Shown here: one piece after another, positions 1 to 64,000 of the stretch
Numbering within the stretch: the first letter of the stretch is position 1
Layout: every line of letters starts with the position of its first letter
NCBI RefSeq assembly: GCF_013170705.1
Contig: NZ_CP033334.1
Location: 2,519,501 to 2,583,500, forward strand
Direction of reading: 5' to 3'
Origin: Mesorhizobium loti
GTDB taxonomy: Bacteria; Pseudomonadota; Alphaproteobacteria; Rhizobiales; Rhizobiaceae
DNA length: 64,000 nucleotides
Program-made: the position numbers and the translations under genes
The notes under the pieces: model-generated
What the model saw: the letters and a program-made list of their open reading frames with translations, nothing else
Database searches by the model: none
Told to the model about the DNA's origin: nothing

Positions 1-1466
1 TGGCGGTCGAGCTTTGCCGTGGGTTCATCGGCCAGTACGATCCGGCCGGAAAGCTGCGCGCGGGCGATCGCGATGCGCAGTCGTTGCCCACCGGAAAGAT
101 TGGCTCCGCCCCTGTCCAGCCTGGCTTCGAGGCCGCCGGGCAACAGCGCATCGTTGACCAGGCCGATCGCGCCGGCGGCTGCCTTGAGGTTGTCCCCGGC
201 CGGCACGTCGATACTCCATGAAAGGGCCTCGGCAAGCGTTCCCTCGGGCACGTAGCTGTCGGTGGAAACCCAGGCGATTTCCCGGCCGGCGAGTGCATCG
301 GCGTCGAGCGCTCCGCCTGGTTCGAGCCCGGCCAGTCGGCGCAGCAATGTCGACTTGCCTGATCCGCTCGGGCCGACAATGGCGACGAGGCCCTGTTCCG
401 GCAACGCCAGGGACAGGCGGTCGAGAACCGGCAAGGCCTTTGCCCCGACCGGCTCGGCATCGAGCAGCCGGTCAAGTGCGGCCGCCGCGGCTAGGCCTTC
501 CGCCTTGGCATGATACTGTTCCGAAAAGCGCCGGAAGGGTGCGAAATATTCCGGCGCGATCATCAGGATGAACAGGCTCTGCCAGAGCGCGAGGTTGGAG
601 AAGCCAGGAATCATCGCGAGCTTCAGATGGCCAAGGCCGAGGAAGACGGCGAGGATGGCGATCGACAGCGATGCGAAGAAGTCGATGATGCCGGCATTGA
701 TGAAAGCGATGCGCAGCACGCTCATGGTGTTGTCCGCATAGGTTTCGAGGCGTCGGGCCAGCTTGGCGTCCTCGGTAGCCATCGCGTGGTTGGCGAGGAT
801 CGTGGGCAGCGTGCGGATGCGGTCGGCGAACTGGCCCGCCAACCGGCCGAAGGCGTGTTCCTGGGCGTCGGCGCGCCGGCGGATGGCATCGCCCACCAGC
901 GCGAGGAACAGGATCATCACCGGCGTCAGGCACACGACCAGCAGCGCAGCCTGCCAGGAAACGAGGAAAAGTGCGATGGCCGCAAGCACCGGTGCGGCAC
1001 CCATCATCCTGCTGGCCGCGCGATGGCCGACGACAAGGCCGGCCACCGCCTCGGGATGTCGCTGCATCGAGACGATGACGCCGCCGACCGACAGCGATTG
1101 CAGTTGTCGCGCCGGCATGTCGTCCAGGCGCTCGCCCGCAGCCCCGCGCAACCCTACCGACACGGCGGTTTCGGCCGATGCCTGCGCCCTGTCTGAGGCG
1201 AGCCCGGCGAGGCACACAGAAGCGAGAAGCACGATCACAGCCGCGGCCGGCCATGGATCGACGGGATCGCCCATCACCAGCCGTCCGGTGGCGATCGCCG
1301 CCGACGCGGCGAAGCCGAGGCGCAGCCCGGTGCGCGCGACTTGCAGGACGAGCAGCCGACGCAAGCCGCGCCTTGCCAGCCGTTCGGCGATCGACAGTGC
1401 CTGGAAAGGGGCGGGGCCGGAGGGGATGCCCTTCGGATCCGGTGCGGGAACAGCTGACGTTTTCAT
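1..1466 (-). CDS. cydD: CydD, thiol reductant ABC exporter subunit (partial, 3' end beyond window)
   Basis: Half of the CydDC inner-membrane ABC exporter that moves cysteine/glutathione to the periplasm and is needed to assemble cytochrome bd. Reading leftward from the ATG at 1466, an open frame runs off the window edge. It has an N-terminal half with hydrophobic segments, then a nucleotide-binding domain with Walker A GPSGSGKST, the signature LSGGQ and Walker B LADEPT just before the window edge. The remaining C-terminus, and probably cydC, lie to the left. It is divergent from cydABX and shares a 100-bp gap holding an FNR-type box, which supports the cytochrome bd assignment over other ABC exporters. 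A longer frame on the same strand in a different phase (472-1488) is a composition artefact. Confidence 0.85.
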   Translation of the reverse strand, partial: MKTSAVPAPDPKGIPSGPAPFQALSIAERLARRGLRRLLVLQVARTGLRLGFAASAAIATGRLVMGDPVDPWPAAAVIVLLASVCLAGLASDRAQASAETAVSVGLRGAAGERLDDMPARQLQSLSVGGVIVSMQRHPEAVAGLVVGHRAASRMMGAAPVLAAIALFLVSWQAALLVVCLTPVMILFLALVGDAIRRRADAQEHAFGRLAGQFADRIRTLPTILANHAMATEDAKLARRLETYADNTMSVLRIAFINAGIIDFFASLSIAILAVFLGLGHLKLAMIPGFSNLALWQSLFILMIAPEYFAPFRRFSEQYHAKAEGLAAAAALDRLLDAEPVGAKALPVLDRLSLALPEQGLVAIVGPSGSGKSTLLRRLAGLEPGGALDADALAGREIAWVSTDSYVPEGTLAEALSWSIDVPAGDNLKAAAGAIGLVNDALLPGGLEARLDRGGANLSGGQRLRIAIARAQLSGRIVLADEPTAKLDR

Positions 1467-1500
1467 GCCCCGGCTCTCGCACACGCAATGATGAAACGAA

Positions 1501-1514
1501 ATGATCCAGATCAA
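1501..1514 (+). promoter_or_regulatory. FNR/FixK-type box in the cydD-cydA gap
   Basis: ATGATCCAGATCAA matches the rhizobial anaerobox TTGATC-NN-GATCAA at 11 of 12 defined positions. The centre is 1507.5. A class II site at -41.5 would put the transcription start near 1549, and TATGAG at 1537-1542 sits where the -10 element should be. The cydA ribosome site follows at 1552-1558. An FnrN-type regulator is encoded 3.4 kb away. The site also lies 35 bp upstream of cydD, so it may serve both directions. Confidence 0.75.
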
Positions 1515-1566
1515 GCCGCGGATGTTCGCGGCGCGTTATGAGCGGGTGTCCAAAAAGGATGCTCCC

Positions 1567-3138
1567 ATGCCCGACTTTCTCCTCGTTGACCTATCCCGGC
1601 TGCAGTTCGCGCTGACAGCCCTCTACCATTTCCTGTTCGTGCCGCTGACGCTTGGCCTCTCCATCCTGATCGCCATGATGGAGACCGTCTATGTCATGAC
1701 CCGTCGCACCATCTGGCGCGACATGACCAAGTTCTGGGGCGTGCTGTTCGGCATCAATTTCGCCCTCGGCGTCGCCACCGGCATCACCATGGAATTCCAG
1801 TTCGGCATGAACTGGGCCTACTATTCGCACTATGTCGGCGACGTGTTCGGCGCGCCGCTCGCCATCGAGGGCCTGATGGCTTTCTTCCTCGAAGCCACCT
1901 TTGTCGGGCTCTTCTTCTTCGGCTGGGACAGGCTGTCGGCCCGCGCGCATATGATCGTGACCTGGTTGATGGCGCTTGGCACCAATTTCTCCGCGCTCTG
2001 GATCCTGATCGCCAATGGCTGGATGCAGAATCCGGTCGGCTCGGCCTTCAACCCGGACACGATGCGCATGGAGGTCACCGACTTCATGGCGGTGATCTTC
2101 AATCCGGTGGCGCAGGCGAAGTTCGTGCACACCGTTTCGGCCGGCTATGTCTGCGCTGCCACCTTCGTGCTCGGCGTTTCGGCCTGGTACCTGCTGCGCG
2201 GGCGCCATGTCCAGCTCGCCAAGCGCTCTTTCGTCATTGCCTCGGCCTTCGGCCTGGCCTCGTCACTCTCGGTGATCGTGCTCGGCGACGAAAGCGGCTA
2301 TGCGCTGACCGACAACCAGAAAATGAAGCTCGCGGCCATCGAGGCCATGTGGGAGACGGAGCCCGCGCCGGCGTCATTCACGGCATTCGGCATTCCCAGC
2401 CAAAGCGACCGCGAGACGCATTTCGCCATCCGCATCCCGTGGGTGATGGGCATCATCGGCACACGCTCGATCGACAGGCAGATCGCCGGCATCGACGAAC
2501 TGGTCGCCCATGCCGAAATGCGCATCCGCAACGGTATCGCCGCCTATGACGCGCTGGAGAAGATCAAGTCGGATCGCACCGATACCGCCGCCCGCGCCGC
2601 CTTCGATGCCAGCTCCGGGGATCTCGGCTACGCGCTGCTGCTCAAGCGGTACCTGCCGGATCCGAGGCAGGCGAGCGAGCAGCAGATCAAGGATGCCGCC
2701 TGGTCGACCGTGCCTTACGTGCCGCTGCTGTTCTTCGGCTTCCGGCTGATGGTGGCCTGCGGTTTCGTGCTCGCCGCGCTGTTCGCGGTGTCGCTGTGGC
2801 ACACCACACGGGAGACCGAAGCGCCACGCTGGCTCTTTCGTGCCGCGCTCATCGCCATGCCGCTGCCCTGGATCGCCATCGAGGTCGGCTGGTTCGTGGC
2901 GGAGTTCGGACGCCAGCCCTGGATCATCGATGGCGTGCTGCCGACCTTCCTCGCCACATCCGAGCTTGGCGTCACCGACCTGGCGCTCACCATCTCCGGC
3001 TTCACGCTCGTCTACGGCGTGCTCGCCATCATCGAGGTCAAGCTGATGCTGGCCGCAATCCGCAAGGGGCCCGAGATCGCCAGGGTCATCGATGACCTGC
3101 GCCCGAACGCCGACCCCGCACTGCAACCCGCAGAGTGA
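1567..3138 (+). CDS. cydA: Cytochrome bd ubiquinol oxidase subunit I
   Basis: Catalytic subunit of the high-affinity quinol:O2 oxidoreductase in the inner membrane, carrying hemes b558, b595 and d. The protein is 523 aa, normal for the family. The GRQPW signature (in AEFGRQPWII) and the quinol-site stretch GDESGYALTDNQKMK with its Lys and Glu are visible. The Q-loop between them and the later helices is fairly long. I chose ATG 1567, not an upstream ATG at 1501, because AAAAAGGA lies 8 bp before 1567 and the upstream start overlaps the FNR box. It is first gene of cydABX; cydB follows after 15 bp. Confidence 0.95.
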   Translation: MPDFLLVDLSRLQFALTALYHFLFVPLTLGLSILIAMMETVYVMTRRTIWRDMTKFWGVLFGINFALGVATGITMEFQFGMNWAYYSHYVGDVFGAPLAIEGLMAFFLEATFVGLFFFGWDRLSARAHMIVTWLMALGTNFSALWILIANGWMQNPVGSAFNPDTMRMEVTDFMAVIFNPVAQAKFVHTVSAGYVCAATFVLGVSAWYLLRGRHVQLAKRSFVIASAFGLASSLSVIVLGDESGYALTDNQKMKLAAIEAMWETEPAPASFTAFGIPSQSDRETHFAIRIPWVMGIIGTRSIDRQIAGIDELVAHAEMRIRNGIAAYDALEKIKSDRTDTAARAAFDASSGDLGYALLLKRYLPDPRQASEQQIKDAAWSTVPYVPLLFFGFRLMVACGFVLAALFAVSLWHTTRETEAPRWLFRAALIAMPLPWIAIEVGWFVAEFGRQPWIIDGVLPTFLATSELGVTDLALTISGFTLVYGVLAIIEVKLMLAAIRKGPEIARVIDDLRPNADPALQPAE

Positions 3139-3153
3139 AAAAGGATCACGACG

Positions 3154-4308
3154 ATGATCGACTTTCTCTTCGACTATGAAACGCTGCGCGTGATCTGGTG
3201 GATCCTGCTCGGCATCCTCCTGATAGGTTTCGCCACGACCGACGGTTTCGACATGGGCGTGGGCGCGCTGCTGCCCTTCGTTGCAAGGACCGATGCCGAA
3301 CGGCGTGTAGCGATCAACACAATCGGCCCGGTCTGGGAAGGCAACCAGGTGTGGTTCATCCTGGGCGGCGGCGCCATCTTCGCGGCGTGGCCGGCCCTCT
3401 ACGCGCTGAGCTTTTCAGGTTTCTACCTTGCCATGTTCCTGGTGCTTCTGGCGCTGATCCTGCGCCCCGTTGCGTTCAAGTATCGCTCGAAGCGGCCCGA
3501 TCCCGCCTGGCGCAGCCGCTGGGACTGGGCGCTCTTCGTCGGTGGCGCGGTGCCGGCGCTCATCTTCGGCGTCGCCCTCGGCAACACGCTGCAGGGCGTG
3601 CCGTTCCATTTCACACCGGATCTGCGCCCCATCTATGAAGGCAGCCTGTTCGGCCTGCTCAACCCGCTCGCGCTCTATTGCGGCCTCGTCTCGGTCGCCA
3701 TGCTGATAACCCACGGCGCGGCCTGGCTCGCGTTCAAGGCGGAAGGCATCGTCGGGGACCGAGCGCGCGCGGTCGGCGCCAGGTCCGCTGTCATCACTTC
3801 GCTGCTCTTTGCCGGCGGTGGCGTGCTGGTCTGGCTCGGCCTGCTCGGCGGCTACCGCGTGACCTCGCCGATCGTGTGGGACGGGCCGTCCAATCCGCTG
3901 CTCAAGACGGTGTCGGCGGACAGCGGTGCCTGGCTGGCGAATTTCCATGCTCATCCGCTGCTGTGGATCGTGCCGGCGCTCGGTGTCGTCGCACCGCTGC
4001 TGGCGGCCATCGGCTTCCGGGCCCGGCGTGAAGGCTGGACCTTCCTTGCCTCGCAGTTCGGCGTTGCGATGATCATCGCGACGGTGGGGCTTGCCATGTT
4101 CCCCATCCTTCTGCCGTCGAGCAGCAATCCCAGCCATTCGCTGACCGTGTTCGATGCCTCTTCGAGCCGCGCCACGCTGCGCAACATGCTGATCGCCACG
4201 GTGATCTTCCTGCCGCTGATCCTTGCCTACACCGCGTGGGTCTACAGCGTGCTGTGGGGCAAGGTCGGCGAGAAGAGCGTCGAGAAAGCCGGCTCGTCGG
4301 CCTATTGA
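3154..4308 (+). CDS. cydB: Cytochrome bd ubiquinol oxidase subunit II
   Basis: Structural membrane subunit that pairs with CydA. It is 384 aa with multiple hydrophobic helices; the N-terminus has the family pattern FATTDGFDMGVGALLPF, followed by GPVWEGNQVWFI and FYLAMFLVLLALILRP. AAAAAGGATC immediately upstream is a good ribosome site, and the gene follows cydA by 15 bp in the same operon. It completes a full-length bd oxidase for growth at low oxygen. Confidence 0.95.
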   Translation: MIDFLFDYETLRVIWWILLGILLIGFATTDGFDMGVGALLPFVARTDAERRVAINTIGPVWEGNQVWFILGGGAIFAAWPALYALSFSGFYLAMFLVLLALILRPVAFKYRSKRPDPAWRSRWDWALFVGGAVPALIFGVALGNTLQGVPFHFTPDLRPIYEGSLFGLLNPLALYCGLVSVAMLITHGAAWLAFKAEGIVGDRARAVGARSAVITSLLFAGGGVLVWLGLLGGYRVTSPIVWDGPSNPLLKTVSADSGAWLANFHAHPLLWIVPALGVVAPLLAAIGFRARREGWTFLASQFGVAMIIATVGLAMFPILLPSSSNPSHSLTVFDASSSRATLRNMLIATVIFLPLILAYTAWVYSVLWGKVGEKSVEKAGSSAY

Positions 4309-4327
4309 TTCAACCGGAGTTTTGACC

Positions 4328-4459
4328 ATGTGGTATTTTGCCTGGATCCTCGGCCTCGGACTGGCCGCCTCCGTCGGCATCCTCAATGCGCTCTGGTACG
4401 AACTGCGCACCGTCCGCGAGGAGCCCGCCGAGGACACCGTCGCCCTGCCCACGCCTTGA
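4328..4459 (+). CDS. cydX: CydX/YbgT small subunit of cytochrome bd
   Basis: A 43-aa single-pass membrane peptide beginning MWYFAWILGLGLA, with a hydrophobic helix followed by NALWYELR, the standard CydX pattern including the tryptophans and the acidic residue after the helix. CydX stabilises the heme environment of CydAB. It lies 19 bp after cydB, preceded by CCGGAG. An in-frame longer reading from 4223 overlaps cydB and is rejected. Confidence 0.9.
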   Translation: MWYFAWILGLGLAASVGILNALWYELRTVREEPAEDTVALPTP

Positions 4460-4483
4460 GCCCGCCGTGGCGGAGGAGGCATC

Positions 4484-4927
4484 ATGAACGAGTCTAATCT
4501 CGGACCGCTGCGCGGGCCGGCGGACATGAAGCGGGCGCATGTGCGGATGCTTGCGCTCTGTCACATGCTTGAAGGCATCGCCGACGATCTGCCGTCGCGC
4601 GTCGACCGCTTCCAGTGCCTTGCCGTGGCGGCCGATCTGTTGCCGGTGCTGCGAGAGTGCCATCGCTTCGAGGAAGAGACTGTCTTCCCCGCCTTCGCGC
4701 GGCTCCAGTGCGGGGAAGACATCGTCGCGCGGCTCAAGGTGGAGCATCTGGAGGACGACTGCGCGGCGGCTGATCTCAGTGAGGTCCTGCTTGCGCATGG
4801 CCACGGGAGGCCCATCGAGAACCCCGAGGCGCTCGGCTACATGCTGCGCGCGCTGTTCGAATCCATGCGGCGCCATATCGCCTTCGAGCGCGACCATGTG
4901 CTGCCGGGGATTCTCGGGCAGCGCTGA
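4484..4927 (+). CDS. Hemerythrin HHE-domain protein
   Basis: 147-aa soluble protein with a four-helix HHE cation-binding pattern: H19 (AHVRM) and H27 in the first helix, CHRFEEETVFPAF near residues 59-71, VEHLEDD near 86, and MRRHIAFERDHVLP near the C-terminus. Such proteins bind a di-iron centre and sense or bind O2 or NO. GGAGGAGGC lies just upstream. Its place 24 bp after cydX and before fnrN suggests an oxygen- or NO-related role in the same transcription unit as cydABX. Exact function unknown. Confidence 0.8.
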   Translation: MNESNLGPLRGPADMKRAHVRMLALCHMLEGIADDLPSRVDRFQCLAVAADLLPVLRECHRFEEETVFPAFARLQCGEDIVARLKVEHLEDDCAAADLSEVLLAHGHGRPIENPEALGYMLRALFESMRRHIAFERDHVLPGILGQR

Positions 4928-4957
4928 GCGCTTCATCGCATCGCGTCTGGTTGGCGA

Positions 4958-5680
4958 TCAGTCCCCGGAACGCGCTGCCAGGCGCGCGAGGTCGCCGACG
5001 ACAATGTGACGGTTGTTGTCGATGCGAATGACGTTGTCGCCCCGCAGCCTGGTCAATTGCCGGCTCACCGTTTCGATGGTCAGGCCGAGGAAATCCGCGA
5101 TTTCGGCGCGCGACAGCGGCAGGTCGAAAGCGGTGACGCGGTGTTCCGGGCCGGCGGCCGGATCTATGTTGCGCGCGATCATCAACAGGAAGCTCGCGAT
5201 CTTCTCGGCGGCGGTCTTGCGGCCGAGCGCCACCATCCAGTCGCGCGCCTGGTCCAGTTCGCGCAATTTCTGTTCGAGCACCCGATGCTCGAGGTCGGGT
5301 TGCTCCTTCATCATCCGCTCCAGCGTCTGGCGCGGAAAAGAGCACAGCTCGACATTGGTCGCGGCTTCCGCGGTCAATGTGCTCTCGGCCTGGAAAGGCC
5401 TGCCCAGAAAATCGGGAGCGAATTGCAGGCCGACGATCTGCTGGCGGCCGTCGGACAGCGTCTTGGTGAGTTTCACGACACCGGAAAGAACGTTGGAGAA
5501 CCGGTCGACGCTTCCGCAGTCGCTCATCAATTCCTTGCCTGTCTCCGCCCTGTGCCGTTTCGTCGACTTGGACAGGGCGACAAGCTGATCGGGGTTGAGG
5601 GCGCCGCAAATGCCGCGATGCCGCGCTTCGCATGAAACGCAGAGAACAGGAATGCCCGTCGTGTGAATGTCTTCGCGCAC
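4958..5680 (-). CDS. fnrN: FNR-type transcriptional regulator (FnrN-like)
   Basis: 240-aa Crp/Fnr regulator. The N-terminus holds Cys14, Cys17 and Cys25 (CVSCEARHRGIC) and a further Cys near residue 55 (MSDCGS), the four ligands expected for an oxygen-labile 4Fe-4S cluster, unlike FixK, which lacks them. A cyclic-nucleotide-like beta barrel follows, then a helix-turn-helix with recognition helix ETVSRQLTRL near residue 205. It should activate genes with TTGAT-N4-ATCAA boxes when oxygen is low; one such box precedes cydA. It converges on the hemerythrin gene. Confidence 0.88.
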   Translation of the reverse strand: MREDIHTTGIPVLCVSCEARHRGICGALNPDQLVALSKSTKRHRAETGKELMSDCGSVDRFSNVLSGVVKLTKTLSDGRQQIVGLQFAPDFLGRPFQAESTLTAEAATNVELCSFPRQTLERMMKEQPDLEHRVLEQKLRELDQARDWMVALGRKTAAEKIASFLLMIARNIDPAAGPEHRVTAFDLPLSRAEIADFLGLTIETVSRQLTRLRGDNVIRIDNNRHIVVGDLARLAARSGD

Positions 5681-5883
5681 GATGGTCCATCTATAGTGTT
5701 ACCAGCCGGCAGGGGCAACGCGTGGGGGAGGACTTTAGCGACGGCGCATATGCGCTGCCGAAAGGGCCCAGCTGCATAAATCCAGCTTATCATGATCCCC
5801 AGTTTTTGAAGACGTTACAGGGGCTTTCGCCGCCTGTAGCCTCGACGATGGTTCGTTGAAAATGCCAGGGATTTGGTGGATCG

Positions 5884-8322
5884 ATGCAGACACATGCGCG
5901 GGTGGTGATTGTTGGCGGCGGATGCGTCGGCGCGGGTATCCTGTACGGTCTTGCCAAACGCGGCTGGACCGACGTCGCACTGCTCGAACGCACCCAGTTG
6001 ACGGCCGGCTCGACCTGGCATGCGGCGGGCCTCGTCCCGTCCTACGCCCGCAACATCAATGTCGGCCGGATGATCAACAAGACCATCGAGATCTATGAGG
6101 GGCTGGAGGCCGAGACCGGGCAGCCAGTCGGATGGCACAAATGCGGCCAGCTGCGCATCGCCAATTCCAGGGACCGGCTCGACGAATACAAGAGCTATAT
6201 GAGCGTCGCCGACGTTCAGGGCATGCGGGCGCATCTGCTGTCGCCGGCGGAGGCGAGGGCGCTGTGCCCGCTTCTCGACAACAAGCACATGCTCGGCGCG
6301 CTCTATCATCCAGACGACGGCCATATCGCGCCGGCCGACGTGACCCATGCCATGGCCAAGGGCGCGCGGGATCTGGGCGCCAAGATCTATCTGAACACGG
6401 AGGTCACCGGCTTCCAGCGGACCGCCGGCGGCGAATGGCGGGTCCAGACGAACAAGGGCGACATCACCTGCGAGCATGTGGTCTGCGCGACCGGCAATTA
6501 CGCGCGCCAGACCGGCGCGCTGCTCGGCCTCGAGATCCCCGCCATTCCGATCCTGCACCAGTACTGGATCACCGAGCCGGTGCCGGAGGTCGTGGAGCGC
6601 AAAAAGCAGGGACGTCCCGAAATGCCGATCCTGCGCGACGAGGGTTTTGAGGGCTATCTGCGCGAGGAGGGCGACGGCTTCATGTTCGGGCCCTATGAGC
6701 GGACCGAACACCTCAAGCTGTTTGCCGAGGATGGCGTTCCCACCTGGTTCGGCGCGGACCTCGTCGAAGAGGATTTCGAGGCGGTATCATGGAACTGGGA
6801 GCAGGCAACGCAACTTGTGCCGTCACTGGGACGAGCCGGCATCAAGGCCAATGTCCGCGGCCCCTTCCAGATGACGGCGGACGAGCTTCCGCTGATGGGA
6901 CCGGCCTGGGGCCTGCCCAATGTGTGGCTGGCCGAGGGCGTGCCGGGCGGCATCCTGTGGGGCGGCACGATCGGCTACTATCTGTCGGAGCGGATCGTCG
7001 AAGGCGGCAACAGCCTCGACACCTCGGATTTGGATCCTCGCCGCTTCGGCGACTACGCCAACAAGGCCTGGACGCGCGAGAAAGTCCGCGAAGCCTGGGG
7101 CACGCATGCGGAGCAGAAATATCCCGGACAGGACATGCCTGCCGCCCGGCCGCAGAAGACTGCGCCATCCTACGCGCGGCTGAGCGAGTTGGGCGCGGTC
7201 TGGGGCGTGCTCAACGGCTGGGAGATGCCCAACTGGTTCGCGCCCAAGGGCGTCGAGGCCAAGGACCAGTATAGCTGGCGCTGGACCGCCAAGGGCGTTT
7301 TCGTCGGCGAGGAAGTCCAGGCCGTGCGCAATGCCGTTGGCCTGGTCGAGATGACGCCGATGACCAAGTTCGAGGTCTCGGGAGCAAACGCGGCCGCCTG
7401 GCTCGACAGGATCCTTGCCAACCGCCTGCCAGCAGTCGGCAAGGCTGTTCTGGCGCATCACCTCACCCCCGCGGGCGGGGTGCAGGCGGAATACATGGTG
7501 GCGCGCCTCGCCGACGACGGCTTCTATCTCATCTCGACGCCGCGCGCGGAGCGCTGGAATTTCGACGACCTCTCAAAACTGCTCCCCGCCGAGGGCGGTG
7601 TCAGCTTGAAGAACGTCACCAATGAGCGCGGCTGCTTCACGGTCGTCGGGCCGAACGCGCGAGATGTGCTGCAGCCGCTGACCGAGATCGACCTGTCGAA
7701 CGCCGCCTTTCCCTGGTTCGGCGTGAAGACCGGCAGCGTGGCGCTTGCCAGCGACGTGCGGCTGCTGCGCGTCAACTACGAAGGCGAGCTCGGATGGGAG
7801 CTCTATCATCCCATGGCCTACCAGCGGCAATTGCTCGACGCGATCCTGAAGCAAGGTGAGAAACACGGCATGCGGCTCGTCGGGCTGCATGCGCTGGAAT
7901 CGCTGCGGCTGGAGAAATCCTACCGCGCCATGTACCGGGACATGAATCCCGAGCTCAACGCGCTGGAGAGCGGGCTCGAGCGGTTCATCCGCCTCGACAA
8001 GGGCGATTTCGTCGGCCGCGAGGCGGTGCTGAAATACAAGGATCGTAACGACCAGCGCCGGTCGGTGACGCTCAGGATAGAGACCGACGGCGCCAGCACG
8101 CTTGCCAACGAGGGCCTCTACATCGATGGCGAACTCCTCGGGCGCATCACATCGGGCGGCTATGGCTATACGCTCGGGCATGACGTGGCGCTGGCGCTGT
8201 TGCCCGAGCGCCTCGGCAAGCCCGGCACCAAGCTCGACGTGGCGATCCTGGGCGAATGGAAGGTCGCCGAGGTGATCGCGGACTCGCCCTACGATCCCAG
8301 CTCGGCCAGGGCGCGCGGCTGA
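5884..8322 (+). CDS. FAD-dependent dimethylglycine/sarcosine dehydrogenase-like protein with GcvT domain
   Basis: 812-aa two-part enzyme. The N-terminal half is a DAO-type FAD oxidoreductase with dinucleotide fold VVIVGGGCVGAGILYGLAKR (residues 7-26) and GSTWHAAGLV, the position of the covalent-FAD histidine in dimethylglycine dehydrogenase. The C-terminal half is a GcvT-like folate-binding domain, with YEGELGWELYHP near residue 634 and the GLHALESLRLEKSYR stretch. Such enzymes oxidatively N-demethylate methylated amino acids and pass the one-carbon unit to tetrahydrofolate. The next gene, 19 bp on, is an enolase-superfamily enzyme related to hydroxyproline enzymes, so the substrate may be an N-methylated proline or betaine rather than dimethylglycine. 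Confidence 0.82.
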   Translation: MQTHARVVIVGGGCVGAGILYGLAKRGWTDVALLERTQLTAGSTWHAAGLVPSYARNINVGRMINKTIEIYEGLEAETGQPVGWHKCGQLRIANSRDRLDEYKSYMSVADVQGMRAHLLSPAEARALCPLLDNKHMLGALYHPDDGHIAPADVTHAMAKGARDLGAKIYLNTEVTGFQRTAGGEWRVQTNKGDITCEHVVCATGNYARQTGALLGLEIPAIPILHQYWITEPVPEVVERKKQGRPEMPILRDEGFEGYLREEGDGFMFGPYERTEHLKLFAEDGVPTWFGADLVEEDFEAVSWNWEQATQLVPSLGRAGIKANVRGPFQMTADELPLMGPAWGLPNVWLAEGVPGGILWGGTIGYYLSERIVEGGNSLDTSDLDPRRFGDYANKAWTREKVREAWGTHAEQKYPGQDMPAARPQKTAPSYARLSELGAVWGVLNGWEMPNWFAPKGVEAKDQYSWRWTAKGVFVGEEVQAVRNAVGLVEMTPMTKFEVSGANAAAWLDRILANRLPAVGKAVLAHHLTPAGGVQAEYMVARLADDGFYLISTPRAERWNFDDLSKLLPAEGGVSLKNVTNERGCFTVVGPNARDVLQPLTEIDLSNAAFPWFGVKTGSVALASDVRLLRVNYEGELGWELYHPMAYQRQLLDAILKQGEKHGMRLVGLHALESLRLEKSYRAMYRDMNPELNALESGLERFIRLDKGDFVGREAVLKYKDRNDQRRSVTLRIETDGASTLANEGLYIDGELLGRITSGGYGYTLGHDVALALLPERLGKPGTKLDVAILGEWKVAEVIADSPYDPSSARARG

Positions 8323-8341
8323 TCGCAAGGGCCGAGAGAAG

Positions 8342-9451
8342 ATGCGCATCGACCGGATCAACGTCTACACGGCGCGGCTGCCCGTCAAGGGCGGCGCCTA
8401 TCGCATGGCCAGCGACGACGTAAAGTCGCTGGACAGTACCCTGGTCGAGATCGTGACGGATGACGGCCTGACCGGCTGGGGCGAGACCTGCCCGATCGGA
8501 CCGATCTACCAGCCGCATCACGCGCTCGGCGCCCGCGCCGCGATCGCCGAAATTGCCCCAGGCCTGATCGGCGCGGAGATTGCCTCGATCAGGCTTCTGG
8601 CGAAGCGGATGGACGAGCGCCTGAACGGGCATGGCTACGCCAAGGCCGCGTTCGACATGGCCTTTCTCGACCTCCTCGGCCAGAAGCTCGGCGTGCCCGT
8701 GTCGACGCTTCTGGGCGGCGCGCTCACGGATCGCGTACCGGCCTACTATTCGCTGATCGTCGGCCCGCCGGATGAAACGGCCAGGATCGCGGCCGACAAG
8801 GTGAAGGCAGGCTATCCGCGTCTGCAGGTCAAGATTTCGGGGCGTAATCTCGAAGAGGACGTGGCCACTGTCCACAAGGTCTGGGAGGCGGTCGGCTACA
8901 AGGCGCGCATCGCTGTGGACGGCAACAGAGGCCTGACGGCGGCCGCGGCAATCCATCTCGACAGGCTCTGCCAGGCGATCCCTTTCGTCCTAGAACAGCC
9001 CTGCAACACCATGGACGAGGTCGCGACGCTGAAGGGTCGCGTCACACATCCGGTCTATCTCGACGAGAGCACCGAGGACCAGAACGTGGTGCTGCGGGCG
9101 ATCTCGCTGGGCATCGCGGATGGTTTCGGCTTCAAGGTCACCCGCCTTGGCGGCCTCACCAAGATGACGACCGTGCGCGACCTTTGCGCCATCCGCTCGC
9201 TGCCGCACAGCTGCGACGATGCCTGGGGAGGCGACATCATCGCGGCGGCCTGCGTTCATCTCGCGGCGACCGTCGAGCCGCGCCGGATGGAAGGCGCATG
9301 GATCGCCCAAGAGTATATCGACGGGCATTTCGACCCTGGCAATCCGATTGTCATCCGCGAGGGGCATATCGCCGTGCCGCAGCGGCCAGGCCTGGGCGTG
9401 AAGCCCGAGCCCGGCATGTTCGGCCAGCCGATCGCCACATACGGAGCCTGA
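8342..9451 (+). CDS. Enolase-superfamily (mandelate racemase/muconate lactonizing) enzyme, hydroxyproline-type
   Basis: 369 aa with an enolase N-terminal cap and C-terminal barrel. Metal ligands are visible as AVDGNRG, LEQP and YLDEST, and the second-face lysine as GFKVTRLGGLTK. The C-terminal DAWGGDIIAAACVHLA resembles cis-3-hydroxy-L-proline dehydratases and hydroxyproline-betaine epimerases. The expected Lys-x-Lys reads Gln-Val-Lys (LQVKIS), so one canonical lysine is missing. The gene is 19 bp after the FAD/GcvT demethylase with GGGCCGAGAGAAG before the ATG, implying one operon for a methylated proline-like compound. Racemase versus dehydratase activity cannot be decided from sequence. 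Confidence 0.75.
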   Translation: MRIDRINVYTARLPVKGGAYRMASDDVKSLDSTLVEIVTDDGLTGWGETCPIGPIYQPHHALGARAAIAEIAPGLIGAEIASIRLLAKRMDERLNGHGYAKAAFDMAFLDLLGQKLGVPVSTLLGGALTDRVPAYYSLIVGPPDETARIAADKVKAGYPRLQVKISGRNLEEDVATVHKVWEAVGYKARIAVDGNRGLTAAAAIHLDRLCQAIPFVLEQPCNTMDEVATLKGRVTHPVYLDESTEDQNVVLRAISLGIADGFGFKVTRLGGLTKMTTVRDLCAIRSLPHSCDDAWGGDIIAAACVHLAATVEPRRMEGAWIAQEYIDGHFDPGNPIVIREGHIAVPQRPGLGVKPEPGMFGQPIATYGA

Positions 9452-9465
9452 TCAGAGCAGGGGCG

Positions 9466-9609
9466 GTGCATATCGAGGCATCCCCCGACATCGAGGCACA
9501 AGCATTCATGGCGACCGTATACGGAGCCATGCCTGCGGCCCGGGCGTTTGATGACCCGGAACGTTTCGACGTGATTGTGGAAACGCTTTTTCGTCGCATC
9601 CGCGCCTGA
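9466..9609 (+). pseudogene. Possible C-terminal remnant of a TetR-family regulator
   Basis: This short stretch translates to about 47 residues ending AFDDPERFDVIVETLFRRI, which resembles the last helices of TetR-family regulators. There is no start codon or helix-turn-helix upstream: the frame runs back into the preceding gene. It looks like a truncated relic. The next 109 bases (9,610-9,718) show nothing recognisable. Confidence 0.35.
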
Positions 9610-9718
9610 TGCCTGGCGCCAATGGCTGCCTCGAGCGGCAAGGCAGCCATGCGCGCCTTCGCCCGCGTGAGTGCTTGTTTGGCGGCGCGTTTCGTTGCCG
9701 GCAAAGGCGCGCCGCGCC

Positions 9719-10512
<794 letters not shown>

Positions 10513-10513
<1 letters not shown>

Positions 10514-11610
10514 CACCGGCTCCTCATGGCGCGGTTGCGTACATAGCTGTTGAACAGCACCGCGATGACCATCATGGCGCCCATGAACAGCTTGAACCAG
10601 TCCGTATCGATGCCGGTGTAGAAGATGCCCATCTGCACCACGCCGAAGATCAGGGCGCCGAACATGGCGCCGATGGCCGATCCATAGCCGCCGGTGAGCA
10701 GCGTGCCGCCGATGACGACGGCAATGATGGCCTCAAATTCCTTCTGCGTGCCGCGCAGCGTGTCGGCCGAGCCGGTGACCAGCACCTGGATCGCCGCGAA
10801 CAGGGCTGCCGCGAGGGCGGTCATGACGAACAGCGTGATCTTGGTGCGCGCCACCGGCACGCCGAGATCGCGCGCGGCATTGGCTTCTCCGCCGGCGGCG
10901 AAGATCCAGTTGCCGAAGCGGCTGCGCGTCAGCAGCCAGGTGCAGGCCAGTGTCAGCACGATCCACCACACGATCGACACCGGAATGCCTGATATGGACG
11001 GCAGGCCGTCCGCCCGCTTGCCGATCAGGCCGATGTCGGAAAGCCAGGCGATCAGGCCGGAGAACACCTGCCCCGAGAACAGGCTGTTGAGCGGATCGTG
11101 CAACGCCAGCTCGTGCACGCCCGACACCTGGGTTCGGCCTGAGATGCCGCGCGTGAGGCCGAGCGTGAGGCCACGCAGCATGAACAGGCTTCCGAGCGTC
11201 ACGATGAAGGACGGGAGGCCGGTCCTGACGACGGCGAGCCCGTTCAACGCGCCGATGCCACCGCAGACGGCAAAGGTGAACAGCAGCGAAAGCCAGATCG
11301 GCCAGCCCCAGAACACCGAAGGGATGGCGATGAGGATGCCGGCAAAGCCTATCATCGAGCCAACCGACAGGTCGAACTCGCCGGCGATCATCAGCAGGGC
11401 CACGGGTGCGGCGAGAATGCCAAGCTGGGCCGAGACTTCGAGGAAGTTGACGATGCCCTTGGCACTGAAAAGTCCCGAGCTTCCCGCCGTGACGGCGAAG
11501 AACACGAAGACCAGCACGGTGCCGGCCGCCGCGCCAAGTTCCGGCCTGCTCAACAGGCGGCTCAGGCGTGAGACCGACCGGACCCGCTCGTCGCGAATCT
11601 CTGAAACCAT
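10513..11610 (-). CDS. Sugar ABC transporter permease (RbsC/FrcC family)
   Basis: 365-aa inner-membrane permease of the carbohydrate uptake 2 type. It has about eight to ten hydrophobic segments and the family cytoplasmic-loop motif [17 protein letters not shown], which contacts the ATPase, followed by [14 protein letters not shown]. It lies 58 bp downstream of the binding-protein gene and overlaps the ATPase start. It forms the membrane pore of the transporter encoded at 9,719-12,625. Confidence 0.9.
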
Positions 11611-11668
11611 GACTGCTTTTGCCCTTCAGCTAGTAAAAGCGGCCGGAGCGAAGCCCCGGCCGCCAATG

Positions 11669-12625
11669 TCAGCGCTTGCCGAGTTTCGACAGCTCGATAA
11701 CCGAGGCGGCGGTGTCCTTGGTGACGAAGCCGGGGCCGGTCGGATAGTCGGCGATCGGCATGATCTTGTACTTCTTCCAGAGGTCGAACATGGCGACCGG
11801 GATGTAGCCCATGGCATATTGCTGGGCGTCGATGCCCCATTCCATCTTGCCGGCGACGACGGCCTGCAGGATCGTGGGGGAGAGATCGAACGTGCCGGTC
11901 TTCACCTTGCCCGAGAGGCCCATTTCATCAAGGGCGGCCAGCGTTGGCTCGGCGCCGCTGGCGCCGACGGCGAGGATGAACTGTGTGTCGGCATGAGCGG
12001 TCATGTAGGCGATCACGCGGTTCTTCATTTCGGTCGGGTCGATGACGCCGTTCATCACGGGGACGTCGACCCCCAGACCCTTGGCAAAGCCGGCGCAGCG
12101 GTCGTCAAGGCTCGAATTGCCGACCTCATGGTTGGCGCAGACCGCCTTGGTGAGCCCGAGCGCCTTGATGCGCTCTCCGGCCATGACACCCGCCTGGAAT
12201 TCATCCTGCCCCATGAACAGCAGGCCGCCAAGGTCATGGGTGAGCTTCGAGCCGCCGGAATCGATGACGATCACCGGGATGCCGGCGGCGACCGCGTTCT
12301 TGACCGGCGTCGAAAGGGCGGCCGCGTCGGGGATCGAGACAACCATGCCGTCGGGCTTCGAAGCCGTGATGGCGTCGATCATCTGCGCCATCTTGGCCAT
12401 GTCGAAGGTTTCGGGCGCCAGGTATTCGGCCTTGACGCCCAGGGTCTTGGCGGCATCGTCCATGCCGTTCTTGACCACCGACCAGTAGGGGTCGCCGCTC
12501 TGGCCATGGGTGACGAACACCACGCGCGTCTCATCGGCGGCCGCAAGGGTCGTGGCCGCCGCCATCATCGTGAAGCCGGCCAGCAGGCCAAGCGCAGGCT
12601 TTACTAATTTCGCAAGCGAAAACAT
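11669..12625 (-). CDS. Periplasmic sugar-binding protein (RbsB/FrcB family)
   Basis: 318-aa secreted binding protein. The start at 12625 follows a strong ribosome site (ACAGGAGGTT), and the product begins MFSLAKLVKPALGLLAGF with a signal peptide cleaved near AAADE (residues 27-31). The mature part starts RVVFVTHGQSGDPYWSVVKNG, the first strand and sugar-binding loop of periplasmic-binding protein family 4. It delivers ligand to the permease/ATPase encoded downstream. The 113-bp gap to the isomerase gene may allow separate control. An in-frame upstream start at 12742 would remove the signal peptide from the N-terminus. Confidence 0.88.
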   Translation of the reverse strand: MFSLAKLVKPALGLLAGFTMMAAATTLAAADETRVVFVTHGQSGDPYWSVVKNGMDDAAKTLGVKAEYLAPETFDMAKMAQMIDAITASKPDGMVVSIPDAAALSTPVKNAVAAGIPVIVIDSGGSKLTHDLGGLLFMGQDEFQAGVMAGERIKALGLTKAVCANHEVGNSSLDDRCAGFAKGLGVDVPVMNGVIDPTEMKNRVIAYMTAHADTQFILAVGASGAEPTLAALDEMGLSGKVKTGTFDLSPTILQAVVAGKMEWGIDAQQYAMGYIPVAMFDLWKKYKIMPIADYPTGPGFVTKDTAASVIELSKLGKR

Positions 12626-12738
12626 AGAACCTCCTGTTTGTTTTCCGCCGCCGCAATTACGGTCGGCGGTTCCAGTTGCCCCTTTATTCCAGTTCCATTC
12701 CTCAGCACTGGTTCCCTGGGGGCCGCACGCGGCCCCAA

Positions 12739-13638
12739 TCATTCAATGACGGTAAATCCGGCTTCCTTCGCCATGCGCAACAGGTTCTGGAAGCCCATTG
12801 TCGCATAGGTCAGTGGGATCGCCCTGCTGGGATCCTGCTCGGCCTCGACGACCAGCCAGCCGCTGTAACCATTGTCGGCCAGCACGCGCAAAATAGTGGG
12901 ATAGTCGATGGAGCCGTCGCCGGGAACGGTGAAGATCCCTTCCATGACCGCGCCCATGAAACTCATGTCCCTGGCGCGGGCACGCTCGAGCACGGCCTTG
13001 CGGGTGTCCTTGCAATGCACATGCACGACGCGTTTGACCTGCGCCTTGATCAGGGCCAGCGGGTCGCCGCCCGAAAAGATCGAATGGCCGGTGTCGTAGA
13101 GCAGGCCGACCGCTTGGCCGGTGTGGCGCATCAAGAGGGCCACTTCGGCATCGGTCTCGACGATGGTCCCCATATGGTGGTGAAAGGCCATGCGCACGCC
13201 GAAATCCGCCATCCGTTCAGCGAGTGCCGTCAGCTTGCGGCCATAGGCCGGCCATTCCTCCGCGCTGAGGACCGGGCGCTGCGAGATCGGCCCCCAGATG
13301 GCGTTGTGGCGCCCGCGCGAGGTGTCGGCATAGACAACATGAGTCGAGCCCATATCCTTCAAAAGCTGGAGATGCGGCGTGATCGCATCCATCTCCGCGC
13401 CGACGTCCTTTTCGTCGCAGCGGCCATCATACCAGCCGGAAACCACCGCAAGGCCATGGCGCTGCATGATCGGCTTCAGTTCGGACGACCGGCGCGGAAA
13501 CTTGCCGCCAAGTTCGGTGCCGGAATAGCCGGCCTGCCTGGTTTCTGCCAGACACACCTCCAGCGGCGTGTCGCCGCCGAGTTCCGGCACGTCGTCATTG
13601 GTCCAGGTGATCGGATTGATGCCGATGCGAACCTTCAC
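12739..13638 (-). CDS. IolE-like inosose dehydratase / sugar phosphate isomerase
   Basis: 299-aa AP-endonuclease-2-type TIM barrel. MKVRIGINPITWTNDDVPEL at the N-terminus is typical of IolE (2-keto-myo-inositol dehydratase). Metal-ligand regions appear as FHHHMGT, LYDTGH, HVHCKD and VVEAEQDPS. Its start overlaps the oxidoreductase stop (ATGA), so the two are translated together. With the oxidoreductase and a family-4 sugar transporter the operon most plausibly handles myo- or scyllo-inositol or a related cyclic polyol, although iolB/C/D are not seen here. Confidence 0.75.
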   Translation of the reverse strand: MKVRIGINPITWTNDDVPELGGDTPLEVCLAETRQAGYSGTELGGKFPRRSSELKPIMQRHGLAVVSGWYDGRCDEKDVGAEMDAITPHLQLLKDMGSTHVVYADTSRGRHNAIWGPISQRPVLSAEEWPAYGRKLTALAERMADFGVRMAFHHHMGTIVETDAEVALLMRHTGQAVGLLYDTGHSIFSGGDPLALIKAQVKRVVHVHCKDTRKAVLERARARDMSFMGAVMEGIFTVPGDGSIDYPTILRVLADNGYSGWLVVEAEQDPSRAIPLTYATMGFQNLLRMAKEAGFTVIE

Positions 13639-14744
13639 GGGCGAACTCCTGATTGCTTAGACTGGGCAAGGTGATGGCGGGCGAGGCCGGCCAGCAGCGT
13701 CATGTCGCGACGGGCATGCTCGGCGGTGTTGCGCACGGGCGTGCCTTCGACGATCGCCGACCAGAAGCCTTTCAATTCCTCGACGAACGCCTCCTGGTAG
13801 CCACTGCGGATGTCCGCGCTGGAAAGCGTGTGGCCGCTGCCGGTGCGAACCGTCAGCCGCGTCGGCTGGTGGTTGAGGTAGGGCGAGGGGAATTCCAGCT
13901 CGAGCGAGGCGTCGTCGAAGTAGAGCGTGATGCGCTCGCGATAGTCGGGCAGCCTCGGAATGGCGACATGCGCCATGGTCCACAGCGCCTGGCCGTCGAG
14001 CAGCCGGACAGTGCCCTGGCCGCCTTCGCCTCTGGCGAAAAGCGAGGCGCCGACAATTTCGCCATCGGCGACGCCGAGCGCATCGAGCAGCCCATGGACG
14101 GCGTTCACGTCATGGACGATCGAGGAACAATAGGCGCCGACAAAGCCGCGAAAGGCGTCGGGATGATCGATGCCGGGCACCGCGCGCTCCACCTGCTCGC
14201 GCTGCTTGGCTTCGGTCGAGGCAACCAACCCCTCCGCGACGTCGTCACCCCGGCGAGTGGAGGTGTGCCGGATGAAGGGCCAGGCGTCGGGATCGTTGAC
14301 CTCGACCGAAATGTAGCGAAGCGTCCGCGCCGTGCCCGGCAGCATTTTCAGCGCCGCCTCGTAGCTCGGGTCGAAACGCTTCATGTAGCCGACCTGGAGC
14401 ACCTTTCCGGCGCGATCCCTGGCGGCGATCAATTCGTCGATGTCCGCGGCGCCGTAGCAAAGCGGCTTTTCGCAGAAGACATGCAGCCCGCGGGCGAAGG
14501 CGGCGAGAGTCTGTTCGCGGTGCAGCGCGTCCGGCGAGGCGATGACCACGGCATCGAGCGGCATCGCGAGAAGCGCGTCGAGATCAGGGAATGTCTCGAG
14601 GCCGAATTCCTCGCCGACGAAGGCACGGACCTTGCGCGACGGATCGTAGACGCCAACGATCTTGAACTGCCGGTGCAACTTGAGCAGATTCGGTATGTGC
14701 TCGACCTGGGCGACGCCACCCGCCCCGATCACTCCCACTTTCAT
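13635..14744 (-). CDS. Gfo/Idh/MocA-family oxidoreductase
   Basis: NAD(P)-dependent dehydrogenase of about 369 aa. The Rossmann fold starts MKVGVIGAGGVAQVEHIP, and the family EKP motif appears as CEKPLCYG near residue 95, with the conserved VGYMKRFDP. I start at ATG 14744 rather than 14753 because the fold begins immediately. First gene of the leftward sugar/polyol operon, divergent from the MocR-type regulator. It likely oxidises an inositol or sugar before the IolE-like step. Confidence 0.82.
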   Translation of the reverse strand: MKVGVIGAGGVAQVEHIPNLLKLHRQFKIVGVYDPSRKVRAFVGEEFGLETFPDLDALLAMPLDAVVIASPDALHREQTLAAFARGLHVFCEKPLCYGAADIDELIAARDRAGKVLQVGYMKRFDPSYEAALKMLPGTARTLRYISVEVNDPDAWPFIRHTSTRRGDDVAEGLVASTEAKQREQVERAVPGIDHPDAFRGFVGAYCSSIVHDVNAVHGLLDALGVADGEIVGASLFARGEGGQGTVRLLDGQALWTMAHVAIPRLPDYRERITLYFDDASLELEFPSPYLNHQPTRLTVRTGSGHTLSSADIRSGYQEAFVEELKGFWSAIVEGTPVRNTAEHARRDMTLLAGLARHHLAQSKQSGVRP

Positions 14745-14806
14745 GCACTGCATCGGCCAGCCCCATCTGAATCCGAACGCTTTTTTCTTGAGCCTAGGAC
14801 GCCTTT

Positions 14807-14848
14807 GGTTCCATTGTTAGAACCAGATTCCATTGATTTTCAGGAACC
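14807..14848. promoter_or_regulatory. Probable operator for the divergent MocR-type regulator
   Basis: In the roughly 100-bp gap between the oxidoreductase and the MocR-type gene, TTCCATTG occurs twice, at 14809-14816 and 14828-14835, a 19-bp period that puts both copies on one face of the helix. GGTTC-N8-GAACC (14807-14824) and a further GGAACC (14843-14848) overlap them. MocR/PdxR proteins commonly bind spaced direct repeats, so this is a credible site controlling both directions. Confidence 0.5.
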
Positions 14849-14850
14849 AG

Positions 14851-16320
14851 ATGAAGACCAGTTTTCCCATCGACGGCATCGCCCTGGATCGCGACGGTCC
14901 CGTCAATCTGCACCGGCAGCTCTATGTCCAGTTGCGCGGCCTGATCGAACGGCGCGTGCTGCCGAGCGGCCATGCGCTGCCCTCGACACGGGTCATGGCA
15001 CGGGATCTGAATGTGGGGCGCAACACGGTGATTGCCGCTTGCGACCAGCTCGCGCTGGAGGGCTACCTGGCCATACGGCCACGCAGGCCTTCGGTGGTCA
15101 TGGACCTGCCGACCCGTTCAGCGGCAGCGGAACATGTGTCTGTCGAGGACGCCAATCCGTTATCGCTGCGCGGGCAGACGATGCTCGCCCAACCCTATCA
15201 TCATGGCCGGCCGGGCATGCTCGCCTTTCATCCCGGCATGCCGGATCCGGACAATTTCCCGTTCAACACCTGGTCCAAACTGCTCAGCCGCCGCGCCAAA
15301 TTCGCGCATATCGATCTTTTCGGCACCTATCACGTCAAAGGCTATCCGCCGCTTTGCGAGGCGATAGCACGCTACCTCACCGCCTCGCGCGGGGTGAAGT
15401 GCACCGCCGAGCAGATCGTGGTGACCAATGGCGCCCAGTCGGCCTTCGATCTGCTGGCCCGGTTGCTGATCGATGAGGGCGACACGGTGTGGATGGAGGA
15501 GCCGGGCTATTATGGCGCCGGTTCAGCCTTTGTCTCGGCCGGGGCGAAACTGGCGCCGCTGCGCGTCAGCAATGCAGGCTGGAACCTCGATCCGCCGCCT
15601 GTCATTCCGCGCATGATTTTCGTGACACCCTCTTGCCATCACCCGCTCGGCATAACCATGCCGATGGAACAGCGGCTCAATCTGCTGCATATGGCCGAGA
15701 CCTGGCGCTCGTGGATCATCGAGGACGACTATGACGGCGAGTATCGGTTTCAGGGACAACCTATCCCGGCCCTGCAAGGCATCGGCGCGTCAAACCGGGT
15801 GGTGTATGTCGGGACCTTCGCCAAAATCCTTTTCCCGGCCATGCGCCTCGGCTTCATGGTGGCGCCCAAGGCGATCGATCACACGATCGTCTCGGCGCTG
15901 AGCGTCAGCGGCCAGTTCGCCCCGTTGCTGACCCAGGCCGCGCTCGCGGATTTCATGAATGAGGGGCATTTCACCCGCCATCTCAGGCGCATGCGGCGTC
16001 TCTACGCGGAGAGGCGGCAGTTCTTCCTGGAAAGCGCGCAAAGGCATCTCGGGGAATGGCTGGATTTCCACACGACCGAATCCGGCATCCAGGTCGTCGG
16101 GATTTTCCGCGGCAGATGCAGCGACAGGGCCGTTGCCGAGGCGGCCCTCCAGCAAGGCATCAACGTCTCGGCGTTGTCGATCCAGTACCGCCATGGCACG
16201 GAGCAGAACGGTCTTGTCATGGGCTTCGCGGCGGCCGATGCGCAGACGACCGAAAAGACGATGCAGAAGTTTCGCACCGCGCTGCAAAGCCATTTTTCGC
16301 GAATGAACGATCTCGGCTGA
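14851..16320 (+). CDS. MocR/PdxR-type regulator (GntR HTH plus aminotransferase fold)
   Basis: About 489 aa. Residues 15-85 form a GntR winged helix (QLYVQLRGLIERRVLPSG, LPSTRVMARDLNVGRNTV). The rest is a fold-type I aminotransferase domain, with YHVKGYPPLCEAIARYL, EDDYDGEYRFQG, and the PLP lysine in GTFAKILFP. Such proteins sense PLP or amino compounds and usually activate a divergent operon while repressing themselves. Here the divergent operon is for sugar/polyol uptake, which is unusual for MocR, although the founding MocR belongs to rhizopine (an inositol derivative) catabolism. Confidence 0.85.
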   Translation: MKTSFPIDGIALDRDGPVNLHRQLYVQLRGLIERRVLPSGHALPSTRVMARDLNVGRNTVIAACDQLALEGYLAIRPRRPSVVMDLPTRSAAAEHVSVEDANPLSLRGQTMLAQPYHHGRPGMLAFHPGMPDPDNFPFNTWSKLLSRRAKFAHIDLFGTYHVKGYPPLCEAIARYLTASRGVKCTAEQIVVTNGAQSAFDLLARLLIDEGDTVWMEEPGYYGAGSAFVSAGAKLAPLRVSNAGWNLDPPPVIPRMIFVTPSCHHPLGITMPMEQRLNLLHMAETWRSWIIEDDYDGEYRFQGQPIPALQGIGASNRVVYVGTFAKILFPAMRLGFMVAPKAIDHTIVSALSVSGQFAPLLTQAALADFMNEGHFTRHLRRMRRLYAERRQFFLESAQRHLGEWLDFHTTESGIQVVGIFRGRCSDRAVAEAALQQGINVSALSIQYRHGTEQNGLVMGFAAADAQTTEKTMQKFRTALQSHFSRMNDLG

Positions 16321-16357
16321 AAACCGGGATCGTTCGTTGTTTCGAAGACAGCGGCTC

Positions 16358-17560
16358 CTACGCCGCCTGCAATTCCCGTCGCGGCAGCGGCGGAAAGGCT
16401 ATCGCTATGCCCGCCGCTCCGAGCCCGATCAGGGCCGAGCCGATGAAAAGCCAGTGATAGCTGGCGTAGGCGTCGAATATCATGCCGCCGGCGAGCGGTC
16501 CCAAGGCCATGCCGAGGCTGGACAGCATGGTGGCGGCGCCGAACACGGTGCCGAGGATACGCTGGCCGAAATATTCGCGCGCCAGCACGGCATAGAGCGG
16601 CATGACGCCGCCATAGGTGGCGCCGAAGATGACGGCCAGCATATAGAACTGGTCGAGCTGGCTGACCGTTAGATAGGCGGCGATGACGATTGCCTGGATC
16701 GCGAGGCCGGCGACCAGCACCGGCTTGACGCCCATCCGGTCGGCCAGCACGCCGTAGAGAAGCCTGCCGCCCAGGCCGGCGAGACCCTCGACACTGTAGA
16801 TCGTGACCGCCGCCATGGGCGCGACGCCGCACAGCATGGCATAGCTCACCATATGGAAGATCGGGCCGGAATGGGCCGCGCAGCAGGCGAAAAAGGTCAG
16901 CCCGAGCACGATGAACTGCGGCGAGCGCAGCGCCTGGCCGACGCTCATGCCCGCACCCTCGGCGACCGGCGCGGAAGCCGCGTCGGCAATAGCGGGCTTG
17001 GGCGGCTGGCGCACCAACAGCACCGCCGGCAGCAACAGCACCCAGGCCATGATGCCGATATCGAACATGGCGGCGCGCCACTCATAGGCCGAGATGAGCC
17101 AGCGGGCGAAGGGCGAGATCGTCATCGGGGCGACGCCCATGCCGGCGGAGACCAGCGAAACCGCGAGGCCGCGGTGGGTGTCGAACCAGCCCGTGGTCAG
17201 CGCGATCATCGGCGCGAAGAAAGCGCTGGCGGCAAGTCCGACGAGGACGCCATAGGTGATCTGGAAGGTCAGGAGCGAGCCGGCGCGGCTGGCCAGTACC
17301 AGCGCCAGCCCGAGCAGCACGGCACCGATCGACACGACGAGACGGGCGCCGAAGCGGTCCGAAAGGGCACCCCAGGCGAAGCCGCCAAGGCCCATCACCA
17401 GGAAGTTGAGCGTCATGGCGCTTGATATGCCGGCGCGCGACCACTGCGTGTCGAGCGCCATCGGCTCAAGAAAGATCGCCAGCGAAAACATCGTGCCGAT
17501 GGCGACACAGGACATCAGCGCGCCTGCCGCGACGATGACCCAACGATAGGAAAGGTTCAT
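16358..17560 (-). CDS. MFS transporter (OxlT-like monocarboxylate type)
   Basis: 400-aa inner-membrane transporter with about 12 hydrophobic segments. The family loop between helices 2 and 3 is GALSDRFGARLVV and the internally repeated loop reads GVLADRMGVKPVLV. The start MNLSYRWVIVAAGALMSCVA resembles oxalate/formate and monocarboxylate transporters. Convergent with the MocR-type gene, and 148 bp from the end of the Lrp gene. The substrate is unknown. Confidence 0.8.
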   Translation of the reverse strand: MNLSYRWVIVAAGALMSCVAIGTMFSLAIFLEPMALDTQWSRAGISSAMTLNFLVMGLGGFAWGALSDRFGARLVVSIGAVLLGLALVLASRAGSLLTFQITYGVLVGLAASAFFAPMIALTTGWFDTHRGLAVSLVSAGMGVAPMTISPFARWLISAYEWRAAMFDIGIMAWVLLLPAVLLVRQPPKPAIADAASAPVAEGAGMSVGQALRSPQFIVLGLTFFACCAAHSGPIFHMVSYAMLCGVAPMAAVTIYSVEGLAGLGGRLLYGVLADRMGVKPVLVAGLAIQAIVIAAYLTVSQLDQFYMLAVIFGATYGGVMPLYAVLAREYFGQRILGTVFGAATMLSSLGMALGPLAGGMIFDAYASYHWLFIGSALIGLGAAGIAIAFPPLPRRELQAA

Positions 17561-17708
17561 GCAAATCTCCCATGCCAGAGCGCAGCGCCGAGCGCTGCTT
17601 GCGTCCGAAGGACGCTTCCGTCGAGGCCGATCCTACAATCTGGTTGCATTTTTTATCCAGTTTGGAATGGCGCTGTTTTCCAGCTGCCCCCGCGCCTTGC
17701 GGGCGCTG

Positions 17709-18167
17709 TCAGATCGGCAGTTCCAGCGTGTATTTGATCGTCTGGCTGGGGACGTCGGTCTTGACGTTCTGGACGCCCTTGATGCGGCTCAGATGCTCCG
17801 ACTGGAAGCGGCGGTAGTCGTCGATGCTAGCCGCCACGATGCGCACCATGGCGTCGCAGTCACCCAGCATCAGGTAGCATTCCATGACCTGGGGCAGCTT
17901 GGCCACTTCGGTGGCGAAATGCTCGATCGTGTCCTCGTCCTGTGCCTTCAGCCAGATGCGGGTGAAGAAGGTGAGGCCCTTGCCGATGCTGGCCGGGTTG
18001 AGCACGGCGACATAGCGGTCGATGACGCCGGCTTCCTCCAGCAGCTTGACGCGCCTCAGGCAAGGCGAGGGCGACAGGCCGACCTCGTTGGCCAGATCGT
18101 TGTTGGCCATGCGGCCGTCGCGCTGCAGCGCGCGCAGGATGCGTTTGTCGATGTCATCCAGCTTCAT
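17709..18167 (-). CDS. Lrp/AsnC-family transcriptional regulator
   Basis: 152 aa. MKLDDIDKRILRALQRDGR starts the winged helix-turn-helix, with NDLANEVGLSPSPCLRRVK as recognition helix, followed by the RAM ligand-binding domain (residues 65-150). Divergent from azlCD, as AzlB/Lrp regulators often are, so control of branched-chain amino acid export is likely. It binds an amino acid effector, probably leucine or similar. Confidence 0.9.
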   Translation of the reverse strand: MKLDDIDKRILRALQRDGRMANNDLANEVGLSPSPCLRRVKLLEEAGVIDRYVAVLNPASIGKGLTFFTRIWLKAQDEDTIEHFATEVAKLPQVMECYLMLGDCDAMVRIVAASIDDYRRFQSEHLSRIKGVQNVKTDVPSQTIKYTLELPI

Positions 18168-18337
18168 GGCTCACAATTCCATTTTATTGGCCACGCGTGA
18201 CATCAGATGCCAAAATTGAACGACATACAACAATCTTCGCAACCAAATTGCGGAGAAATGTGGGTACATTTGCCGCCGGTATCATGAGAGTTCGAACCCA
18301 GGGAAGCGGCGGCCGCGAGGCCGGCCGATGGCAAGCC

Positions 18338-19072
18338 ATGAGCATTTCACAGGCAGTCGAAGCGGCGGGCGATGGTTCGGGGTCAGAGTTCCGCCGCGGC
18401 GTGGCATCCTGCGCGCCGGTGCTGTTCGGCACCATTCCCTATGCGCTGGTGCTTGGCGCCCAAGCGACCCAGAGAGGACTGAGCCCGGTCGAATTGTCCA
18501 TGATGACCGGGCTGAATTTCGCCGGCGGCTCGGAATTCGCGGCGATCCAGTTGTGGACGTCACCGCCGCATATCCTTCTCATCGTCGCCATCACCTTCCT
18601 GGTCAACAGCCGGCATCTGCTGATGGGGGCGGCGCTCGCGCCGTTCCTGCGCGACCTGCCGCGGGGCAAGGTGTTTCCGGCGCTGTTCTTCCTGTGCGAC
18701 GAAAGCTGGGCGCTGGGCCTGGCCGACGCCAAACGGCGTGCCGCGGCGGGCATCACTCCGGCCTTCAGCCCCCGCTACTACATGGGCGCGGCCCTGGCGA
18801 TGTATCTGACCTGGGTGGCCTTCACCACGCTGGGCGCCTTGCTCGGCCCGATGCTCGGCCATGTCGAGACCTATGGTTTCGACATGGCGTTTCCGGCCGT
18901 CTTCCTGGTGCTGATGCGCGGCATGTGGAAAAACGTGGCGGCGGCGCGGCCCTGGCTGGTCAGCCTCGTCGTCGCAGCCCTTGCCTATCTCCTCGTTCCC
19001 GGCGCCTGGTATGTCGCGGCGGGCGCGGTGTCGGGGCTGCTTGCTGCCTGGTTGATGGCAGGTGACGCATGA
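18338..19072 (+). CDS. azlC: AzlC, branched-chain amino acid exporter large subunit
   Basis: About 244 aa with five to six hydrophobic segments. The AzlC core is visible as SCAPVLFGTIPYALVLGAQA, TGLNFAGGSEFAAIQLW and VNSRHLLMGAAL. The start is uncertain; 18338 (MSISQAVEAAG) gives the usual family length, and in-frame ATG 18284 or 18197 would add residues unlike the family. Overlaps azlD by 4 bp (ATGA). Together they export leucine, valine, isoleucine or analogues. Confidence 0.85.
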   Translation: MSISQAVEAAGDGSGSEFRRGVASCAPVLFGTIPYALVLGAQATQRGLSPVELSMMTGLNFAGGSEFAAIQLWTSPPHILLIVAITFLVNSRHLLMGAALAPFLRDLPRGKVFPALFFLCDESWALGLADAKRRAAAGITPAFSPRYYMGAALAMYLTWVAFTTLGALLGPMLGHVETYGFDMAFPAVFLVLMRGMWKNVAAARPWLVSLVVAALAYLLVPGAWYVAAGAVSGLLAAWLMAGDA

Positions 19073-19368
19073 TCGGCATGGCAACCCTGCTCACCATCGT
19101 GCTGATGGCCGGCGTCACCTATCTCACGCGGATCGGCGGCTATGTCGTGCTGCGCAACCGCGTGCTCAGCGCGCGCGCCACGGTGGTGATGGAAGCGGCA
19201 CCGGGCTGCGTGCTGATCTCGGTCATCGCGCCTGCCTTCGTGTCGCGGAACCCGGCCGACCTTCTGGCGCTGGCGATCATCTTCGTCGCCGCGACGCGGT
19301 TGTCCATGCTGCCGACCGTGTTGACCGGGGTCGCTTCGGCGGGTCTGCTGAGGCATTTGATAGGCTAG
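19069..19368 (+). CDS. azlD: AzlD, branched-chain amino acid exporter small subunit
   Basis: 99-aa membrane protein with three or four hydrophobic helices (IVLMAGVTYLTRIGGYVVL at the N-terminus, then APGCVLISVIAPAFV). Size and the YLTRIGG motif are typical of the AzlD family. Its ATG overlaps the azlC stop, giving coupled translation of the two subunits. Confidence 0.88.
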   Translation: MIGMATLLTIVLMAGVTYLTRIGGYVVLRNRVLSARATVVMEAAPGCVLISVIAPAFVSRNPADLLALAIIFVAATRLSMLPTVLTGVASAGLLRHLIG

Positions 19369-19398
19369 CCCCGGCAAACTCCGCCATGGCGCCTGCGT

Positions 19399-20457
<1,059 letters not shown>

Positions 20458-20467
20458 TTGTCGTTCC

Positions 20468-21400
20468 TCAGAAAGAGACCTTGTCGCCGCCCTTGAGCTG
20501 CAAGATCTGCCGCGCCTCGTCGGGGGTGGCGACCGAGGCGCCGAGACCCTCGATGATCTGGCGCACCTTCATCACCTGCTCGGCGTTGGATTTCGCCAGT
20601 TGGCCCTTGCCGATCCACAGCGAGTCCTCCAGCCCGACACGCACATTGCCGCCGAGCGCAATCGCCTGGGTGGCGATCGGCAACTGACTGCGGCCAGCGC
20701 CCAGCACCGACCATCGGTAGTCCTGTCCGAACAGGCGGTCGGCGGTGCGCTTCATATGCGCGACATCCTCCGGATGCGTGCCGATGCCGCCCAATATGCC
20801 GAACACGCTCTGGACGAAGAACGGCGCCTTGACCAGGCCGCGCTCGACGAAATGGGCCAGCGTGTAGAGATGGCCGATGTCATAACATTCGATCTCGAAA
20901 CGCGTGCCGTTTTCCGCGCAGGTGCGCAGGATGTGTTCGATGTCGCCAAAGGTGTTGCGGAAGATGCGGTCGCGCGAGCCTTCGAGATAGGGCCGTTCCC
21001 AGTCGTGCTCGAAGGTCTTGAAGCGTTCGAGCATGGGATAGAGGCCGAAATTCATCGAGCCCATGTTGAGCGAGGCAACCTCCGGCGCGAAGGTCGCCGC
21101 CGGCTTGACCCGCTCCTCGACGCTCATCGTCGCCGCGCCGCCGGTGGTGATGTTGACCACGCAGTCGGAGCGCTGCTTGATCACTTTCAGGAAGGGCGCG
21201 AAGGCCTCGGTCGACTGGTCGGGCCGGCCATCGGCGGGATTGCGCGCATGCAGATGAACGATGGCCGCACCGGCCTCGGCCGCGCCGATCGCGGCGTCGG
21301 CGATCTCCTGTGCGCTGACCGGCAGATGCGGCGACATGGACGGCGTGTGGATCGACCCGGTGACCGCGCAGGTGATGATGATCTTGTTCTGGTTCGCCAC
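20468..21400 (-). CDS. Beta-keto acid cleavage enzyme (BKACE, formerly DUF849)
   Basis: 310-aa TIM-barrel protein. N-terminal IIITCAVTGSIHTPSMSP and the zinc-binding HLHARNP motif (two histidines), then GLEDSLWIGKGQLAKSN near the C-terminus, identify the family. Known members condense a beta-keto acid with acetyl-CoA to give acetoacetate and a new CoA ester; 3-keto-5-aminohexanoate cleavage in lysine fermentation is the prototype. It lies inside a sugar ABC transporter operon, between permease and ATPase genes, which suggests a keto acid from the imported compound as substrate. Specificity cannot be read from sequence. Confidence 0.85.
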   Translation of the reverse strand: MANQNKIIITCAVTGSIHTPSMSPHLPVSAQEIADAAIGAAEAGAAIVHLHARNPADGRPDQSTEAFAPFLKVIKQRSDCVVNITTGGAATMSVEERVKPAATFAPEVASLNMGSMNFGLYPMLERFKTFEHDWERPYLEGSRDRIFRNTFGDIEHILRTCAENGTRFEIECYDIGHLYTLAHFVERGLVKAPFFVQSVFGILGGIGTHPEDVAHMKRTADRLFGQDYRWSVLGAGRSQLPIATQAIALGGNVRVGLEDSLWIGKGQLAKSNAEQVMKVRQIIEGLGASVATPDEARQILQLKGGDKVSF

Positions 21401-21430
21401 TTGAAAGGATCCTCGCTTGTTTGCCCGCGC

Positions 21431-22279
21431 CTATTTCACCGCGCCCTGGGTGATGCCGGAAATGAACTGCTTCGACAGCACGATATAGAGCAGTGTGATC
21501 GGCAGCGCCGCCAGTGTCAGCCCGGTGAACAGCACGCCCCAGTCGGTGGTGAACTCGCCGACGAAGACGGTGAGGCCCTGTGGTAGCGTCTTGAGATTGT
21601 CGGAGGTGATCAGCACCAGCGGGAAGAAGAAGTCGTTCCAGATCGGAACCGCGTTCTGGATCGCGACGATGACCAGTGCCGGGCGCGCCAGCGGCAGCAT
21701 GATGGAGCGCATGATGCGGAATTCGCTGGCGCCGTCCATGCGAGCGGACTCCTCCAGCTCGCGCGGCAAGGTCCTGAGGAAGCCGGTCATGATGAACACC
21801 GCCGAGGGAATGCCCATGGCGACATAGACCAGCACCAGGCCGGCATAGCTGTCGACCAGGCCAAGCGAATCCAGCTGGATGAACAGTGGAATGATCGCCA
21901 GCTTCAGCGGCACGGTCATGCCGCTCAGGAAAAACATCAGCACCAGCGCGCTCAGCCGGAACTGGTAGCGGGCGATCGCGTAAGCCGCCATCGTGCTGAA
22001 CAGAAGGATCAGCACCACCGCGGCCGCGGTGATGCCCACCGAATTGGCGAGGTAGCGCACGAAATTGGTTTCGCTCCACACACGTTCGGCATTGGCCAGC
22101 GAAAAATGCGCCGGCAGGGCGAAGGGGGAGCTGAAGATCTCGGCATTGGTCTTGAAGGACGACATCACCATGACGAACAGCGGATAGATCATGATGACGG
22201 CGTTGATCGCCAGCATCAGCTGGATGGCGCCGTTCTTCAACAGCTCGCCTGTTTCCCTGGTGCCGACCGCTGTGCTCAC
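21431..22279 (-). CDS. Sugar ABC transporter permease (MalG type)
   Basis: 282-aa permease with six hydrophobic segments. The EAA loop that docks the ATPase reads EESARMDGASEFRIMRSIMLPLARPAL. Start overlaps the stop of the upstream permease by 4 bp. It pairs with the MalF-type permease at 22,276-23,211. Confidence 0.92.
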   Translation of the reverse strand: MSTAVGTRETGELLKNGAIQLMLAINAVIMIYPLFVMVMSSFKTNAEIFSSPFALPAHFSLANAERVWSETNFVRYLANSVGITAAAVVLILLFSTMAAYAIARYQFRLSALVLMFFLSGMTVPLKLAIIPLFIQLDSLGLVDSYAGLVLVYVAMGIPSAVFIMTGFLRTLPRELEESARMDGASEFRIMRSIMLPLARPALVIVAIQNAVPIWNDFFFPLVLITSDNLKTLPQGLTVFVGEFTTDWGVLFTGLTLAALPITLLYIVLSKQFISGITQGAVK

Positions 22280-23211
22280 AGTTCGATCTCACGACGGCGC
22301 AGGTAGCGAAGCGCGATTGCGGTGACGCCGGCAACGATAATGAACATCATCACGGCCAGCGCGCTGCCCTGGCCGAAATCCTGGATGCCTGTCGTCGTCG
22401 AGCCGAAGGCGGTGCGGTAGAAATAGAGGCCGAGCACGTCCGTCGCGCCGCCGGGCGAACCGGTGAGGCCGGCCATGACATAGGGGATCTCGAACCAGTT
22501 GAAGCTGCCGATGAAGGTCAGGATGGTGACGATGGTGACGCTGGGCGCGATCAGCGGCCAGATGATGCGGGTCATCAGCACATAGTCGCCGGCGCCGTCG
22601 AGGCGGGCGGCCTCGATCACTTCCTTGCTGATGCGCTGCATGCCGGCGAGCAGCACCAGTGTCGGGAAGCCGAGCCAGTGCCAGATGTTGGCGAACAGGA
22701 CGCTGCCCAGCGCCGTCGATTCATTGCCAAGCCAGGGGACGGCGCCGATGCCGACAAGCGCCAGCGTCTGGTTCACCAGGCCGAACAGCGGATGCAGGAA
22801 CAGCTTCCACAGGAAGCCGACGATGACCGCCGAAAGCACGACCGGAAGAAAGACGATGACCTGGTGGATGCGGTGACCGGGCAGGGCTTTCAACAGCGAA
22901 TAGGCGAGCAGGAAGGCGGTGCCGTTCTCGAACACCATCAGCGCCACGAAAGCGATGATGTTGTGCTTCAGCGCATTGTAGGTCCAGCCGCTATAAGGCT
23001 GTTCAAACAGCACCTTGCGGAAGTTTTCAAAGCCGATGAATCCGGTCGGTTGCAAGCCGTTGAACTCGTAGAAGGCAAGGCGGAAGGCCGAGAGCAGCGG
23101 CCACAGCACGAACAGCACCATGACCACCAGGGCCGGTGTCAGCAGGGACGCGATCCAGAGTGACCGGCGCCACGGAAAGGCTTTTGTGGTGTGGCGCCGG
23201 CCGATGTTCAT
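22276..23211 (-). CDS. Sugar ABC transporter permease (MalF type)
   Basis: 311-aa permease with six predicted helices and an EAA loop reading EVIEAARLDGAGDYVLMTRIIWPLI. It lies one base downstream of the binding-protein stop and overlaps the next permease. Forms a heterodimeric channel with the MalG-type subunit. Ligand unknown; the linked kinase and SIS protein hint at an amino sugar. Confidence 0.92.
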   Translation of the reverse strand: MNIGRRHTTKAFPWRRSLWIASLLTPALVVMVLFVLWPLLSAFRLAFYEFNGLQPTGFIGFENFRKVLFEQPYSGWTYNALKHNIIAFVALMVFENGTAFLLAYSLLKALPGHRIHQVIVFLPVVLSAVIVGFLWKLFLHPLFGLVNQTLALVGIGAVPWLGNESTALGSVLFANIWHWLGFPTLVLLAGMQRISKEVIEAARLDGAGDYVLMTRIIWPLIAPSVTIVTILTFIGSFNWFEIPYVMAGLTGSPGGATDVLGLYFYRTAFGSTTTGIQDFGQGSALAVMMFIIVAGVTAIALRYLRRREIEL

Positions 23212-23212
23212 G

Positions 23213-24463
23213 TCACTTGCCCTGGAAAGGCTTGTACCATTTGGCGAGACCGTCGGTCAGGTCGGCGGCCAACTGGTCAGGGGTGATCGAACCCGACATC
23301 ATCTTGGTGATGTCGCCCTGCAGCAGTTCCGATCCCGTCGGCTTCTCGAAACGGAAGTAGACGACATTGATATGCGGCATGGCGGTTTCGTTCAACTTGG
23401 CGACGTGGGCGAGCAGCTCGTCCTTGATGACGACGCCCTTGATGGGCGAGATGTTGCCGAGAAGGGCGGAGAACTTGTCGCCGAACTCCTTGGTGCCCAT
23501 CCAGTTGACCAGCTTGAGCGCCGCCCCCTTGTTGGCTGACTTGGCGTTGACCGCATAGCCGCCGTCGAAGAACTTGGTCACCTGCGGTGTATCGCCGGCC
23601 TTGGCCATGGGCGGGGCGACGAAGTCCATGTTGATGGCCGGGTTCTGGCTCCTGTAGGTGGCGATGTCGAAGCTGCCGCCGGCCAGCATCGCCGCCTTGC
23701 CGCTGATGAACAGCTGGCCCGCGGTGTCGTAGTCGATGCCTTCGAAACCGGGAGGCATGTAGTCGCGCAGTTCGAGCAGCTTGCCGAGCGCCGCGACATA
23801 GCGCGGGTCCTTGAAGGTGGTCTTGCCCGACGTCAGGTCGCTGACGAAATCCTGGCCGAGGAACGGGTTGGTGAAGATGGCCACGAACATCTCGTTGAAC
23901 CAGCTGGTGCCCATGCCGTTGGCGAGGGGATAAATACCCTTGTCCTTCAGCGCCTTGCTGACGGTGATGAACTCGTCCCATGTGGTCGGCGGCGTCAACC
24001 CGGCCTTGGCAAAGACGTTCTTGTTGATGAACAGGCCGAGCGTCTGCGAAGCGAAGGGCAGGGAATAGACCTTCTTGTCGGCGCGGTAGGTGCCGGCCAC
24101 CAGCGCATCGGCGGGCTGGTTGGCGAGCGAGGGGACGGTGGTGAGATCCTGCGGCTCGAAATAGCCTGATTTAACGAACTGCTCCAGCCAGCCGTAAGCA
24201 TGGGTGTGGATGACGTCGCCGCCCTTGCCGGCGGCCAGCGCCGTCGAGACGATGGTCGGGTAGTTCTCATCCGGGAACGACTCGAACTTCACATGGATGT
24301 CCGGGTTCTCCTTGGTGAAATCGGCGAAAAGTTCGTTGTAGGCGGCCTTGTCTTCCTGGCGCCAGGTCCAGAACGAGATGTCGGTTGCATGCGCCACGCC
24401 GGCTGCCAATCCCCATGCGAAAGACGCGGCCGCGAGGGCCAGACCCATCCTTCTCCTGCTCAT
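23213..24463 (-). CDS. Sugar-binding extracellular protein (family 1)
   Basis: 416-aa secreted binding protein. The ATG at 24463 follows GGGAGATTGCAAC; the signal peptide is MSRRRMGLALAAASFAWGLA, with likely cleavage after AHA near residue 27. The mature protein begins TDISFWTWRQEDKAAYNELF and continues with the family-1 features PFASQTLGLFINKNVFAKAG and LANGMGTSWF. An upstream TTG start at 24511 would displace the signal peptide and is less likely. First gene of the operon. Confidence 0.9.
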   Translation of the reverse strand: MSRRRMGLALAAASFAWGLAAGVAHATDISFWTWRQEDKAAYNELFADFTKENPDIHVKFESFPDENYPTIVSTALAAGKGGDVIHTHAYGWLEQFVKSGYFEPQDLTTVPSLANQPADALVAGTYRADKKVYSLPFASQTLGLFINKNVFAKAGLTPPTTWDEFITVSKALKDKGIYPLANGMGTSWFNEMFVAIFTNPFLGQDFVSDLTSGKTTFKDPRYVAALGKLLELRDYMPPGFEGIDYDTAGQLFISGKAAMLAGGSFDIATYRSQNPAINMDFVAPPMAKAGDTPQVTKFFDGGYAVNAKSANKGAALKLVNWMGTKEFGDKFSALLGNISPIKGVVIKDELLAHVAKLNETAMPHINVVYFRFEKPTGSELLQGDITKMMSGSITPDQLAADLTDGLAKWYKPFQGK

Positions 24464-24612
24464 GTTGCAATCTCCCAATGCGCTTGATGCGCTTTTTACG
24501 ACGATTATCAAATCATAGTTCTTGCCGTCTGGAAAGATAGTTTGTAAAGTTTCCTAACTAATGTGAATTGGACGCGGCAACCCGCTCCGTCCGGCATGCG
24601 CGGTGGATATCG

Positions 24613-25536
24613 GTGACCCAGAAAATCATTGCAGGCGTGGATATCGGCGGCACCAAGACGCGCATCATGGCGTATCTGGGCGAGCGCATGATCGCCGACG
24701 AGGTGCTGGTGACGGAGAGCTGGCGCATTCGCCAGATGGAGACCGATGCGACGACATTGGCCGGCATCGTCACCAATCTGTGCGGCGGCGTCGCGCCCGC
24801 CGCGTTGGCGGTCGGCGCCCATGGCTGCGACACGGGTGAACAATGCCTGCACTTCCAGGCGCTGCTGGCAGCCAGGACCGGCGGCGCGGTGCAGGTGGTC
24901 AACGACGCCGAGCTCATGGTGCCGGCCGCCGGCCATGTCGATGGCATCGGTGTCGTCTCCGGCACCGGCTCCATCGCGGTGGCGCGCACGGCTGACGGCA
25001 AGATGCTGGCGGCCGGCGGCTGGGGCTGGATCCTCGGCGACGAGGGCAGCGCGCCGGCCCTGGTGCGCGAGGCCGCGAAGGCAATCCGCCACAGCCTCGA
25101 TCGGGGTCAGCAGGGCGATCCGCTGATTGCCGCGCTGATGCGCGAACTCAACACCGACGACCAGACCAAGCTCGGCATCCTGCTCAACGAAACGCGCGGT
25201 GCCGCGGTCTGGGGCCGATATGCCAACGCCGTGTTCGATGCGGCGATCGCCGGCTCGGTGCTGGCAAACCGCGTCATTCGGGAAGGCGGGGCTGGGCTTG
25301 CCGCGCTGGTCGAACTGTTGATCGAACGCGGCGCCAATCCCGCCCTTGTGGTGGCCGGTGGCGGTGTCATTTCGGAGCAGCCGATGCTGATGACGGCATT
25401 CGTCGAGGCCATGGCAAAAGTGTCGCCGTCGAGCCAGGTGCTGCTGCTGCGCGAGCCACCGGTGCTTGGCGCGGTCGCCTTGGCCAGGCGACTGCTCGTC
25501 GGCCAAGGGTTGTCCTCACAAATTGGAGCCATTTGA
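24613..25536 (+). CDS. BadF/BadG-type sugar kinase, probable N-acetylglucosamine kinase
   Basis: About 307 aa, actin-like ATPase fold. Phosphate-1 loop AGVDIGGTKTRI at the N-terminus; catalytic region VNDAELMVPAA; phosphate-2 loop GVVSGTGSIAVAR; GGWGWILGDEGS is typical of GlcNAc/glucosamine kinases of this family. I favour GTG 24613, preceded by GGTGGATATC, because an ATG at 24568 adds a poorly conserved extension. It is divergent from the sugar ABC operon and abuts the SIS gene with no gap. Likely phosphorylates the imported amino sugar in the cytoplasm. Confidence 0.8.
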   Translation: MTQKIIAGVDIGGTKTRIMAYLGERMIADEVLVTESWRIRQMETDATTLAGIVTNLCGGVAPAALAVGAHGCDTGEQCLHFQALLAARTGGAVQVVNDAELMVPAAGHVDGIGVVSGTGSIAVARTADGKMLAAGGWGWILGDEGSAPALVREAAKAIRHSLDRGQQGDPLIAALMRELNTDDQTKLGILLNETRGAAVWGRYANAVFDAAIAGSVLANRVIREGGAGLAALVELLIERGANPALVVAGGGVISEQPMLMTAFVEAMAKVSPSSQVLLLREPPVLGAVALARRLLVGQGLSSQIGAI

Positions 25537-26559
25537 ATGCAGCAGCGTATCGGTTATCGCCAGGCGGTGGCGCGCCAGACGGAAAGTCTCGAGATCGGCC
25601 GGGCGTCGGTGGCCGCGGCGCTCAAGGGTCTCGATCTCAGCGCTTTTGCCGGCAAGACGATCGGGCTTGCAGGCATCGGCGCCAGCTATCAGGCGGCGCT
25701 GGCCGGCGCGCTGTACCTGCGCGCTTCCGGCATCAGGGCTTTCGCCTACACGCCGACCGATCTCTATGGCCGCACGGATGAAGCCGCCGATGCCTTCATC
25801 GCGCTCTCTGCCTCGGGGCAGAGCCGCGAAATCTGCGATGTCATGCGCGAGGCATCAGCGTCGCCACGCCTGGCGGTTTGCCGGGGCAGCGACAATCCGC
25901 TGGCTGATCTGACCGGCGCGGTGCTGGCCACGGATTCGGGCGCCGACAATGGTGCGAGTTCGACGGGCTACACAGGGACCTTGCTGGCGCTCGGCATGCT
26001 GATCGACAGGTTTGCCGGCAACGGTTTCGACTGGACGCGTTTGCCCGGTGCTGTCGCCAACGTCCTGTCCGGCGCACAACAGGCGGCCGGGCAAGCGGCG
26101 CGGCTGCTGCAAGGCAGGACGTCAATCGACATTGTCGGCGCCGGTGTCGGCTTCGCCAATGCCGGCGAGGCCGCGATGCTGATCCGCGAAGCCGTTCGGG
26201 TGCCGGCCTCGGGATGGGATACGCTGAACTACCTGCATGGGCCGATGGAATCTCAGGATGTGGCCACCGGCGTGATCGCCATCGGCGACGGCCGCGAGGT
26301 CAAGATCGCGCAGGACATGGCCGGCTTCGGCTGTCCTTGCGCGCTGGTGACGAGGCGCACGGATGTCGCCGATGCCGAAAGTCTGGTGGTGATCTCCATT
26401 CCAACCCTCGGCAACGCCATGGCGGACGCCATATTGGAAATCATCGCCATCCAGCTTGTCGCCGGCGACATGCAGGACGCGGCCGGGCTCACGGACATCA
26501 CCTTCCGCTATCGCCAGACCGACACCAAGCTTAAGCCGTGGTCGCCGACGGAAGTCTGA
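25537..26559 (+). CDS. Double SIS-domain protein (GlmS/AgaS-like aldose-ketose isomerase or deaminase)
   Basis: 340 aa with two SIS sugar-isomerase domains: GIGASYQAALAGALYLRASG and ALSASGQSREICDVM in the first, IVGAGVGFANAGEAAMLIRE and HGPMESQ in the second. There is no glutaminase domain, so it is not a full GlmS. It resembles AgaS-type deaminase/isomerases acting on amino-sugar 6-phosphates. It begins the base after the kinase stop, so the two are co-translated, supporting a kinase-then-deaminase route. Confidence 0.8.
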   Translation: MQQRIGYRQAVARQTESLEIGRASVAAALKGLDLSAFAGKTIGLAGIGASYQAALAGALYLRASGIRAFAYTPTDLYGRTDEAADAFIALSASGQSREICDVMREASASPRLAVCRGSDNPLADLTGAVLATDSGADNGASSTGYTGTLLALGMLIDRFAGNGFDWTRLPGAVANVLSGAQQAAGQAARLLQGRTSIDIVGAGVGFANAGEAAMLIREAVRVPASGWDTLNYLHGPMESQDVATGVIAIGDGREVKIAQDMAGFGCPCALVTRRTDVADAESLVVISIPTLGNAMADAILEIIAIQLVAGDMQDAAGLTDITFRYRQTDTKLKPWSPTEV

Positions 26560-26689
26560 CGTCAGCGTGGAAATTGCCAAACAGGCTGGCAATGGGGCAT
26601 TGAGAGAGGGATGCGGCTTTCGAGTCGGGGCGGCGATCTCGCTTTCACCGACTGGAGGCAGGATTTCGGGCAAAGGTCGAACGGCTGAG

Positions 26690-27916
26690 ATGGCGGCTGC
26701 GGAAATCCCCAATCTGACCGACAGCGCCCGCGCCGTGCTGCGCCTGCTCGCTTCGCATGGGCCGGTGACACGGCCGAAGCTTGGCGCCATGCTCGACCTG
26801 TCGAAGCCGACCATGTCGGCGGCGGTTTCGGAACTGAGCGCGCTCGGCCTCGTCGCCTCGCGTGGGATTGAGCGCGGCGCCATCGGCCGCACGGCGACGA
26901 TCTACGGCATCGGCCCGGGTGCGGGTTATGCGATCGGCATCGATGTCGGCGCCGCCCAAGTGCGCGCTGTGGCCTATTCGATGGACGCGCAGAAGCTGGC
27001 GTCGGCGGAAGAGCCCATCCCGGAAACGATAGCCGGCGATGCCGACGAGATCGGCGCCGTCGTGCTGTCGGTGGCGCGTGCCACCATGGCTGGGGTGGCC
27101 AGGAGTTTTCGCGCGCTGCGCGCCATCGCGGTGGCGGTGCCGCGCATCGTGTCCAACGATCGTTTTGACCGCCCTGGTGGGCCGTCCGCCGTGCTTGGCC
27201 TGCTGCGCCGCGGCATCGAGGTGCCGATCATCCTGGAAAACAACGTCAACTGCGCGGCCATCGGCGAAATGCATTTTGGCGCCGCGCAAGGCCACCAGAC
27301 CTTCGCCTTCCTGCAGGTTGGCGTCCGGGTCGGCCTCGGCTTCATCACCGAGGGGCGCCTGTTTCGCGGCGCCGGCGGTGCGGCGGGCGAAATCGGCCGC
27401 ATGCCGTTTCCGTGGTCGACCAGCGAGACGCCCTATCGTGAGGGGTTGGAACACTATCTCGGCTCACGGGCGCTGATCGAGCGCTGCCGTGTCGACTGGC
27501 CAGAACATGAAGGAATGCCGCCGGACTCGGCCAAGGATCTGTTCGCGCGTGCTCTGGAGGGCTCGCCGCCGGCGGTGGCGGCCGTGGCGCGCCATGCCGC
27601 CGATATCGGCAGGCTGGCGGCGGGCTGCATCGGCATGCTCGACCCCGGGCTGATCGTGCTTGGCGGCGGCGTCGGCAGAAACCCGCTGATGACGGACAAT
27701 GTCGCGCATGTCGCGGCGGAACTCGCCTGGCCGACACGGATCGCCGTCAGCTCGCTGGAAGACGGCGGCACGGCGCTCGGCGCGATGAAGCTGGCTGTCG
27801 ATTACAGCCTCGGGCTGATGCTGCGCGAAGGCCGCCATCCGGCTGTCGTGCTGCCACCGCTGTCGGAGCAGCAGCAGGACGCGACGGGTACGACTGGGCA
27901 TGCAGGGGACGGCTGA
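26690..27916 (+). CDS. ROK-family transcriptional regulator
   Basis: About 408 aa. An N-terminal winged helix (SARAVLRLLASHGPVTRPKL, then DLSKPTMSAAVSELSALG) is followed by a ROK sugar-kinase-like domain with AIGIDVGAAQVRAVAY and LENNVNCAAIGE. The glycine-rich GLGFITEGRLFRGAGGAAGE region is present, but the cysteine-rich zinc motif typical of ROK is replaced by a stretch without its CXCG core. Start ATG 26690 gives a normal NagC/XylR-like length. Probably represses the divergent transporter/kinase genes until the sugar ligand binds. Confidence 0.82.
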   Translation: MAAAEIPNLTDSARAVLRLLASHGPVTRPKLGAMLDLSKPTMSAAVSELSALGLVASRGIERGAIGRTATIYGIGPGAGYAIGIDVGAAQVRAVAYSMDAQKLASAEEPIPETIAGDADEIGAVVLSVARATMAGVARSFRALRAIAVAVPRIVSNDRFDRPGGPSAVLGLLRRGIEVPIILENNVNCAAIGEMHFGAAQGHQTFAFLQVGVRVGLGFITEGRLFRGAGGAAGEIGRMPFPWSTSETPYREGLEHYLGSRALIERCRVDWPEHEGMPPDSAKDLFARALEGSPPAVAAVARHAADIGRLAAGCIGMLDPGLIVLGGGVGRNPLMTDNVAHVAAELAWPTRIAVSSLEDGGTALGAMKLAVDYSLGLMLREGRHPAVVLPPLSEQQQDATGTTGHAGDG

Positions 27917-28026
27917 TAAAACAAAAGGCAGGCGCGGGGCGCCAGCCTCTCAGTTCAGATGATCGGTGGCCAACATTGCACCAGCTGTTTATATTCCCTC
28001 CGATTTCCGTTCGATAATTTTTCGAC
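27917..28026. other. Intergenic gap with a GC hairpin
   Basis: Between the ROK regulator and the convergent J-domain gene. A hairpin with arms AGGCaGGCG and CGCCaGCCT lies at about 27,928-27,950 but is not followed by a T run, so terminator function is doubtful. Nothing else seen. Confidence 0.4.
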
Positions 28027-29061
28027 TTATGGCTTCGGCATCCCAGTCATCTTTTTGAAACATTCGTCAAACGACAGATTACGACAGAGGTCACCAAGAA
28101 CGCCTGCGGGCACTTGTTGTGTGGCATGGGGTTGTGGGAATGTTTTCGCGGGCTCATCTGAGCCTGAAAGAGCGGCGGCAAGTTTGATAAGCACAAGGAT
28201 GATCAGAACCCACACCCACCCGGAAATGGGTGATTGACGCGCCGAACCGGTGGTCTGGCTCGATGGTGCGATCGTTTCGGGCTCAGGGTCTTGTCGCGGC
28301 GTGGACGCAATACGATATTGGGGTGCCGTCTCAGGATCGATTAGCGCGTGCAACCAGTCAAGCTGTTGACGCTCCCAATAGTTTGATCCGCGATTGCGTG
28401 TCCAGCCAAAGCGTTCGTCAAGCAAGTCAAGCAAGCGCGGCATCATCCAGGGCTTGGCCAACGGACGCTGCCGCTCGCCAAAGCCTGATTGCTCGCAAAC
28501 ATAGGTCCGCATTCGGGTTTCAAACTCTTGAATATCATCAATCGTCTGCAGGAGCTCGCCATCCAGAATGGCCAGCCAGCTGTCTATTCTCTGCCATTTC
28601 GATGGTTCGGCGATAAGCGTTTCAACAGCATTCATGGCGCGCAGGGCAGGCGCTTCGATGGCAATTGAAGCCGTGCGGGCAAGAGCCGCTTCTCTCGGCG
28701 CATGTGGTTCGATATTTTCGATAAGGAGCGTCTCGATATCATCTTCGATGGCCCGTAAAGCGTGCGCTTCGAGGGTAGCGGGAACCGGCCTCTCTTTGGG
28801 TACCGGCACGTTCTTCAACGCGAGCGCGTCGATGTCTTCGGCAATGTGTGCCTCGTCAGGCGAAGTAATTTCCCTGAAATACTCCCGCCTGTTGACTTGA
28901 TCGCGCGCCTGCTCGAATGCCTGACGCAATGCGATAAAGCTGTCGCGATCGCCATTGATGTTGATCAGTTTGAGCTTTGTAGCGTAGGCGCGCTTGATCT
29001 CGCGTTCGGTGACGTCTTTCCCGTCGGATATTCCGAGCGTGGAAAAAGCATCAATAAACAT
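28027..29061 (-). CDS. Divergent J-domain-like membrane protein, partner of HscC-type Hsp70
   Basis: 344 aa. Residues 1-60 resemble a DjlB/DjlC-type J domain (AFSTLGISDG, EREIKRAYATKLK, FIALRQAFEQARD), but the Hsp70-stimulating HPD tripeptide is absent: the loop reads ININGDRDSF. The middle is charged. A single hydrophobic helix, GWVWVLIILVLIKLAAAL, lies near residues 280-297, followed by a short tail with two cysteines (LCRNLSFDECF). The start overlaps the Hsp70 stop by 11 bp. In E. coli, hscC lies near djlB/djlC, so a dedicated chaperone pair is likely. Base composition is AT-richer than the flanks. Confidence 0.75.
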   Translation of the reverse strand: MFIDAFSTLGISDGKDVTEREIKRAYATKLKLININGDRDSFIALRQAFEQARDQVNRREYFREITSPDEAHIAEDIDALALKNVPVPKERPVPATLEAHALRAIEDDIETLLIENIEPHAPREAALARTASIAIEAPALRAMNAVETLIAEPSKWQRIDSWLAILDGELLQTIDDIQEFETRMRTYVCEQSGFGERQRPLAKPWMMPRLLDLLDERFGWTRNRGSNYWERQQLDWLHALIDPETAPQYRIASTPRQDPEPETIAPSSQTTGSARQSPISGWVWVLIILVLIKLAAALSGSDEPAKTFPQPHATQQVPAGVLGDLCRNLSFDECFKKMTGMPKP

Positions 29062-30769
29062 CGTACTTCTCTAACGCTTCGAGTTCTTCCGTGATTTGGG
29101 ATCGCGCGGCGGCGATTTCCTTGGGGTGTTGCCGGGCAAGGGTCGCCTCGAATTCCCCAAGCCGTGCCGACAACACCTTGCGTTGCGGCCCCAAGGCATT
29201 TTCAAAAGCTTTCGTGATGCGCGCGACAAGCGCCGCGTTAACCGCTTCTTCGCGTGGGTGGATCTTGATCCGTTCAAGTTCCGCCAGGCGTTGCAGAATG
29301 TCTTTTTGCGAAAGAGCGCCCGGATTGCCTTCTATGACAAGTCGATGAACCTTGCCGTTGGTGACGACCGTTGCGATGACTTCAAGCACTCCGGACGTAT
29401 CGTAGGTAAAGCGAACATCGACCGCTTCATTTGCGTTGTGATTGACGGGAATAGGAACGCTCAATGTGCCTATCTTCACATTGTCGCGTACCAGCGGCGC
29501 CTCGCCCTGAAAGACATTGAGTTCCACTTTCTGCTGGCCAGGAACGGCACTATAGAAACGCTCAACCCGGCTCGCCGGAATGACCGTGTTGCGCTCAATG
29601 ATCGGAGCGAAATATCCGGGCAGGGTTTGGCCGTTCGGTCCGACTTTGTGGTTTGTCTCGATACCCAAGGTGAAGGGTGAAACATCGGTCATGACGATGT
29701 CGTCGAGCGCCTGATGCCGGGAAGCAAGCCCGGCCTGTACAGCCGCGCCCAAGGCCACGACATGATCGGGGTCGAGATCATGTTCCGGAAAACGCTTGAA
29801 AAGTTTGGTTATTGCAGACTTGATGACCGGCATTCTCGTTGCGCCGCCAACGAGTATGATCCGGTCGATCTGGTCGTTGCCTAGGTGTGCGTCGCGCATC
29901 GCGCGCTGTAAAGGGGCCTTCATCCGGTTGACTAACTGCGTCGTTGCCTCCTCAAAACGATCTGCAGAGACAGAGAGATGCTTCTGCTCGCCGTCCAGGA
30001 CATATCGGATATCGGCGTCTTTGCTGGTTGAAAGCTTGTGCTTTGCTTCGTCAGCCAGCGCACGCAGCCGTGACAGATCTCCCTTCCCCAAATCATCACG
30101 GCCAAGATCCTTGCCCAGCAACGCCACAAGGATATCCGTGAAGTCTTCTCCGCCCAGAAATGCGTCCCCGGCCGAGGCCCGCACCTCCATAACGCCAGAA
30201 AACATCTCCAGAATTGAAACGTCGAATGTGCCGCCGCCAAGATCCACGACGAGAAAGGTGCTTTCATCGTGCTTGCGGTGCAGGCCATAAGCCAAGGCAG
30301 CCGCGGTCGGTTCATTGATCAGCCGGCTTACCTTAAGGCCCGCGAGTTGTGCGGCAGCGATCGTTGCCTTGCGTTGCACATCGTTGAAGTAGGCCGGCAC
30401 GGAAATAACCGCATCGTCGATAGGGTGCTGGAGATGCGCCTCCGCATCCGCTTTCAAGGAGCGCAGAACGAACGCGGACAACTCTTCCGGTCGAAATGTC
30501 TTGCGGCCGAGACGAACCACATGGTCCGTGCCCATGTAACGCTTGAATCGTGCCGTGCTTATATCGGGATTGGACACGAGCCTGTCCTTGGCTGCCTGGC
30601 CGACCAGCAAGTCACCGCTGTCGCTAAGTCCAACGGCGGAAGGCGTCAGAAAAGCGCCGATAGCATTGGGGATCAATATGGGGCCTTGTTCGGTAAAATG
30701 AGCTACCAACGAATTTGTCGTGCCAAGGTCAATGCCGAGAATTGGGAACTCAGACAAACAAGTCTCCAT
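29051..30769 (-). CDS. hscC: HscC-type Hsp70 chaperone
   Basis: 572 aa, shorter than DnaK (about 640) and close to HscC. ATPase domain: ILGIDLGTTNSLVA (phosphate 1), NEPTAAALAYG, VVDLGGGTFDVSIL (phosphate 2) and ILVGGATRMPVI. The substrate domain has TDVSPFTLGIETN, and the lid is short and lacks the DnaK EEVD-like tail. It is specialised rather than housekeeping: no grpE or canonical dnaJ is adjacent, only the overlapping degenerate J-domain gene. GC content appears lower than in neighbouring metabolic genes, hinting at transfer. Confidence 0.85.
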   Translation of the reverse strand: METCLSEFPILGIDLGTTNSLVAHFTEQGPILIPNAIGAFLTPSAVGLSDSGDLLVGQAAKDRLVSNPDISTARFKRYMGTDHVVRLGRKTFRPEELSAFVLRSLKADAEAHLQHPIDDAVISVPAYFNDVQRKATIAAAQLAGLKVSRLINEPTAAALAYGLHRKHDESTFLVVDLGGGTFDVSILEMFSGVMEVRASAGDAFLGGEDFTDILVALLGKDLGRDDLGKGDLSRLRALADEAKHKLSTSKDADIRYVLDGEQKHLSVSADRFEEATTQLVNRMKAPLQRAMRDAHLGNDQIDRIILVGGATRMPVIKSAITKLFKRFPEHDLDPDHVVALGAAVQAGLASRHQALDDIVMTDVSPFTLGIETNHKVGPNGQTLPGYFAPIIERNTVIPASRVERFYSAVPGQQKVELNVFQGEAPLVRDNVKIGTLSVPIPVNHNANEAVDVRFTYDTSGVLEVIATVVTNGKVHRLVIEGNPGALSQKDILQRLAELERIKIHPREEAVNAALVARITKAFENALGPQRKVLSARLGEFEATLARQHPKEIAAARSQITEELEALEKYDVY

Positions 30770-30974
30770 GAGCGGTTTTGAGGTGGCTTGTCATTCATCA
30801 CGCATGTGACTTGCGCTTACTGTACTTGGCATAAAACTCAAAATGGAACTTATCTGAACAATCAAACACATGTGAAGAGGATTTACCCGACAAAGCGCAT
30901 ACGGTTACGTGGCGATCTCGCAGCGCGTTTCACGACATGCACTGCTCCGTTCCGGTTGACGTTCCTGGAACAAC
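30770..30974. other. Intergenic region upstream of hscC
   Basis: About 205 bases, AT-richer than the surroundings, containing the leftward promoter of hscC. I could not assign -35/-10 elements with confidence. No convincing gene: an open frame at 30,788-31,150 runs into the terminator and the azoreductase end. Confidence 0.5.
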
Positions 30975-31008
30975 AAAAAAGGCAGGCGCCGGAGCGCCTG
31001 CCTTTTTT
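30975..31008 (-). terminator. Rho-independent terminator after azoR
   Basis: A perfect 9-bp stem (GGCAGGCGC / GCGCCTGCC) with loop CGGA is flanked by six A on the left and six T on the right, so it can terminate in both directions. It lies 26 bp past the azoreductase stop on the minus strand. Confidence 0.93.
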
Positions 31009-31034
31009 GAATTCGGGTCGGGAATGGCCTGCGC

Positions 31035-31667
31035 TTACGCAGCCGCAGCAACCTGCTGGCTGGCCACCACGGCGTCGACCTTGGCGGTCGCCTTGGCGAG
31101 CGCCGCGGTCACCGCGTCGGGGCCCATGCCGACGCCTTCGATGCGGATGACGTCGACGTCGGTCATGCCGAGGAAGCCGAGCACGCCGCGCAGATAGGGA
31201 ACCGCGTGATCGAACTGGATGGCAGCACCTTCGGAATAGATGCCGCCCGAAGCCAGCACGATATAGACCTTCTTGCCGGTGACGAGGCCCTTGGGGCCGT
31301 TCTCGCCATAGGCAAAGCTTCTGCCGGAACGGGCGATGTGATCGACCCAGGACTTCAGCGTCGAGGAGATGTTGAAGTTGATGAAGCCGGTGGCCAGGAT
31401 CACCGTGTCGGCGGCGAACAGCTCGTCGAGCACGACGTCGGAGACGCCGACGACTTCAGCCTGGCGCGGCGTGCGCGCTTCGGCAGGCGTATAGATGCCG
31501 GTTGAATAGTCGGCATCGATATGCGGCAGGGGGTTGGCGACGAGGTCGCGCACGACAAGCGTGTTCGACGGGTCGGCGGCGAGGAGTTTCTCGGCGAATT
31601 CGGTGGCGATGCGGGTTGAGTGCGAGGCAGCGCCGCGCGGGCTCGAGGTTACAAGAAGAATGGACAT
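31035..31667 (-). CDS. azoR: FMN-dependent NADH-azoreductase
   Basis: 210-aa flavodoxin-fold quinone/azo reductase. N-terminal MSILLVTSSPRGAASHSTRI is the FMN phosphate loop; FINFNISSTLKSWVDHIAR and VIRIEGVGMGPD fit AzoR. It reduces quinones and azo compounds with NADH in the cytoplasm. GGAGAG precedes ATG 31667. The frame continues upstream to 32,720 antisense to the LysR gene; that part is not coding. The adjacent divergent LysR regulator is the likely controller. Confidence 0.93.
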   Translation of the reverse strand: MSILLVTSSPRGAASHSTRIATEFAEKLLAADPSNTLVVRDLVANPLPHIDADYSTGIYTPAEARTPRQAEVVGVSDVVLDELFAADTVILATGFINFNISSTLKSWVDHIARSGRSFAYGENGPKGLVTGKKVYIVLASGGIYSEGAAIQFDHAVPYLRGVLGFLGMTDVDVIRIEGVGMGPDAVTAALAKATAKVDAVVASQQVAAAA

Positions 31668-31772
31668 AGCGGGTCTCTCCAGTGGAATGAATTGTCCCGC
31701 TGTATATGGGGCTATCAACCCATCAGATAAACTGGTATATTTTCTATACAATCCATCCACAAAGTAGGTACA

Positions 31773-32732
31773 ATGGCGCAACCCAACCCGACCCTCGATC
31801 AGCTTCAGATCCTTGTCGCCGTTGCCGATACCGGGAGCTTCTCGGCCGCCGGCCGCAAGCTCAACCGCGCCCAATCGGTCATCAGCTACGGCATCGCCAA
31901 TCTCGAGGCGCAGCTTGGGCTGAAGCTTTTCGAACGCGAGGGCACCCGCGAGCCGCAGCTGACCGAGATCGGCCGGGCGATGCTGGAGGATGCAAGGCGC
32001 ATGATCGGCGTGCTGCAGCGTATGCGTTCTCGGGTCGACGGCCACCATCATGGGCTGGAGGCGGAAGTCGCGCTGTCGGTCGATGTCTCGTTGCCCGCAC
32101 CGGTGCTGGTGCGGGTGCTGAAGGCGTTCGAGGCGCAGTTTCCTACCGTGATGCTGCGCCTGCATATCGGCACGCTCGGCGTGATTCCAGATCATGTCGT
32201 CAGCGGACAGGCCGATCTTGGCATTGGCGGCCTTCTCGGCGAGGTCGACGTGCATCTCATTCGCATTGGCTTCATGACACTGGTTCCGGCCGCCGCACCC
32301 AGCCACCCGCTGGCACAGTTGCCGAAGCCCGTGGCGATCGAGGATGTGCGCGAGCATATCCAGCTTGTCGTCACTGACCAGTCCGAGCGCACCAAGGGGC
32401 GCGACTATGGCGTCTTTGCCTACCGGACATGGCGGCTGACGGACGTGCGCACCAAACATATGCTGATGCGCGAGGGGCTCGGCTGGGGCGGGCTGCCGCG
32501 TTGGCTGATCGCCGACGACCTGGCCGCCGGTCGCCTCGTTGAACTCGATCTGGAACCCTACAAGGAAGTGAATTCGTCGCTGTTTGCCATGCACCGCGCC
32601 GATCGCAGCCCGAAGCCGGCCGCCGCCTGGCTGATCGAGGAGTTCAAGCGGGAGCTCGGCTGCTTCAACGAGTTCGAGCCGGGCGAGGTGCCTGGCGAGG
32701 AGTTGGAGACAATCCGTCAATCAGCGCCATGA
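31773..32732 (+). CDS. LysR-family transcriptional regulator
   Basis: 319 aa. N-terminal winged helix LDQLQILVAVADTGSFSAAGRKLNRAQSV (given as residues 8-36), then LEAQLGLKLFERE, followed by a substrate-binding domain with GQADLGIGG near residue 150. Divergent from azoR with 105 bp between, the classic LysR arrangement, so it probably controls azoR in response to an electrophile or quinone. The 3' end overlaps the convergent TetR gene by 68 bp. Confidence 0.9.
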   Translation: MAQPNPTLDQLQILVAVADTGSFSAAGRKLNRAQSVISYGIANLEAQLGLKLFEREGTREPQLTEIGRAMLEDARRMIGVLQRMRSRVDGHHHGLEAEVALSVDVSLPAPVLVRVLKAFEAQFPTVMLRLHIGTLGVIPDHVVSGQADLGIGGLLGEVDVHLIRIGFMTLVPAAAPSHPLAQLPKPVAIEDVREHIQLVVTDQSERTKGRDYGVFAYRTWRLTDVRTKHMLMREGLGWGGLPRWLIADDLAAGRLVELDLEPYKEVNSSLFAMHRADRSPKPAAAWLIEEFKRELGCFNEFEPGEVPGEELETIRQSAP

Positions 32733-33291
32733 GCACGGCGCGATAATCCTCGACTGACCCGCCGGCCTCGATGGCGAGTGCGGCGCGGTCGAAGGCGGAG
32801 GCAAGCAGCGCGGTCAGTGCATCCACCGGCAATCTCGTCATCATGTTGGCCCGCATCGCCGCGACCAGGCCTTCGCGCAGCGAGCGGTTGCCGTGGCGGT
32901 TGTCGACCGCATCCATGGCGGCGCGGCCGAGCACGGCCGGGCCGTCGAGCAGCAACAGCCGCGTGCGGCCGGGCACGCGCATGGCGGCGAGATAGGCGTC
33001 GGATCCGGCGATCAGCGCATCGCGGGCTTCGAGCGAGGGTGGCGAAGCGCGGTCGATCTCCTGCGCCACCGCCTGCGCCTCCTGCTCGACCACGGCGGCA
33101 AACAGCGCCTGCTTGTCGGCGAAGTGGTGGTAGAGCGCGCCGCGCGTCACGCCGGCCGCGACGACGATCTCCGGCGTGCCGGTCTCGGCATAGGATTTCT
33201 CGGTGAACAGCTTTCGCGCCGCCGCGATCAAATCGGCGCGCGTTGCCTCGGTGCGGTCGCGGTTGGAACGGCGTCCGTGGTCCTGTTGCAT
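32665..33291 (-). CDS. TetR-family transcriptional regulator
   Basis: 208 aa. Helix-turn-helix at residues 20-65 ([40 protein letters not shown]), then a helical ligand domain. It faces away from the VOC gene across a 66-bp gap with two near-identical palindromes, one directly abutting its start codon, so it very likely represses itself and the VOC gene. Tail-to-tail overlap of 68 bp with the LysR gene. Confidence 0.92.
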
Positions 33292-33336
33292 ACATGCAGC
33301 CTGTATGTTAATTCAATTTACATACAGACTGTATGT
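33292..33336. promoter_or_regulatory. Paired TetR operators between tetR-like and VOC genes
   Basis: ACATACAGACTGTATGT at 33,320-33,336 is a perfect 8+1+8 palindrome. A second copy at 33,292-33,308 (ACATGCAGCCTGTATGT) differs by one arm mismatch. Centres are 28 bp apart. The left copy touches the regulator start codon and the right copy lies just upstream of the VOC ribosome site, so occupancy should block both promoters. Confidence 0.85.
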
Positions 33337-33357
33337 TATGTCCAGGGAGAAGGAAAG

Positions 33358-33783
33358 ATGAAGACCACCAGCTATTACCCGGTGCTGATGACCGGCGACG
33401 TCGCCGGCACGGCGGCCTTCTACGTCAAGCATTTCGGCTTCCAGCCGCTGTTTGAAAGCGACTGGTACGTGCATCTGCAATCCATCGAGAACAAGCGCGT
33501 CAATCTGGGCATTGTCCAGGGCGACCACGAAACCATCCCGGAAGAGGGGCGGGGGCGCACCTCGGGCCTGCTGATCAACTTCGAGGTCCGCGATCCCGAT
33601 GCGGTCTACGAGCAGGTCCTGGCCGCCGGCCTGCCGGTTCTTCGAACACTGCGCGACGAACCCTTCGGCCAGCGCCATTTCATCACCAGGGATCCCAATG
33701 GCGTTCTGATCGATGTCATCAAACCGATCCCGCCCAGCGAGGAATTTCTGGCGCAGTACGCCGAGGGCGCCGCGGGGATGTGA
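33358..33783 (+). CDS. VOC/glyoxalase-fold protein
   Basis: 141 aa, one vicinal-oxygen-chelate domain: [20 protein letters not shown] at residues 6-25 and [20 protein letters not shown] near the C-terminus. Members include glyoxalases, dioxygenases and drug-binding proteins. AGAAGGAAAG sits just before ATG 33358. Control by the adjacent TetR regulator suggests a detoxification or resistance role. Confidence 0.85.
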
Positions 33784-33832
33784 GCGACTGTTCCGGGAGG
33801 GCTGTGGCCAGATTTATTTATCGCTGAAGTCC

Positions 33833-34013
33833 GCGCCGCCCCTCATTGCCCTGCCGGGCATTTCTCCCCGTATAGTGACGGGGAGAAAGACGCCCTCATC
33901 GGTGATTTCGCCAGCCATCAACCTTGCAAGAAAAGCGCCGAGGTTGCGTCCAGCCACCTTATCCCCGTCACTATACGGGGAGAAGGTGCCGGCAGGCGGA
34001 TGAGGGGCGGCGC
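33833..34013. repeat. Two inverted copies of a dispersed rhizobial repeat
   Basis: One copy at about 33,833-33,889 reads GCGCCGCCCCTCAT then a hairpin core TTCTCCCCGTATAGTGACGG and GGAGAA. The second, at about 33,957-34,013, is the same element in reverse orientation. Each core is itself a palindrome (TTCTCCCC...GGGGAGAA) and the pair can form a larger stem. A third copy is at 37,721-37,780. The 67 bases between the copies hold no gene. Confidence 0.8.
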
Positions 34014-34043
34014 TGACGCGCGTTTTCCAGCAGCGATAGGCGA

Positions 34044-34994
34044 TCACCCAGCCCGTGCCACCGGCGTCACCGCCACCTGGCTGACGCCGGTGCGACGCAC
34101 CACCGTGCACAGCGTCTCGCGGCCGATGCGCTCGGCGTCGAGCATGCGCACGAGGTCGTCGACGCCTGTAACCGGGCGCCCATCTATTGCCGCGATGATG
34201 TCGCCCTCCTTGAGGCCGGCACTGTCCGCCGGGCCGTTCTTCTCGACGCTGCGCAGCCGCACTGCCGTGCTGGTCGACACCTGCGACAAAAGGGCGGCGC
34301 GGCGCGGCAGATTGGTGGTGTCGGCCGAGATGCCGATGAAGGCGCGGCGCACGCGGCCGAAGCGGATGATCTCCGAGATGACGAAATTGGCCGTGTTGGA
34401 GGCGACCGCGAATGCGATGCCTTGCGCGCCGTGGATCATGGCGGTGTTGACGCCGATGACTTCGCCCGCCGACGACACCAGCGGCCCGCCGGAATTGCCG
34501 GGATTGAGTGCCGCATCGGTCTGGATGACGTCGTCGATCAGCCGGCCGGTCGAGGCGCGCATCGAGCGGCCAAGTGCGGAGACGACGCCCGAGGTGACCG
34601 TCCATTCGAAGCCGAGCGGATTGCCGATGGCAATGGCGATCTGGCCGCGCCTGAGCCGCTTGGAATCGCCCAGCGGCGCGACATCGGCAAAGCTGCCGTC
34701 GGCGCGCACCAGGGCGATATCGGTGTCGGGATCGCGGCCGAGCACACGGCCCTCGCTGGACGCGCCGTCGGGCATCGACACGCGCACTGTTTTCGCGTCA
34801 CCCACGACGTGGAAGTTGGTGACGACCAGCCCGTCCGGCGCAATCACGAAGCCGGATCCATGGCCGCCCTGGCCACCAATGCGTTCGATGCGGCAGACGG
34901 CCGGGCCGATGCGGTCGACAGCATCGGCGACCGTCATGGAATAGGCGTCGAGCAGCGTGTCGTCGGATTGGAATTTGGCGGCGGCGAGGGCCAT
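34044..34994 (-). CDS. HtrA/DegP-like trypsin-fold serine protease with one PDZ domain
   Basis: 316 aa. The catalytic triad is intact: His in VVTNFHVVGD, Asp in RDPDTDIALVRA and Ser in NPGNSGGPL. A PDZ domain near residues 220-305 contains GPADSAGLKEGDIIAAIDGR. No signal peptide is evident with start ATG 34994 (GGAG upstream), so it may be cytoplasmic, unlike DegP. Divergent from a paralogue that has lost all three catalytic residues. Confidence 0.87.
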   Translation of the reverse strand: MALAAAKFQSDDTLLDAYSMTVADAVDRIGPAVCRIERIGGQGGHGSGFVIAPDGLVVTNFHVVGDAKTVRVSMPDGASSEGRVLGRDPDTDIALVRADGSFADVAPLGDSKRLRRGQIAIAIGNPLGFEWTVTSGVVSALGRSMRASTGRLIDDVIQTDAALNPGNSGGPLVSSAGEVIGVNTAMIHGAQGIAFAVASNTANFVISEIIRFGRVRRAFIGISADTTNLPRRAALLSQVSTSTAVRLRSVEKNGPADSAGLKEGDIIAAIDGRPVTGVDDLVRMLDAERIGRETLCTVVRRTGVSQVAVTPVARAG

Positions 34995-35219
34995 GGGCGG
35001 GCTCCGTGTTTTCAGGCATGACGATGCCTTTGTCTTGTGCGTATCGCTGTTCCAAAACCGCTGAGCACTTTTGGGCAACACGCACTATATGTGCGGAGCG
35101 GCTGGAACCGCCGCGACCTGACCAGATGGCCAGTCAAACCGCCAACTAGCCGTCAGGCGAGTACCTCCAGGGGCGCCGTCGGGCGATATCTGGGACATGA
35201 CGAACCCCAGGAGACCATC

Positions 35220-36092
35220 ATGAGTGACTTCAATCTGAATGCGTTTTCGCAAGCCGTTGCCGACCTTGCGGCACAAGCGGCGCCGGCGACCGCGAGCTTC
35301 ACTACCCATCATCAACGCACGGCAAGCGCCTTCCACTGGAGCGACGGCTATTTCGTCACCGCCGAGGAGGCGGTCGAGGCCGGCGAGGAGATCGAGCTGA
35401 CGCTGGCTTCGGGCGAGACGGTGAAGGCCGAGCTCACCGGGCGCGATCCTTCGACGGGCGTTGCCCTGCTGAAGCCGGCAACTGCCGTGAATGCCGCGCC
35501 GCTGGCCAAGGCCGGCGCTGTAAGGCCCGGCAATGTCGCCATTGCCATCGGCAACAGCCAGGGCTCGGCGCTGGCGGTGTCGGGCTCGGTCGGCGAAGTC
35601 GGCCCGGCCTGGCGTTCAATGCGCGGCGGCACGATCGACCGGCGCATCAATCTGGCCGTCGGCGCCGGCGGCCGTTTCGAGGGCGGTCCGGTCCTCGACG
35701 CCAAGGGCGGGCTGATCGGCATGCTGTTGTTCGGGCCGCGCGGCCGGGCGTTGGTCATGCCCTATGAGACGATCGAGCGAGCGGTCGCGACGCTGCACGA
35801 GAAGGGGCATGTCGCCCGTGGCTATCTCGGCGCGGGCCTGCATCCGGTGCGCGACCGTGACGCGAAGGGCGCGATGGTGATGAGCCTCGACGACAATGGC
35901 CCGGCCAAGGCCGCTGGCCTGTCGCTGGGCGATATCATCGTGGCCTGGAACGGCGAGGCCGTGCACGGCCCGCGCGACCTGATCCGCAGGCTCGGCCCTG
36001 ACAGCGCCGGCGCTTCCGTGACGCTTGGCGTGGTCCGTGGCGGCGAACAGCGCGATGTGACATTGACCATCGGCGAAAAGCCGCTGAGCTGA
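35220..36092 (+). CDS. Catalytically dead HtrA-like pseudoprotease with PDZ domain
   Basis: 290 aa, same layout as the divergent protease: trypsin-like barrel (residues 35-185) then PDZ (GPAKAAGLSLGDIIVAWNGE). All triad positions are changed: the VVTNFHVV position reads YFVTAEEAVE, DPDTDIALV reads DPSTGVALL, and PGNSGGPL reads GRFEGGPV. Fold landmarks such as GNVAIAIGN remain, so this is a preserved gene without the active site rather than decay. CCAGGAGA precedes the ATG. It may be a decoy, regulator or scaffold for the active protease. It is followed 8 bp later by a LuxR-type gene. Confidence 0.82.
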   Translation: MSDFNLNAFSQAVADLAAQAAPATASFTTHHQRTASAFHWSDGYFVTAEEAVEAGEEIELTLASGETVKAELTGRDPSTGVALLKPATAVNAAPLAKAGAVRPGNVAIAIGNSQGSALAVSGSVGEVGPAWRSMRGGTIDRRINLAVGAGGRFEGGPVLDAKGGLIGMLLFGPRGRALVMPYETIERAVATLHEKGHVARGYLGAGLHPVRDRDAKGAMVMSLDDNGPAKAAGLSLGDIIVAWNGEAVHGPRDLIRRLGPDSAGASVTLGVVRGGEQRDVTLTIGEKPLS

Positions 36093-36100
36093 GAGGATTG

Positions 36101-36733
36101 ATGGAAGCGCTCTCGAGCGACCGGATCATGAGTGACGGTGCCGCTTCGCGGCGGCTTGTGGTGCTGGTTGCGCTTGCCGATGCCGCGCGCGCCGAGCGCC
36201 TGGCTGCGACGCTTGCCGCCAGCGACGACCTGCTGCCGGTGGCGGCAGGCGGCGGCAGGGCCGACGTCGCCATCATCGACGACAGGAGCGGAGATGCCGT
36301 GCCGGCCTCGGTTCCACGGGTGCTGCTGGGGCGTGCGGGCGGCGAGCGCCCCGGCGGCGACGTGTTCGCCGTCATGCCCTCGGGCGCCGACGATCTGCTG
36401 ATCGCCGCGGCGGCGCGGCTGGCGGCGGCCGGCTATCGCGTCACCAGCGATGGCGGCCACGGACGCGATGAGGATTTCAATACGGGCGAGGGTGCGCCAT
36501 TCGAGGATGAACCGGCCGATGACCATGCCGTTCGCCCGGCGCTGTCGCCGCGCGAGGCGGAAGTGCTGGCGCTGCTCGCCGAAGGCGCGCCCAACAAGGT
36601 GATCGCGCGGCGGCTCAACATTTCGGTGCACACGGCGAAGTTCCACGTCGCCGCGATCCTGATCAAGCTGGGGGCCGCCAACCGCACCGATGCCATCGCG
36701 ATCGCGATGCGGCAGGGGCTGGTGCTGGTCTAG
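36101..36733 (+). CDS. LuxR-family response-regulator-like protein
   Basis: 210 aa. The C-terminal LuxR helix-turn-helix is clear (LSPREAEVLALLAEGAPNKV, then ISVHTAKFHVAAILIKLG, residues 146-195). The N-terminal 120 residues are receiver-like but lack a clear phospho-acceptor pattern (VAIIDDRSGDAVP at the usual position). ATG 36101 is preceded by GAGAGGA and lies 8 bp after the pseudoprotease, so the two are co-transcribed and may form a stress-sensing unit. Confidence 0.8.
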   Translation: MEALSSDRIMSDGAASRRLVVLVALADAARAERLAATLAASDDLLPVAAGGGRADVAIIDDRSGDAVPASVPRVLLGRAGGERPGGDVFAVMPSGADDLLIAAAARLAAAGYRVTSDGGHGRDEDFNTGEGAPFEDEPADDHAVRPALSPREAEVLALLAEGAPNKVIARRLNISVHTAKFHVAAILIKLGAANRTDAIAIAMRQGLVLV

Positions 36734-36834
36734 CCTCCGCTGCGTAACCCACATGCAGGCATCTCGGGTCTTGCGCCGTGGTCGCCCGCCGCGCAAAGGT
36801 TCGCGCCTGCCATGTTGCAAGGGAGGCGCAAGGA

Positions 36835-37701
36835 ATGTCGCTCAAGGGAAAGACGCTGTTCATCTCCGGCGGATCGCGGGGCATCGGGCTGGCGATCGCG
36901 CTGCGCGCGGCGCGCGACGGCGCCAATGTGACGATCGCGGCCAAGACCGCAGAGCCGCATCCGAAGCTGCCTGGCACGATCTACACCGCCGCCGAAGAGA
37001 TCGAGCGGGCCGGCGGCAAGGCGCTGCCCGTGTTGTGCGACATCCGCGAGGAGGCACAGGTCGCCGAGGCGGTTTCAAAGACCGTTGAGAGATTCGGCGG
37101 CATCGACATCTGCGTCAACAACGCCAGCGCCATCCAGCTCACCGGCACGCTGGAGACCGACATGAAGCGCTATGATCTCATGCACCAGATCAACACGCGC
37201 GGCACCTTCCTTGTGTCCAAAATGTGCATTCCGCACCTGAAGTTGGCCAACAATCCTCACATCCTGAATCTGGCACCGCCGCTCGACATGAAGGCCAAGT
37301 GGTTCAAGAACCATGTCGCCTACACCATGGCCAAGTTCGGCATGTCGATGTGCACGCTGGGCATGAGCGCCGAATTCGCCAAGGACGGTATCGCGGTCAA
37401 TTCGCTGTGGCCGATCTCGACCATCGACACGGCGGCGGTGCGCAATCTGCTGGGGGGCGCCACGGTGGCGGCAATGAGCCGGTCGCCCGACATCATGGCC
37501 GACGCCGCGCACGCCATCTTCATGCGGCCCTCGCGCGAGGCATCAGGCAATTTCTACATCGACGAAGAGGTGCTGCGCGCCGAGGGCGTCAGCGACTTTT
37601 CGGTCTATGCGCCCGACGCGGCCGGGCCGCTGGCCGGCGACTTTTTCGTGCCGGACGAGGTGTTTGCGAATTCGGAGACGAAGGTCAGAAGCATTTACTG
37701 A
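36835..37701 (+). CDS. Short-chain dehydrogenase/reductase (HSDL2-like)
   Basis: 288 aa. Cofactor loop SGGSRGIGLAIA at the N-terminus; NNAS near residue 100; active-site region AYTMAKFG with Tyr and Lys in the standard spacing. The long C-terminal half and LNLAPPLDMKAKWFKNH resemble the SDR half of HSDL2-type proteins. GCAAGGA before ATG 36835. Substrate unknown, possibly an acyl or hydroxy-acid compound. Confidence 0.85.
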   Translation: MSLKGKTLFISGGSRGIGLAIALRAARDGANVTIAAKTAEPHPKLPGTIYTAAEEIERAGGKALPVLCDIREEAQVAEAVSKTVERFGGIDICVNNASAIQLTGTLETDMKRYDLMHQINTRGTFLVSKMCIPHLKLANNPHILNLAPPLDMKAKWFKNHVAYTMAKFGMSMCTLGMSAEFAKDGIAVNSLWPISTIDTAAVRNLLGGATVAAMSRSPDIMADAAHAIFMRPSREASGNFYIDEEVLRAEGVSDFSVYAPDAAGPLAGDFFVPDEVFANSETKVRSIY

Positions 37702-37720
37702 TGGAAACCACGCCCTGCCG

Positions 37721-37780
37721 GCGCTGCCCCTCATCCGCCTGCCGGCACCTTGTCCCCGTACAGTGACGGGGACAAGGGAG
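37721..37780 (+). repeat. Third copy of the dispersed rhizobial repeat
   Basis: GCGCTGCCCCTCATCCGCCT followed by GCCGGCACCTTGTCCCCGTA and an inverted CGGGGACAAGG core. Same element as at 33,833-34,013, with paired changes (TTGTCCCC/GGGGACAA) that keep the hairpin, which argues for selection on structure. It lies between the convergent SDR and UPF0114 genes and may act as a terminator. Confidence 0.78.
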
Positions 37781-37782
37781 CC

Positions 37783-38301
37783 TCACGCCTCGTCCTTCTT
37801 GCCTTTGCTCAGGCCCATCAGCCGGTCGATATAGGCCAGCATCAGCGCCGAGACGACGAAGGTGAGGTGAATGATGGTCAGCCACATCAGCTGGTCGGTC
37901 GAATAGGACGACGAGTTGAGGAAGACCTGCAAGAGGTGGATGGAGGAGATGGCGACGATGGTCGAGGCCACTTTGACCTTGAGCGATCCGACATCGATCG
38001 TGCCCAGCCAATGCACGCCGCTGCCATCCGGGTCGTCGAAGCGGCTGACGAAGTTCTCGTAGCCTGAGATGATGACCATCACCACCAGCGAGGCAACGAG
38101 GGCGGCATCGATCAGGCCGAGCATCTTCAGGATTGTGTCGGTGTCGCCGAGCAGGAACACCATGGTGATGAACTCGTAGAGCTTCTTGGCGAACGACAAC
38201 GCATAGACGGCCAATGCCAGGCCAAGACCGATATAGAAGGCGACAAGAAGCCAGCGCGAGGCGAGGATGATGGATTCGATGGCGAGTTCGAGACGCTTCA
38301 T
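37783..38301 (-). CDS. UPF0114/YqhA-family membrane protein
   Basis: 172 aa with four hydrophobic segments: LLVAFYIGLGLALAVYALSF near residue 17, ALVASLVVMVIISGYENFVS near 75, IVAISSIHLLQVFL near 112 and LTFVVSALMLAYIDRLMG near 145. Typical UPF0114 family size and pattern. Start ATG 38301 is chosen over 38352 because the added residues are charged and unlike the family. Function unknown. Confidence 0.85.
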   Translation of the reverse strand: MKRLELAIESIILASRWLLVAFYIGLGLALAVYALSFAKKLYEFITMVFLLGDTDTILKMLGLIDAALVASLVVMVIISGYENFVSRFDDPDGSGVHWLGTIDVGSLKVKVASTIVAISSIHLLQVFLNSSSYSTDQLMWLTIIHLTFVVSALMLAYIDRLMGLSKGKKDEA

Positions 38302-38375
38302 AGAGTGGTTCCAGTTGTTCTCTGATCGGTGATCAGGCGGTATTTCGACCACGCGAACGCTTTTTGCAAGACAGC

Positions 38376-38405
38376 AAAAAACCCCGCCGGAGAGGGCCGG
38401 CGGGG
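38376..38405 (-). terminator. Rho-independent terminator on the minus strand
   Basis: Perfect 9-bp stem CCCCGCCGG / CCGGCGGGG with a 6-nt loop and six A on the left, which is a T run when read leftward. It is the only classical terminator downstream of the OmpA-family gene (stop at 38,622). Confidence 0.85.
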
Positions 38406-38544
38406 CTCAATGCGTCCCGCTGGAGTCGGGACGGGGCAGGGAACGCCCAGTCCTGAATCTGGGGTGAGCGGGCTCGCGATTCAATGAGCCGGCTTTGATG
38501 CCGGGACAAATCTTCTTGAGCCGAGGCTCCGGATCCGAACCTTT

Positions 38545-38620
38545 CCCATCCCCGGCCGAGCCGGGGATGGGTGCTTCCAGCGTTGAGTCCGCAAATCAGG
38601 TCATGATTTTGAAATCATGA
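38545..38620. repeat. Two strong palindromes after the OmpA-family gene
   Basis: A perfect 12-bp stem CCCATCCCCGGC / GCCGGGGATGGG with loop CGA lies at 38,545-38,571. A second, AT-rich palindrome TCATGATTTTGAAATCATGA (9-bp arms, 38,601-38,620) abuts the stop codon. With the terminator at 38,376 these give three hairpins in the 320-base gap. They may protect the 3' end of an abundant mRNA. No gene seen in the gap. Confidence 0.8.
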
Positions 38621-38621
38621 T

Positions 38622-40847
38622 CTAATTGTTGCTGGCAACGGGTGCCACCAGCGACGTGATGCGGCGGATGGCGACACGCCGGTTCTCACGGTTGGGCGCC
38701 GAGGTGTTTACCTTCAGATACTCCTCGCCATAGCCCTGCGTCGTCAGGTTCTCCGGCGGGATGCCGAAGGCATTGGTCAGCGCTTCGGCAACCGCTTCGG
38801 CGCGGCGGTCGGACAGAGCAAGGTTTGCCTCCGGCGTGCCGACGGCGTCGGTGTGGCCTTCGATCAGGAAGGTCTCGGCCGGGTTCTTCTTCAACAGCTT
38901 CTCCATGGCGTTGGCGACGCCCTCGAGCTTCTGCACCTCGGTGTCGGAGATCGAGGACGAGCCGAATTCGAAGTTCAGCGTGTCGAGGTCGACGCGGCGC
39001 GCAATGTCGCGCACACGGGCCGAACGCTTGACCTCGTCGATCGAATAGAGGCGCTGGACCCTTTCCACCGGCGGCTGTTCGAGGAAGGTGTAGTAGTCGT
39101 CAGGGCTTTGGACGTCCTCGGAATCGAGGATGTAGTCACGGCGAGGGATGGTCAGCCGCATCGGCGGCAGGTCATCGCCGGGATCGCGCCAGTCGCCCTC
39201 ATCCTGGTAGTCCCGCTCGTCGACATAGCTCAGCACATATTCGCGCCCGTCAGGCGTGATGCGTGAGCGCTGGATGACATCGCCGTAGCGGTTACGGATG
39301 GTGACGATCCGGATGCCGTTGTCGCGCTCGACCGTCTCGCGTGTACGGCCCTGCGGCAGGTCCTCGTAGTAGACGTCCCTGGCGCCGCGGTTCATGCGCC
39401 GACCTTCATTGCTCTGGACGATCGTCTGGCCGCCGAGCTGGATGATGACGCGGTCGCCGATCTCCTTGAGCACGTCAACGCCCTGGGGACGGCGGCGGTC
39501 GCGGATGTTCTCATCGGGCGCACGGTCGCGGCGCTTGCCCTTCTCTTCCGTCACCGGGACAAACTTTTCGGGCTTGATCTCCTGCTGGGCTGCCTTGTCG
39601 TCGGTTGGAGGCGGACCCTGGTCGACGGGAGCGACCGCGGGCTTCCGCCCCTGATCGCCGCCTTGCTGGGCGTTCTGGCCGCCATTCTGCTGCTCGCCAC
39701 TCTGCTGACCGTTCTTGTCGCCCTGCCTGCGGCCGCCGCCCTTGCGTTCGGCGTCCTTCTGGCTGTCGAGGAGGGGGGCAGCGTTCTTGTCGGCGGGCGC
39801 TTCGCCCTGGACGGGATTTTCGCCCTGGACAGGCGCGGTCTTGCCGCCATTGGCCGGCTGTTCGCCGGTGGCTGGCTGCGCGCCCGTGACCGGCTGCTCG
39901 CCATTCGCGGGCTGTTCGCCCGTCGGCTTCTTGCCGTGCTTCTTCGTCTTGTCCTGGGGCTGCTCACCCTGGGTCGCCGGCTGTTCGCCGGCCGGAGCCG
40001 TTTCAGCCTTGGGCGTCGTCGCTTCGCCGGCGGGAGCTTGCTTCGGCGTCGGAGCGGCTTCCGGCGTCACCGCCGGGGCGGCGGGAGCCTCTTTCTGCTG
40101 GTCCGGCTTGTGTTTCCTGCCGGGCTTGGTCTGCTGGTTGTCGTTGGCGGGTTCTGTCTGCCCAGCGGGCGCCTGTTCGGCCGGCGCCTGCTCGGTCTGT
40201 TGCTGCTGGTCGCGCTTCTTCTTGCGCGGCTGCTGTTCTTGGGCGGCAGGGGCTGTCTGTTCGGCCGGCGCCTGCTCGGTCTGTTGCTGCTGGTCGCGCT
40301 TCTTCTTGCGCGGCTGCTGCTCTTGGGCGGCAGGGGCTGTCTGTTCGGCGGGAGCCTGCTCGGTCTGCTGCTGATCGCGCTTCTTCCTGCGCGGCTGCTG
40401 TTCTTCAGCGGCAGGGGCTGTCTGTTCGGCGGGAGCCTGTTCGGTCTGCTGCTGCTGGTCGCGCTTCTTCCTGCGCGGCTGCTGTTCCTCGGCGGCTGGA
40501 GCGGCCTGCTCGGCTGGCGCCTGCTCGGTCTGTTGCTGCTGATCGCGCTTCTTCCTGCGCGGCTGCTGTTCCTCGGTGGCTGGAGCGGCCTGCTCGGCTG
40601 CCGGTGCCGCCTTCTCGGCGGGGGCCTGCTCGGTCTGCTGCTGGTCGCGCTTTTTCTTGCGCCGCTGCTCCTGGTCGCTCTGTTGTCCCTCGTCGGCGGG
40701 TGCGTCCTGGGCCAGAATCAGCGGCGTTCCACCGCGTTGCATGGTGTCGAACGCGGCATTTCCCTGAAGCGGGAACGCGCCCAACGGCGCGGATGCCATC
40801 AGCAGGCCAAGTGCGGTACCTGCCAGAATCCGTGGTTGGCGTTTCAT
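38622..40847 (-). CDS. OmpA-family outer-membrane/peptidoglycan-binding protein with Gln-Pro-Ala-rich repeats
   Basis: 741 aa. Signal peptide MKRQPRILAGTALGLLMASA; ATG 40847 is preceded by AAGGAGAG. Residues about 62-215 are six imperfect 26-27-residue repeats (RKKRDQQQQTEQAPAEQ, then TAPAAEEQQP). A disordered Pro/Gly/Gln region follows to about residue 430, then a basic stretch. The C-terminal OmpA domain has FEFGSSSISDTEVQKL, IEGHTDAVGTPEAN and LSDRRAEAVAEAL, the peptidoglycan-binding signature. A periplasm-spanning anchor or adhesin-like role is likely. Confidence 0.88.
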   Translation of the reverse strand: MKRQPRILAGTALGLLMASAPLGAFPLQGNAAFDTMQRGGTPLILAQDAPADEGQQSDQEQRRKKKRDQQQTEQAPAEKAAPAAEQAAPATEEQQPRRKKRDQQQQTEQAPAEQAAPAAEEQQPRRKKRDQQQQTEQAPAEQTAPAAEEQQPRRKKRDQQQTEQAPAEQTAPAAQEQQPRKKKRDQQQQTEQAPAEQTAPAAQEQQPRKKKRDQQQQTEQAPAEQAPAGQTEPANDNQQTKPGRKHKPDQQKEAPAAPAVTPEAAPTPKQAPAGEATTPKAETAPAGEQPATQGEQPQDKTKKHGKKPTGEQPANGEQPVTGAQPATGEQPANGGKTAPVQGENPVQGEAPADKNAAPLLDSQKDAERKGGGRRQGDKNGQQSGEQQNGGQNAQQGGDQGRKPAVAPVDQGPPPTDDKAAQQEIKPEKFVPVTEEKGKRRDRAPDENIRDRRRPQGVDVLKEIGDRVIIQLGGQTIVQSNEGRRMNRGARDVYYEDLPQGRTRETVERDNGIRIVTIRNRYGDVIQRSRITPDGREYVLSYVDERDYQDEGDWRDPGDDLPPMRLTIPRRDYILDSEDVQSPDDYYTFLEQPPVERVQRLYSIDEVKRSARVRDIARRVDLDTLNFEFGSSSISDTEVQKLEGVANAMEKLLKKNPAETFLIEGHTDAVGTPEANLALSDRRAEAVAEALTNAFGIPPENLTTQGYGEEYLKVNTSAPNRENRRVAIRRITSLVAPVASNN
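40200..40664 (-). repeat. In-frame tandem coding repeat, about 78-81 bp unit, six copies
   Basis: Within the OmpA-family gene, an approximately 80-bp unit encoding RKKRDQQQQTEQAPAEQ and a variable TAPAAEEQQP linker recurs six times. Adjacent copies are nearly identical in DNA, with length changes in multiples of three (DQQQ versus DQQQQ), as expected from recent slippage or unequal crossing over. Confidence 0.85.
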
Positions 40848-41045
40848 CGAAAGCTCTCCTTGTGGGGTCCCATCCTTGCCGAAACCGATCTTGGACCGAT
40901 TGGTTCCAGTTTGGTGGGGATAGATGCCGTACAGGGCGATTGGCCGGCCTTTTGAAGGCAACTTCATGTCATTAGGCCAGCCTAAGGTCCGATTCCAGTC
41001 CCTACCGCGCTTGACCTCGACGGCGGGCGGGGCCACATCCGCGAG

Positions 41046-41492
41046 ATGGAAACGCCATTCTGGAAAACAAAGACGCTGGAAGCGATGAGCCCGGCCGAGT
41101 GGGAATCGCTGTGCGACGGCTGCGGCAAATGCTGCCTGTCGAAGCTCGAGGACGAGGATACGGGCGAGATCTACTGGACAAGTGTCGGCTGCCGGCTGTT
41201 CGATGCGCAGAGCTGCCGCTGCGCCGACTATGCCAACCGGCTGGCGCGCGTTCCCGATTGCGTCGGCCTGACGCCGCAGAATGTACGCACCATCAGCTGG
41301 CTGCCCAGCACCTGCGCCTATCGGCTGGTGGCCGAGGGCCGCGACCTCTATTGGTGGCACCGGCTGGTGTCGGGCAGTGCCGAGACCGTGCACGAGGCCG
41401 GTATCTCGATGCGCGGCCGGGTCAAGGCGAGCGAGACCGAACTGGCCGAGCTCGAAGATTATTTTGACTATATACTCGACGACGAGCCTTGA
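41046..41492 (+). CDS. YcgN/UPF0260 family cysteine-cluster protein
   Basis: 148 aa. Conserved cysteines: CDGCGKCC near residues 23-30, then [15 protein letters not shown] and PDC, the UPF0260 pattern proposed to bind an Fe-S or zinc centre. [17 protein letters not shown] is also typical. Function unproven. It stands alone, convergent with no partner, about 200 bp from the OmpA-family start on the other strand. Confidence 0.85.
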
Positions 41493-41681
41493 GGCTGGTG
41501 TCCGCCAGGCGCCAGGAATCTGGGCGGGGTATTGGGGGTTCGAAGATCGGCGGAGGTTTCCTTACCGCCACATGAACCGCAGATGAACGGCGAGTTCGTA
41601 AATAGTTCAGACAGGCCAGTGCATTGTCCCGCCATCGGTTTCACGAGGACGGGCGCAAGCCCGCAACAAGGAGAGAGAACC

Positions 41682-42038
41682 ATGTACACCAAGATCAAGA
41701 CGGCAGCCCTTTCGGCGCTGGTCGGCCTCGGCACGCTGGCCGCCATTCCCGCCCATGCCGACAGCCTCTATCTCGGCTTCGGCAACAACCAGGATCCGCG
41801 TTTCGGCGTCTATGCCGGTGATGACGGCTATCGCCACCGCCGCGACGAGCGCCGCGACGACTGGCGCCGTGGCTGCTCGCCCGACCGCGCCCTCGACAAG
41901 GCCGAGCGCATGGGGCTGCGCCGTGCCCGCATCGTCGACGCCAACCGCCGCGTGGTGAAGGTGATGGGCCGCCAGTATGGCGATCGCGTCGTCATCGTCT
42001 TCGCCAATGAGCGCGGCTGCCCGATCATCAACCGCTGA
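41682..42038 (+). CDS. Small secreted protein of unknown function
   Basis: 118 aa. AAGGAGAGAG precedes the ATG; signal peptide MYTKIKTAALSALVGLGTLA with cleavage after AHA near residue 26. The mature part is Arg/Asp-rich (YRHRRDERRDDWRRGC) with two cysteines (RGCSP and ERGCPI) that may pair, and a C-terminal PepSY/antifreeze-like beta region (VVKVMGRQYGDRVVIVFAN). Similar short proteins are common in rhizobia; the role is unknown. Confidence 0.75.
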   Translation: MYTKIKTAALSALVGLGTLAAIPAHADSLYLGFGNNQDPRFGVYAGDDGYRHRRDERRDDWRRGCSPDRALDKAERMGLRRARIVDANRRVVKVMGRQYGDRVVIVFANERGCPIINR

Positions 42039-42085
42039 GGCCTCTTGATGGCAGAGCCCCTGTCCGATCGGACGGGCGCGGCTCG

Positions 42086-42121
42086 AAAAAACCCCGCGGG
42101 AGCGATCCCGCGGGGTTTTTT
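42086..42121. terminator. Bidirectional rho-independent terminator
   Basis: 10-bp stem CCCCGCGGGA / TCCCGCGGGG, loop GCGA, with six A on the left and T on the right. Serves the small secreted protein gene (plus) and the convergent SIMPL gene (minus). Confidence 0.95.
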
Positions 42122-42196
42122 CCTTGCATCGTATCGGCTGCGGATCATCCGTCGCCGGCACTGCCGGCGACGGATGACCGTTGCTTCAGCCGGCTG

Positions 42197-42907
42197 TTAT
42201 TTCAGCTCGAAGGTGACGGTCACCTGGACATTGTAGGCGTTTTCGCCGGCCTGGGTCGGCACCGCCGACCGGGCCGCGTCGAATGCCTTGGCGTTGATGG
42301 CCATCGGCGCGGGAGCGATGTTCTGGTCGGAGATTTCCAGCACCCGGCCAATGCTGACGCCGGCGGCCTCGGCCAGCGTCTTGGCCTTGGCGATGGCGTT
42401 GGCAACCGCCTTCTTGCGGGCTTCGGTGATGGTGGCATCAGGATTGTCATTGGTGAAGGAGATGCCGCCACCCTGGTTGACACCGAGAGACACCGCCTTG
42501 TCGAGGATCTCGCCCGTCTTGTCGATGTCGCGCACCCGTACCGCCAGCGTGTTGGTGACCTGGTAGGCGACGAGCTCTGCCTCCTGGCTGCCGTCGGGCT
42601 TGTTGGTGAAGTTGTAGCGCGGATTGATCTGGATGCCGGCGGTCTGCAGGTCGCGATCCTTGATGCCGGCCGCCTTCATCGCCGCGATAACCGCGGCCAT
42701 GGCGTCGTTGTTGGCATCGAGCGCCGCGCGCGCCGTCTTGGCCTCGCGCATGACGCTGAGCGAGAGCAACGCCAGGTCGGGAGGCGTGGTCGCTTCGCCT
42801 TCGCCCGACACGATGATGCGGGCGGGCGTCGGCGAATCGGCGGCTCCAGCCATCGCCGGAAAAGCGATTGCAGCGGCGAGCGCGAGGGGCAAAAGATGTC
42901 TGGTCAT
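42197..42907 (-). CDS. SIMPL-domain (DUF541) periplasmic protein
   Basis: 236 aa. Signal peptide MTRHLLPLALAAAIAFPAMA, cleavage near AGA-AD. The SIMPL domain follows: IIVSGEGEATTPPDLALLSL, then LQTAGIQINPRY and YQVTNTLAVRVRDIDKTG, with ARKKAVANAIAKAKTLAEAA. Bacterial members (such as YggE) are linked to oxidative stress tolerance. Monocistronic. Confidence 0.88.
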   Translation of the reverse strand: MTRHLLPLALAAAIAFPAMAGAADSPTPARIIVSGEGEATTPPDLALLSLSVMREAKTARAALDANNDAMAAVIAAMKAAGIKDRDLQTAGIQINPRYNFTNKPDGSQEAELVAYQVTNTLAVRVRDIDKTGEILDKAVSLGVNQGGGISFTNDNPDATITEARKKAVANAIAKAKTLAEAAGVSIGRVLEISDQNIAPAPMAINAKAFDAARSAVPTQAGENAYNVQVTVTFELK

Positions 42908-43041
42908 GAAAATCTCCGTGGTATGCGATCAGGTCGCAAGCGTCGCCTAGAGCGCGATTATGGGTTGATTTGGGCGATCAGCGAAAGCCCGTCGCGAAAG
43001 CCTTGTGCTGCGATGCGAAAAACATTAATCCAGCCGGCGTG

Positions 43042-43117
43042 GGGCCTGTAGCTCAATGGTTAGAGCCGGCGGCTCATAACCGCTTGGTTGGGGGTTCGAG
43101 TCCCTCCGGGCCCACCA
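43042..43117 (+). tRNA. tRNA-Ile(CAU), 76 nt, CCA encoded
   Basis: Acceptor arms GGGCCTG and CGGGCCC pair over seven bases with a discriminator A and encoded CCA. Anticodon loop CTCATAA gives CAU. The D arm AGCTCAATGGTTAGAGC and the anticodon arm GGCGGCTCATAACCGC are close to E. coli tRNA-Ile2, whose CAU is modified to lysidine-AU, rather than to either tRNA-Met. The 3' end borders a genomic island with a tyrosine integrase, so it is the likely attachment gene. Confidence 0.88.
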
Positions 43118-43223
43118 TGACCATTGATTTTATTTCGGAAAAGTGCCCTCGGCCCAAAACGTTTTGGGTCCATTATGGGCCAAAACAAGGACCGTGGTCC
43201 CGGTTTGTTCCGACTCGGTGTGA

Positions 43224-44414
43224 TTATCTGACGATGCGGAGGTTTGCCCGTCGCTTCATGGCGTCGCGTTTGGCCTCGCGCTCGTTGATCGCGCGAGCAA
43301 TATCAACCGCGATCCGCTTCTTGTTGGCCTCACGCACGTAGTCATCCGTCACCGTCATGGAGGAATGCCCCATGGCGTCCATGATGGCCCGGGCCTGGAT
43401 GTTGCATTCAGCGAGGTAGGTGCCGAAGGTACGGCGCAGGCCGTGAAGCGTATAGCCGTCAGGAATATCGGCCTGTCGTGCCCAATGCTGCATCATGCCT
43501 GTCAGGCTCTTTTCTGAAAACGGGTTGCCATAGCCATTCTTCAAGACGGTTCCACCCTTCGAGCGGTCAAGCGGGTCTAGCGCAGCCGCCAGTTTGTCCA
43601 CCACCGGGATAAACATCTCCCGTCCGCCATGACGGTTTCGGTTCTTCTTCTGTCGGAAGGCGAACGCCTCGATCAATGCCAAGGAACCGTCGAACAGTTC
43701 GATCTCCTCGGTCACGAGATCATCCCATTCAAGGTCAGCGATGTCGCCTCGTCGGTTGCCGAGCCAGAAACCAAGCGCGTAGCACGTCCGAGCCGGCGTT
43801 CCGATCGGATGCCGCTCCTCGTACTTTTCTCGGATCGCAATTGGCCAAGCCGGGTTCTTGGTCGATTTGGGCACGCGTACGCGGATTGACAGTGAAGGAT
43901 CATCCTGCGGCTTTATCCATTTCTCGACATCGGTCGCGACCCATACAAGCTTCTTGATGGCAACCAGCATATGTTTGGCGACTGTGCGGTTGCTACTGAA
44001 GATGCTTTCGATGATGGCGCGAAGCCGATCCGCGTCGAGATGTTGCACCGGAGTATCGCGCCAAGTGAGTGGGTAATTTGGATCGACCCGCAGATTAAGA
44101 AAACGCTCAATCAGTCGCGCATTCTTCCGCTGCGTCGCTTCATCAAAATCGAGCCATTCCATTGTCGTTTCAAGCCGGCGCGCGGCATGCCCAAAAGTTT
44201 TTGGCAATGCCCGACCGGGCAAATCGATGATAGCTGCCTTCTTGTGTTGGCCCTGCGCGGCCTTCTCGTAAGCGGCCTCGAACTCGGGATCGCCGGGCTT
44301 ACCCGGAAGGCGGATTTCGGGCACGCCTCTTGCGCGGTAGCGATAGATTAGCTTGCCGTTCTTGAGGCGCGAAGATACCCCAGGGTAACTGGGGTCCTTA
44401 AATGGACGAGCCAT
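43224..44414 (-). CDS. Tyrosine recombinase/phage-type integrase (tRNA-Ile side)
   Basis: About 396 aa. Catalytic residues: Arg in GNRRGDIADL, His-x-x-Arg in LHGLRRTFGTYLAE, His in MGHSSM and the nucleophile Tyr in VTDDYVREA. Start ATG 44414, preceded by AGGAGC; the TTG three bases earlier is unlikely. Its 3' end points to tRNA-Ile(CAU), 107 bp away, so the attachment site is probably in that tRNA. An AlpA-like gene lies 85 bp upstream. Confidence 0.92.
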   Translation of the reverse strand: MARPFKDPSYPGVSSRLKNGKLIYRYRARGVPEIRLPGKPGDPEFEAAYEKAAQGQHKKAAIIDLPGRALPKTFGHAARRLETTMEWLDFDEATQRKNARLIERFLNLRVDPNYPLTWRDTPVQHLDADRLRAIIESIFSSNRTVAKHMLVAIKKLVWVATDVEKWIKPQDDPSLSIRVRVPKSTKNPAWPIAIREKYEERHPIGTPARTCYALGFWLGNRRGDIADLEWDDLVTEEIELFDGSLALIEAFAFRQKKNRNRHGGREMFIPVVDKLAAALDPLDRSKGGTVLKNGYGNPFSEKSLTGMMQHWARQADIPDGYTLHGLRRTFGTYLAECNIQARAIMDAMGHSSMTVTDDYVREANKKRIAVDIARAINEREAKRDAMKRRANLRIVR

Positions 44415-44499
44415 CAAATGCTCCTTTCAGGACCCTTTCAGATCTGCCCGTACCGAACGGGTTTTGCTTTCGATGGAACATACGCAATGAGCGTAGTTG

Positions 44500-44751
44500 C
44501 TATCGTTTTTCTACGTCCCGCCTGCTTCGTTCCAACAACTCTTGAAGGCCGCTATCTTTGTCCGGCAACGAGGTGAAAGCAATATCCAGGGCTACACGAT
44601 CCCAGACAGCGCGGCTGTTGATGCGCTTGGGCTTCGGCATCCGCCCATCGGCAACCATCTCGTCAAAAAGCGTTGATCCGACACCGATGTAGCGAGCCGC
44701 TTCCTCACGAGATAACCCTCGTGGGGCATACGAGATTGCGTCACTCTTCAT
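44500..44751 (-). CDS. AlpA-like excisionase/HTH regulator
   Basis: 83 aa with a MerR-like helix-turn-helix: RGLSREEAARYIGVGSTLFD, then EMVADGRMPKPKRI and AVWDRVALD, the AlpA/Xis pattern. Directly upstream of the integrase in the same direction, so it probably controls excision. Start ATG 44751 gives a compact domain; the frame runs upstream to 45162 without conserved features. Confidence 0.8.
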   Translation of the reverse strand: MKSDAISYAPRGLSREEAARYIGVGSTLFDEMVADGRMPKPKRINSRAVWDRVALDIAFTSLPDKDSGLQELLERSRRDVEKR

Positions 44752-45297
44752 GGACGCTGCCTCGGTCCTGATATTCCGGGCATGTGGGTATCGAAGCACA
44801 AAGCCACATCCTAGTTGCCGTTTCGTAGCGAGGAGATCGTGTGTGGCTAAAATAGGAAGAGCCTCGTTAAGCGGAAGCGGCCTGACTAGTTCGTTCGGCG
44901 TAAACCGGCAGCAACGTGTGAGCGGGGGCATTCCGGCAGGAGAGCAATCCGTGAAGCAAGTGGGCGGACGGCATTTCGCTGAGCTGGCGATCAGTGAGCC
45001 ATTACTCAGACGTCGCGTCAGCGGACTTTCGTACGCCTGCCGGCGCCCGAAAATCTTCACGGGAGCGGACTGACAGGTCTTGGGATGACGCGAGAAGCTG
45101 TTGTTCCGCCTTGACGAAAGCCGACGCTCGGAGTGCCATTCCGACGAGGCTACTGCTGCCATTCTTGCGGGGCTCCCGCGGATTCTTCGATGTGGGATGA
45201 AATCCGATTCGAACAGAATGCTCCGAGTGGCAATACTGGAAGGAATCGCGCAGATTGCCTAACCATTTGGCCATTTGCTCGAGCCGGCGGAGTGACG
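44752..45297. other. 546-base gap between the AlpA-like and Argonaute genes
   Basis: Open frames exist on both strands (45,002-45,274 minus; 44,994-45,200 plus), but I recognise no protein family and the codon patterns are not convincing. It must hold the divergent promoters, of which I can identify none with confidence. GGAG at 45,289-45,292 is the Argonaute ribosome site. Possibly contains remnants of older insertions. Confidence 0.4.
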
Positions 45298-48200
45298 ATG
45301 AATCACCAGGATCATACCTTCGGCCGCATCGGCGGTCGTGATGAAAGCGTCCTCCCCCTCGACGCGTTCGTCCGTTCGATCTCCATCAACACCGAAGTGG
45401 GCCACATGCTGCTGCTCGGCGCCGGCGCGTCGATATCATCGCGAATACCGTCCGCGTCGACCTGTATCTGGCAATGGAAGCGATCGATCTTCCTGTCAAA
45501 CCATCCTGGGATGGAGCGCAATTTCGACGAGCTGTCGCTCGGCATGGTCCAGGAACGCATCCAGGATTGGCTCGATACGCAGCCGGGCTTCCCGCGTGCT
45601 GGCGATGCAGGGGAGTACGGGTTCTATATCGACCGCTGCTATCCGCGCATCGAGGATCGCCGCTCGTTCTTCCAGCGGCACATCCAGGGCGCGAAACTGA
45701 GCAGCGGCTACCGGATCGCTGCGCGCCTAGCCAAGAACAACCTGTTCCGGCTGGCCTGGACCACCAACTTCGACGGCCTCATTGCACGAGCGCTCGCGGA
45801 GACGTCCGTCACCCCGGTGGAGATCGGGCTCGATTCGACCAACAGGATCGTCCGCACCAACCGCGCCGGCGAACTGAGCTGCGTCGCGCTGCATGGCGAC
45901 TACCGCTACGACACGCTTCGCAACACCGATGCCGAAGTGCAGCGCCTCGACAGAGAATTGCGGCAGGCACTGATCGACCAGTCCATCTCCTCCCCAATCA
46001 TCGTGCTCGGCTATAGCGGCCGAGACAACTCGATCATGGAAGCTCTGACCGACTGCTACTCGCGTTCCGGTACAGGCGTGCTTTACTGGTGCGGCTTCGG
46101 TGACGGGCCGCCGCCTGAAGCTGTTGCCAGCCTCATCGCCGTTGCGCGCAAGGCCGGACGTACCGCGTATTATGTCCCGGGTGCCGCCTTCGATGACGTC
46201 ATGCGTCGCCTGGCCCTGGCCACCTTGGGTGGTGCGGACCGCGAGGATGTGCTCGGCATCATCGCCAAATCGGGCACGGAACAGCCGGCCTCGATGCCCT
46301 TCACTGTGCCGGCGGGCGCGATCGGCGGTATAGTCAAGAGCACGGCCTTCAAGCTCCGCTGCCCGGTCGAAGCGTACTCCTTCAAACCTGCCTCGATGCC
46401 CGAGCAGGGCGTATGGCGATGGGTGCGCGAGGCGATCGGCGAACGCCGCGACCTGATGGCCGTGCCCTACAAGGGAAGGGTGTTGGCGCTTGGCACCCTG
46501 ACCAGTATCCATGAGGTGTTCGCGGATCCTATGGCCGAAGCGCCTATTCGCGTCCCGATCGACATCAGCGAGCTACGCCATGAGGACGGCGGGGTCACGC
46601 ATCTGCTTGTGCGTTCCCTCGCCCTTGCGATCGCCGGCGCCCGGAGCCTGCCATCGGAGGGACCTTTGCTGTGGGATCCGGAAAAGCCGCAACGCAGGCA
46701 GGTCGATGGCCGCAGCTACAAGGTCCAGGACGCGGTCCTGCTGTTCATCCGTCGCGCCGGCCGGGACACGTTCCTGGTCTTGAAGCCTACGGTGAAGGTC
46801 CTTGCTGCCGATGGGTCGCCGGCCCCGAAGGAGGACGAGAAGGCGATCAAGCTCGGTATTCTCGGCTATCAGCACAACGACAAGTTCGACGCGGCCGTCG
46901 AACGCTGGCGCCGCCAGTTGTTTGGCGAGGGTACTCAGTTCAGCTGCCCGCCGAGCGAGGATAGCGGCTTCGTCTTCACGATCGACCGCGCGCCCGTGTC
47001 GGCGGCGATCGTGGCAGCGCCGGGAGAGGCCGCAATACCCGAGAAGGCCGCGGCGAAATCGGTGCAGAAGGGTTTCAGGATCAGGGAGCCCAACCTGCTA
47101 TTCGCCAGCAAGGGCAACACAGGGATGGTTAATGACCCGCACCCGGTGCGGGGCCTGGTGTCGAACCGCCCGTTCGATTTCAGCCTCACGCGTTCCGGCA
47201 TGGCGCACGACATCAAGCTCGGGGTCATCTGCCCACAGCCCGAGGGCTCTGCCACGGCCGCGCGGCTCACCATGCTGGAGCAAGCGGCAAGCCCCAGTGA
47301 AACGGAAAAGGATTACCTCCTGGACTTTCCGGGGTTCGCGCAGGCATTCGGCTTACCCCTCGTCATCCCCCGACCGCAGGACCTGTCATGGCGCGCGCCC
47401 GATGAGCCGTCCCCGGACCTGACGAAGGAGCGTGGTACCCGTTTCGCGGCGCGTGCTGTGATACAGGCCATCGATGAACTACGCAGCGCACAGCGCGTGA
47501 ACGTCATCCTGATCGTCACGCCGCTTCGCTGGGCGAATTGGCGCTCCTTCGAGACCGACAACGAACGCTTCGACCTGCATGATTTCGTCAAGGCCTATTG
47601 CGCCCGCAAAGGCATCGCGACGCAATTCCTCGACGAGGATACCCTGACCGATCCGCAGACCTGCCGCATCCGGTGGTGGCTGTCGCTAGCCCTGTACGCG
47701 AAGAGCTTCCGCACCCCGTTCGTCCTGCAGGCGGCAGGCGCCGATACCGCCTATGTCGGCCTCGGTACGAGCATCGACCGTCATGGCCCACACGGCCGCA
47801 AAGTCGTGCTCGGCTGCAGCCACATCTTCAACCAGCAGGGCCAAGGCCTGCAGTACCGTCTGAGCAAGGTCGAGAACCCGAGCTTCGACCGCCGCCAGCG
47901 CAACGCGTTCCTGTCCCGCGACGATGCGCGGCGCGTCGGCGAATCCATTCGCCAGCTGTTCTTCGAGGCTCGTAGCGCCCTGCCTCGCCGCATCATCATC
48001 CATAAGCGCTTCGAATTCCGGCGGGACGAGCGCGAAGGCTTGCTTGAGGGTCTCGCCGGTATAGCTGAGGTCGATATGGTTGAGATCACCGTCGACGATG
48101 CATTCCGCTACGTGAATTCCAAGATGTATTCGGGCAAGCTTGAGGTCGACAAGTTCCCGGTTGCCCGAGGGACCGTCATTCCAATAGGCGACCAGGAAGC

Positions 48201-48486
48201 GCTGCTTTGGGTGCATGGCAGCGCCGCGGCGATACGCAACAACTGGCGCTACTACCAAGGCAAGCGGCGCATCCCCGCGCCGCTGCGGATCCGCCGGCAC
48301 GCAGGTACGACCGACCTGCAGACGCTGGCGACCGAGATCCTCGGCCTGTCAAAGATGAACTGGAACAGCTTCGATCTTTACACCCAGGTACCGGCCACCC
48401 TCGAGACGTCCGGTCAGATCGCGCGCATCGGGCGTTTGATGGAAAATTTTGGCGAGGCGAATTATGACTACCGCCTGTTGATGTAG
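45298..48486 (+). CDS. Fused SIR2-APAZ-PIWI short prokaryotic Argonaute
   Basis: 1062 aa. Residues about 35-290 form a SIR2 NADase domain: LLLGAGASIS (41-45 core), WTTNFDG (155-159), catalytic His in ALHGD (199) and LGYSGRDNS (238-243), all intact. About 300-600 is consistent with an APAZ domain. The C-terminal third is MID-PIWI: AYVGLGTSID, IIIHKRFEFRRDEREGLLEG, ALLWVHGSA, GKRRIPAPLRIRRHAG and LGLSKMNWNSFD. The first PIWI catalytic Asp reads Gly (VGLGTS), so it should bind guides but not slice. By analogy with SPARSA, invader recognition would trigger NAD+ depletion and abortive infection. Unlike two-gene SPARSA, all parts are in one chain. Start ATG 45298 follows GGAG. An AbiV-like gene begins 5 bp after the stop. 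Confidence 0.85.
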   Translation: MNHQDHTFGRIGGRDESVLPLDAFVRSISINTEVGHMLLLGAGASISSRIPSASTCIWQWKRSIFLSNHPGMERNFDELSLGMVQERIQDWLDTQPGFPRAGDAGEYGFYIDRCYPRIEDRRSFFQRHIQGAKLSSGYRIAARLAKNNLFRLAWTTNFDGLIARALAETSVTPVEIGLDSTNRIVRTNRAGELSCVALHGDYRYDTLRNTDAEVQRLDRELRQALIDQSISSPIIVLGYSGRDNSIMEALTDCYSRSGTGVLYWCGFGDGPPPEAVASLIAVARKAGRTAYYVPGAAFDDVMRRLALATLGGADREDVLGIIAKSGTEQPASMPFTVPAGAIGGIVKSTAFKLRCPVEAYSFKPASMPEQGVWRWVREAIGERRDLMAVPYKGRVLALGTLTSIHEVFADPMAEAPIRVPIDISELRHEDGGVTHLLVRSLALAIAGARSLPSEGPLLWDPEKPQRRQVDGRSYKVQDAVLLFIRRAGRDTFLVLKPTVKVLAADGSPAPKEDEKAIKLGILGYQHNDKFDAAVERWRRQLFGEGTQFSCPPSEDSGFVFTIDRAPVSAAIVAAPGEAAIPEKAAAKSVQKGFRIREPNLLFASKGNTGMVNDPHPVRGLVSNRPFDFSLTRSGMAHDIKLGVICPQPEGSATAARLTMLEQAASPSETEKDYLLDFPGFAQAFGLPLVIPRPQDLSWRAPDEPSPDLTKERGTRFAARAVIQAIDELRSAQRVNVILIVTPLRWANWRSFETDNERFDLHDFVKAYCARKGIATQFLDEDTLTDPQTCRIRWWLSLALYAKSFRTPFVLQAAGADTAYVGLGTSIDRHGPHGRKVVLGCSHIFNQQGQGLQYRLSKVENPSFDRRQRNAFLSRDDARRVGESIRQLFFEARSALPRRIIIHKRFEFRRDEREGLLEGLAGIAEVDMVEITVDDAFRYVNSKMYSGKLEVDKFPVARGTVIPIGDQEALLWVHGSAAAIRNNWRYYQGKRRIPAPLRIRRHAGTTDLQTLATEILGLSKMNWNSFDLYTQVPATLETSGQIARIGRLMENFGEANYDYRLLM

Positions 48487-48491
48487 CGGCG

Positions 48492-49424
48492 ATGGCGACC
48501 GAGACAGTACAAATGGAACCGGCCGCGCCCGACACGGATGCCATGGCGGCGCTCAAAGATCTGGTCGAAGAGATCGTTGCGGGCCGTCTGTCCGTGATGG
48601 AGGTCATGCGCTCCGCGCCGGAGGGCGACTATTTCGCGTTCGTGCAGCAGGCACGCTTATCCCGGATGCTGATTGCGGACCGTCGCGTTCTTGAACGCCT
48701 CATGGTGGAGATGCGCGGTAAGTTGATCCACGACCCGGACAACGGCGACATCTACAAGGAACTCGCGCGCAAGGATGGCGCAAGACGCTTCCCCAGATTG
48801 CTCGCCGAGCGAGCCGATGCTTTCAACACGCAGGCTTCGTTGCTCACAGCGAATACCTTTCCCGAGCGGCTTGAGCAGTACGGGGTTCTCATCGCTTACG
48901 TCGAAAAGCTCTGGACGGATGCCTGCGAGCTCTTCCATCGCGGCAACTTCCCGATGGCGGCGTTCATGTCGATCCTCGTCATCGAGGAAGTTGGCAAGCT
49001 CACGCGGCTGGCAGAGGAGCTGATCTATCTCGACGCGCCGTTGCCGATCGCCCGCCACCCAGTCGTCGAAAAGAGTCATCGCAAGAAGCATTTCATCAGC
49101 GTCATGTCCGGCGCGCTGGTCAACGCCCGACTGGAGCGCATTCTGGGGAAGAACACCGTCCGGCGCGTGCTTCACGAGGCCGAGAGCGACGAGCTGGAGA
49201 AGACACGGCAACAGTGCCTCTATGTCGACATGGCGGAGGGGCGCGCCGTCACGCCGACCGAGAGGATCGGCGAGCCTCGTGCGCGCGAGCTCACCATCCT
49301 GGCAGGCGAGCTGATGGCCGAGATCCTAGGGCACTTCCCGTGGGAATTCGAGCGGATGATGTTGAACATCGTCGCCTATGAACGCCAGCTCGGCCTTCCC
49401 GAGAACAAGATCGAGCGTCGCTAG
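48492..49424 (+). CDS. AbiV-like HEPN-fold protein partnered with the Argonaute
   Basis: 310 aa, largely helical. Residues 130-260 match the AbiV pattern: YVEKLWTDACELFHRGNFPM, then SILVIEEVGKLTRLAEEL (the conserved EE-GK), KSHRKKHFISVMSGALVNAR and a Cys-containing LEKTRQQCLYVD. AbiV is a lactococcal abortive-infection protein now placed in the HEPN superfamily, whose members are often RNases or antitoxins. The N-terminal 130 residues are not recognised. It starts 5 bp after the Argonaute stop with no clear ribosome site, which implies translational coupling and a shared function. The precise partnership is inferred. Confidence 0.65.
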   Translation: MATETVQMEPAAPDTDAMAALKDLVEEIVAGRLSVMEVMRSAPEGDYFAFVQQARLSRMLIADRRVLERLMVEMRGKLIHDPDNGDIYKELARKDGARRFPRLLAERADAFNTQASLLTANTFPERLEQYGVLIAYVEKLWTDACELFHRGNFPMAAFMSILVIEEVGKLTRLAEELIYLDAPLPIARHPVVEKSHRKKHFISVMSGALVNARLERILGKNTVRRVLHEAESDELEKTRQQCLYVDMAEGRAVTPTERIGEPRARELTILAGELMAEILGHFPWEFERMMLNIVAYERQLGLPENKIERR

Positions 49425-49439
49425 GCGAGGGCCGGAGGA

Positions 49440-50200
49440 CGGGCCGTCATCAGGCGGCAAGCCAGATACTCCTCGCAGCTGGCGCAGTTAGCGATTACTT
49501 GCCTTTGAGATGCTGCCGAGCTTCTCTTTACCCCGCTCGAGTTTTGCTTCGGCACGAGCCCGATCCAAGCCGAGAGGCATCGCCCCCGACTTGAATGCGT
49601 GCGGATCGGCGACGGTCGCAACGAACGCACTCGCCAGCAGCGGGCCAACGCTCGGAATCTCCATCAACCTGCGACCCAGTTCGGTCTCTCGCGCACTCGC
49701 ACGGACCCGACGATCGTTTTCGAGGATCTGTTCCTTCACGACACGAAGCTGTGCTTCAAGCATCCTCGGGCAAAGCCGTGCGTCGGCCGGTATCCTGGCA
49801 TCGTTCTCGTCGTTGATGACCACGAGAAGTTGCTCAATTCCATTACGCCCGATCGGCGCCAGGACCCCGAACTCGGGTAGGTGCGCCCGCAGTGCGTTCG
49901 ATTCGGTGCTCTGGCGGTCGAGCATCAATCAAAACCTGGTGCAGATCATCACACTCTGTTGCTCAGGCGACTTCACCGGCACGAAGCGCATCGTCGGCGT
50001 GTCACGGCCTCGCAGATCGCCTCTGCAGCATGATTCTTCTGCCGCTTCAGATGCGGCTTAACATACTGTGCCGGCACCAGCCGCACATCGTGGCCACGCG
50101 CGATTAGCTCGCGAGCCCAATGATGCACGAACTGCACGCATCGATCCCGACAAGCGCCGCCACATGCCGCTCGCGCCGCTAACTCCGCCAAATGAGTCGT
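49440..50200 (-). pseudogene. Decayed IS110-family transposase
   Basis: Minus-strand fragments in different frames align in order with an IS110/IS1111 transposase. N-terminal part at about 49,990-50,190: HHWARELIARGHDVRLVPAQ and YVKPHLKRQKNHAAEAICEA. Middle part 49,540-49,928: NALRAHLPEFGVL, then MEIPSVGPLLASAFVATVAD. C-terminal part near 49,540-49,590: LSAWIGLVPKQNSSG. At least two frameshifts separate them and the ends are missing. It lies between the AbiV-like gene and the Hachiman operon. Confidence 0.8.
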
Positions 50201-50225
50201 GACCGCCCGCCATCGAACTCAGACG

Positions 50226-53200
50226 TCATTGCGGTGAGATGAAGATGCGCGAGACAGTCACGCGTCTGGGACGAACTATAAGCTCAAAATCGTCGCGGTT
50301 TGAGGTGGAGGAAAGACCTTCTTCTCTTCCCTTCGTTCTCGCAAGTATGAAGCCCGACGGATCCAGCCAATTGATTGCGTCATCGGAAGGTACCGGAATG
50401 ACCGAATAGCGCCTATTCCGACCATCGGTTCCAACCAACGTAGCTTCGTCTGCTTCCTCGTCAAAAAGATCGCTCTCATCGCGTCGAATACTACTTTGCC
50501 ATTCCAGGTATAGCTGAGGATCAATCTTGTTCTCGGAATCGGCACCGTAGCCTGACGCTGCCAACCATTGCTCAAAGTCAGCCCGTCTTACGGCGGCGGC
50601 GTCACGGGTTTTCGCTAAACCCTGTGCCAGTGCAAATGCGACGAATGGATCTAACGTACCCCAGCGAAGCAACTCACGGACCCAAAAGGCAAACCAGGGC
50701 AGGCCCGTGGTTGCTCGCCAATCTTCGAGCGAGGGGACAGCGGCGGGATCATCGGCACCGCTCGACCATGCTTGGGCGACTACGGCACCGATAACGGTTC
50801 CGAGACGGAATTCCAGATTGTCGGCGAGAAAACGCTGCCAGCTGCGAAGAGCGGCCGGAATGGGTGCCGGCGCGTCGGGACCTTGTAACCACCAGGCGAG
50901 GACGCCAGTCCAGTCGGCCAGCAACCGCCTGCAGGCGTTCCGCGGTGGCAGCGTCGCCGTATTCGGTAGCGTCCGCCAGTAGCTGCTTAATTTCAACGGC
51001 GATCGCCTCAAAACGGCGGCCGACATAAGGCGTAAAACCGTATTGATATAGTCGCTCGCGTTCATCGGAATCCGGATAGATGGTCTCGATAATTGCCCGG
51101 CCTCGACGAATGAAAGCATCCTCCATCCATGCTTCCTGGACTGCGGCAACGCTGGTGAAAGTCCGTTGCCATAGGGCGATCAAATAGGATTCGGCCTGTG
51201 GTCCATCCATGTCGGCCACGTCATCATGGCCCAGTTCCTCCAGTGCCGTCAGGAGAAAACCGTCGAGCTCATCGACACTGTCTGCTAACCGGGCCCGTGA
51301 CGTGGTGGCTGCGACGCCAGCGTTAACACTTATGGCATTTGGGGTTATCGCGTCGAGCCAATCCAGAAATTCGTCTGCGCCAATGCCAATGGCCGCCGCC
51401 CGCTCGCGGATTGCAGTCAGCAACAGGGCCAGAGGGCTTTGCACAGCCGCTGCTTCTCGCTCGTCTCGCAGGACGTTGACCAAGAGAGTATTATAATCCG
51501 CCTGCAATTCCCGCCGTTGCCGAGTCTGCAACCGCTGCTCGGATGCCGTCTTGCTGGAATTGGCCTGTGGGATTGCAATGAGGGTCATACCTTCCATCCC
51601 GCTAGAGGCGCCGGGTCTCCCTGCCCTTCCGGCCAGGTTGCGGAATTCCGCCGTTGGAAGTGGTGCCACGACAGGTTGGTTTGTTAAGGGATCGAATGAC
51701 CGCCGCTTCAGCGAGGTCAGCAAGATAATGTCGAATGGGAGGTTGACCCCTTCCGTCAGCGTAGCCGTCGCGACCGTGATCGGACAGATGCGCTTATCGA
51801 TGAGATCGACCATCAACCGCCTAAGGCGCTGAGGCATCTGCCCGTGGCTCGTTGCGATGCCTTTGTCGAGCAGGGCGACCTCGTAGGATTCGGCGCCGCA
51901 GTAATCGGCGGCCGCGGCACGCGCCTCCTGGAAAAGTTCACCGGCTCGGCCTTCGGGTGGCGTGAAAGCGGGAATATTTGCCCAGTCGGGAAGTTGAAAC
52001 GCCTCAACGTACCAGCGCATGGTCAGCTCCGGCTCTTGCATAACTGAGATCAGGATGCGGCGATCCGTCTCCAATAAATGCAGCGCCGTCCACAAGACGC
52101 TCGTTTGGTTGAAGCGGTAAAGGCTTTGTCGCATAAGCCTCGGCAGTACGGGCATGACTGGTGTGCGCAAAGGCAGATAGACGGGCGCATCGCGTCCGCG
52201 GACGGACAGAGGTTTTCCGTTCATCACATCAAGCAGTATCCGATCCGACGCATTCGGGTTCGTCTCCAGAACCCCGATCAACTGGCGCGTGCTGCGATAG
52301 CGTGTCCCAATTGCTGTGGCGTCGTTCCTTTTTTCGATCCATTTGGCCACTGGAAGTGCTGCGCCGCCTGCGACAGCGGTAAGGGCGATGCGAACTATGT
52401 GGGGAGCCCGCACCAATAGCCGGGAAACGAAGCTTTCGAGCCGAATGGCACGATTGCTATGTTCTGCCAGGTCGGCCTTGGTTCGGGTGTTGTTTTCGGC
52501 AACGACTTGATGGGCTTCGTCGATGATCAACAGCCGCAGCCGCGCGACCAAAAGAGGTCCGACAAATCGCATCAGGGCCTCCGCTTTCTCAACGGTCGCA
52601 ACAAGGACGGTAGGCGTTTCAGCTTCCAGCCAATAGTCGGTAATTCCCCAGTCGGTGCCCCCATAGAGGCCTGTGATGATCATGTCATCGCCAAGTTCGC
52701 TCTTGAGCTTCGCTTCCACTTCTCCCGCCAATGCCCGTGATGGCACGACGTAGAGGGCGAGCGGGGAGGAGGCGAGACCCGTTGGGATGAGGAGTTCTTT
52801 TACAAGAGCAAGGTTGGCGACAAGGGTCTTCCCGGAGCCTGTGGGGGTACACAGCGCGAACGATGAATCGGTCAAGAGCCGGGAGAGGCCGGCGCGCTGC
52901 GACGACCACAAGATACCTCGGCGACGGCTATATTGCCCGCGGGCGAAGCGCGCGAGGCGCGGCGCCCTTGCGGGGTTAAGGGCGGCCAGCTCATTCACCG
53001 GTAGGTAAATTGAGGCCTCGGTGTAGCTGTGGGCCACCGCCCGCGCGAGCGTTATCAGTAGCGACGTGTCCTCGCTGAACGTCCGCGTCGCCATTTTTTC
53101 CAATGCGTCGAGTTTCTGGATTGCGCGGGCGAGGCGATCGGCCTGTCCTCGTCGCAAGGCGTTGGCAACGAGGCCAAGACTTCGGACAAGTTCAACGGTG

Positions 53201-53766
53201 AAGTACCACGCGATCCGGCCTTCTCCATCATCCTCGAGCAGCCGCCGAGGGGCCTCGCGGTCGGTCAGTTCCGAGTTTTGCTGCCAGAATGAGGCGGCGA
53301 TAGCCAGAACCTCGTCGAAGTCGGCACGCAGGAAGCTGGCGTAGAGCCGGGACCCCTCATCCTCACCTGCTTTTTGTGCGAGCAAGCCATTCGCCATCGC
53401 CGGAAGGCCGCCCAACTGATACGCAGCGGCGGCAAAAAGTTCAATCGGCGCCACACTTCGGGTTCGGTCATTCGATCGGGTGAGCCATTCGAGAAGCTCG
53501 CCGGCCCTCCGATAGCATTCTATTGCACCAGCCGAGGCGCTGCCTTCTATCTCTCGATAGATCTCAGCGACATGCAGCAGCCGGCGGGCATCGGTGAGCT
53601 CTGAGCCGGATTCCGGATCGCCCCATTGGATCACCGGTACCTGCCAAGCCGTCTGGAGGCAACGCACAAAGGAACGTGCCTGCCTAGAGGAAAGCACGTT
53701 TTCCACGCCGATCTCGAGCCTCACCTCGTTGGCTATCCCGAGGCGTTCTTCATCTCGTTCCGCCAC
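50226..53766 (-). pseudogene. hamB: HamB-like DEAD/DEAH helicase (Hachiman), split by a +1 frameshift
   Basis: Large Ski2-like helicase. Frame from GTG 53766: Walker A CTPTGSGKT (residues 306-314), DEAH box LLIIDEAHQ (412-420), ALTAVAGG (motif III), and FRNLAGRAGRPG (motif VI, 708-719). Near 50,925-50,931 the frame turns to an Arg-rich tail and stops at 50,749, while coherent sequence (RLLADWTGVLAWWLQGPD onward) continues in another frame to 50,226. Skipping one G in CAGGCGG restores a protein of about 1,180 aa. Either a recent mutation, a programmed shift or a sequencing error. It starts 3 bp after the hamA stop. Confidence 0.75.
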
Positions 53767-53769
53767 TGA

Positions 53770-54726
53770 CTAGTCCTCTGCCCAGAGAAGGTCGTAGATT
53801 TGGTCGATCAGCGCGGCCCCGCGGTTTAAGATCAGTTCGACAACTTGAAGGTCGTTGGGCGACGTGTACTCTGCAGGCGTTTCCTCCCATCCGATCAAGG
53901 CCGACCGAGGCTCCCTGGTCGCGGCGCCATCACCGGCGATCATTATCAAGTTTGTCCGCGGGATGGGCACCGGGTTGCGCAGTACCAATGCCCTGTCGAG
54001 AGAAACAATTGCTGCTGCATAACCATCCCGGTCGCGTTCCGAGAGAAGGCGCTGAAGCTGGCGCACACCATGGGGAACGGGAAGGTCGCGGTTGATTTCA
54101 AACCAAACGCCACCCTTGCGGAACCTTTCTCCAGTTGATCTTCGTACTTTCCAGTCGCCCAACATCAAGTTGTCGACGGTGCTCCTATTAAGCGTTTCGC
54201 GCCATTTCGCTTCCCCCACAATCAGCCGAACAACCGCGCCGTCGTGGTCGAGAGATATGCCGAGAAAATCGGAGCCTAAGCGTCCAAAGACAGCTCTGAC
54301 GCGAGCCGCATCGCGAGCAAGATCGAACAGATATTTTTCTACATCAGCATGATAGCGAAACAGAAAAATCGGGATCGACCATTTGTGTTTGCCCACAAAC
54401 TCATATTGCTCGGTGACCAGCCCTGCGATTACCTCTCCGAAAAGGCCCCGCTTGGCGGTCATGGGAAGGCATCCGGGATACAGCAGTGCCGCGTCATCGA
54501 CGTCGTCCTGTTCTGCGTCTGGATGGAGGTCGATCCCTATCTGTTCAGCAAAGTGCTCGCGGGCGTCGCGGTGGGCTGACTCAAAATATGGAACAAGAGC
54601 GGAAGCGAGGTTCCGATTTCTGTCCTCTTTTTCTTCAAGCAGAAGATGACCATAGGTCCCTTCGACTGTTGAATAAGGTTCTAGCCATCGATCCATCGCC
54701 CTGGATGGCGGTCCGCAGTCGTGCAT
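53770..54726 (-). CDS. hamA: HamA-like DUF1837 nuclease (Hachiman)
   Basis: 318 aa. DUF1837 features: GLFGEVIAGLVTEQYEFVG near residue 93 with the first Glu, IPIFLFRYHADVEKYLFDLA, GSDFLGISLDHDG and LIVGEAKWRE near 170, giving an Asp/Glu...GEAK active-site set. HamA is the DNase effector that HamB releases on damaged or phage DNA. First gene of the leftward hamAB pair. Start 54726 is tentative; ATG 54696 (MDRWLEPYS) is also possible. Confidence 0.75.
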   Translation of the reverse strand: MHDCGPPSRAMDRWLEPYSTVEGTYGHLLLEEKEDRNRNLASALVPYFESAHRDAREHFAEQIGIDLHPDAEQDDVDDAALLYPGCLPMTAKRGLFGEVIAGLVTEQYEFVGKHKWSIPIFLFRYHADVEKYLFDLARDAARVRAVFGRLGSDFLGISLDHDGAVVRLIVGEAKWRETLNRSTVDNLMLGDWKVRRSTGERFRKGGVWFEINRDLPVPHGVRQLQRLLSERDRDGYAAAIVSLDRALVLRNPVPIPRTNLIMIAGDGAATREPRSALIGWEETPAEYTSPNDLQVVELILNRGAALIDQIYDLLWAED

Positions 54727-55086
54727 TGTTGTTTGCGCCCCAACGCAGTTATTTCTGCCGCGTTTACAATACTCTGACGCTTAAAAGAAGATGTGCGCCA
54801 GACCAAATTTACGGGTGCCACAAGCGTTGGTAGGGATCATGTGACCGCGATGACAGATTCATCGCCAGACCGTGGCGGGCGGCGCAGCTACTTGGCATGA
54901 CGGAGCGAATGGCCGCGCAAGTCTCGACCAAGGCATGGAACCTTGGGCAGTGTTAATGTGTCCCGAAAAGCGGGAGGATCACCCTCTCGCAGAATTTAAT
55001 TCAGTACAGTGGCGTAGCGCTTCAAATCACGATTCGTCTTGGTCATCGGGTTTGCCAGACCATAAGTCGCCCAGTTTTTGGGATCT
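54727..55086. other. 360-base gap between hamA and the second integrase
   Basis: Upstream region of hamA on the minus strand, somewhat AT-rich at 54,730-54,830. No ORF with family features, no tRNA remnant and no clear att repeat found. Probably holds the hamA promoter, whose elements I cannot place with confidence. Confidence 0.5.
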
Positions 55087-56289
55087 TCAACCGTCGGTAA
55101 TTTTCACCCGCGCGTTTTTGCGCTCGAGTTCATCCAGATAATCGGCCCACCATTGCATCATCTTTACTCGCTCTTCCCAGTGCTCTGCCCGGGCGTAGGC
55201 GCGACGAACGTCGTTGTTCTCAACATGGGCCAGTTGCCGCTCTATGGCGTCCGCATGCCACTTTCCGCATTCGTTTAGCAGAGTTGATGCCGTTGCTCGA
55301 AAACCGTGCGCGGTAGCTTCTTCCTTACCGTAGCCCATGCGGCGCAGGGCGGCGTTAAGGGTGTTGTCGGAAATCGGACGCGAGCCCGATCGAACACTGG
55401 GAAACAACAGCGTGCCACCACCAGAGGTTTCTCTAAGTGAGGTCAGGACCCCGACGGCCTGCCTCGAGAGAGGTACGCGGTGCGGCCGTCTCATTTTCAT
55501 GCGCCCTTCAGGGATGCTCCACACCGAGCTTTCGAAATCGAACTCGTCCCATCCGGCCGCGCGCAGCTCGCCGGGGCGGGGAAACAGCAGGGCCATCAGC
55601 CTTAGGGCGGCTCGGGTTGTAGGCTGCCCGTCAAATGCATTGATCGCCCTCAGCAAGCCTCCCAAGGCCTTAGGATCGGTAACGGCGGCGCGCGGCGTGA
55701 CCGTTGGACCGACGAGTGCTCCCCGCAGGGCGATCGTCGGATCTGTATCGGCGCGTGCGGTTGCGATTGCATATCGAAACACGCTGCCGATAGTGGAGCG
55801 CAGTCGCCTGGCCGACTCGTATCGACCGCGAACCTCCACGCTGCGGAGAGCGGCAAGAATTGTGGCCGGATCAATCTCCCGAACGCTTTTGTCCCCCAAC
55901 GTTGGATGGGCAAAGTCGAGCAACCATTTGACCTTGGTGATGGTCCGGTCGGCACGACCCTCCTTCTTCAGCTTGTCGACATAGTCCTCCGCGATTGAGC
56001 GAAAGGTGTCCTCTGCCGAAGCCTTTTGTGACTTACGCTCCTGGGCGGGGTCGATGCCACGTAGGAGGATACGTTTGGCGGTATCGCGCGCCTCGCGTGC
56101 CTCAGCGAGGGAGATGAGCGGATAGCTGCCCAACGCCAGAAGCTTCTGCTTGCCGCCAAAACGATAGGCGAGGCGCCATAGGCGAGATCCGGTAGGCTGA
56201 ACCCAAAGCTGGAGCCCGCCACCGTCAGACAATTTCACGAGCTTTGAAGCGGGTCGGGCATTTCGGCATTTTACGTCGGAAAGCGCCAT
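55087..56289 (-). CDS. P4-type tyrosine integrase with DUF4102 N-terminus (tRNA-Phe side)
   Basis: About 400 aa. MALSDVKCRNARPASKLVKL then SDGGGLQLWVQPTGSRLW is the arm-type DUF4102 domain of P4/CP4-like integrases. Catalytic residues: Arg in FPRPGELRAAGWDEFD, His-x-x-Arg in AHGFRATASTLLNE, and Tyr in VRRAYARAEHWEERVKMMQW. ATG 56289 is preferred to 56304. Its start faces tRNA-Phe 213 bp away, the usual arrangement for this class. Confidence 0.92.
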   Translation of the reverse strand: MALSDVKCRNARPASKLVKLSDGGGLQLWVQPTGSRLWRLAYRFGGKQKLLALGSYPLISLAEAREARDTAKRILLRGIDPAQERKSQKASAEDTFRSIAEDYVDKLKKEGRADRTITKVKWLLDFAHPTLGDKSVREIDPATILAALRSVEVRGRYESARRLRSTIGSVFRYAIATARADTDPTIALRGALVGPTVTPRAAVTDPKALGGLLRAINAFDGQPTTRAALRLMALLFPRPGELRAAGWDEFDFESSVWSIPEGRMKMRRPHRVPLSRQAVGVLTSLRETSGGGTLLFPSVRSGSRPISDNTLNAALRRMGYGKEEATAHGFRATASTLLNECGKWHADAIERQLAHVENNDVRRAYARAEHWEERVKMMQWWADYLDELERKNARVKITDG

Positions 56290-56501
56290 TTTCGGGAGCT
56301 CCATTTGGCTGCATCGATACCATCAGGATCTCCAATACCACCGAAAATACCAGCCCTCCGCCTCGTTGGACCAACTACGCCGAAATTCCACAAAACACGA
56401 CCAACCGCGCCTTGCGTGCAAAAATCACCAAGGATTTCAGACATTTGCCGAGACAAAAGCGTAGATGCTTCGGCGAAAGAGACAGTCGGGAGAAGGGGGG
56501 A

Positions 56502-56577
<76 letters not shown>

Positions 56578-56985
56578 CTGTTCCGGCAAACGAATTCTCG
56601 TGAACCGGATTTCATGAGGGCGCCACGGGCGCCCCTTGAAAGCGCGTGGGTTATAGCACGGGAATTCGGCCTGTCCAGCGCCCAGCTGTCGATTTCTGGT
56701 AGGAAAAGAGATGCCGTCGAAAGGCGGCTTCCTCGGCGCTTTCATCGCCGGAATGGCCTGAGGTCCGGCCCCTTGTCGCCAGCCAGCCTCCGTCCCGGTG
56801 CTGCCATTCTTCACCGATCGCGTCGGGCGCGACCATGCGCTCGAGCTCGCACTCGAGTTCAGCAGGCGAAAGCGCGATGTCCAGCGCCCGCAGGCTGTCG
56901 TCCGGTTCGCCCAGGCTGGACGGGGGCGGCTTGCACGCGGCATAGTCGAGGCCGCATCAAGCCTGAACTTATGCCGGAGAGTGGC
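56578..56985. other. 408-base gap between tRNA-Phe and the GH4 gene
   Basis: Contains tRNA-Phe promoter sequence on the minus strand. No gene recognised; open frames through it lack family features. GGAGAG at 56,977-56,982 is the probable ribosome site of the glycosidase. Confidence 0.5.
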
Positions 56986-58356
56986 GTGGCAAGAAATCCC
57001 AGGATCACATTCATAGGCGCCGGCTCGACGGTGTTCATGAAGAACATTGTCGGCGACGTGCTGCAGCGACCGGCCTTGTCGGGAGCAACAATCGCGCTGA
57101 TGGACATCAATCCGCAGCGGCTGGAAGAAAGCGCTGTCGTCGTCAACAAGCTGATCGCGACGCTCGGCGTGAAAGCAAGGGCCGAGACCTATTCCGACCA
57201 GCGCAAGGCGCTGGTCGGTGCGGACTTCGTCGTCGTCGCCTTTCAGATCGGCGGCTACGAGCCTTGCACCGTGACCGACTTCGAAGTGCCGAAGAAATAC
57301 GGCCTGCGCCAGACCATCGCCGACACGCTCGGCGTCGGCGGCATCATGCGCGGCTTGAGAACCGTGCCGCATCTGTGGGCGATCTGCGAGGACATGCTCG
57401 CCGTCTGCCCGCAGGCGATCATGCTGCAATACGTCAACCCGATGGCGATCAACACCTGGGCGATATCGGAGAAATACCCTGACATCCGGCAGGTCGGCCT
57501 CTGCCATTCGGTGCAGGGCACGGCGAAGGAACTGGCGCACGATCTCGATCTTCCCTACGAGGAGATCCGCTATCGCTCGGCCGGCATCAACCACATGTCG
57601 TTCTATCTGAAATTCGAGCATCGCCAGCCGGACGGTTCCTATCGCGATCTCTATCCGGATCTCGTTCGCGCCTATCGCGAAGGCCGCGCGCCAAAAACCG
57701 GCTGGAACCCGCGCTGCCCCAACAAGGTGCGCTACGACATACTGACCAGGCTCGGCTATTTCGTCACCGAAAGCTCGGAGCATTTCGCCGAATACACGCC
57801 CTATTTCATCAAGGGAAGCCGCCCCGACCTGATCGAGAAATACGGCATCCCGCTCGATGAATATCCCAAGCGCTGCATCGAACAGATCGAGCGCTGGAAG
57901 GGCCAGGCGCAAGCCTATCGTTCGGCCGACCGCATCGAGGTCGAGCAGTCCTCGGAATATGCCTCCTCGATCATGAATTCGGTCTGGACCGGCGAACCGT
58001 CGGTGATCTATGGCAATGTCCGCAACAATGGCTGCATCACCTCGCTGCCCAGCGATTGTGCCGTCGAGGTGCCTTGCCTCGTCGATGCCTCTGGCATCCA
58101 GCCGACCTATATAGGCGACCTGCCGCCGCAGCTGACGGCGCTGATCCGCACCAACATCAATGTCCAGGAACTGACGGTGCGGGCGCTGGTGAGCAAGAAC
58201 CGCGAGCACATCTACCACGCGGCAATGATGGATCCGCACACGGCGGCGGAGCTCGATCTCGACCAGATCGGGTCGCTGGTCGATGATCTCCTGGAGGCCC
58301 ATGGCGACTGGCTGCCGGCCTGGGCGCGGACAAGCCGCAAGACGCACGCGGCCTGA
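56986..58356 (+). CDS. Glycoside hydrolase family 4 (MelA-like alpha-galactosidase/glucosidase)
   Basis: About 456 aa. NAD-binding fold RITFIGAGSTVFMKNIVGDV, then VVVAFQIGGYEP and LQYVNPMAINTWA; the metal ligands appear as GLCHSVQG (Cys and His) and GINHMSFYLKF (His). GH4 enzymes use NAD+ and Mn2+ in a redox elimination mechanism. The ANTWA/CHSVQG pattern is closest to MelA alpha-galactosidases. GTG 56986 follows GGAGAG; in-frame ATG 56971 is an alternative. It stands alone beside the island, without its transporter. Confidence 0.87.
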   Translation: MARNPRITFIGAGSTVFMKNIVGDVLQRPALSGATIALMDINPQRLEESAVVVNKLIATLGVKARAETYSDQRKALVGADFVVVAFQIGGYEPCTVTDFEVPKKYGLRQTIADTLGVGGIMRGLRTVPHLWAICEDMLAVCPQAIMLQYVNPMAINTWAISEKYPDIRQVGLCHSVQGTAKELAHDLDLPYEEIRYRSAGINHMSFYLKFEHRQPDGSYRDLYPDLVRAYREGRAPKTGWNPRCPNKVRYDILTRLGYFVTESSEHFAEYTPYFIKGSRPDLIEKYGIPLDEYPKRCIEQIERWKGQAQAYRSADRIEVEQSSEYASSIMNSVWTGEPSVIYGNVRNNGCITSLPSDCAVEVPCLVDASGIQPTYIGDLPPQLTALIRTNINVQELTVRALVSKNREHIYHAAMMDPHTAAELDLDQIGSLVDDLLEAHGDWLPAWARTSRKTHAA

Positions 58357-58455
58357 TCAAAGGCAACCGCGGGAAAGACCTCACCGACGGCGCTTGTACT
58401 GACGTTCCCTTTGCATGTGATCAACCGCCACTGGCTCCGTGCCGATGGCCTGGCC

Positions 58456-58653
58456 TTATTTCGGCTCGTCGGCGTCGGGCTCTTCCTCGTCGTCGCGTGC
58501 CTTGATGACATAGGCACCCTTCAGCCAGCGGTTGAGGTCGATGTCCTTGCAGCGCGTCGAGCAGAACGGAAAGGTGTCGCGCGCCGATGGCTTGCCGCAT
58601 TCGGGGCAGGGGCGCTTTCGGCGTAGCGGCGTGACCTTGGAGTCGGAGTTCAT
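58456..58653 (-). CDS. yacG: DNA gyrase inhibitor YacG
   Basis: 65-aa zinc protein: [11 protein letters not shown] and [17 protein letters not shown] supply the four-cysteine zinc site and the following conserved helix. YacG binds GyrB and inhibits gyrase. Overlaps the end of maf by 4 bp and closes the housekeeping cluster. Confidence 0.95.
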
Positions 58654-59276
58654 GGCCGTGCGGTGAGCCAGCTCTGATGGATCTTGAAGCCTTCGCCCGA
58701 CAGCAGCGCCACCGTTTCATAGAGCGGCAGCCCAACGATGTTGGTGTAGGAGCCGACGAGCTTGACGACGAAGGTGCCGGCGAGGCCCTGGACGGCATAG
58801 CCGCCGGCCTTGCCGCGCCATTCGCCCGAGGCGACATAGGCGTCGATCTCCTCGCGCGGCAGCCGCTTGAAACGCACCCGCGTCTCGACCAGCCGCTGAC
58901 GCAGCTTGCCGCCTGGCGTGATCAGGCAGATGCCGGAATAGACACGGTGCGAACGACCGGACAACAAGCCGAGGCAGTTGGCGGCATCATCGAGCGTTTC
59001 GGCCTTGGGCAGGATACGCCGCCCAACCGCGACCACCGTGTCGGCGGCCAGCACGAAGCCTGGCGCATAGTCCGTCTCGGTCTTCAGCGATGCGAACGCC
59101 TTCTCGGCCTTTTCCTTCGACAGCCGCTTGGCGAGCGAACGCGGATGCTCGGCACGCAACGGCGTTTCGTCGATATCGGCTGGCAGGATCCGGTCCGGCT
59201 CGATGCCGGCCTGCTGCAAGAGTTCGATGCGGCGCGGCGACCCCGAGGCAAGCACCAGCTTCTGCAAAATGCTCAT
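58650..59276 (-). CDS. maf: Maf-like nucleotide pyrophosphatase
   Basis: 208 aa. [16 protein letters not shown] near the N-terminus, [18 protein letters not shown] and [16 protein letters not shown] are the Maf family motifs; the Asp in AADTVV is catalytic. Hydrolyses non-canonical or specific nucleoside triphosphates. Follows infA by 22 bp; overlaps yacG. Confidence 0.95.
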
Positions 59277-59298
59277 CGCGGACCAGTCGGCCTTGATC

Positions 59299-59517
59299 TT
59301 ACTTGAAGCGGTAGGTGATGCGGCCCTTGGTCAGGTCGTATGGCGTCATCTCGACCAGAACCTTGTCGCCGGTCAGTACGCGGATGCGGTTCTTGCGCAT
59401 GCGGCCGGCCGTATGGGCGATAATCTCGTGTTCGTTTTCGAGCTTTACCCGGAACATCGCGTTGGGCAACAATTCCGTCACGACACCCGGAAACTCGAGG
59501 ACTTCTTCCTTCGGCAT
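59299..59517 (-). CDS. infA: Translation initiation factor IF-1
   Basis: 72 aa, standard length. Single S1/OB fold with [34 protein letters not shown] and [12 protein letters not shown] at the C-terminus. Binds the 30S A site during initiation. Good AAGG ribosome site upstream. Essential. Confidence 0.98.
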
Positions 59518-59604
59518 TCGATACCTTTGCTTGGATGGCAGTTCCGGCGCCCAGGCCGGAATTTCGGCGGAACCTATATGATAATCGAGCGCTTGTGAAC
59601 ACGC

Positions 59605-60060
59605 TTAATCCGTCGCGTTTTTTGCTTCCGGAGGCAAAAAACGCCGGCTTATGCGCAACTTCAGCCGCTCGCGCACGTCGCGGTAGGCCGCCATGATCTG
59701 CTCGCGCGTTCCGCTGGCACCGGTTGGGTCCTGCGTCGGCCAGTATTCGACCTCGACGGCGAGCGAGCGCGTGAGCTCCAGTGCGGCATGGTGCGCCTCC
59801 GGCGCCAGCGTGACGATCAGGTCGAAATAGTCGTCCTCGAGATCGTCGAGCGTCCTTGGATGACGCTCGCCCAGCGTGAGGCCCTCCTCGGCAAGCACGG
59901 CGTCGACGAACGGGTCGCGTTCGCCGGCACGCACGCCGGCCGAGGCGACAAAAATGGTGGCGGGCAGCATCCGGCGCGCCAGTTGTTCGGCCATCGGCGA
60001 GCGCACGGCGTTCATGCCGCACAGGAACAGGATCGAGCGGGGCAGGGCGCCGGGTACCAG
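59605..60060 (-). CDS. Low-molecular-weight phosphotyrosine phosphatase family protein
   Basis: About 151 aa. Catalytic C-x5-R loop CGMNAVR near residue 15, preceded by the strand SILFLC, and the general-acid region EVEYWPTQDPT. The first ATG (60015) lies after the catalytic Cys, so translation must begin upstream; in that frame I see no ATG, GTG or TTG back through the overlapping UPF0262 gene, and CTG at 60060 (LVPGALPRSILF) is the best-placed candidate, just after the UPF0262 stop. Function could be protein phosphatase or arsenate-reductase-like; the cluster suggests a core role. Confidence 0.8.
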   Translation of the reverse strand: MVPGALPRSILFLCGMNAVRSPMAEQLARRMLPATIFVASAGVRAGERDPFVDAVLAEEGLTLGERHPRTLDDLEDDYFDLIVTLAPEAHHAALELTRSLAVEVEYWPTQDPTGASGTREQIMAAYRDVRERLKLRISRRFLPPEAKNATD

Positions 60061-60062
60061 GG

Positions 60063-60548
60063 CTAGCCCCGCCAGTGCAGCACGCAGACCAGCGTGAACA
60101 GCCGTCGCGCCGTGTCGAAGTCGATGTCGATCTTGCCGGAGAGCCGGTCCATCAGAGTCTGCGAACCTTCATTGTGCAGACCGCGCCGGCCCATGTCGAT
60201 CGCCTCGATATGGCTCGGCGTCGAGGAGCGGATGGCGTCGTAATAGCTTTCGCAGATCATGTAGTAGTCCTTGACGATGCGCCGGAGCGGCGTCAGCGAC
60301 AGGATGTGGGTGACCACCGCGGTACCGTCCTCGCGCGCCACGGCGAAAACCAGACGCTGCTCGGCCAGCGACAGTTTCAACCGGTAGGGACCGGCGCCGC
60401 TGTCGTTGACGGGCTGAAAACTGTTCTCCTCGATGAGGTCGAAGATCGCCACCGCCCGCTCGTGCTCGACATCGGGCGTGGAACGGCCGATCGATTCATC
60501 GAGTTCGACATCGATCAGCTTTGCGCGGGTTTGATCGGGGCCCGTCAT
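60063..60548 (-). CDS. UPF0262 family protein
   Basis: 161 aa. [20 protein letters not shown] and [20 protein letters not shown] are the family landmarks; [20 protein letters not shown] follows. A conserved alphaproteobacterial protein of unknown function, normally found between hisD and the phosphatase, as here. Follows hisD by 6 bp. Confidence 0.92.
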
Positions 60549-60554
60549 CTCAGC

Positions 60555-61847
60555 CTACATATTCAGCCGTATGGCGACGGAGCGCCCATGCGCCTCGAGC
60601 CCTTCCGCCTTGGCGAGCGCGATCGCCGCCGGCGCCAGGACACGCAACTGCTCCGGCCCGAGTTTCAGCACCGAGGTGCGCTTGACGAAGTCGAGCACCG
60701 ACAAGCCCGACGAGAAGCGCGCCGAGCGGGCCGTCGGCAGCACGTGGTTGGAACCGCCGACATAGTCGCCGATGGCTTCCGGCGTGTGGCGGCCGAGAAA
60801 GACGGCACCGGCATTGCGCATCCGCGACAGGAAACCTTCGGCATCGTCGATGGCCAGTTCGACATGTTCGGCCGCGATGCGGTCGACCAGCGGCAGCGCG
60901 GCCTCGATGGTCGCGACCTCGATCACCGCGCCGAAATCGCGCCAGCTCGCAGCCGCGGTCTCGCCGCGCGGCAAGCTCTGCAGCTGGCGCTGGACCGCTT
61001 GTTCGACTGCCTTGCCGAAGGCCGGATCGTCGGTGATCAAGATCGATTGCGCCGATACATCGTGTTCGGCCTGGGCGAGCAGGTCGGCGGCGATCCAGTC
61101 AGGATCGTTGTTGCCGTCGGCCACCACGAGCACTTCCGAGGGGCCGGCGATCATGTCGATGCCGACCGTGCCGAAAACCTGCCGCTTGGCTGCCGCGACA
61201 TAGGCATTGCCGGGGCCGACGACCTTGGCCACCGGCCTTATCGTTTCGGTGCCATAGGCAAGGGCAGCGATCGCCTGGGCGCCGCCGACGCGATAGATTT
61301 CGGAAACGCCAGCGATGTCGGCCGCCACAAGCACCAGCGGCGGTATGGCGCCGCCGGAGGCGGGCACGCAGATCGCGACGCGTTCGACGCCGGCAACCCT
61401 GGCCGGTATGGCATTCATCAGCACCGAGCTTGGATAGCTTGCGGTGCCGCCCGGCACGTAGAGCCCGACGGCTTCGATCGCCGTCCAGCGCCAGCCGAGT
61501 TCGACACCGGCGGCATCCGTATAGCGATTGTCCTTCGGAAGCTGCTGTTCATGATAGGCGCGGATGCGGTCGCGCGCGAATTCGAGCGCCTTGATCGTCT
61601 GTGCGTCGGCGCCATCATAGGCACTGGCGATTTCGTCTTTCGATACGGCGATGCCGACGCTTTTCAGGTCGGCGCGGTCGAAGCGACTGGAATAGTCGAT
61701 CAGCGCCGCATCACCATCGGCGCGCACCCGAGAGATGATCGCGCGCACCGCGGCCTCGACATCGGCGGATACTTCCCGCTTGGTCGTCAGGAAGGAGGCG
61801 AAACGCTGCTCGAAATCGGCATCGGACTGGCGAAGCGTGATGGCCAT
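60555..61847 (-). CDS. hisD: Histidinol dehydrogenase
   Basis: 430 aa, last two steps of histidine synthesis (histidinol to histidine, NAD+). AGPSEVLVVADGNNDPDWIA, AEHDVSAQSILIT (catalytic Glu/His area), EHVELAIDD and GSNHVLPT are visible. ATG 61847 (MAITLRQSD) is the conserved start; 61934 would overlap the upstream DUF2948 gene extensively. Confidence 0.97.
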   Translation of the reverse strand: MAITLRQSDADFEQRFASFLTTKREVSADVEAAVRAIISRVRADGDAALIDYSSRFDRADLKSVGIAVSKDEIASAYDGADAQTIKALEFARDRIRAYHEQQLPKDNRYTDAAGVELGWRWTAIEAVGLYVPGGTASYPSSVLMNAIPARVAGVERVAICVPASGGAIPPLVLVAADIAGVSEIYRVGGAQAIAALAYGTETIRPVAKVVGPGNAYVAAAKRQVFGTVGIDMIAGPSEVLVVADGNNDPDWIAADLLAQAEHDVSAQSILITDDPAFGKAVEQAVQRQLQSLPRGETAAASWRDFGAVIEVATIEAALPLVDRIAAEHVELAIDDAEGFLSRMRNAGAVFLGRHTPEAIGDYVGGSNHVLPTARSARFSSGLSVLDFVKRTSVLKLGPEQLRVLAPAAIALAKAEGLEAHGRSVAIRLNM

Positions 61848-61854
61848 GGGGCGC

Positions 61855-62286
61855 TCAAGCCTTGTGGACGGGACGCGACGTGGCTTCCCACGCGCCGCCA
61901 ATATCGGCAAGGCGTGCCTCGATGCATTCGACATCGAGCATGATGGTGCCGCCGCCCGAAAAGATCAGCTCGACGATGCCTGCCGGCTTGCTGATCTCGA
62001 TGAAGCTGATCGCCAGCAGGGACAGCACCTCGGCGGGCTTGTCGCGGGCAATGCCATTGGTCTTGGCGCCCAGCACCCGATCGAAATGCAGAACGGCCTG
62101 CCGCCGCTCATTGTGCTGGCGAAACAGGCCCGACTTCGCCTCCCAGACGAAACGGTTCATGGTCAGCACGAAGCGCTTGGCCGAGGGCAGGTATTCGAGA
62201 TCACTGACTTTCAGGACGGCGTCCTGGACATGAGCCGAAACGATGCTCAGATCCTGGTCGTCGAGCGCGATAAGCTTGAGGGCCAT
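61855..62286 (-). CDS. DUF2948 family protein
   Basis: 143 aa. MALKLIALDDQDLSIVSAHV, then DLEYLPSAKRFVLTMNRFVW and the C-terminal GGGTIMLDVECIEARL are typical of DUF2948. Found between murA and hisD in many rhizobia. Function unknown. 7 bp from hisD. Confidence 0.92.
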   Translation of the reverse strand: MALKLIALDDQDLSIVSAHVQDAVLKVSDLEYLPSAKRFVLTMNRFVWEAKSGLFRQHNERRQAVLHFDRVLGAKTNGIARDKPAEVLSLLAISFIEISKPAGIVELIFSGGGTIMLDVECIEARLADIGGAWEATSRPVHKA

Positions 62287-62385
62287 GCGGAATTTGCACC
62301 TGAAGTTGACGGTTCAGCCCTTCTGTTAGGCGGTCTTGGCGATCCGTGCAACCGCGCCAAGGGAGCTGCGACCGGTCAAGCTGCC

Positions 62386-62410
62386 GATCTCCCCCGCAAG
62401 GAGGGAGATT
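62386..62410. repeat. Hairpin repeat between murA and DUF2948
   Basis: GATCTCCCCC (62,386) and GGAGGGAGATT (62,400) form a stem with loop GCAA. Similar CTCCCCC hairpins are dispersed in Mesorhizobium genomes. It lies in a 178-base gap between the genes; not a T-run terminator. Confidence 0.55.
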
Positions 62411-62464
62411 GGATGCAACATCTGCTTTCGCAAATCGCCAGCGCCGAAGGCAGGGTCGCCCTTG

Positions 62465-63757
<1,293 letters not shown>

Positions 63758-63886
63758 GGAAGAACGTCCCTCTCGGCTCAAAAAGGCCGGTTCAATCGTT
63801 TGAGTATCGGCCCGTCTAGACCATTGGCCAATCTGGTTCAAGAAATAGGATTTCGCCCGCTCCGGTCCAAGAGTGGCCGATTTGAG

Positions 63887-64000
63887 TTAATCTTTTTGTA
63901 TTTCCCTGGCCGTGCCGAGCCCATCCGGCCTCTGGTCGGCTTCCCCTGTACGGCGCGAGCGCGATTGCGCCTTGCGTTTCTGCAGATTGGCGCGCAACTG
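63887..64000 (-). CDS. 3' end of a small hypothetical protein (partial, runs off window)
   Basis: 37 residues ending in a TAA at 63,887-63,889. The visible QLRANLQKRKAQSRSRR is basic and helical, like the small conserved protein often found upstream of murA in rhizobia. The start lies outside the window. The gap 63,758-63,886 holds the murA promoter. Confidence 0.65.
   Translation of the reverse strand, partial: QLRANLQKRKAQSRSRRTGEADQRPDGLGTAREIQKD

What the first reader, a model, noticed from the sequence alone, without database searches (positions are those of the whole stretch)
45298..49424. Argonaute operon with an AbiV-like HEPN partner: candidate new defence system
The AbiV-like gene starts 5 bp after the fused Argonaute and lacks a clear ribosome site, so it is translationally coupled. 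It combines an NAD+-depleting, guide-loaded sensor with a HEPN-type protein that could be an RNase, a second effector, a guide processor or an immunity factor. I know of no described short-pAgo system with this partner.
Basis: inference. Interest (0 to 1): 0.85.

Follow-up and report, generated by a model that had tools for sequence, protein, structure and literature searches.

The report
Argonaute plus AbiV two-gene defence cassette
Two known kinds of bacterial antiviral gene, an NAD-destroying Argonaute and an AbiV-type (probably RNA-cutting) protein, sit in one small transferable cassette; the AbiV-type gene also occurs alone or behind other antiviral genes, so it looks like an interchangeable add-on rather than a fixed Argonaute part.

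Summary
45298-48486 (+) encodes a single-chain SIR2-APAZ-MID-PIWI short Argonaute (fused SPARSA type) with the SIR2 dyad intact. 48492-49424 (+), 5 bp on and without a ribosome site, encodes an AbiV-family HEPN protein with an N-terminal extension.

The pair is not unique: 2 of 146 genomes of the genus (this one included) carry it. They share 45060-49426 at 94.3% DNA identity, ending 2 bp past the AbiV stop, in unrelated flanks; both genes are under purifying selection with similar dS. It is a co-transferred two-gene cassette.

It is not a general Argonaute-AbiV partnership. Four of six full-length fused Agos read lack it, and the two carriers are close kin. In 8 AbiV-like loci with readable upstream DNA, 2 follow Ago, 3 follow TrlF, TIR or PIN-like genes, and 3 have no such partner.

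Best reading: a fused SPARSA NADase module and an autonomous AbiV-type RNase share one transcript as layered abortive-infection defences. A portable second effector serving several sensors is not excluded. I found no description of the combination in the papers searched; each half is known.

The parts
45060..49426 (+). Shared two-gene cassette: 238 bp of upstream DNA, the Ago gene and the AbiV-like gene
   Evidence: one blastn match, 94.3% over 4387 columns, to G439 (L016:6458-10843); nothing else of window 40001-56000 aligns to the 19-kb locus at E 1e-5
45298..48486 (+). Fused SIR2-APAZ-MID-PIWI short Argonaute, 1062 aa
   Evidence: PDLC02384 E=0; PF13289; GsSPARSA by sequence and fold
45343..46227 (+). 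SIR2 (NADase-type) domain, about residues 16-310
45766..45768 (+). N157, equivalent of N142 of GsSir2
   Evidence: alignment; need for N142 in NADase from PMC10781750 passages; invariant in A2, 37 rows
45892..45894 (+). H199, equivalent of H186 of GsSir2
46324..47016 (+). APAZ part, about residues 343-573
   Evidence: GsSir2-APAZ chains align to residue 572/573
47059..48483 (+). MID-PIWI part, about residues 588-1062
48487..48491 (+). 5-bp spacer, no Shine-Dalgarno-like site before the second start
48492..49424 (+). AbiV-like HEPN protein, 310 aa
48492..48866 (+). N-terminal helical extension (about residues 1-125; from residue 102 on the model aligns with lactococcal AbiV), presumed specificity or partner part
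   Evidence: model mean pLDDT 90, residues 1-9 under 50; a search with residues 10-130 (proteins of 0.55-1.75 times the length only) gave 18 rows: 17 with PF18728 and one 177-aa row without a Pfam hit whose second half reads like a shifted frame
48873..49316 (+). HEPN_AbiV domain (residues 128-275)
   Evidence: E165, E166, K169, H196, K199, R213, R216 and R239 identical in 59 of 59 rows
49077..49079 (+). H196, invariant histidine outside the classical Rx4-6H motif
   Evidence: 59 of 59 rows; an alternative AbiV histidine is described in PMC3710099 (passages)

Best explanation
It is a transferable cassette of two separate abortive-infection modules read as one transcript. (1) A single-chain SPARSA Argonaute: a guide RNA pairs with invader DNA in MID-PIWI-APAZ, and the SIR2 domain then destroys NAD+ and stops the cell. 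(2) An AbiV-type HEPN protein that works on its own: its N-terminal part or HEPN dimer senses a phage product, and the HEPN domain then cleaves RNA and blocks translation. The AbiV-like gene is the replaceable second gene; it joined this Ago probably once, in a Mesorhizobium-type lineage, and is translated by coupling to it. Shown: domain content, conserved key residues, the shared block in unrelated flanks, purifying selection on both genes, AbiV-like genes without Ago, fused Agos without AbiV. Inferred: common transcript, coupling, NADase, RNase, sensing and independence.
For: Fused Agos without AbiV-like: L032, L033, L034, L046, i.e. 4 of 6. AbiV-like without Ago: 6 of 8 intact loci with readable upstream DNA, 3 of them with no plausible partner. 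The two Ago-linked copies form one clade (100/96) and the three other partners lie on separate branches. N157/H199 align with GsSir2 N142/H186. The best fold match is titled 'HEPN family member AbiV, an RNase in a two-component antiphage system' (9bj6, title only). Lactococcal AbiV is described as binding phage protein SaV and probably inhibiting translation generally (PMC3231927 passage). Shared block, and dN/dS 0.141 and 0.372 with dS 0.144 and 0.129.
Against: The 5-bp spacing, the missing ribosome site and the block edge 2 bp past the AbiV stop would also fit an obligate pair. In 5 of the 8 loci the same-strand upstream gene is within 28 bp or overlaps and is a defence-type gene (one, PIN-like, only weakly identified), which a purely independent gene need not show. 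The 9bj6 title says 'two-component'; I could not read that work to learn what the second component is.
Confidence: 0.6

Rival explanations
1. True two-part system: the AbiV-like protein binds the fused Ago, or is triggered by it or by NAD+ loss, and acts as a second, RNA-cutting effector.
For: Coupled-translation geometry; both genes lie in one shared block with similar dS; long-B pAgos have downstream genes made of a helical part plus HEPN, TIR, PD-(D/E)XK or TM domains (PMC10954474 passages).
Against: 4 of 6 fused Agos lack it; for 5 Ago clusters of 73-85% identity on long contigs, at most one could share its longest contig with a listed AbiV cluster of 60% identity or more (indirect and weak); this Ago already carries its own SIR2 effector.
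Confidence: 0.2
2. Portable accessory effector: this AbiV subfamily is a common second gene that serves several different upstream sensor/effector genes (SIR2-Ago, TIR, TrlF, PIN), with its N-terminal extension as the docking or sensing part.
For: Same-strand upstream defence-type gene within 28 bp in 5 of 8 readable loci: Ago at 5 bp twice, TrlF (NF045780 E 1.5e-193) at 28 bp, CAP12-type TIR (PF10137 E 2.6e-18) overlapping at TAATG, PIN-like (PF01850 E 2.2e-4, 22.3 bits against a cut-off of 23.6) at 24 bp, the last two counted to the first possible AbiV start; the extension was found only with this HEPN (within its limits).
Against: Only 8 loci, two of them near-copies; 3 have no such partner; close same-strand genes are common in bacteria and no baseline was computed; defence islands put such genes side by side anyway.
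Confidence: 0.12
3. Incidental neighbours: two defence genes that happen to share a transcript, with no benefit from the pairing.
For: Defence-island setting with integrases and Hachiman-like genes; apparently a single pairing event.
Against: The block recurs in a second genome with unrelated flanks, and both genes are kept under purifying selection.
Confidence: 0.08

Closest known systems
SPARSA (SIR2-APAZ plus short pAgo; Geobacter sulfurreducens, 8in8, 8jkz, 8y80)
   Same: SIR2-APAZ and MID-PIWI sequence and fold; Asn-His dyad
   Different: Single chain here, two chains in Geobacter; an AbiV-like gene follows here
Fused SIR2-APAZ short pAgos (group Ia of Ryazansky et al. 2018, PMC6299218, passages seen)
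   Same: Same one-chain architecture, described in 2018
   Different: The words HEPN and AbiV do not occur in the main text of that paper; its tables were not seen
AbiV of Lactococcus lactis (9bj5-9bj7)
   Same: HEPN_AbiV fold; EEVGK and the H-x-x-K-H residues align
   Different: About 95-125 extra N-terminal residues here; lactococcal AbiV has 201 aa (PMC3231927 passage)
Long-B pAgos with a downstream helical-HEPN/TIR/PD-(D/E)XK/TM gene (PMC10954474, passages seen)
   Same: A pAgo gene followed directly by a HEPN-type gene
   Different: There the downstream gene is the proposed effector of an inactive long-B pAgo; here SIR2 is fused to the Ago. Whether their HEPN is AbiV-type was not checked

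Membership tests
SPARSA / fused SIR2-APAZ short pAgo | SIR2 domain with Asn-His dyad | tested here: met
   N157/H199 align with N142/H186
SPARSA / fused SIR2-APAZ short pAgo | APAZ plus MID-PIWI | tested here: met
SPARSA / fused SIR2-APAZ short pAgo | PIWI without slicer tetrad | not tested
   No residue mapping to an active Ago was made
SPARSA / fused SIR2-APAZ short pAgo | Guide-triggered NAD+ depletion | not testable with these tools
   needs biochemistry
AbiV | HEPN_AbiV domain above curated cut-off | tested here: met
   PF18728 75.3 bits (cut-off 27.1); TIGR04498 76.7 (cut-off 27); PF18728 in 59 of 59 rows of A1
AbiV | AbiV fold | tested here: met
AbiV | No classical Rx4-6H in the HEPN domain, alternative conserved His | tested here: met
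   The only Rx4-6H match is at 75-80, outside the domain and not conserved; H196 in 59 of 59; feature from PMC3710099 passages
AbiV | RNase or translation block on phage infection | not testable with these tools
   needs experiment
Long-B pAgo with helical-HEPN partner | pAgo chain without an effector domain of its own | tested here: not met
   SIR2 is fused on; best PADLOC, sequence and fold matches are SIR2-APAZ short pAgo systems

The most novel reading that the evidence does not exclude
The AbiV subfamily with the N-terminal extension is a general-purpose RNase second stage that recombines behind unrelated sensors (single-chain SIR2-Ago, TIR, TrlF, PIN), so that one alarm gives NAD+ loss or other first-stage damage plus RNA cleavage. 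The Ago cassette would then be a guide-directed member of that set.
Probability: 0.12. Interest if true: 0.75.

Novelty: new variant of a known kind. Interest (0 to 1): 0.42.

Why it matters
Each half is known, but I found no description of the pairing in the papers searched, and the same AbiV-like family stands behind other defence genes. If the add-on reading holds, it shows how bacteria build layered antiviral cassettes by swapping one effector gene between sensors. The Ago-linked, TrlF-linked, TIR-linked and partnerless copies found here make this directly testable.

Tried and rejected
Searches for the AbiV-like protein in viral contigs (two scans), PLSDB plasmids and phage records gave no relative. 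Surveys of order (397 genomes), family (394), the genus of G035 (213) and the family of G394 (28) gave one new locus, G394: the other hits were G000 itself, G394 again, and two whose places match L005 and L007. I compared contig lengths in the protein listings to link Ago and AbiV on one contig. No value is shared between the 120 AbiV and 120 Ago rows listed, but the listings give only the longest contig of each cluster and the known pair in G439 is also missed, so the method is weak (one search used only 15 Ago and 15 AbiV clusters).

Not supported by anything seen: a guide-processing or immunity role. AbiV-like fused to other effectors: one search found none, within its length limits. Phage origin: no viral relative found. 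Viral fold library: no match at E 0.001 or better. No att-like direct repeat was reported in 42900-63000. The sigma-70 scan of 44900-50300 found no site; the host's promoters may differ. No baseline for close same-strand neighbours was computed. The N-terminal part was not folded alone, so nothing is claimed about its fold being known or new. The absence of AbiV at other Agos rests on tblastn with the window's AbiV protein (E 1e-3); a very distant AbiV could be missed.

Rows dropped: of the 8 loci, L009 (24-residue match) and L008 (broken copy) were not counted. G431's AbiV remnant (L019) and Ago remnant (L025) were described, not counted. G479 (= L002, contig end, about 450 bp upstream readable) and L003 (291 bp upstream) were left out of the 8 readable loci. 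L035 (SIR2-APAZ part only) was left out of the 6 fused Agos. A1 holds the window protein plus 58 of the 120 listed of 141 homologues; A2 the window protein plus 36 of the 120 listed of 1204. On re-check I changed the PIN-AbiV gap from 25 to 24 bp and the novel-case probability from 0.15 to 0.12, so that it agrees with the matching rival.

Full report

Is the pair a unit? In 146 genomes of the genus, an AbiV-like gene occurs in 5 (one a remnant with stops) and a full-length fused Ago in 2, G000 and G439. Both of these have the AbiV-like gene 5 bp behind the Ago. The two genomes share one block, window 45060-49426 at 94.3% identity, and nothing else of window 40001-56000 aligns to the 19-kb G439 locus. 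The right edge lies 2 bp after the AbiV stop. Ago dN/dS is 0.141 (dS 0.144) and AbiV-like 0.372 (dS 0.129), so both genes have been kept and have diverged to a similar degree. The AbiV-like start has no ribosome site, so translational coupling is plausible but inferred.

Is it a general Argonaute partnership? No. Of six full-length fused Agos read, four show no AbiV-like gene: L032, L033 and L034 (viral-contig collection) and L046 (G1578) (tblastn; genes listed). Two-gene SPARSA-like loci on plasmids (L039-L041) and in genomes (L047-L049) also gave no AbiV hit, and no plasmid record matched the AbiV-like protein. G431 keeps a C-terminal Ago remnant (94% over 117 aa) with no AbiV-like gene in the 1.5 kb read beyond it.

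Where else is the AbiV-like gene? Ten intact loci were read, eight with enough upstream DNA. Two follow Ago. One follows a TrlF-family ATPase (G461, 28 bp; NF045780 E 1.5e-193). One overlaps the stop of a CAP12-type TIR gene (L004; PF10137 E 2.6e-18). One follows a PIN-like gene by 24 bp (L005; E 2.2e-4, under the Pfam cut-off). Three have no such partner: L006 has a divergent gene with a weak phosphoribosyltransferase match; L007 (same strand, 156 bp) and G394 (divergent) have genes that read like integrases by eye, not searched. On a tree of 27 rows the two Ago-linked copies are one clade (100/96) and the three other partners fall on separate branches, 3 changes forced; with so few labelled rows the label counts themselves are not significant. 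The sample is small and no baseline for close neighbours was computed.

How it probably works. The Ago half should act as SPARSA does: guide RNA and target DNA binding switches on SIR2, NAD+ is lost and growth stops (reported for GsSPARSA, PMC10781750 passages; inferred here). The AbiV half should act as lactococcal AbiV does, where the protein binds phage protein SaV and translation is probably blocked (PMC3231927 passage). The N-terminal extension is the likeliest place for a different trigger (inference). I give 0.6 to two independent modules in one cassette, 0.2 to a true joint system, 0.12 to a portable accessory effector and 0.08 to an incidental pairing.

Novelty. Fused SIR2-APAZ pAgos were described in 2018 (PMC6299218, passages; no HEPN or AbiV in its main text). 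Long-B pAgos with a downstream helical-HEPN gene are described (PMC10954474, passages). I found no paper on AbiV next to a short pAgo in the ten searches made; the library lacks most subscription papers and bioRxiv. I file it as a new variant of a known kind.

Noticed in passing
window 50749-54726 (-): Hachiman-like pair beside the cassette: HamB-type helicase (PDLC00174 E 1.8e-48) and a very weak HamA match (E 6.5e-4); a further 307-aa ORF (50226-51149) had no PADLOC or Pfam hit.
   Followed up: partly
window 43042-44417 and 55087-56577: tRNA-Met with an integrase on one side and an integrase with tRNA-Phe on the other bracket the Ago/AbiV/Hachiman-like stretch, as in a defence island; no att-like repeat reported.
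   Followed up: partly
window 49488-49928 (-) and L016:11506-11979 (-): IS110-family transposase pieces lie within 0.7 kb behind the AbiV-like gene in both carriers, although that DNA does not align between them.
   Followed up: no
L017:7158-12777 (G461): The AbiV-like gene sits between a TrlF-family ATPase and a PtuA-like ATPase (PDLC00283 E 1e-73).
   Followed up: partly
L018 (G479): A TrlF-family gene (897 aa, NF045780 E 3.1e-150) lies about 4 kb downstream of another AbiV-like gene, on the same strand.
   Followed up: no
window 38622-41393 (-): 923-aa ORF with tandem repeats rich in RRKKRDQQQTEQAPAEQ followed by what reads like an OmpA-type C-terminus (by eye).
   Followed up: no
G431 (L019, L025): Remnants of an AbiV-like gene and of this Ago lie far apart in one genome, suggesting past loss.
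   Followed up: partly
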